Positions 1 through 22,549 of a stretch of 22,549 nt of DNA are shown here, one piece after another. The DNA comes from a virus. Within the stretch, counting starts at the first letter, position 1; each line of letters begins with the position of its first letter. Location: the IMG/VR virus record IMGVR_UViG_3300045135_002665, positions 1 through 22,549 of that record; one strand, written 5' to 3'. Both the position numbers and the translations under genes were made by a program. Under the pieces are notes generated by a model, which did not search any database, was not told the origin of the DNA, and worked only from the letters and a program-made list of their open reading frames with translations.

Positions 1-1118
1 TGAAAAAACAGAATGATTTAATCGAGCGTTTAGACAAAGCGATGGCTGAGATGATCCAACAAAAAGAGGATGAAGCAGCCAAAAACCAGGAACCCCAATT
101 GTATGGATTACGCAACAAAGATGGTAAAATTGTTGCGGGACAGCTCATTCGAGGCATCCGAGTTGATGGTGGGATAAAGCGGTCAGGTGATAACACAGTA
201 ATGGAAGGCGATTTTGTCTACATACCTGAAGACAGTGTTGAAAGCGTAATTAAATACAACAACGACACCGTTGAGCAAATTACAGTGCAGATGGCCTCAG
301 ACGCCAACTTGGCTCGGGACATTGTGGACCTAAGAGACATCATCGTTCAGAACCCGGCAATTACTAACCGATTTGCTGTCGGAGCGTCACAAGTATCGAC
401 ATTCCTGAAGGAGGGCGTATCGGCGGTTGCTAGTCTGATGGAGGAGGACCAAGAGTACAGCTATGAGCAAGCTGTTGGTCTCCTTGATCGCATAGAAGAT
501 TTGACGCCTCAACGACGAGAGGCAGAGATGCTAAAGCTACGGGTCGCTTATGGTTTAGCCCGTCTACAAGGCTCAAGCGGAATGTCTTTGTCGGATAAAG
601 AATTGAAGGCACAGTTGGACAGCGTTCTGGCGAATGGCGACCCAGCTAAGGCACTTTCATTATTGAACCGTCAGTTGAAGTCATTAGTAGAAAGTTCTGA
701 AACTACTAGAAAAACTCGGGTTAGCGGATTCTTCGATCCAGAGGGTGCCGGGGATGTATTTGGTAACGCAATTTGGAACCAATCTATGGATGATTACATC
801 CGAGGTGAAATTGGTGAAGAGCGTCAGCAGGCATATGACGATGCTCTCGCAGGCAAAACTGATTACCAAAATTTGCCTCCAAAAATAGAGGAGCAGAAAA
901 TTTCTCTAGAGGATTGGGCTAATGGCAGCACTGCGCAAGGAGTGTTCCCATTCCAGACCTACAAAAACAGCCTTCAAAAATACGCTGAGACAGTGAAAGA
1001 CAATCCGAAGGGCGAAAGCGAATTGAATGCGATGTACGAAAGCATCGTAGCGGACATGCAAAAAGCTGGTTTTGTTGTTGATGTTGCAACGCTCAAAAGC
1101 ATGGTGGGGGCAAAATAA
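1..1118 (+). CDS. Unknown phage protein upstream of the ejection protein (5' end at or before window edge)
   Basis: The frame is open from base 3 and stops at 1116-1118. The first in-window ATG is at 42, but it has no ribosome binding site, and the codons before it (reading KKQNDLIERLDKA) look like normal coding sequence. Bases 1-2 are 'tg' in frame, so the true start may be an ATG whose A lies just outside the window. The protein is about 370 residues, acidic and soluble, with no signal peptide or membrane segment. Its N-terminus (IERLDKAMAEMIQQKEDEAAK) looks like a charged amphipathic helix. I do not recognise a family. The stop codon overlaps the start of the 1200-residue gene by one base (TAATG), so the two are translationally coupled and probably both belong to the virion module. 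A structural or internal virion role is inferred from position only. Confidence 0.85.
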   Translation, partial: KKQNDLIERLDKAMAEMIQQKEDEAAKNQEPQLYGLRNKDGKIVAGQLIRGIRVDGGIKRSGDNTVMEGDFVYIPEDSVESVIKYNNDTVEQITVQMASDANLARDIVDLRDIIVQNPAITNRFAVGASQVSTFLKEGVSAVASLMEEDQEYSYEQAVGLLDRIEDLTPQRREAEMLKLRVAYGLARLQGSSGMSLSDKELKAQLDSVLANGDPAKALSLLNRQLKSLVESSETTRKTRVSGFFDPEGAGDVFGNAIWNQSMDDYIRGEIGEERQQAYDDALAGKTDYQNLPPKIEEQKISLEDWANGSTAQGVFPFQTYKNSLQKYAETVKDNPKGESELNAMYESIVADMQKAGFVVDVATLKSMVGAK

Positions 1119-4100
1119 TGGCAGACAACACAGCTACTGATCAGCTATCAGAATTTGAAAAGTTTGTTAACGAAACTAATGCTAAATATGGCAGAACTAT
1201 CATTGACTTAGAGAAGGAAACTAATGTCAATGAAAACGTTGAAGCCTTGCCCGGTGGCAACATTGGCATTGATGTAACGGATGAGATCAAAGCAAGCCAA
1301 CAAGCGGATCAAACTCGGGATTATGAGTACTTTTATGGTGAAGGACCCGAGCGACCTGATCTAACCACATACATGGGTGCAGCCATTGGTGCCGCCGACA
1401 ACTTCATCACTGGTAATGATACTCCAAACCAAGCCCAGCTTGATGTAGCCGCTTTTGACCAAAAACGAGCGGAGTATGAACAGGAAGCTAGAGCAACTTA
1501 TGATGCTTTGGAGGAATATGATCTACCTGAGCTGAAAATGCTTGGTGGTCGCATTGTCGTACCCCCTGGACTGACAGACAATGAAGTAATGGCTGATGGT
1601 AAGGTCAAAGTTAATCGCCGCATGTACACTGACGAAAATGGTGACCTGCAGACGGCCTTCATACTTGTACCTCCGCCTGACAGTTCAGCGTTTGAACGTA
1701 TGATCGATCAGGCGACCCGCAATATCCTTCAGGAAACACTTGGATTGGTCGAGCGGGAACAAGATGGCTCTCTGGATGTTAATATCCTTGAGGAGAGCGA
1801 TTTTGCAGCATCAGTTCCCGATTATGAACAGGACGGTGCGGAAGGCGTATTCACAACAATACTTACATATGGCCTTCCATCAGCGAAAGCGACGAAAGTT
1901 GGAAGCAATATTGGCCGTACTCTTGGTGTTGGCAGGAAGTCAAAGACCGTTCTAGGTGCTTCCGGTGGCGCCCTTGGTGCTTCATTAATTGAAGGTGTTT
2001 TGTCCAGCGAAGGCGATCAGGGCATGGTATTCACCCCTGATTTATTACGTTCTACATTTCCAAACAAATCTGAAGAAAGCCTGAATGATCTAGCAATTGT
2101 TTTAGATGGCTTGGTTTTAAATGGTATTGTGGACAGTTTGCTGGGTTTTGGTGGCCTAGTGATGGGCAAAATTGGCGATAAAACCAAAGGTGCAAGGGGC
2201 CTTGTAGACCCCACATTCGTTAGCAACGAAGCAGAACGGGCAGCAGTGCTTGGTATATTTAAGCAGATTGACCCTGATCTTGTGGATGTTGATAATCGGA
2301 CCTTGGCTGAAGGTTTGCGAAACCTATCGGAGGTTTTGGATGCCAATTCCGAAGTCTTGGTGCAGATCGGACAATCGAGCGCAAAAGTCCCTGTAGACAC
2401 AGTAAATGCTATCCGCAACGGTGCAGAGCAGTACGTCATTGCCACATATCAAAATATGCGCCGGGATATCCCAGACTTTGATGCATTTGTTGAGCAAAAG
2501 ACAAACGACATGGTCCAACGTACCATCAGCCTTGCTCGGGCAAATGAGGGCGCAGAAGTCTTGCGTCAATCACAGTCAGATATGCTTTCAAGCGTTGGTA
2601 AAGTGATTGATCAGGAGGTTGCGAGAGTTAATCCTGATGCGGCTTCATTGTCCGATGCAGCGGATAGTCTGGTGACACAACGCCAGCAGCAAATTGATGC
2701 AGCACAACAAACGCAGGAAGTGCAGGAAGCAACAGCGCAGGGATTTAGAGCGCAGGCTGGACGGGCGGTTTCAGATGATCCGTTCATCCAGAAAATGCTC
2801 AGTGATACCGATGCTTTCAAATTCTTTGATGAAACCAACTACATCAACAGCATTAAAGGTTTGGTCAGCGATGAGTATCTGGAAGCTTACACAGCCGCAT
2901 ACAAGCGGGTTGGTGAAGCTTATGATCGTATCCCTAATGCGCCGATTGATGTGAATGCGTTCAAGAACCAACTTTTTGATGTCTTCAACACAATTGGTTC
3001 AACAAGCCAGGTTACGGATCAAAGCAGATTTGTGATGGGCGAACTAGAGAAGGCCATAGGCAGCAAGGTGAAGCCACAGGGAGATAATCTTCTACTGGCT
3101 GATCCTAGGGGTGAGCTGGCGGGAGAATTAACGCCACAGCAATTCATTGATGCGGTAGGTGACGATCTTGGATTTGCTGATCTCTACAAACTCAAGAAGC
3201 AACTAGGCTCCACTATTGATGGAATGGACCGTAGCCCAGTTCGGCAAAAGCTCATCGAACTTCGAGACCACATCACATCCACAGCCGTCGATGATAATGG
3301 TAACCCAGTCGGTCAGATGGCTTACGTCATTGCAAATGGTGGTGAAGCAGGGGAATTGGCGCAAGCCGCAGATGCTCTGTTCATTCAAACGCAAAATAAG
3401 TTTGCGCAAGGGGTCGGGGTAAAGCAGCTATCAGATTTAGCCGTTGAGCCAGCCTACAAGGGCGCAAACACACCCGTACCTGATGGTGGCCGAACCCGAG
3501 GTATGGTTGCAATGGATAGCCAATCTGTGGGGCAGGTGGTGCCACAAATCATGGCAGATCGCACTGGGGCTGAGTTTGACCAACTCGCTTACGCCCTGAG
3601 CGATAGCTTACGCAGGGATGAAGTGGCCAAGCCGCTTCTAGATTTGTACGAAGCCCAAGCAATCGACAGGTTGTCAAAAGCACTTGCAAACAATGATCAA
3701 CAGACAATCGATCTAATTGATAAAAGCTTTGATAGCTTCATCAGTGAATTAAGGCGCCTAGAAAGCCCGTTAGTTTCTCAGCTTGAGGATACGAAACGCA
3801 GAGTTTCGTCGGTTCAGAATGAATTAGGCAGCAGGGCCTTGGCTGCAGATGAGTTTGCGAAAGAAGCTGCGATGCGCAAAGCAACAGCCGAACAGAATAT
3901 CATATCCAAGTTGATCGACAGTCAGGGCAGGGCAAAATCTAGCCCAGCCATCACACTCCGAAATCTGATCAGTGGAGATAATGCGGGGAATAACGTCAAA
4001 GACCTAGTGGAACAGATTAATACACTGCCACAGAGCGAACGAGAGGCGTCTATGGCTGCATTGCAGGGCACTTTGCTCATGCTAGTGCGGGATGCAGCTT

Positions 4101-4720
4101 ACACTGCTACGCCAGCTGATGTTAAGGGCGCTACAGTGGAGTCATTGGCAGGGATTAACCGACTAACCAATGATCGGGCGTCAGGCATTCTGTCAGCTAC
4201 CGCTCAAGTCTTCCCTGATGATCCATTTATGGAAGAAACATTAAGGCAGGCGCTGGGTGGCTTGAGCGACATGAGCATTGCCAGCCGCATGAAGGTGTCC
4301 AAGGCCGGATCTGATACGGCAGCAAACCTTGGGATCAGAGACAGCGTTTCTACGGGTATTCTGTTTGCCTTTGGATACATGAACCCGACTGCAGCAGCCG
4401 CTAGACGACTTACTGCCGCCCAAATTGAAGCTATGGAGAAGCTAGGCAAGGAGCGGCAGAAGGAAATCATTACGACTGCATTGGCGGCACCAGAGGAGCT
4501 TGCTCGATTGGCGGAAGGCATTGCCAATAAGTTGGATGAAAAGACTTTGACTACATTGAAGCGAGAATTCCTACAGGCAGCAGAGCGGACCATTCGCTAT
4601 GAAGTGAGGGTAGGGCCAGAGACAGAGGAAGACGTTGATCAGCAGACACAGAGCATGCTGGGCAATGCGGTTAATGTTGTAGGAAACGCATTTAATAGTG
4701 TTTTAGATTTTGTAAGGTAA
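1118..4720 (+). CDS. Putative internal virion / DNA ejection protein (1200 aa)
   Basis: This is a very long, mostly hydrophilic and helix-rich protein with no enzyme motif I can see. It has two Gly/Ala-rich hydrophobic patches, at about residues 243-297 (including GASGGALGASLIEGVL) and 324-351 (LVLNGIVDSLLGFGGLVMG), in an otherwise charged Q/A/E-rich sequence. Long coiled-coil-like stretches lie near 500-560 and 880-960. Large proteins with membrane-active patches at the end of a virion operon are typical of podovirus ejection proteins (compare T7 gp15 and gp16), which leave the capsid and form a channel across the host envelope. No lysozyme-like catalytic motif was seen. It starts in a TAATG overlap with the upstream gene and has a G-rich ribosome binding site. 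It is the last gene of its unit, followed by the terminator at 4880-4902. The role is inferred from size, composition and context; a tail protein is the main alternative. Confidence 0.7.
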   Translation: MADNTATDQLSEFEKFVNETNAKYGRTIIDLEKETNVNENVEALPGGNIGIDVTDEIKASQQADQTRDYEYFYGEGPERPDLTTYMGAAIGAADNFITGNDTPNQAQLDVAAFDQKRAEYEQEARATYDALEEYDLPELKMLGGRIVVPPGLTDNEVMADGKVKVNRRMYTDENGDLQTAFILVPPPDSSAFERMIDQATRNILQETLGLVEREQDGSLDVNILEESDFAASVPDYEQDGAEGVFTTILTYGLPSAKATKVGSNIGRTLGVGRKSKTVLGASGGALGASLIEGVLSSEGDQGMVFTPDLLRSTFPNKSEESLNDLAIVLDGLVLNGIVDSLLGFGGLVMGKIGDKTKGARGLVDPTFVSNEAERAAVLGIFKQIDPDLVDVDNRTLAEGLRNLSEVLDANSEVLVQIGQSSAKVPVDTVNAIRNGAEQYVIATYQNMRRDIPDFDAFVEQKTNDMVQRTISLARANEGAEVLRQSQSDMLSSVGKVIDQEVARVNPDAASLSDAADSLVTQRQQQIDAAQQTQEVQEATAQGFRAQAGRAVSDDPFIQKMLSDTDAFKFFDETNYINSIKGLVSDEYLEAYTAAYKRVGEAYDRIPNAPIDVNAFKNQLFDVFNTIGSTSQVTDQSRFVMGELEKAIGSKVKPQGDNLLLADPRGELAGELTPQQFIDAVGDDLGFADLYKLKKQLGSTIDGMDRSPVRQKLIELRDHITSTAVDDNGNPVGQMAYVIANGGEAGELAQAADALFIQTQNKFAQGVGVKQLSDLAVEPAYKGANTPVPDGGRTRGMVAMDSQSVGQVVPQIMADRTGAEFDQLAYALSDSLRRDEVAKPLLDLYEAQAIDRLSKALANNDQQTIDLIDKSFDSFISELRRLESPLVSQLEDTKRRVSSVQNELGSRALAADEFAKEAAMRKATAEQNIISKLIDSQGRAKSSPAITLRNLISGDNAGNNVKDLVEQINTLPQSEREASMAALQGTLLMLVRDAAYTATPADVKGATVESLAGINRLTNDRASGILSATAQVFPDDPFMEETLRQALGGLSDMSIASRMKVSKAGSDTAANLGIRDSVSTGILFAFGYMNPTAAAARRLTAAQIEAMEKLGKERQKEIITTALAAPEELARLAEGIANKLDEKTLTTLKREFLQAAERTIRYEVRVGPETEEDVDQQTQSMLGNAVNVVGNAFNSVLDFVR

Positions 4721-4731
4721 AAAAGAAACAA

Positions 4732-4753
4732 CCCTCGCAGAAAACTACGAGGG
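4732..4753 (-). terminator. Hairpin, possible minus-strand terminator behind integrase 1
   Basis: The stem CCCTCG/CGAGGG (4732-4737 and 4748-4753) has a 10-base loop. Read on the minus strand it is followed by TTGTTTCTTTTTT, a usable U-tract. On the plus strand no T-run follows. It lies 125 bases past the integrase 1 stop codon, so it could end that transcript. Confidence 0.5.
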
Positions 4754-4837
4754 CTGCTGTATCTAGCTCATCCAGAAGCGACCAAACTTCTGAACTCGCC
4801 TTAAAAATGACAGATTCTGTCTAAGAGTTAAAGTTAT

Positions 4838-4857
4838 TTATACACAGGTGTGGATAG
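4838..4857. promoter_or_regulatory. Pair of inverted DnaA-box-like 9-mers
   Basis: TTATACACA (4838-4846, plus) fits the DnaA box consensus TTATNCACA. Two bases later TGTGGATAG (4849-4857) reads CTATCCACA on the minus strand, one mismatch from TTATCCACA. They form an inverted pair in the gap between the two convergent units. This may be a DnaA or other regulator site. Two boxes alone do not prove an origin. Confidence 0.3.
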
Positions 4858-4877
4858 GCAGTGGATTTTTGATCACA

Positions 4878-6179
4878 TTAAGACCCTTCGGGGTCTTTTT
4901 TTGTGGGTTGAAGGTACTGCACTTGTGACATTGCTTCGACGGCTTTATCCCAATCAATCTGCCCAGAGTATACGCCATAAGTCATTGTTTCTATTTGGTG
5001 ACCGATTATTCGAGCAGCAAATGTTTCATTTACGCCAGCATTTTCAAATCGATTTGCCAATGTACCGCGCAAGCTGTGAAACACTTCTCTTTTAGTTCTG
5101 AAGCCAAGATCAGCTTTGAGGCGACTAAACCGATGGCTTATGCCCTTTGTTCGAACTTTATACTTATTGTTTGCCGACTCACCTGAAATTAAAAAACCGT
5201 CTTCGCTCGTTTGAATTAAACGTTCCACAAGCTGCTGAATATCGCTGTGGATAGGGATATCCCTTAGCCCGCTGTAGGTCTTACTGTCGGTTACGGTGAA
5301 GCGATCTGAACCGACTTCTGTTACTTTCATGTGCAGGATTTCACCTAAGCGCATTCCAGTGTACATCCCGATCTTGATGGCATCCTCAAGATTTTGATCA
5401 TTTCGATTTTTTGCCTCATCTAACAATTTAAACAAATCCTCAACTTCGAACGGAACATATGATGTGTTTGTTGAAGCCTGCTTGTTAGCTTTTGTTCTAG
5501 AAATAGAGGGGGCAACACCAGGGACCAAAGTTAGGTTCACCGCCTCGGTGTATCGTTCTGCACAATATGACCAGTAGAGCTTGATGTAGCCGAAGTTTTT
5601 CCGAACAGTGCGGATTGCCCACTCTGCTTTCAACTCGTCAATCCATTTTACCAGTTCTGGTTTCGAGATTGTTTCAAAGAATGGAAACTTTTTGCAGAAG
5701 CGTTTGAGTAAAAATGAGCGGGCGCCATCCGCAACTTGTGGATCATATCCATGCTGGCTCAACCATTCATCGACATACTTATTTGTCGGTGTGTAGCCCT
5801 TACTGACAATTCCATACACTCGAATGTTTTCTTTTTCAGCATCAGACAGCGCATCAAAGTCATCGCCAAATTCCAGTCCGCTGGCTACTGCAGCCAAACC
5901 TTCTTCTCCGGCGCCAAGCTCATTGAACATCTGATGTGCCTGTTGAACCTTGTCGTCGAAAGGAGATGAAGCATGGAGGTTACCAGCTCTTGCCGCTTTA
6001 ATCTGGCGCTTCCATTCAGCAATTAATGGGAGCTTAAGAATTTCAGCTTCACTGAAATCACTGGTGCCTAAAGTCTTTTTGAAGATACTTTTGCCAAAGG
6101 TCTTTTGAAGGTCTTTTGGGATACGCATAGACGCCGAGTAGGTGTTCCATTGTAGCTCAAGATATTGCCCAGACTTCAT
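4878..6179 (-). CDS. int: Tyrosine recombinase / phage integrase 1, DUF6538-like N-terminus
   Basis: This integrase should catalyse site-specific integration and excision between attP and attB. Counting from the in-frame TTG at 6191 (437 aa), the catalytic set is complete: R281 (TGMRLGE), K304 (DSKTYSG), H372-x-x-R375 (HSLRG), H398 (GHQ) and nucleophile Y408 (YGVYS). The N-terminal segment (YLELQWNTYSASMRIPKDL, then LGTSDFSEAE) resembles the DUF6538 domain of alphaproteobacterial phage integrases and probably binds arm-type DNA sites. I chose ATG 6179 (433 aa), because the upstream TTG has no better ribosome binding site. The gene starts 16-28 bases from the first cluster of 13-bp repeats beside a tRNA-Gly-like core, so this is very likely the enzyme that uses that attP. 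The repeats may also let it repress its own gene. No excisionase was recognised nearby. Confidence 0.95.
   Translation of the reverse strand: MKSGQYLELQWNTYSASMRIPKDLQKTFGKSIFKKTLGTSDFSEAEILKLPLIAEWKRQIKAARAGNLHASSPFDDKVQQAHQMFNELGAGEEGLAAVASGLEFGDDFDALSDAEKENIRVYGIVSKGYTPTNKYVDEWLSQHGYDPQVADGARSFLLKRFCKKFPFFETISKPELVKWIDELKAEWAIRTVRKNFGYIKLYWSYCAERYTEAVNLTLVPGVAPSISRTKANKQASTNTSYVPFEVEDLFKLLDEAKNRNDQNLEDAIKIGMYTGMRLGEILHMKVTEVGSDRFTVTDSKTYSGLRDIPIHSDIQQLVERLIQTSEDGFLISGESANNKYKVRTKGISHRFSRLKADLGFRTKREVFHSLRGTLANRFENAGVNETFAARIIGHQIETMTYGVYSGQIDWDKAVEAMSQVQYLQPTKKDPEGS
4880..4902 (+). terminator. Strong intrinsic terminator of the virion gene unit
   Basis: A 7-bp stem AAGACCC/GGGTCTT (4880-4886, 4891-4897) closes on a stable TTCG tetraloop and runs into TTTTTTT (4896-4902). 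It ends plus-strand transcription from the virion genes. The same bases on the other strand encode the last codons of integrase 1 (DPEGS and stop), so terminator and gene end are superimposed. Confidence 0.9.
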
Positions 6180-6194
6180 ACGTTGCCCCAAAAA

Positions 6195-6233
6195 TTTTAC
6201 ACTAGGTTTTTACACTAGGTTTTTACACTAGGT
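6195..6233. repeat. Three tandem 13-bp repeats, left attP arm cluster
   Basis: There are three perfect copies of TTTTACACTAGGT at 6195-6207, 6208-6220 and 6221-6233. The unit is identical, and in the same orientation, in the right cluster at 6360-6398. The cluster lies between the integrase 1 start and the tRNA-like core, where integrase arm-type sites are expected. It contains the half-site TAGTG (minus strand) shared with the TAGTGCACTA operators; that link is speculative. Confidence 0.9.
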
Positions 6234-6359
6234 CAAGGATAAAACTCAGTAATAGTGGGTTTTAATGGGTTTTAGAAATTTTGGGGTAGTGTCCCGCTAC
6301 CCGCTCCAAGGATAAAAAATCACATAAAATCAATGGTTTAAGTAAAATCAGTGTTTCAT

Positions 6360-6398
6360 TTTTACACTAGGTTTTTACACTAGGTTTTTACACTAGGT
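6360..6398. repeat. Three tandem 13-bp repeats, right attP arm cluster
   Basis: Three perfect copies of TTTTACACTAGGT lie at 6360-6372, 6373-6385 and 6386-6398, identical to the left cluster. With the left cluster they give six sites of exactly 13-bp period around the tRNA-like core. They are probably integrase arm-binding sites, with a replication iteron array as an alternative. Confidence 0.9.
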
Positions 6399-6430
6399 GG
6401 TGCGTTTTTATTATAGAGTCAGCTTTAAAT

Positions 6431-6462
6431 AAAAAAGGCCCCTACGATGAGAGGCCTTTTTT
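6431..6462. terminator. Bidirectional intrinsic terminator
   Basis: AAAAAAGGCC (6431-6440) and GGCCTTTTTT (6453-6462) form a 10-bp stem around a 12-base loop, with an A-run on one side and a T-run on the other, so it can work on both strands. It lies just after the 81-residue minus-strand gene and separates it from the attP region. Confidence 0.85.
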
Positions 6463-6479
6463 GTCATTTTTTAACAGGG

Positions 6480-6725
6480 CTAATCAGTATCTGTGTCGTC
6501 CGTATATACGCTCAGACCTACTTCGCCATGCAATGTCCCACTTGCATAATGCCCTTGGGACATATGGAGTTTCCAATCATCATTTGCGCCTGATGGCCGG
6601 ATCTCCAGTGGACAATTGTTTGCTCTAGCATCAATGAGCAGATCAATCAGATCGTCCAGTTGTGAGGGTGAAAACAGATACGAATGCGACTGCTCGTTTC
6701 GTACTATTTTCCTTATTGCATTCAT
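6480..6725 (-). CDS. Small unknown protein (81 aa)
   Basis: ATG 6725 is preceded by GAGG with 5-base spacing. A GTG two codons upstream is possible but lies within that site. The protein has a basic N-terminus (MNAIRKIVRNEQ), a leucine/aspartate-rich helix (SPSQLDDLIDLLIDARANN) and an acidic tail (YTDDTDTD). There is no membrane segment, cysteine motif or clear helix-turn-helix, and I do not recognise a family. It is alone between the attP region and the hairpin-rich gap, with a terminator 18 bases after its stop. Its place near attP makes an excision or regulatory role thinkable, but nothing in the sequence shows it. Confidence 0.7.
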   Translation of the reverse strand: MNAIRKIVRNEQSHSYLFSPSQLDDLIDLLIDARANNCPLEIRPSGANDDWKLHMSQGHYASGTLHGEVGLSVYTDDTDTD

Positions 6726-6734
6726 TATCACCTC

Positions 6735-7104
6735 GCGGCTTCTGGGCAGATGCCTCTACCCGTTTCAGTTGGGTGCGTATTCGATTTTTACTCGCTCGCC
6801 AGCTCCATGCCGTTTGGGAGGTCCTACCGGGTATCTCCCGAAATATCTGAGGTCCACTAAGGGGTGCCTCTCGTTTGGTCTACATCAGTCCCTGGCAGGG
6901 GGTGCTGAATGAATTAGATACAGCGTTTAAAGTTTCTGGGTCCGCCCGCTTATGGGGGTAGGGTGTCCAGCAACTTGCGTTTGATAGTCCGCCGACTGTG
7001 CTGTTGGCCGCCTTATCGGTGGGCCAGACCATAGTTAGTGACAACAACATACCATGGTCTCACAATGGCACAAACCGCGATATGCACTTTTATCGCGGTT
7101 TTTT
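6735..7104 (+). ncRNA. Candidate structured non-coding RNA (gene-free, hairpin-rich region)
   Basis: No convincing protein gene lies here: the plus-strand frames lack ribosome binding sites and protein-like composition. The stretch is GC-richer than its flanks and holds successive hairpins on the plus strand: GGGAG/CTCCC (6816-6839), CCAGCAAC/GCTGTTGG with an inner AGTC/GACT stem (6967-7007), GGCCGCC/GGT(g)GGCC (7006-7025) and AGACCAT/ATGGTCT (7026-7060). It ends in the strong terminator at 7072-7104. The gap lies between a minus-strand gene at 6725 and a minus-strand terminator at 7211. I could not match it to tmRNA, 6S, RNase P, SRP RNA, a tRNA or an intron. The 5' end and promoter are not determined. 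An untranslated leader or degraded host sequence is the alternative. Confidence 0.45.
7072..7104 (+). terminator. Strong intrinsic terminator of the candidate RNA
   Basis: The perfect 11-bp stem AAACCGCGATA/TATCGCGGTTT (7072-7082, 7091-7101) has an 8-base loop and continues into a T-run to 7104. No plus-strand gene ends in front of it, so it implies a plus-strand transcript from the gene-free region. Confidence 0.9.
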
Positions 7105-7210
7105 GCGACAAACTTGGGTTGACTACATGCTTCGGAAATCAAATTCTGATTCGGAAAGCGTTCACTTTATGTTCCAACCTACTGAATTCAAATAAAAATC
7201 GCATTTAAAC

Positions 7211-7238
7211 AAAAATGCCCACCACATGTAGTGGGGGC
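7211..7238 (-). terminator. Terminator of the long SSB-to-nuclease operon
   Basis: On the minus strand a hairpin of 8 bp with one bulged A (7217-7225 with 7231-7238) is followed by ATTTTTGTTT. It lies about 100 bases after the stop of the last minus-strand gene (7340), the right place to end the nine-gene operon. Confidence 0.8.
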
Positions 7239-7339
7239 GAAAAAAAATTTTCAAATATCTGGTATCGAACAACAGCTTAAAGGTCAAAAGTAAAGCGCAA
7301 GTGCATATGTGTAAATTAAGTGATTACACCCGATTCGAA

Positions 7340-7768
7340 TCACTTCACCTGTGCCAATAACGGGACCAAGGTCGTTGCACTAACCGGGATTGAAATACTG
7401 CGCTCATAGGGGTCAACTTTATTGGGTGTTGAAACGACATCTGCCGCTCGCACATTTCTGCTATGAACGTACATCGCATGTGTTTTGGCGCGATTAATTA
7501 TCAGAAACACACAATCTTGTTCTGCAAACTTCATTTTGCGCAGGGGCAGCAAAAGGGTGTCCCATGGGAAATCAGTGGTGGTCCATGAATCTCGTATTTC
7601 AACTTCACAAAGGAACTTACGACCCTGACCCTCAACAATCAGATCCACACCACATTCTTCTGGGTTTTCGCTGCAATCATACCCAAGCTTTTTCCAGAAC
7701 ATAATTCCCAGCGCCTTGGCGGGGCCATCAAACTCCGCCAATCGCTCTGGTTCAAACACCTTAGCCAT
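7340..7768 (-). CDS. Unknown protein, possible PD-(D/E)XK-like fold (142 aa)
   Basis: The start ATG 7768 overlaps the end of the RMF-like gene by 8 bases and has GGAAG at good spacing; a longer frame upstream would run through that gene and is rejected. The N-terminal half has a predicted helix (LAEFDGPAKALGIMFWKKLGY), then GVDLIVEG and KFLCEVEIRD. This recalls the D...ExK core of restriction-like nucleases (D42, E55, E57), but the usual lysine is missing, so activity is doubtful. The C-terminal half is beta-rich (DCVFLIINRAKTHAMYVHSRNV). It is the last gene of the operon, followed by the terminator at 7211-7238. The fold is a guess; the gene itself is well supported. Confidence 0.65.
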   Translation of the reverse strand: MAKVFEPERLAEFDGPAKALGIMFWKKLGYDCSENPEECGVDLIVEGQGRKFLCEVEIRDSWTTTDFPWDTLLLPLRKMKFAEQDCVFLIINRAKTHAMYVHSRNVRAADVVSTPNKVDPYERSISIPVSATTLVPLLAQVK

Positions 7769-7922
7769 ACTGGCGCTTCCGATTGTTGTCATAAGCGGTG
7801 TTCCAGCCTCGGTGCCACTCCCGTTCGTAGAATGAGCCTTTACGGTAGACGCACTCATCATTTGCGATGAATGCGTTGTAACCATGCTCGTAGGGTGTTT
7901 TTGCAGGGAATATCCGTTTCAT
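7761..7922 (-). CDS. RMF-like small protein (53 aa)
   Basis: ATG 7922 follows the RNR stop by two bases and has a GGGG ribosome binding site inside the RNR end. The 53-residue basic protein reads KTPYEHGYNAFIANDECVY...REWHRGWNTAYDN. This is the pattern of the ribosome modulation factor family: an early G-x-x-A element, a PY/VY-type turn and a C-terminal R-x-W-x-x-G-W-x-x-A. RMF binds near the 16S anti-Shine-Dalgarno region and drives 70S dimers and hibernation; small RMF-like proteins also occur in phages and alphaproteobacteria. Here it would be made together with RNR, late in the operon. The family match is by motif only, and binding to ribosomes is untested. Confidence 0.6.
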   Translation of the reverse strand: MKRIFPAKTPYEHGYNAFIANDECVYRKGSFYEREWHRGWNTAYDNNRKRQYG

Positions 7923-7924
7923 GA

Positions 7925-9610
7925 TTAAACCCCGCATGTTCCGCCAGTGCCACTGATGTCGCAAATGTCATGCGTTTCGATGGCTTCTTCGAACTCTGTT
8001 CCCAATTTTGTCACAGCCTCGCTGTAAGGCACACTGGTGAGGGGTTGACCACCTCTGGACCCATCAGGGTAACAGGTGAAGCCTCGAAGCCTAGGAGCGT
8101 ATTTAGCCAAGGTCGTAGCGAACTTCTCAACGGTGTCATCATTGTTCAGTTTGCTGCCCCATGACGGCAGGTTGATTGTCGATGAAATCGATTGATCAAC
8201 GTAATCTTGAACATCCGCCTGAAAGGCCATTCTGCGTTCATAATCTTCAGCTAGATCAATCGCACTTTCCACACCCTCTGGATCAACCCCGTAGCGGTCA
8301 ATCAGCTCCTGTGCAGCACTATCAACCACATACTGATACACCCAACGGTTCTGACCCTTCAGGTAACGCCGTTTGTAGGCGACCGCAAAGATTGGTTCGA
8401 CCCCGGTGGATGTGCCTGCCAGGATTCCTATGCTTCCTGTTGGTGCCACCGCCCTCTTGGCGACAGGACGGGACAGATCCAACGCATCAGCCGTTTTCGC
8501 CGATGTATCGTCCGATACGCCTCGATATACTGACAGCCACTGATGCAGTTCAGGTGTCACCTCATACCGATAGTCCCGTTTGATCAACCATTCATGGATG
8601 CCCATCAAGCCAAGCCCAAGGCGGCGGTTTTTTTGCCTTACGTCATAGACTTTCTCGTAAGGCAGTTTGGCTTTCATGGTGCCGCAGATCAGGAACTTAG
8701 TCGCCAAATGCACTACATCGGCAAACTCATGGATGTCGTCGATCCGACCCATGTTCAGCGATCCTAGGTTGCACACATCACTATCATCAGCACTGGTGAC
8801 CTCGGTGCAGGCGTTGCGGAGCGTTTCATCATTCTTATCGAAGAAGTTGAAACTGAAACCGGGTTCCGCAGTGCGCATCGCCTGTCGAACGTTTTCGATA
8901 AACACATCACCGGGGTGCCCAGTCGCATAATATTGCATTAACCAATCTGTGTCGTAGTTGACGCTGATGTTGGTCATGTCTAAGGGCGCTGGGAAATTGA
9001 AATCAGATTGCTTGATGTCCCACAGGCTTTGACCTGTTTGCCCAACTGGCATGTTTTGCCAATCCTTAGCCTTTAGGAAATCGCTGATGTCACCATGCTG
9101 CCAGTTCAATGAAGCATATATCGCTGATCTGCGGGAACCGCCCTGCATTACCCGTCTGCCGATTTCGTTGACCATATTCATCTTGGGGATTGGCCCTGAT
9201 GCAGTGCCACCAGTTTTCTGTATGGGCGTTCCAGCGGCCCTGTAGACGCTGTAATCGACGCCTATGCCACCACCAGTCATTAGACAGCTTTCGGCCTTCC
9301 ATGACAGGTCCGCCCAATCCTCTCGGGTGTCCTCTTCGGCCTTTAACAAATAGCAATTATTGAAGAACTTATTGGGACGGCCCGCATAGTAGAGGTAGCG
9401 CCCGCCGGGGATGAACTTCATCTCGGCGATATATTGGGTGAGTTGATCAACTTCATCCTTGGTGAGGACATCACCACAAACGTCCTCCACTAAAGTTTTT
9501 GCCAATTGTTCCCAAGTTTCCGCACCTTCATGCCGATATTTATGGTTGAAGATGTCTTCTGAAAACTTGGATCGGAACGCCGGATTCAGGTTTGATTTAT
9601 ACGCCGCCAT
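7925..9610 (-). CDS. nrdJ: Class II (adenosylcobalamin-dependent) ribonucleotide reductase
   Basis: It reduces ribonucleotides to deoxyribonucleotides for phage DNA synthesis. Over 561 residues the radical enzyme core is complete: active-site pair C86 (NNCYLL) and C280 (CNLGSLN), the catalytic N266-x-C268-x-E270 triad (NACTE), the phosphate-binding loop PTGSIG at 390-395, and C-terminal redox cysteines C550 and C559 (ICDISGTGGTCG). There is no N-terminal ATP-cone and no neighbouring small (NrdB) subunit, which points to class II using vitamin B12, as in many marine phages. It is shorter than typical bacterial NrdJ. The start is set by a TGATG overlap with mazG, and weak ribosome binding suggests translational coupling. 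The host must supply or import cobalamin. Confidence 0.93.
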   Translation of the reverse strand: MAAYKSNLNPAFRSKFSEDIFNHKYRHEGAETWEQLAKTLVEDVCGDVLTKDEVDQLTQYIAEMKFIPGGRYLYYAGRPNKFFNNCYLLKAEEDTREDWADLSWKAESCLMTGGGIGVDYSVYRAAGTPIQKTGGTASGPIPKMNMVNEIGRRVMQGGSRRSAIYASLNWQHGDISDFLKAKDWQNMPVGQTGQSLWDIKQSDFNFPAPLDMTNISVNYDTDWLMQYYATGHPGDVFIENVRQAMRTAEPGFSFNFFDKNDETLRNACTEVTSADDSDVCNLGSLNMGRIDDIHEFADVVHLATKFLICGTMKAKLPYEKVYDVRQKNRRLGLGLMGIHEWLIKRDYRYEVTPELHQWLSVYRGVSDDTSAKTADALDLSRPVAKRAVAPTGSIGILAGTSTGVEPIFAVAYKRRYLKGQNRWVYQYVVDSAAQELIDRYGVDPEGVESAIDLAEDYERRMAFQADVQDYVDQSISSTINLPSWGSKLNNDDTVEKFATTLAKYAPRLRGFTCYPDGSRGGQPLTSVPYSEAVTKLGTEFEEAIETHDICDISGTGGTCGV

Positions 9611-10035
9611 CAGACCAAATCCCCCAAATCAGGTTCTTGGTAATTGGGACCTTTCATCACCTTGCCATCACTGCGGACAATAGGGTTCCCATCATCGTCT
9701 AGCTTGGACATATTTGATGCATGAACCCGCCGGAACGCTTCGTCTAAATCCCAGCCGAAGGTGATTGCGTACCCATAGGTGACGTACAACACATCACACA
9801 GCTCTTTCAGAAGGTTTTCTTGTTCCTCCGCTGCACACACTTCATCGAACTCTTCGCTCATGAGTTTCATGCGCAGGCGGTCTGCCTCACTGTTTTGTTC
9901 ATATGGCAGGCCAATGCTGTGCCCCATGATTTTGTGAAACTGCGCCACCATCTGCATTGGCGTTTTGCCCAGGTATGAATCTGGGTCCATAAACGCCAAG
10001 CGGTTTTCGTCGTAATATTCAAATGAAACGTCCAT
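9610..10035 (-). CDS. mazG: MazG-like nucleotide pyrophosphohydrolase
   Basis: This is an all-alpha NTP pyrophosphatase. It shows the metal-binding signature E61-E62-x-x-E65 (SEEFDEV) followed by E78-x-x-D81 (KELCDVLYV), and the C-terminal pattern common in phage members (ASNMSKLDDDGNPI...GKVMKGPNYQEPDL). Such enzymes hydrolyse NTPs or dNTPs to monophosphates; phage versions may recycle host nucleotides, clean the dNTP pool or, as has been proposed, change (p)ppGpp. Its place directly before RNR, with one-base stop/start overlaps on both sides, fits a nucleotide role. The length of 141 aa is normal for the family. Confidence 0.9.
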   Translation of the reverse strand: MDVSFEYYDENRLAFMDPDSYLGKTPMQMVAQFHKIMGHSIGLPYEQNSEADRLRMKLMSEEFDEVCAAEEQENLLKELCDVLYVTYGYAITFGWDLDEAFRRVHASNMSKLDDDGNPIVRSDGKVMKGPNYQEPDLGDLV

Positions 10036-10313
10036 CAGTTATCTTCCTCAACAACAGCTATGAGGCGGTCGAGGTACCAAGCCGCCTTATTTAAATCTTG
10101 AAGGCCGTTTTTGTACGGCCAACGGTGTAGATATTTCGCGACATTGCCCCGCAGATAGCCGATCAATTCTGGCTTTGTGAGGAAGTCGCTGATGTAATCG
10201 ATGCACTCGATTTTGCCTTGCCCGTAGTGGGGCGGATGGTGGACCGCATCGTCAAAGAAATCGGTTGTTTCCCGAACGAAATCCTCCATCGTTACATCAG
10301 TTTTGTAATCCAT
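10035..10313 (-). CDS. DUF3310 protein (nucleotide kinase-like phage protein)
   Basis: The sequence carries the DUF3310 pattern: HHPPHYGQGKIECIDYI, then the G-N-x-x-KYLHRW block (RGNVAKYLHRWPYKNG) and DLNKAAWYLDRLI at the end. Proteins of this family are very common in phages and lie near replication and nucleotide genes. They are often labelled nucleotide kinases, but the activity is poorly supported and no P-loop is visible here. At 92 aa it is nearly the bare domain, with an acidic extension of about 20 residues at the N-terminus. It starts in a TGATG overlap and ends in one with mazG. Confidence 0.88.
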   Translation of the reverse strand: MDYKTDVTMEDFVRETTDFFDDAVHHPPHYGQGKIECIDYISDFLTKPELIGYLRGNVAKYLHRWPYKNGLQDLNKAAWYLDRLIAVVEEDN

Positions 10314-10657
10314 CAGTGCAACTTCCCCTTTGGAAAGTGCAGGAGGTTGGCAGGCTTAGGTGTATCATCGGAAGCTTCGGCCTGATTGTGGTCATATTCC
10401 TCAATCATCCGCTGCTCTTCCTCAGTCAGACCCCGGCCAGCAAGCATAGCCATTTCACCTAACTGATGCATGAACTCAGTCTGATATTTCAGCATGTAGT
10501 TCAGGCCATCCAAGATCATTTCAAAATCATGCACCGCATGTTTGTCGAACTGATCAGTGAAGTTGTGACCTGTCATGATTTCCATGCCACCATCCTCTTT
10601 GCAGTGGATGATGAGGCCCATGGTATCAGACGGTAGCATTCGTTCTTTATCGTTCAT
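10313..10657 (-). CDS. Unknown acidic phage protein (114 aa)
   Basis: ATG 10657 is preceded by GAGGG at 8 bases and overlaps the preceding nuclease gene by 11 bases, so I prefer it to a longer upstream start. The N-terminal part looks like a beta sheet (MGLIIHCKEDGGMEIMTG), followed by two methionine-rich helices (FEMILDGLNYMLKYQTEFMHQLGEMAMLA) and a charged tail ending in NLLHFPKGK. No catalytic motif or known family is recognised. It lies between recombination nucleases and nucleotide-metabolism genes in a tightly packed operon, so it is probably an early accessory protein. Confidence 0.75.
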   Translation of the reverse strand: MNDKERMLPSDTMGLIIHCKEDGGMEIMTGHNFTDQFDKHAVHDFEMILDGLNYMLKYQTEFMHQLGEMAMLAGRGLTEEEQRMIEEYDHNQAEASDDTPKPANLLHFPKGKLH

Positions 10658-11006
10658 TGCGAACCCTCGAAATAAGTTTAAAAAAATGATCTGCATCGAT
10701 CATGGCGAGTGGGGGGCGACGATCAGCTTTCAAGATCACCAGAGGTTCTGCGCCATCAGGGCAATTGTCCTTGGCTTGATCCATGAATGCGTAAACGGCG
10801 ATGCGTTTTTGCGATTTGCACTCGACAGAGTAAGGAAAGTTTTTCCGCGCGGCGGAGGCCAACTGAATGTCCTCACCGTTCTGTCCCATGCCAGTTGAGC
10901 GAACATCGTCACTCGTCAGCTTGGGAAACATCTCCAAGATTTTGTCGCGTACATATTGCTGCAACCGCCGCCCTTTTGCTTTCGCAGAGGCGGGTTTGAT
11001 GGCCAT
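10647..11006 (-). CDS. Putative PD-(D/E)XK endonuclease / Holliday-junction-resolvase-like protein
   Basis: This 119-residue basic protein has an N-terminal helix (GRRLQQYVRDKILEMFP), then D46 in NGEDIQL and E62-C-K64 in YSVECKSQ, the spacing of the PD-(D/E)XK nuclease core. A following helix (RIAVYAFMDQAKDN) and a strand (EPLVILKADRRPPLAMI) complete a small resolvase-like fold. Small phage nucleases of this kind often act as Holliday junction resolvases or debranching enzymes during replication. The start is fixed by a TAATG overlap with the Cas4-like nuclease. The exact substrate cannot be read from sequence; a VRR-NUC-type nuclease is the alternative. Confidence 0.7.
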   Translation of the reverse strand: MAIKPASAKAKGRRLQQYVRDKILEMFPKLTSDDVRSTGMGQNGEDIQLASAARKNFPYSVECKSQKRIAVYAFMDQAKDNCPDGAEPLVILKADRRPPLAMIDADHFFKLISRVRNER

Positions 11007-11860
11007 TACTGATCCTCAACGAACCAATACTTAGGCGGATTCTGCGCTTCCGATTTCGGATGGGCTTTGTATTCCGCATCAGGCCAGCAGGTCGCCAAGT
11101 AGGGGCAAAATTCGCATGTTTTGCACAGGTGCTTTAGCCCTGTGGGTTTACCGCGCCATTTGTCCTCAACAGGCTCAAAACTGCGTTGGAAGTGCGCCTT
11201 TGATGTGATCGCAGAAACCGTATCTTCGATTTTGTGCATGACAGACGATTGCTCATCTTCACCGCCTTCGAATTCAACGACCTTGATGCGACCAGTGCTT
11301 TTGCACATGACGATCCAACCGCCAGGCTCTTTGCCCTTGGCTTTTGCGTAGCCAACTAATTGACCAATGTACCCGAAATCATCGCTCTGTTTTAATCCCT
11401 CGTAGCCCTTTGACCATTTATTATTAAAGGCCCAAGGGGAGCAGGATTTAACGTCATAGACCTTGTCGTCTACCTCGACATCGTCAGTTCCATTGATGAT
11501 TGCATCTGCAATTTTCAGTGAAACTTTGTCGTTGCCGCCAGTGATATTGATCGCAGCGATCTTCATCAGCAGCAGAGTGATGATTTCAACACAATCGCCC
11601 AGCATCATTTGGGCGATGAAATTGTTTGGTTTGCGGACTGGTGCCGCACCCATCGCTTGCATTTGCAATTGGCATTTAGGTTTGCCAATGCTGCTCATGC
11701 GCAACGGATCTGAAGTGTCCGGAGGCTTGGTAAGTTGGTGGCGAAGCGCCGTTTTCAACGCTTCACCTGCCTCGTTGATCCATGCGTCCTGAACATCCAG
11801 TTGATCAAACTCCCGATTGGATAGTCGATCCGCTGTAAGTAGGAGCGTTGCCTCAAACAT
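11006..11860 (-). CDS. Cas4/RecB-type PD-(D/E)XK exonuclease with Fe-S cluster cysteines
   Basis: The 284-residue protein has the nuclease residues D126 (GTDD), D136-V-K138 (YDVKSCS) and the Q167-x-x-x-Y171 motif (QLVGY). One cysteine before the nuclease core (C63, GKPKC) and a cluster after it (C246, C249, C252, C258; LCKTCEFCPYLATCW) match the Cas4/AddB arrangement that holds a 4Fe-4S cluster and staples the ends of the domain. Such enzymes degrade or process DNA ends. In a phage this fits recombination, end resection or host DNA breakdown. The neighbouring SSB supports a recombination pair. No CRISPR array or cas1/cas2 is nearby, so a role in adaptation is not suggested. It starts in a TAATG overlap. 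Confidence 0.88.
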   Translation of the reverse strand: MFEATLLLTADRLSNREFDQLDVQDAWINEAGEALKTALRHQLTKPPDTSDPLRMSSIGKPKCQLQMQAMGAAPVRKPNNFIAQMMLGDCVEIITLLLMKIAAINITGGNDKVSLKIADAIINGTDDVEVDDKVYDVKSCSPWAFNNKWSKGYEGLKQSDDFGYIGQLVGYAKAKGKEPGGWIVMCKSTGRIKVVEFEGGEDEQSSVMHKIEDTVSAITSKAHFQRSFEPVEDKWRGKPTGLKHLCKTCEFCPYLATCWPDAEYKAHPKSEAQNPPKYWFVEDQ

Positions 11861-12714
11861 TAGGCAACGTCATCAAGATCGTCGTTGAGATCGTCATCCA
11901 AACTGTTGTTGATCGCATCTATCGCAGACTGATCGAGTGTTTGGCTCGATAGTGCCGCCTCGTATTGCTTTTTAATACGGGCGTTTTCCGCATTGATGCT
12001 ATCAGCGAAGTTTTTGATGTGACCCACCACTTCTTCATCCATCGCTAATGGATTTTTAAAATCCGGATGGAAGTTTATGACAAACCAAACCACAGATCCG
12101 TTTTTCTGGCGCTCTGCTTTCAGCTCAATGTTGAAATCCCAAGCATTACGACCGTTGGGCAGCATTTTCACAACCTGATCGTTGAACGGATTGAAGTTTG
12201 TGCCTTTGGCCATGATGATCGCAGGGATGTTTTTCCATTCAACAACGTCACCAGTTGCCGTTTTCGCCGTACCAGTAACAAGGACGCGAATTTTACGGAA
12301 ACAAGTGGTGTTTTTGTGGCGCTCTTGGTCCTCTGGGGACATTTCGCGCAACTGAGCGGATGTAGGCTTGCCACAACGGGTCGTTCCCTTTGTGTCTATC
12401 GCCTCCTGACCCCAATTTGCAATTTCCACTGACTTACAGGTGACCCGTTTTTCAGTGGGGTCATAAGTCATGTATTGGAAATGGTTTGAAAGTACCCGCA
12501 CCGTCACTGTTTGTGCGTATGCAGGTGTCTCACCATTCTTAATGGTAAAATGACCCCGGGGCAGGGGATTACCATCATCATCGTCTGCTTGTGAGTTGAC
12601 GACGAGCTGCGGAAGACGCATTGCGTTTTCGTTTGCAGCAGGTTTCGCAGTCGCACCCATCATAGACGCTAGTGAGTTCAGTTCTTGGCTTGTCGCCATG
12701 TCTTGTGTAGCCAT
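11860..12714 (-). CDS. Putative single-stranded DNA-binding protein (gp2.5-like)
   Basis: The protein is 284 aa with a soluble beta-rich body and a highly acidic tail (SLDDDLNDDLDDVA), the hallmark by which SSBs recruit polymerase and primase-helicase. The body has aromatic strands (VVWFVINFHPDF; AWDFNIELKAERQ) and a Cys pair about 22 residues apart (CGKPTS...NTTCF) that could bind a metal. The start is ATG 12714 with GAAAGG upstream; an in-frame ATG 23 codons earlier lies across the promoter region and is rejected. It is the first gene of the longest operon, behind the TAGTGCACTA operator and a TTGACA box. The identity comes from tail, size and context. A recombination-associated protein is possible. 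Confidence 0.75.
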   Translation of the reverse strand: MATQDMATSQELNSLASMMGATAKPAANENAMRLPQLVVNSQADDDDGNPLPRGHFTIKNGETPAYAQTVTVRVLSNHFQYMTYDPTEKRVTCKSVEIANWGQEAIDTKGTTRCGKPTSAQLREMSPEDQERHKNTTCFRKIRVLVTGTAKTATGDVVEWKNIPAIIMAKGTNFNPFNDQVVKMLPNGRNAWDFNIELKAERQKNGSVVWFVINFHPDFKNPLAMDEEVVGHIKNFADSINAENARIKKQYEAALSSQTLDQSAIDAINNSLDDDLNDDLDDVA

Positions 12715-12773
12715 ATTTAGCCCTTTCATTACAGATAAAGTTTTTTGGTCGCTTAAGAACAAGCTAGGTTTGC

Positions 12774-12802
12774 AGACTATCATTTTCGGATTCGCCTGTC
12801 AA
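12774..12802 (-). promoter_or_regulatory. Candidate promoter of the SSB operon
   Basis: TTGACA (minus strand, 12802-12797) is a perfect -35 box. The -10 is weak: TAGTCT at 17-base spacing or GATAGT at 15. The operator core ends exactly 4 bp upstream of the -35 box. A weak -10 with an adjacent upstream palindrome is what an activated promoter often looks like. Confidence 0.5.
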
Positions 12803-12804
12803 TC

Positions 12805-12818
12805 TATAGTGCACTATA
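12805..12818. promoter_or_regulatory. Operator, TAGTGCACTA palindrome (SSB operon)
   Basis: TATAGTGCACTATA is a perfect 14-bp palindrome in the 120-bp gap between polymerase and SSB genes. A second degenerate copy (TTGTGCATTAA) follows at once. It sits 4 bp upstream of TTGACA, the same spacing as at integrase 2. Confidence 0.75.
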
Positions 12819-12834
12819 TTGTGCATTAAATTTA

Positions 12835-14922
12835 CTACAGAAGCCAGTTATTTCCGGCCTCGATTTCAATCGCCAAGGGTAGGGGGAATTTGTATGCCCA
12901 CTTATGCTCAACCTCCTTCAGAACACCCGTCATCGCCCATGTCAGGGCATCATGAACAAGGTCCTCTTCATCTGGATGCGTATCTACAACGATTGAATCA
13001 TGAACGGTCAGGATCAGGAGCGATTTCAGATCCAGTTCCTTGAACCTTCGGTAGGCTCGGACACAGGCCATTTGCACCAAATCATTCCCAAAGCCCTGAA
13101 CAGGGTAGTTCACCACTTGCGTTGCGTTACTGATCCGACCATTGCCGTAGCGTTTTGCGTTCGGCCAATGATACTGGCGCCCTGACGGTGTTTGAACGAT
13201 CCCATTACGGATCACACCATCCATCAGTGATTTCTGGTACTTCGCCAGGCCGCTGTAGATGACAAAAAACTGTTTGAAATAATTTTGCACATGCTCAGGT
13301 TCACCCATTCCCATGCCACCGTAGAGCGGGGCGAATGTGAATGCCTTGGCTGCCTGACGCAGGTCCTTTGTCACTGCGCTGGGATCAATGCGATTGATGA
13401 TTGAAGCGGTTTGGCTGTGTACGTCCTTACCGTTTTCGATGTCGTCCATGATCTGGTTGTCTAGTGATAGAGCGCCAGCGACCCTGAATTCCAACCCGCT
13501 AAAATCCGCTTCGGTAATGATCCCGCCGTCGAAACGGGAAACAACACATTTGCGGATTGGGAAACCCCGCTTGGGTTGGTTTTGAAAGTTGGGGTTAGAC
13601 GACGACAAGCGACCTGTAGCTGTCACACATTGATTGAAGTTGGTGTGCAGCAGGCCAGTTGGACGGGTCCAAGTTTGGATGCCTTTGACGAAACTGTCGA
13701 GGTACACCGAAACCGCATTTAATCGGCTGATTTTAGTCAAAAACTCAACTGCAAGATCGTTGCCTTTGTCCTGCGCTTGTGCGGTCAAAAGCTTGATGGT
13801 GGTTTTGTCACATTTGAACCCATTGATGCTCGCATCTGCTGGTCCAGATGGGACAAGCCTCAACCCAGCCGTAGCTTTTAACTGCTCGTAAAGAGCGCCT
13901 TTGCCTGAGCAGGTGGGGCAACGATTTTCGTTTTTGAACGGTTCGCCGTTCTTTTTAAACTTCCGAATTTTGCCCCGGCCATTGCAGGTTTCGCAGCACT
14001 TCGCTTGGGTTTTCTTCACCACTTGGGTGGTGCGTCTGACCGTATTGGCGAATTGTGTTTTGGACATCCTTGGAGGCCGCAGGGGCTTACCATTGGCGCC
14101 AATCCCAATATTAAACAAACGCTGATGCTCATGACGATCCACAACCATGCGGGAATACACAACCTTCGTCATATCCGCACCGCTATTTAAGTTAATGGGG
14201 GTATCGCCCATAACCTGTTCAACGATTTCGTTTAAACGTTTTTCCAGATCCGCTTTTTCGGCTGCAAACTCAGCCTCAACTTCAGACAGCGCAGTTAAAT
14301 CAACATTGATACCGTTGCGCTCCATCTCGATCAGGCACCGCATCATATCGTTGGATAAATCCAAAATGGAGTTGAGGGATGCGTTTGCCTCCAGCCCAAA
14401 ATCATCCAGTTGTTTCAGGTAAATTTCACCTGCGGCTTTTACGTCCGCCTCCGCATATTCCAGAACGGTTGCCAGTGGCATCGCTTCAAATCCTGTGCCG
14501 GATTTGAATAGGTCATCGACAAGATCACTTTGCTTGCGGGTTGTGTCCCGCCGTTCCGCAACAGCCTTCAGGGATAGTTCGCGTCTTTGACCTTTAGAAA
14601 GGACATATTCGCGCAACATTGTGCAATGCACTTGCGGGGGCAGGGTGAACCCCATTTCAGTAAGCCAAAGACTGTCGAATTTGCTATTATGGCAGATAAG
14701 GACATCTGCCTCCTTCAGGCACTCCTCCAATAGGCTGCGACAGTCAGGTTCTGGCTTTTCATTGTGGTGAAATACCAGTGAAAACACCTCATCGACCGTA
14801 TCCCAGCCCAAAAATCCAAAATGGGCTGAGACACAGCGATTATCTGGGTTGAACGGACTATTATCGAATTTTCCATCCATTTTCTGGACGGTTGTTTCAA
14901 GGTCCAACACTAACCGCTTCAT
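12835..14922 (-). CDS. polA: Family A DNA polymerase with DnaJ-type zinc insert
   Basis: This is the replicative polymerase, 695 aa. The 3'-5' exonuclease has ExoI LDLET (D7, E9), ExoII HNSKFD (N79, D83) and ExoIII YAEAD (D160). Polymerase motif A is DFSGLEFR (D473, E477), motif B RQAAKAFTFAPLYGG (R522, K526, F530, Y534) and motif C HDS (H641, D642). F530 aligns with E. coli Pol I F762. Between the two halves lies a zinc module of two DnaJ-like repeats, C310-x-x-C313-NGRG and C335-x-x-C338-SGKG, joined by a lysine-rich loop. This insert is the known oddity of HMO-2011-type phage polymerases. The ATG overlaps the helicase stop (ATGA). No terminator was seen after the gene, so reading through into the SSB operon is possible. 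Confidence 0.96.
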   Translation of the reverse strand: MKRLVLDLETTVQKMDGKFDNSPFNPDNRCVSAHFGFLGWDTVDEVFSLVFHHNEKPEPDCRSLLEECLKEADVLICHNSKFDSLWLTEMGFTLPPQVHCTMLREYVLSKGQRRELSLKAVAERRDTTRKQSDLVDDLFKSGTGFEAMPLATVLEYAEADVKAAGEIYLKQLDDFGLEANASLNSILDLSNDMMRCLIEMERNGINVDLTALSEVEAEFAAEKADLEKRLNEIVEQVMGDTPINLNSGADMTKVVYSRMVVDRHEHQRLFNIGIGANGKPLRPPRMSKTQFANTVRRTTQVVKKTQAKCCETCNGRGKIRKFKKNGEPFKNENRCPTCSGKGALYEQLKATAGLRLVPSGPADASINGFKCDKTTIKLLTAQAQDKGNDLAVEFLTKISRLNAVSVYLDSFVKGIQTWTRPTGLLHTNFNQCVTATGRLSSSNPNFQNQPKRGFPIRKCVVSRFDGGIITEADFSGLEFRVAGALSLDNQIMDDIENGKDVHSQTASIINRIDPSAVTKDLRQAAKAFTFAPLYGGMGMGEPEHVQNYFKQFFVIYSGLAKYQKSLMDGVIRNGIVQTPSGRQYHWPNAKRYGNGRISNATQVVNYPVQGFGNDLVQMACVRAYRRFKELDLKSLLILTVHDSIVVDTHPDEEDLVHDALTWAMTGVLKEVEHKWAYKFPLPLAIEIEAGNNWLL

Positions 14923-16139
14923 GACGAATACCGCGATACTGCAGGCTCAATCAGGACGGGGATCGTTCCATGATAGCCGCTCAATTTGTTTTTACTGATG
15001 GTCAGGAACCGGGTGTTATCCGGTGCGCCATCTTCGTTGTCGCCGCTGTGTTTACCAATGCCAATGATGAGATCAGCTTCGGCAGCTTTGCCCGTTTTGG
15101 ACCCTTCAGCCATGCTGAAATCCACTCGCGTTTTGCCTTCAGCGTCTGCAGATGCCTGCGATATACCGATCAATGCACATTGATGTCGTTTGGCCAATTC
15201 CCGCAGGCGTCGATAGAGTTCCCTGAACCGCTCATGCGTAGCGTTGTAGTGCCCAGACACCCCAACTTTGTCGGCCTGGTCGATGACCAATACATCGGGT
15301 TTCATCTTACGACAGTACCCGTCAATACGATCCAAATCCCAATCTACGACATCCTTCATCTCAAGATTGTCTTTGGCGCAGAAGAACGATTTTACGGCTC
15401 GTTTTGGGTCTGCAATGACCTCATGAATATCCATACCCGCTGCGGCTTGATAGGCCCTCAGCATTGTGCGCTCTGTATCTTCTTCGTTTCCGAGGTAGAT
15501 CACTTTCGCGCCTTGATCGCAGAAGCCGCCGGGGCCAGCCATGAGGGATACCAAAAAGGCGGTTTTACCAGTCTCTGGCCGAGCCAAAAGTACCATGAAC
15601 TCACCCGGGCCAATTCCATAGACGGCACTGCTGAGGGAGTTGATGTTAAACTGCCAGCGCGATCCATTAGAGGCTCGTTTAAGCAGGGCAGGGAGGTCCT
15701 TTGTGGTCGTAGGACCGAAATCGTCCGGCATGTAGTTTTCACCAATGCGCTCGATTAACGATTGCAATAAATTAAAAGCGGAATGGTCACCCTCTGACAA
15801 GTTGATGCCAAGGTTTGTGATTTCGCGTCCGATTTCCTTCTGCCAGAGCTTTTTAATGACATCTTGAGCGACATCTGAACTGATGGCATTCGATTTTTCG
15901 ATGTCATCGATTAGATCGCGGAAATCTGCTTTTTCGGTGTTTGTTGCAACTGGATGATCAGCAATCCAAAGAGAATATAGGTCTTCGGATGTCAGATCAT
16001 GTTCGTATTTTGCATGTGCCAGACCCAAAATATCATACAGGTCTGCAGCGTCATCTGAAAACAAGCTGCGCTTCAGGCGAGCCTTGTTTGATTTGTAGCT
16101 GTCATGGGACAGCAGTGTTTTTAGCAATTGTGTTTCCAT
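14919..16139 (-). CDS. Replicative DNA helicase, RecA-fold (DnaB / T7 gp4 type)
   Basis: It unwinds the replication fork. The C-terminal RecA-like domain has a DnaB-style Walker A ARPETGKT (186-193), an acidic strand YLGNEED with the likely catalytic glutamate, Walker B VLVIDQAD (D287) and a sensor ISQAS (Q328). An arginine/lysine-rich end (ISKNKLSGYHG) follows. The first 150 residues are helical and lack zinc or TOPRIM motifs, so primase is a separate protein, unlike T7 gp4. I chose METQ (ATG 16139), which has GGAG 6 bases upstream; a start 10 codons earlier would lie in the operator. At 406 aa it has the normal length for phage helicases. The gene is followed by polA in an ATGA overlap, so fork enzymes are made together. 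Confidence 0.93.
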   Translation of the reverse strand: METQLLKTLLSHDSYKSNKARLKRSLFSDDAADLYDILGLAHAKYEHDLTSEDLYSLWIADHPVATNTEKADFRDLIDDIEKSNAISSDVAQDVIKKLWQKEIGREITNLGINLSEGDHSAFNLLQSLIERIGENYMPDDFGPTTTKDLPALLKRASNGSRWQFNINSLSSAVYGIGPGEFMVLLARPETGKTAFLVSLMAGPGGFCDQGAKVIYLGNEEDTERTMLRAYQAAAGMDIHEVIADPKRAVKSFFCAKDNLEMKDVVDWDLDRIDGYCRKMKPDVLVIDQADKVGVSGHYNATHERFRELYRRLRELAKRHQCALIGISQASADAEGKTRVDFSMAEGSKTGKAAEADLIIGIGKHSGDNEDGAPDNTRFLTISKNKLSGYHGTIPVLIEPAVSRYSS

Positions 16140-16158
16140 CACTTCTCCATAATGCAGA

Positions 16159-16174
16159 ATATAGTGCACTATAT
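16159..16174. promoter_or_regulatory. Operator, TAGTGCACTA palindrome (helicase-polymerase unit)
   Basis: ATATAGTGCACTATAT is a perfect 16-bp palindrome whose near edge is about 20 bases before the helicase ATG. It must overlap the core promoter or leader, unlike the sites upstream of a -35 box. It lies directly after the terminator of the preceding unit. Confidence 0.75.
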
Positions 16175-16184
16175 ATTGTGAGGA

Positions 16185-16218
16185 GGAAAAAATAAAGCCC
16201 CATATCAGGATGGAGCTT
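16185..16218 (-). terminator. Terminator of the primase unit
   Basis: On the minus strand AAGCTCCAT pairs with ATGGGGCTT (9 bp with one G-U; 16195-16203 and 16210-16218), followed by TATTTTTTCC. It lies 28 bases after the stop of the 383-residue gene and just before the next operator. Confidence 0.8.
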
Positions 16219-16245
16219 CACTTTTTACGAAATGATAGGGGAGGT

Positions 16246-17397
16246 TTAAGAGCGGGTAGTAAATCCTACCTCATTACCTTCCTTCCAGAGTCTGTCGAGT
16301 TCTTCTTGCGCTACTCCTTCAGCAGTAAAGACTTCTTCAGCATCTACCGGGTTTCCGTTTTCATCGCGCAAGCTTCTGATCCAAGGTAGCTTCTTTTTCA
16401 TTTCTAAAGAACCCTTACGATTTGTCCCCATCGCTTTGAATAAGGTGGTCAGCTCTGCAGTTGTGACATGAAATTTCCCAGTATCGACTGTCAGGCGATA
16501 GTTTTTGCCTTTTTTGGTTTTGATATCGACGACCTTCTCGCGGACAACCATTTTGCCACCTTCCGATGCGATCACTTTGGATTTATCAATGGGTTCAAGG
16601 TCGCCTTCTGCGTTAATCTCCAAACCATCGTCTGCAAGTTTTTCTTCAAGCTGCTTCATGTGCCGCTGCTGTGCTTCGGTGTCCCCGGCGCCAAGCTTGG
16701 TCTCTACATAGTCTCGATAACGCTTGGCTTGCTCTTCGGGCATGAAATCCGAAGCCATGATTTCCCAATCGGCTAAGTCGTTCGATATGCCTTTTAGGTC
16801 TCCCAACACAAATTTTCGTTGGATTTCGATATGCAATGGATCGTTCGTCTCGTCGTACTCATAATCCAATTGCAAACCGCGAAGTGTACGAAGAAAGCGA
16901 TAGTAGATGTCATCCATACCACCGGAATATGCCAGCGTCTGATTTTTTACTGAGCGCAAGCGCCCATTTTCTTCATCCATATAAAAGCCTTGCTTATCAG
17001 CCATATGCATGAGTTTGTTAAACAACTTTTTATCTTCGCCCTTAAGCCCAGCTCTTGGATCGCTGTTGAAGTTTTCCTCTGACCACTTCTTTTTCCATAG
17101 CTCTTCAAGGCGTACGAATTGTGACTTGGACATTTTTTCATTGGCGCCGCGGCCACCCCGGAATGTGATGTTTTTAATATCACCTGTAGATCCGCGACGG
17201 TCCTGCAGTTCAGCCTGGATAGGTTCATCACTACTACCTGATGCAGTGATTTTTGCTTCAGGTAGTTCAGCATTCATTTTACGCGCAATGTCTTCGGCAG
17301 CCTCTTTCCATAGCTGTTCGAGGCGGGCGACAGTTTGGAATGAACCATCCACCTCAAAATCCGCAACCATTACACCTCGGTATTGCTTTCTAGCCAT
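16246..17397 (-). CDS. Unknown phage protein between primase and helicase (383 aa)
   Basis: ATG 17397 has GAGGAG ten bases upstream; a GTG six codons earlier abuts the primase stop and is the alternative. The protein is soluble, lysine/glutamate-rich and apparently mixed alpha/beta. Two repeated-looking helices, ARLEQLWKEAAEDIARK (near 30) and VRLEELWKKKWSEENF (near 100), are followed by a third similar one at the end (EELDRLWKEG), suggesting internal repetition. A central segment (YYRFLRTLRGLQLDYEY) precedes a coiled-coil-like region (EAQQRHMKQLEEKLADDG) and a beta-rich part (KMVVREKVVDIKTKKGKNYRL). No known motif was found. Its operon with primase suggests a replication accessory or structural role that I cannot name. 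Confidence 0.75.
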   Translation of the reverse strand: MARKQYRGVMVADFEVDGSFQTVARLEQLWKEAAEDIARKMNAELPEAKITASGSSDEPIQAELQDRRGSTGDIKNITFRGGRGANEKMSKSQFVRLEELWKKKWSEENFNSDPRAGLKGEDKKLFNKLMHMADKQGFYMDEENGRLRSVKNQTLAYSGGMDDIYYRFLRTLRGLQLDYEYDETNDPLHIEIQRKFVLGDLKGISNDLADWEIMASDFMPEEQAKRYRDYVETKLGAGDTEAQQRHMKQLEEKLADDGLEINAEGDLEPIDKSKVIASEGGKMVVREKVVDIKTKKGKNYRLTVDTGKFHVTTAELTTLFKAMGTNRKGSLEMKKKLPWIRSLRDENGNPVDAEEVFTAEGVAQEELDRLWKEGNEVGFTTRS

Positions 17398-17415
17398 AAC
17401 CGTTTCGCTCCTCAC

Positions 17416-18207
17416 TCATCCCAATTCTTTATTGTTCATTATTAGGGATTGTATTTGTTTTACCGTTAGCTCTTTCAGGTCGGTATTTGTGACCCGTACG
17501 GAAACATTGCCTCTTAATTGCCTCGTTAGTGCGACAGCTTTAGATGCTGCATCATTGTCTAGTACGATATATGATTTATCGTATGACTGTAAAGCATTTT
17601 TTAGTGCACTAGTTATTGTAGTGCCCAGTAATGCAACGCCTGTGTAATCGCTTATTCTGGCGATTGAGCAGGCGGATGCGGCGTCTTCTACAACAATTGC
17701 AGTGCGCCCTGTGCCGACATGGATACCAGAGCTTGTGTCACCGTAGGTCATCCATTTTGGTGTGCCGCGCTCAAGCAAGCGCCCAACTGCTCCGGTCTGA
17801 TCGCGGTTGAAAAACAGAACGCGATTTTCCTTTGGCGCATATCTAATCCGGATCAGGCCTTTTTCGGCTGCTTCGACGGAGTTGACGGATGCCAGGTATT
17901 GGCGCACCGGAGCATAGTTGAACGGATCACCGGTAATTTTAGGGATAGGGTAACCGCCAGTCTTGCGTTTGGTGTTGTCATCACCAGCAAGGTAGGCTTT
18001 GGCGCCGTTAATTGATCTTTGGCCATTGTAACATCCCTTGGCAGTACAGGAGGCGCGAAAGCAATTCCATAAGATGGTACCGGACACAAGGTGTGAGATT
18101 GTGAATTTTTTGTGACCACCGCAGAACGGACAATCAATCGTCCTGTGTTCACCTTCAGGCACTCGTACCTGTTTCACTGTGTTGAGTTGTTCACCATATG
18201 AAAACAT
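17416..18207 (-). CDS. DNA primase (zinc ribbon + TOPRIM, T7 gp4 N-half type)
   Basis: It makes RNA primers for lagging-strand synthesis. The N-terminal zinc ribbon has C26-x-x-C29 and C49-x4-C54. The TOPRIM-like core shows E174-D175 (AIVVEDAASA) and D217-x-D219 (YIVLDNDAAS), the metal-binding acidic residues, in the order seen in T7-type primases. At 263 aa it lacks the fused helicase half of T7 gp4; that function is the separate gene downstream. ATG 18207 has an AGGTGAG ribosome binding site. It opens its own unit behind the 16-bp palindrome at 18243-18258. A further exact TAGTGCACTA lies inside the coding region at 17602-17611. Confidence 0.9.
   Translation of the reverse strand: MFSYGEQLNTVKQVRVPEGEHRTIDCPFCGGHKKFTISHLVSGTILWNCFRASCTAKGCYNGQRSINGAKAYLAGDDNTKRKTGGYPIPKITGDPFNYAPVRQYLASVNSVEAAEKGLIRIRYAPKENRVLFFNRDQTGAVGRLLERGTPKWMTYGDTSSGIHVGTGRTAIVVEDAASACSIARISDYTGVALLGTTITSALKNALQSYDKSYIVLDNDAASKAVALTRQLRGNVSVRVTNTDLKELTVKQIQSLIMNNKELG
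17602..17611. promoter_or_regulatory. Intragenic copy of the TAGTGCACTA palindrome
   Basis: This is an exact 10-bp copy inside the primase coding sequence (codons for ITSALKN), 205 bases before the start of the 383-residue gene. It is not extended beyond 10 bp, unlike three of the intergenic copies. It could serve as an internal or auxiliary operator, or be a chance match. Confidence 0.4.
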
Positions 18208-18242
18208 TTTCTCACCTGTTAACCCTCATGGTCCTGAAAAAT

Positions 18243-18258
18243 CCTTAGTGCACTAAGG
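18243..18258. promoter_or_regulatory. Operator, TAGTGCACTA palindrome (primase unit)
   Basis: CCTTAGTGCACTAAGG is a perfect 16-bp palindrome 36 bases before the primase ATG and 37 bases after the preceding terminator. No good -35 box lies beside it, so it probably overlaps its promoter. Confidence 0.75.
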
Positions 18259-18294
18259 TCTATGGTCTCCTGAAAACTTGTTACTGTGTGATGT

Positions 18295-18331
18295 AAAAAG
18301 CCCCACCAGCCTGGAGAAAAACTGGTGGGGC
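18295..18331 (-). terminator. Terminator of the DUF932-like unit
   Basis: The perfect 10-bp stem GCCCCACCAG/CTGGTGGGGC (18300-18309, 18322-18331) is followed on the minus strand by TTTTTACATC. It lies 61 bases after the stop of the YubB-like gene and separates this unit from the primase operator. Confidence 0.88.
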
Positions 18332-18391
18332 AGGGATGCCCTCAACGCTGGGAAGGAGAGGAAAACCAGCGGAGAGCGGTGGTGCAGTTGG

Positions 18392-18841
18392 TCAAGCTGC
18401 AGTCAACCGATCATAGTCGTAGGTCTCTTCAAAGATCGCTACGATTTCGTCTGGCAGTTCGTCGATATGATACGATTGGTTTTCGCCATCGATATATTTG
18501 CCCCCATACTCAAGCCCACCAGTGGACAGGTAATATGCAATCACCATCAACCCCTGATCGATCAGTTCATCGTAGGCTCCGAGGGGTGCCGCCCATGGGG
18601 ATTCAAATTGCATCTCCAGGCCATACCAATTTTCACCAAGATTGCCTGCGTCATAGAGCAGGGGTTCTTTGTCTTGAACATCCCAACTAGTGCCCCAGGT
18701 GTCGTTGGCGCTCTTCGTCGCCTCCTTCGACAGTGGTTTGATTGTTTGCAACAGGGTTCGATCCCTTGCGGCTTGCGCTAGGATCGCAAGATTGTCGTAT
18801 GGTCCCCAGACCGTTAAAATATTATCAACCATTGATGGCAT
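18392..18841 (-). CDS. YubB / Api92-like ferredoxin-fold protein (DUF1281 type, 149 aa)
   Basis: The start ATG 18841 has GGAGG upstream and overlaps the zinc-ribbon gene by 17 bases; a longer frame upstream is rejected. The sequence follows the YubB/Api92 pattern: an N-terminal MVDNILTVWGPYDNLA, a middle NDTWGTSWDVQD, then an aromatic strand with W/P (MQFESPWAAPL), a helix, and a strand ending in GLEYGGKYIDGENQSYHI. Members are found on plasmids and phages and have a ferredoxin-like fold, with no clear biochemical role. It is the last gene of a three-gene unit with a DUF932-like protein and a zinc ribbon, then a strong terminator. Confidence 0.72.
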   Translation of the reverse strand: MPSMVDNILTVWGPYDNLAILAQAARDRTLLQTIKPLSKEATKSANDTWGTSWDVQDKEPLLYDAGNLGENWYGLEMQFESPWAAPLGAYDELIDQGLMVIAYYLSTGGLEYGGKYIDGENQSYHIDELPDEIVAIFEETYDYDRLTAA

Positions 18842-19019
18842 AACGCGTACCTCCGTTTGAAGTGTGTGATGTAGGGGCATCGCAGCCCCCACAATAAACA
18901 GTGGATTGATCCCAATACGCTGCGGCGGTGTTTGCCCAATGCTGACGCATTTTGAAAAACACTCGGTTAGATCCGCAGTTTGGGCAGTTGTGGCGGGCGT
19001 ATCCTGCAAACTTTTTCAT
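18825..19019 (-). CDS. Small zinc-ribbon protein (64 aa)
   Basis: Two CxxC knuckles are visible: C12-x-x-C15 (HNCPNCGSNR) and C43-x-x-C46 (VYCGGCDAPT), with 27 residues between, a typical zinc ribbon of about 64 residues. The start is fixed by a TAATG overlap with the upstream DUF932-like gene. It is basic at the N-terminus and probably binds nucleic acid or a partner protein. A transcription-related role is possible but not shown. It is one of few small proteins here that could be a regulator. Confidence 0.75.
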   Translation of the reverse strand: MKKFAGYARHNCPNCGSNRVFFKMRQHWANTAAAYWDQSTVYCGGCDAPTSHTSNGGTRYAING

Positions 19020-20047
19020 TACGCTGCACTCCGTCCGTAGAAGAAGTGTGTCATGACAAGTTTGGCCACCTGGCTTTGACGGATTGCCAATGTCTCAGCA
19101 ACGTTGTCTTCAGCCTCTGAGTTGCGTACAGGGAATGCATCGTCATCAGTGCAGAAGCTGGCTAGGCCAGACATCACCGCAAATTTGCTTTTGCCGTAAT
19201 ACTGAACCTCTTCATCAAAGATGTGATCGCAAATTTTAACCGCTTCATTTTCGGACAGCATGCGCCCTTTGCCCATCATCAGAGCTAACTCTACCTGCTC
19301 ATGGGTAACGGATGTTTTCATCATCTGTTGCAGGCAATCAATGCGCTCCGCAAATTTGCCGTTCACCCACTCACCGATGTGATCAATGATGGCCTGTGCG
19401 TTCCAAGCCCCTTTGTGGCGCTGCGCTATGCTTGATGAAACACCCAGATTGATCAGGTTTCCGCTGTCTAAATCGCGCGCTCCGATGCAAACTTGAGTGG
19501 ATAACTTCAGATCGTTTTTCCAGCTCACATTGAGACCAAGATTGGTTTTGCCCGTACCGTTTGCAATTTCAAAGCTGTACCCCGGGATGTCGATCATGCA
19601 CTGGCTAAATGCGCCACTGCGTCCAGCAAATCCCTTCATTTCATGTCCTACAAGAAATGAGGGGGGTAGGGCGGCTTCTAGGCCCGCCAATGTAGCGTTG
19701 TGGCATTGCTCATTATCAATGATGCGATACCAATCTGAACTGACCGCGTCCAATACATCCATAGTCTCTGGATTAATGATGTAGGCATCTGGGACGCCTC
19801 TCTTTTTAGGGACAAAACGAGTAAGGCGGGTGCCTGGAATGCGCCAAACTGCTTCGGTCATAGCAAGTTTGAAATCCAATCCTGTTTCGCTGAATGGCAT
19901 CCAATCAACTTTCGCTGATAGGTCCTCGTCTGTCTGAAGAAAGAAAAATTCTTCCGCACTCATCACATCTTCGTTGTGCTGAAGATTAAGTGCCTTCGTA
20001 AGTGCTTCTGCTGCTGCGAAGTCTTGTTGCTTAGTATGTGTCGTCAT
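19019..20047 (-). CDS. DUF932-like phage/plasmid protein (342 aa, tentative)
   Basis: ATG 20047 has AGGA eight bases upstream; an earlier ATG five codons before has no such site. The protein has the outline of DUF932 / TIGR03299 phage-plasmid proteins: an N-terminal segment before a strand of the type DWYRIIDNEQCHNATLAGLEAAL, a GFAGRSGAFSQCMIDI stretch like the family's G-rich turn, and a helical C-terminal half. There are no catalytic or DNA-binding motifs that I can name. The function of the family is unknown. It heads a unit with a zinc ribbon and a YubB-like protein, a set also reminiscent of plasmid accessory genes. The coding call is sure; the family is moderate. Confidence 0.6.
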   Translation of the reverse strand: MTTHTKQQDFAAAEALTKALNLQHNEDVMSAEEFFFLQTDEDLSAKVDWMPFSETGLDFKLAMTEAVWRIPGTRLTRFVPKKRGVPDAYIINPETMDVLDAVSSDWYRIIDNEQCHNATLAGLEAALPPSFLVGHEMKGFAGRSGAFSQCMIDIPGYSFEIANGTGKTNLGLNVSWKNDLKLSTQVCIGARDLDSGNLINLGVSSSIAQRHKGAWNAQAIIDHIGEWVNGKFAERIDCLQQMMKTSVTHEQVELALMMGKGRMLSENEAVKICDHIFDEEVQYYGKSKFAVMSGLASFCTDDDAFPVRNSEAEDNVAETLAIRQSQVAKLVMTHFFYGRSAA

Positions 20048-20109
20048 TTGGTTTCCTAACATATTTTGTTTCGATTTCTGGATGAGCTAGATACTGATCC
20101 ATGACCATC

Positions 20110-20137
20110 AACATAGACATCATAAAGCTACTGTCAA
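20110..20137 (-). promoter_or_regulatory. Candidate promoter of the DUF932-like unit
   Basis: TTGACA (20137-20132) with TATGTT (20115-20110) at 16-base spacing forms a good sigma-70-type promoter. The operator core ends 13 bp upstream of the -35 box, about one helical turn further than at SSB and integrase 2. Confidence 0.6.
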
Positions 20138-20150
20138 GCCATCGCTTACC

Positions 20151-20160
20151 TAGTGCACTA
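20151..20160. promoter_or_regulatory. Operator, TAGTGCACTA palindrome (DUF932-like unit)
   Basis: An exact 10-bp copy of the palindrome in the gap between the integrase 2 unit terminator (20217-20246) and the DUF932-like gene, upstream of a TTGACA/TATGTT promoter. Confidence 0.7.
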
Positions 20161-20216
20161 TAAAAAATCGTAAAAAATTGATTAAAACCCCAATAAAATA
20201 TGAAAAATATGCCCTG

Positions 20217-20246
20217 AAAAAAATTTAGGAGGCATTTCGCCCCCTA
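20217..20246 (-). terminator. Terminator of the integrase 2 unit
   Basis: On the minus strand TAGGGGGC pairs with GCCTCCTA (8 bp with one G-T; 20226-20233, 20239-20246), followed by AAATTTTTTT. It begins within the last codons of the 45-residue gene. Confidence 0.85.
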
Positions 20247-20381
20247 GGTTTTGCGATACTTCTCGCGATGCACTTGCCGCAGATATAAGGCCTCTTGATG
20301 CAATTTTCGCAAAAGTTCCTCTTCTGGGTCTCGCAGTTTGTTTAAACGGTCCAGCGATGCAGGACGCTGTATATTACCCAT
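20244..20381 (-). CDS. Small basic helical protein downstream of integrase 2 (45 aa)
   Basis: ATG 20381 overlaps the end of the integrase 2 gene by 8 bases and has GAGGTG just upstream. The 45 residues are highly charged (LDRLNKLRDPEEELLRKL, then ALYLRQVHREKYRKT) and should form two amphipathic helices. No family is recognised, and it lacks a clear winged-helix or helix-turn-helix excisionase pattern. Co-translation with the integrase suggests a directionality factor or partner of integrase 2, which is inference from position only. Its end overlaps the terminator stem. Confidence 0.6.
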   Translation of the reverse strand: MGNIQRPASLDRLNKLRDPEEELLRKLHQEALYLRQVHREKYRKT

Positions 20382-21453
20382 GCGCCACCTCGCTGTAGTT
20401 AGCCCGTTTTTGCTGTGCGCGTTCCGCCATGGTGGTGGATGGTAACACATAGGTGCTAATGACCTGACGAGACCGATGTCCAGTGATGGTTCGGATTTCA
20501 TCCTCTGTGCATCCGCTATCGCCGAGCATGGATGCGCCACTACGGCGAAGGTCTGAAACTTTCAGGTCATCAGGCAGTCCGGCCAATTTGCGAATGTGAT
20601 CTGCTTTTTTGCGCAGAAGGCGCTCGCTGAAAGGCTCACCACTGCGCTCATATATAATAATGTGTGCGTCTGGGTTCTGATTAGACGCAGCCCGCAGTTG
20701 CTCAATGCGAACCTTTAAGTGATCAGGCGCAGGTATTCTGATGGCGGTGCCAGTTTTGGCTTGAGTGAAAGTAAAGCTACCGCTGTTATAATTGCTCCAA
20801 CGCATTTCGCGACAATCTACAGGGCGCTGACACAGCTCATAGGCCATCGAGGCGAGTGTGCCGAGACTTGCCATGCCATTTGCATCGGCTGTTGTAACAA
20901 ATGTTCTAACATCACTGTCTGACCATCTGGTTGTGCGGGCAGGGGGTGTTGTTAGTTCAATGGAGCCAAATGGATTGCGGTTGATCAGTTCCAAGCGAGT
21001 TGCGTTGCTGAAAACCACAGAAAGCAGCTTCATGATACCCAGCGCATGATGTTCTGAGTATTGTGATGCAATCGCTGAGTATAGCTGCTCTGCATCCATA
21101 ACTTTAAAGTCATTGACGGATCTGCCGCCCATGATCTTTTGTGCAGCCTGCATGTTGCTCATGTAAGTGCGCTGACTTTTGGGTTTGAGCTTGCGCCACT
21201 TGCTTGAGGTCACATAGGCATCCCAAAGAGTGCAGAAAGTCATGCATTGATCGACCCGAATGTGGGTCTCGCCAGCTTTGAAGGCTTTGAAGGCTTCATC
21301 AGCGGCGATTGCAGCATTGATGGCACTGATCCTGTCATCAAATTGCTGGTACTTGTATCCAAGCTTGTCCCGCAGGGTTTTGCTTGGATCGAAGGCATAA
21401 ACCTCCCGTCCATTTGGTAAGGTTTTGTGCCGGAAATGTTTGATATTGGTCAT
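20374..21453 (-). CDS. Tyrosine recombinase / phage integrase 2
   Basis: A second, unrelated-looking integrase of 359 aa. The N-terminal part has an arm-binding-like segment (TLPNGREVYAFDP...KYQQF) and a core-binding helical domain (CTLWDAYVTSSKWRKLKPKSQRTY). The catalytic part shows R210 (CQRPVDCREMRW), K233 (QAKTGTAIRI), R303 (SDLRRSGASML), H326 (GHRS) and Y335 (STYV). The usual HxxR box is S300-D-L-R, so the first histidine is replaced by serine; this position tolerates change in some members. ATG 21453 has GGAG at 6 bases. It lies under a TAGTGCACTA operator and a TTGACG/TATCGT promoter shared in design with the replication operons, so it is probably expressed early. No tRNA-like core or repeats lie beside it. 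Confidence 0.93.
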   Translation of the reverse strand: MTNIKHFRHKTLPNGREVYAFDPSKTLRDKLGYKYQQFDDRISAINAAIAADEAFKAFKAGETHIRVDQCMTFCTLWDAYVTSSKWRKLKPKSQRTYMSNMQAAQKIMGGRSVNDFKVMDAEQLYSAIASQYSEHHALGIMKLLSVVFSNATRLELINRNPFGSIELTTPPARTTRWSDSDVRTFVTTADANGMASLGTLASMAYELCQRPVDCREMRWSNYNSGSFTFTQAKTGTAIRIPAPDHLKVRIEQLRAASNQNPDAHIIIYERSGEPFSERLLRKKADHIRKLAGLPDDLKVSDLRRSGASMLGDSGCTEDEIRTITGHRSRQVISTYVLPSTTMAERAQQKRANYSEVAHG

Positions 21454-21481
21454 TGGTCGCTCCGACTAGATACAGACTGAT

Positions 21482-21510
21482 ACGATATGCTTTTAGATGC
21501 CATTCGTCAA
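21482..21510 (-). promoter_or_regulatory. Candidate promoter of the integrase 2 unit
   Basis: TTGACG (21510-21505) and TATCGT (21487-21482) with a 17-base spacer. The operator core lies 4 bp upstream of the -35 box, exactly as at the SSB promoter. The region from 21454 to 21774 holds no gene; it contains this promoter, the operator, an AT-rich stretch and the leader of the plus-strand gene. Confidence 0.6.
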
Positions 21511-21514
21511 CGGC

Positions 21515-21524
21515 TAGTGCACTA
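21515..21524. promoter_or_regulatory. Operator, TAGTGCACTA palindrome (integrase 2 unit)
   Basis: An exact 10-bp copy in the divergent control region, 4 bp upstream of TTGACG. A degenerate copy (AAGTGCACAA, 21657-21666) lies about 140 bp away, nearer the plus-strand gene. Confidence 0.75.
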
Positions 21525-21710
21525 TAAATTCTCGATAGCATCGAAAATTACTCGCGCGTCAAGCGCATAATAACACAATATATATGGATAAAATGAAATT
21601 CAGCTTTAGAATTTATACCACATAGAGTCTGCAGTAAAAAAATACTATACAATAATAAGTGCACAATAAAATTCTTGTTTTACTGCTCAAAATCATGGGA
21701 TTCTTTCGTC

Positions 21711-21746
21711 ATCGGCTGAACCTGACCAGTTCGCAACAAAGCCGAT
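21711..21746 (+). promoter_or_regulatory. Stem-loop in the leader of the plus-strand gene
   Basis: ATCGGCT (21711-21717) pairs with AGCCGAT (21740-21746) around an inner GAAC/GTTC stem (21718-21721, 21729-21732), and TTT follows. It ends 14 bases before the AAGGAGG ribosome binding site. It could be an attenuator or a leader structure; the short T-run makes full termination doubtful. Confidence 0.35.
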
Positions 21747-21774
21747 TTTGTATCTAGCGAAAGGAGGCCCCAAA

Positions 21775-22533
21775 ATGGGCTACATTAATCTGACTCTAAA
21801 ATCTCGAAATCAAAAAGTAGGCAAAGTTCCTGTATCTACATCCGGCAAACAAACTTGCCCGGACACCTGCCCATTAAAAGAGAGCGGCGCATGTTATGCC
21901 GATGGTGGTCCGCTTTCATTATTTTGGGAAAAGGTGACAAAAGAACAAGCCGGGACCGACTATAACAGTTTTGTTGATGCTGTCCGGGGTTTGCCTGATG
22001 GGCAGTTTTGGCGTCACAATCAAGCCGGGGATTTAGCACCCACAAAAAGGGACCCCAACACAATCGACGCACCCGCACTTGTGAAATTGGTAGAAGCCAA
22101 CAAGGGCAAAATGGGCTTCACATTCACCCATTACGACCCCATCAAAAACTTGATGAACGAGTTTGCAATTCATACTGCAAACAAAAACGGATTTACGATC
22201 AATCTATCCGGCAACAATGTTTTCCATGCTGATGAACTGGCAAAGACAAAATGCGGTCCGGTGGTTTCCGTATTGCCGCTTGAATACCAACGCCAGGGCA
22301 AAGGGAAAGAATTCACAGAAAGCCTGGACGCATACAAAGCAAGGCTGGCGGATCTGCCCAAAACGACACCCGCAGGCAATCGCATTGTTATATGCCCGGC
22401 CACCTATAATGAGAATATGTCCTGCAATGATTGCCGCTTATGTGCAAAGGCCAACCGCAAGACAATCGTCGGCTTTCCTGCTCATGGCAGATCAAAACGC
22501 AAAGCGGACGCAATTGCGCAGGAGGTGGCGTAA
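21775..22533 (+). CDS. Cysteine-rich phage protein of the DUF7227 type (252 aa)
   Basis: ATG 21775 is chosen over an ATG nine codons earlier because AAAGGAGG stands just upstream of it. The N-terminus carries a cysteine cluster (KQTCPDTCPLKESGACYADGG) and the C-terminus a second (ICPATYNENMSCNDCRLCAK) followed by IVGFPAHGRSKRKA. The middle is rich in aromatic and His residues (FWRHNQAGDL; FTFTHYDP). Proteins of this look recur in phages and plasmids of proteobacteria and resemble the Gp37/Gp68 (DUF5131) group, which has a radical-SAM-like barrel; the cysteines could hold an Fe-S cluster or zinc. The function is unknown. It leads a plus-strand unit divergent from integrase 2. Confidence 0.75.
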   Translation: MGYINLTLKSRNQKVGKVPVSTSGKQTCPDTCPLKESGACYADGGPLSLFWEKVTKEQAGTDYNSFVDAVRGLPDGQFWRHNQAGDLAPTKRDPNTIDAPALVKLVEANKGKMGFTFTHYDPIKNLMNEFAIHTANKNGFTINLSGNNVFHADELAKTKCGPVVSVLPLEYQRQGKGKEFTESLDAYKARLADLPKTTPAGNRIVICPATYNENMSCNDCRLCAKANRKTIVGFPAHGRSKRKADAIAQEVA

Positions 22534-22549
22534 TGGAACAAGAGATTTT
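22533..22549 (+). CDS. Start of the next plus-strand gene (partial)
   Basis: ATG 22533 overlaps the stop of the preceding gene by one base (TAATG) and has GGAGG at 22521-22525. Only the first residues (MEQEI) are in the window, so nothing can be said about function. Confidence 0.6.

Follow-up and report, generated by a model that had tools for sequence, protein, structure and literature searches.

The 10-bp palindrome TAGTGCACTA is probably the operator of an early-gene regulon in an HMO-2011-type phage, and the dimeric protein that would read it is most likely phage encoded and most likely an immunity repressor. This type of phage ranks with the most abundant viruses of the sea, and integration occurs in some members. 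The window analyzed here (W) is a virus record of 22.5 kb that holds the early region of such a phage, including a PolA with a DnaJ-like insert, a DnaB-like helicase, a primase, a Cas4-like exonuclease, RNR, MazG-like genes, and two tyrosine recombinases (int1 and int2). Both CXXCXGXG motifs of the partial DnaJ insert, the hallmark of the HMO-2011 type, are present in the translated polymerase, which is 37 to 63% identical to the CRP and HMO-2011 polymerases. The named phages closest to W are the Roseobacter phages CRP-235, CRP-3, CRP-212, and CRP-738. The early region had no megablast match among named phages, an Rfam search gave no match, and a contig scan with the helicase profile gave a single distant match. 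The genes relevant to the analysis are as follows.

21748..22533, plus strand: DUF7227 gene, divergent from int1 (PF23872, 3.5e-83)
20374..21453, minus strand: int1, early tyrosine recombinase (PF00589, 4.6e-12)
19019..20062, minus strand: 347-aa protein, no family match, 25 to 29% identical to its relatives
18825..19019, minus strand: 64-aa zinc-ribbon protein, candidate regulator, confined to class A among motif classes A to D
17416..18207, minus strand: DNA primase (phrog_47, 6e-21)
16246..17397, minus strand: gene downstream of the primase-internal site, with a conserved N-terminal domain and a variable C terminus
14919..16139, minus strand: DnaB-like helicase (phrog_19, 1.8e-51), start placed from homologues
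12835..14922, minus strand: HMO-2011-type DNA polymerase with DnaJ-like CXXCXGXG insert
11860..12714, minus strand: putative SSB, first gene of the exonuclease-to-RNR unit, assigned by position and acidic tail (no family match), start placed from homologues

Sites of the palindrome and their promoter-like surroundings

The initial annotation, made from the sequence of W, listed six copies of TAGTGCACTA, and exactly these six were recovered (12807, 16162, 17602, 18246, 20151, and 21515). Dinucleotide shuffling gives an expectation of 0.00 copies, and six were reached in 0 of 100 shuffles. The motif is the commonest palindromic 10-mer in W by threefold, with all others at two copies or fewer, and W contains no one-mismatch variants of it. 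Three copies extend to longer perfect palindromes, as had been noted (14 bp at 12807 and 16 bp at both 16162 and 18246). Five of the six copies mark control regions of minus-strand early units, and a k-mer test on W found the motif in 5/5 control windows (null, at most three). The earlier statement that every minus-strand operon start carries the palindrome is thus accurate for these five and too broad for the window, since minus-strand int2 (4878-6191) and the minus-strand genes at 6480-6731 and 7340-7885 have no site. The sites, which have no assigned strand, are given below together with one imperfect copy.

21515..21524: upstream of int1, 4 bp upstream of promoter-like TTGACG-17-TATCGT (21510-21482, minus strand)
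20151..20160: upstream of the 347-aa gene, 13 bp upstream of TTGACA-16-TATGTT (20137-20110, minus strand)
18246..18255: upstream of primase, within the 16-bp perfect palindrome CCTTAGTGCACTAAGG, 23 bp upstream of a weak TTAACA-18-TATGGT (18222-18193)
17602..17611: inside primase (codons ACT AGT GCA CTA), with promoter-like TTTACA-18-TATCGT at 17593-17564 facing the downstream gene
16162..16171: helicase control region, within a 16-bp palindrome, overlapping the predicted -10 (TATAGT/TATATT)
12807..12816: between polymerase and the SSB-like gene, within a 14-bp palindrome, 4 bp upstream of TTGACA (promoter-like, 12802-12774)
21657..21666: imperfect copy AAGTGCACAA, near the divergent DUF7227 promoter

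The sites at 16162 and 12807 lie upstream of their genes because homologues place the starts at ATG 16139 and ATG 12714. Sequences resembling sigma-70 promoters are predicted at nearly all sites, and their scores mostly fall in the top 0.3 to 7% of the local background, which is not fully corrected for A+T-rich intergenic DNA. The scores at the SSB and DUF7227 promoters of G4, a relative described below, are unremarkable (0.07 and 0.2 of the null). Outside the helicase region, the sites lie 4 to 26 bp upstream of the -35 element, and those of int1, the 347-aa gene, and SSB tend to sit just upstream of it. Some predicted sites are well upstream of -35, with centers near -55 to -68, a region that activators use as well.

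The position of several sites upstream of -35 makes an activator the main rival to a repressor. In this reading, a phage protein such as the 64-aa Ogr/Delta-like zinc-ribbon protein would bind there and turn on the early and middle promoters. A center approximately 9.5 bp upstream of -35 at int1 and SSB of W and at the 347-aa gene of G4 resembles class II geometry, and the zinc-ribbon gene belongs to an early unit that has a site of its own, co-occurs with the TAGTGCACTA class only, and has a weak Ogr/Delta match. However, the helicase sites overlap the predicted -10 in motif classes A, B, and C, and the related motif of CRP phages lies in the spacer between -35 and -10, both of which are typical of repression. 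In addition, the spacing of the sites varies from -68 to -10, and we consider activation unlikely.

A repressor fits best, as the sites cover early promoters with overlap of the -10, the lineage is temperate, and the class-specific replacement described below parallels that of heteroimmune phages. The dimeric regulator would bind at the promoters of int1, the 347-aa gene, primase, the primase-internal site, helicase, and the SSB-to-RNR unit, and in G4 also at DUF7227, so that a single protein could silence or time the whole early program. We infer promoter activity, dimeric binding, a phage-encoded regulator, and repression rather than activation from these arrangements; the repressor role in particular would follow from promoter geometry together with the prophage state.

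Palindromes at equivalent positions in related phages

Three phages carry TAGTGCACTA and form class A, namely, W, a 7.4-kb relative covering four of the W sites (L001), and G4 (IMGVR_UViG_3300021197_001923, 55,110 bp). L001 shares approximately 91% DNA identity with W over the alignable part and retains all four covered sites, including 18246 and also 20151, which is unchanged despite altered flanking bases. There are 0 changes in 40 site columns compared to 17 in 320 flanking columns (P of about 0.11), which on its own is suggestive only. G4, found through a scan for the 14-bp form, has the gene order of W and only 25 to 81% protein identity to it in the shared early genes. Its six copies lie upstream of DUF7227 (a perfect copy), int1, the 347-aa-gene homologue, helicase, and the SSB-like gene and, at the same codons, inside primase; five of these are at places equivalent to those in W. 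A seventh place in G4, with one mismatch, lies beyond int2.

In a further 0.97 Mb or so of related phage DNA (an upper figure, since some loci overlap), TAGTGCACTA is absent, and no locus there has three or more copies of any other palindromic 10-mer. A search with the 14-mer AACTAGTGCACTAA for further class A phages returned G4 and L001 again and no others. Among 30 stretches with TATAGTGCACTATA, several copies of the 10-mer or kinship were seen only in L001, L037/L049 (one phage), and L052. The proposal of an early-region regulon with a dimeric regulator is well supported by the equivalents in G4, the conservation in L001, the absence elsewhere, and the promoter-like sequences.

The phage G1 (IMGVR_UViG_3300033183_000442, 58,856 bp; class B), one end of which is locus L003 (20.6 kb), lacks TAGTGCACTA, while its polymerase and RNR are 91% and 98% identical to those of W. 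It carries AATATATT in the context CYAATATATTRG at four orthologous places, namely, upstream of int1, of helicase, and of the SSB-like gene and, at homologous codons, inside primase. No palindromic 8-mer other than AATATATT is present in all four orthologous windows of L003/L002. All four copies in L003 fall within these windows. A result of four out of four was reached in 0 of 20,000 random or shuffled trials, and a fifth copy lies near the other end of the G1 contig. The L004-L006 lineage has the motif TTACACTAAC, found in L006 with one mismatch or fewer at four places, the control regions of DUF7227, the 347-aa homologue, helicase, and the SSB-like gene. The correspondence is also seen site by site. 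The int1 site has a TAGTGCACTA counterpart in G4, and L003 carries another palindrome there; at helicase, L001 and G4 have the same motif, L003 has CCAATATATT, and L004 has TTACACTAAC; at the SSB-like gene, TAGTGCACTA in G4 is matched by CTAATATATTAG in L003 and GTTAGTGTAA in L006. Sequences resembling CCAATACAATA in L009 and of the TTA(A/G)GTG type in CRP phages occur at similar places with weaker statistics, and the motifs of classes C and D show less symmetry than those of A and B.

The copy inside primase had been located correctly, and its role as a conserved control site was not foreseen. In the diverged phages W, G4, and L003, which do not all have the same palindrome, it lies 8 bp upstream of TTTACA-18-TAT(C/A)(G/T)T, although coding also constrains part of this promoter-like sequence. 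Since this geometry of 8 bp and an 18-bp spacer is the same in all three, it points to a control site with a predicted internal promoter for the following gene rather than a stray copy.

The positions are kept, and the sequence is replaced in concert (TAGTGCACTA, CYAATATATTRG, TTACACTAAC). In DUF7227, polymerase, RNR, and the late genes, W resembles G1 far more than G4, yet the motif is common to W and G4. Motif class is therefore not tied to gene phylogeny or backbone, and the classes track a swapped early block instead. By analogy with heteroimmune phages, the related phages would form specificity classes.

These data also bear on whether a host transcription factor reads the sites, each phage carrying the version that suits its host. 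The initial annotation had named a host protein as one possible regulator, and such a reader would account for the lack of a recognized repressor gene and for the host sigma-70-type promoter-like sequences of the early operons. However, the RNR and late-gene proteins of W and G1 are 95 to 98% identical and their motifs entirely different, and the classes go with the swapped early block and not with the backbone. As W and G1 have nearly identical backbones with different motifs, we regard a host reader as improbable. Replacement of the palindrome in concert at the same places favors a class-specific, probably phage-encoded specificity over a fixed host protein.

A role in DNA transactions (replication, partition, or recombinase binding) instead of transcription is very improbable. 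W does encode two tyrosine recombinases, the second with its own TAGTG-containing 13-bp repeats, but these repeats are a separate attP-like array, and the TAGTGCACTA sites are at promoters and unclustered. Furthermore, W and G4 have the same motif, and yet int1 of W is less similar to that of G4 (42%) than to that of G1 (46%); on the same comparison, int1 was rejected as the reader of the motif.

Candidates for the regulator

As initially reported for W, no CI- or LexA-like gene was recognized in the window, and none was in G1 or G4. Pfam and PHROGs searches and reading of the small ORFs of G1 and G4 revealed no repressor domain, and no CI/Cro-type HTH domain was present in the W genes scanned. 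The alphaproteobacterial LexA/SOS box has the consensus GTTCN7GTTC, which is absent from TAGTGCACTA. The regulator may be encoded elsewhere, because more than half of the phage genome lies outside W if it has the usual 53 to 59 kb.

DUF7227, RNR, the MazG-like genes, and the late genes are unlikely to determine specificity, as W (class A) and G1 (class B) share 95 to 98% identity in them. The gene downstream of primase was rejected as a class marker; its extra C-terminal part is hardly common to W and G4. The 64-aa zinc-ribbon gene is the sole W gene that every class A phage has and that tblastn did not find in classes B, C, and D, and its relatives among 2.9 million viral contigs are limited to L001 and G4. 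At the same place, L004 encodes a weak zinc ribbon with 19% identity. Int2, too, is more similar between W and G4 (55%) than between W and G1 (42%). The W protein has weak matches to Lar (8.8e-5) and Ogr/Delta (0.038), both below the cut-off (14.3 bits for Ogr/Delta PF04606, compared to a threshold of 26.3), and its AlphaFold model was poor (pLDDT of 60) and was not used. It is a doubtful, though possible, candidate for a non-HTH regulator that reads TAGTGCACTA, sets the immunity class, and is swapped with all its operators. If so, the regulator would be very small for a phage protein, and the marine phages whose immunity class it determines would form a large group.

Comparison with known operator systems

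The pattern is that expected of a lysogeny or immunity switch. The G1 contig ends in a host-like pobA homologue, carries a tRNA-Gly, and is apparently a prophage. Lambda CI and Cro bind palindromic dimer sites over early promoters, with three adjacent operators at two promoters. The W sites resemble lambdoid operators in being palindromic and overlapping early promoters; they differ in that each unit has one site, spread over 9 kb, and in that no CI/Cro gene was found in W.

Like the repressor/stoperator system of cluster A mycobacteriophages (L5, Bxb1; PMC6550527, PMC9283540), the W phage has one short site in many copies (six in W, six in G4, and four in L001). Cluster A relatives have their own site versions, which separate heteroimmune groups, and the W group likewise has different motifs, with a different cognate site at the same positions in L003/L002 and L006. 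However, cluster A sites are 13 bp, asymmetric, in one orientation, about 30 per genome, and mostly off promoters (PMC6550527, PMC9283540), in contrast to the approximately six 10-bp perfect palindromes of the W group, almost all at predicted promoters. Asymmetric off-promoter sites oriented with transcription were not seen, and we did not assign W to the stoperator systems because its sites are palindromic and promoter associated.

The HMO-2011-type roseophages CRP-3, CRP-212, and CRP-235 (PMC9038755, PMC6918029) have the gene order of W, a DnaJ-insert polymerase, and an integrase, and CRP-3 was shown to integrate into its host (PMC6918029). The parts searched of these two papers contain no mention of a control motif or repressor. 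The CRP phages have a lineage-specific TTA(A/G)GTG-type motif at several control regions, within the -35/-10 spacer, which differs from TAGTGCACTA and is not palindromic. No description of a lysogeny switch or early regulator of HMO-2011-type phages was found in the papers searched.

Other phages are already known to have dispersed operator sets and immunity classes. The novel elements are the occurrence of such a system in this phage group, the promoter-associated palindromes, a conserved site within a gene, and the lack of any recognizable repressor; a whole dispersed operator set, one member of which lies within coding sequence, would be replaced in concert. For a search for the regulator, the sites supply precisely defined DNA baits and point mutations, and the motif classes predict which phages are mutually immune.

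The 10-mer itself had only unrelated matches in the literature. The 22-bp palindromic site of Rv3334 (MerR family) in M. tuberculosis contains the core CTAGTGCACTAG (PMC6177252). The W motif has the same core; the organism is unrelated, no MerR gene was seen here, and the likeness is probably a coincidence.

Second integrase and its putative attachment site

Two tyrosine recombinases are encoded by the window phage, at 20374-21453 and 4878-6191. The second of these integrases, int2 (4878-6191), is reversed relative to the early genes in G1, a close relative that is apparently a prophage. Two arrays of 13-bp direct repeats lie beside int2 in the window:

6195-6246, three copies of CCTAGTGTAAAAA, read on the minus strand
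6360-6411, three copies of CCTAGTGTAAAAA, read on the minus strand

Between the arrays are approximately 115 bp that include TTGGAGCGGGTAGCGGGA. Judged from sequence, the repeat arrays and this core form a putative attP-like site with arm repeats. The core TTGGAGCGGGTAGCGGGA is also found in the diverged relative G4, where it is bordered by another repeat, ACCTAGGTATAAA. The position of a tRNA-Gly(gcc) near the host-side end of the G1 contig suggests this tRNA as the attachment gene.

Genes compared among relatives

The gene at 16246-17397, in the primase-helicase interval, has a short N-terminal domain (RRG..FR) that is kept across relatives and a C-terminal part that differs among them, ranging from none to approximately 300 amino acids. 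Common to the temperate relatives, between the DUF7227 and terminase genes, is a gene of 107 to 132 amino acids followed by an HNH-like gene:

L028, 485-1172, gene pair
L004, 1853-2618, gene pair

Inspection by eye of this region in L028 and L004 revealed no repressor domain.

Repeats in leaders and in an unrelated contig

A second leader motif, around GTATCTAGCTCATCCAGAAGCGACCAAA, occurs in whole or partial copies in several untranslated leaders of the window.

Copies of the GTATCTAGCTCATCCAGAAGCGACCAAA-type leader motif
4759-4786, plus strand
20094-20076, minus strand
21473, minus strand
21750, plus strand
12757, minus strand
6921, minus strand

The G1 leader repeat differs (TTATCCAGCGAACCGA, exact at two places). 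L052, an unrelated contig with 38% G+C, contains three copies of the palindrome TAGTGCACTA (at 925, 1180, and 1486), which sit in spaced repeats (seven AGTGCACT).
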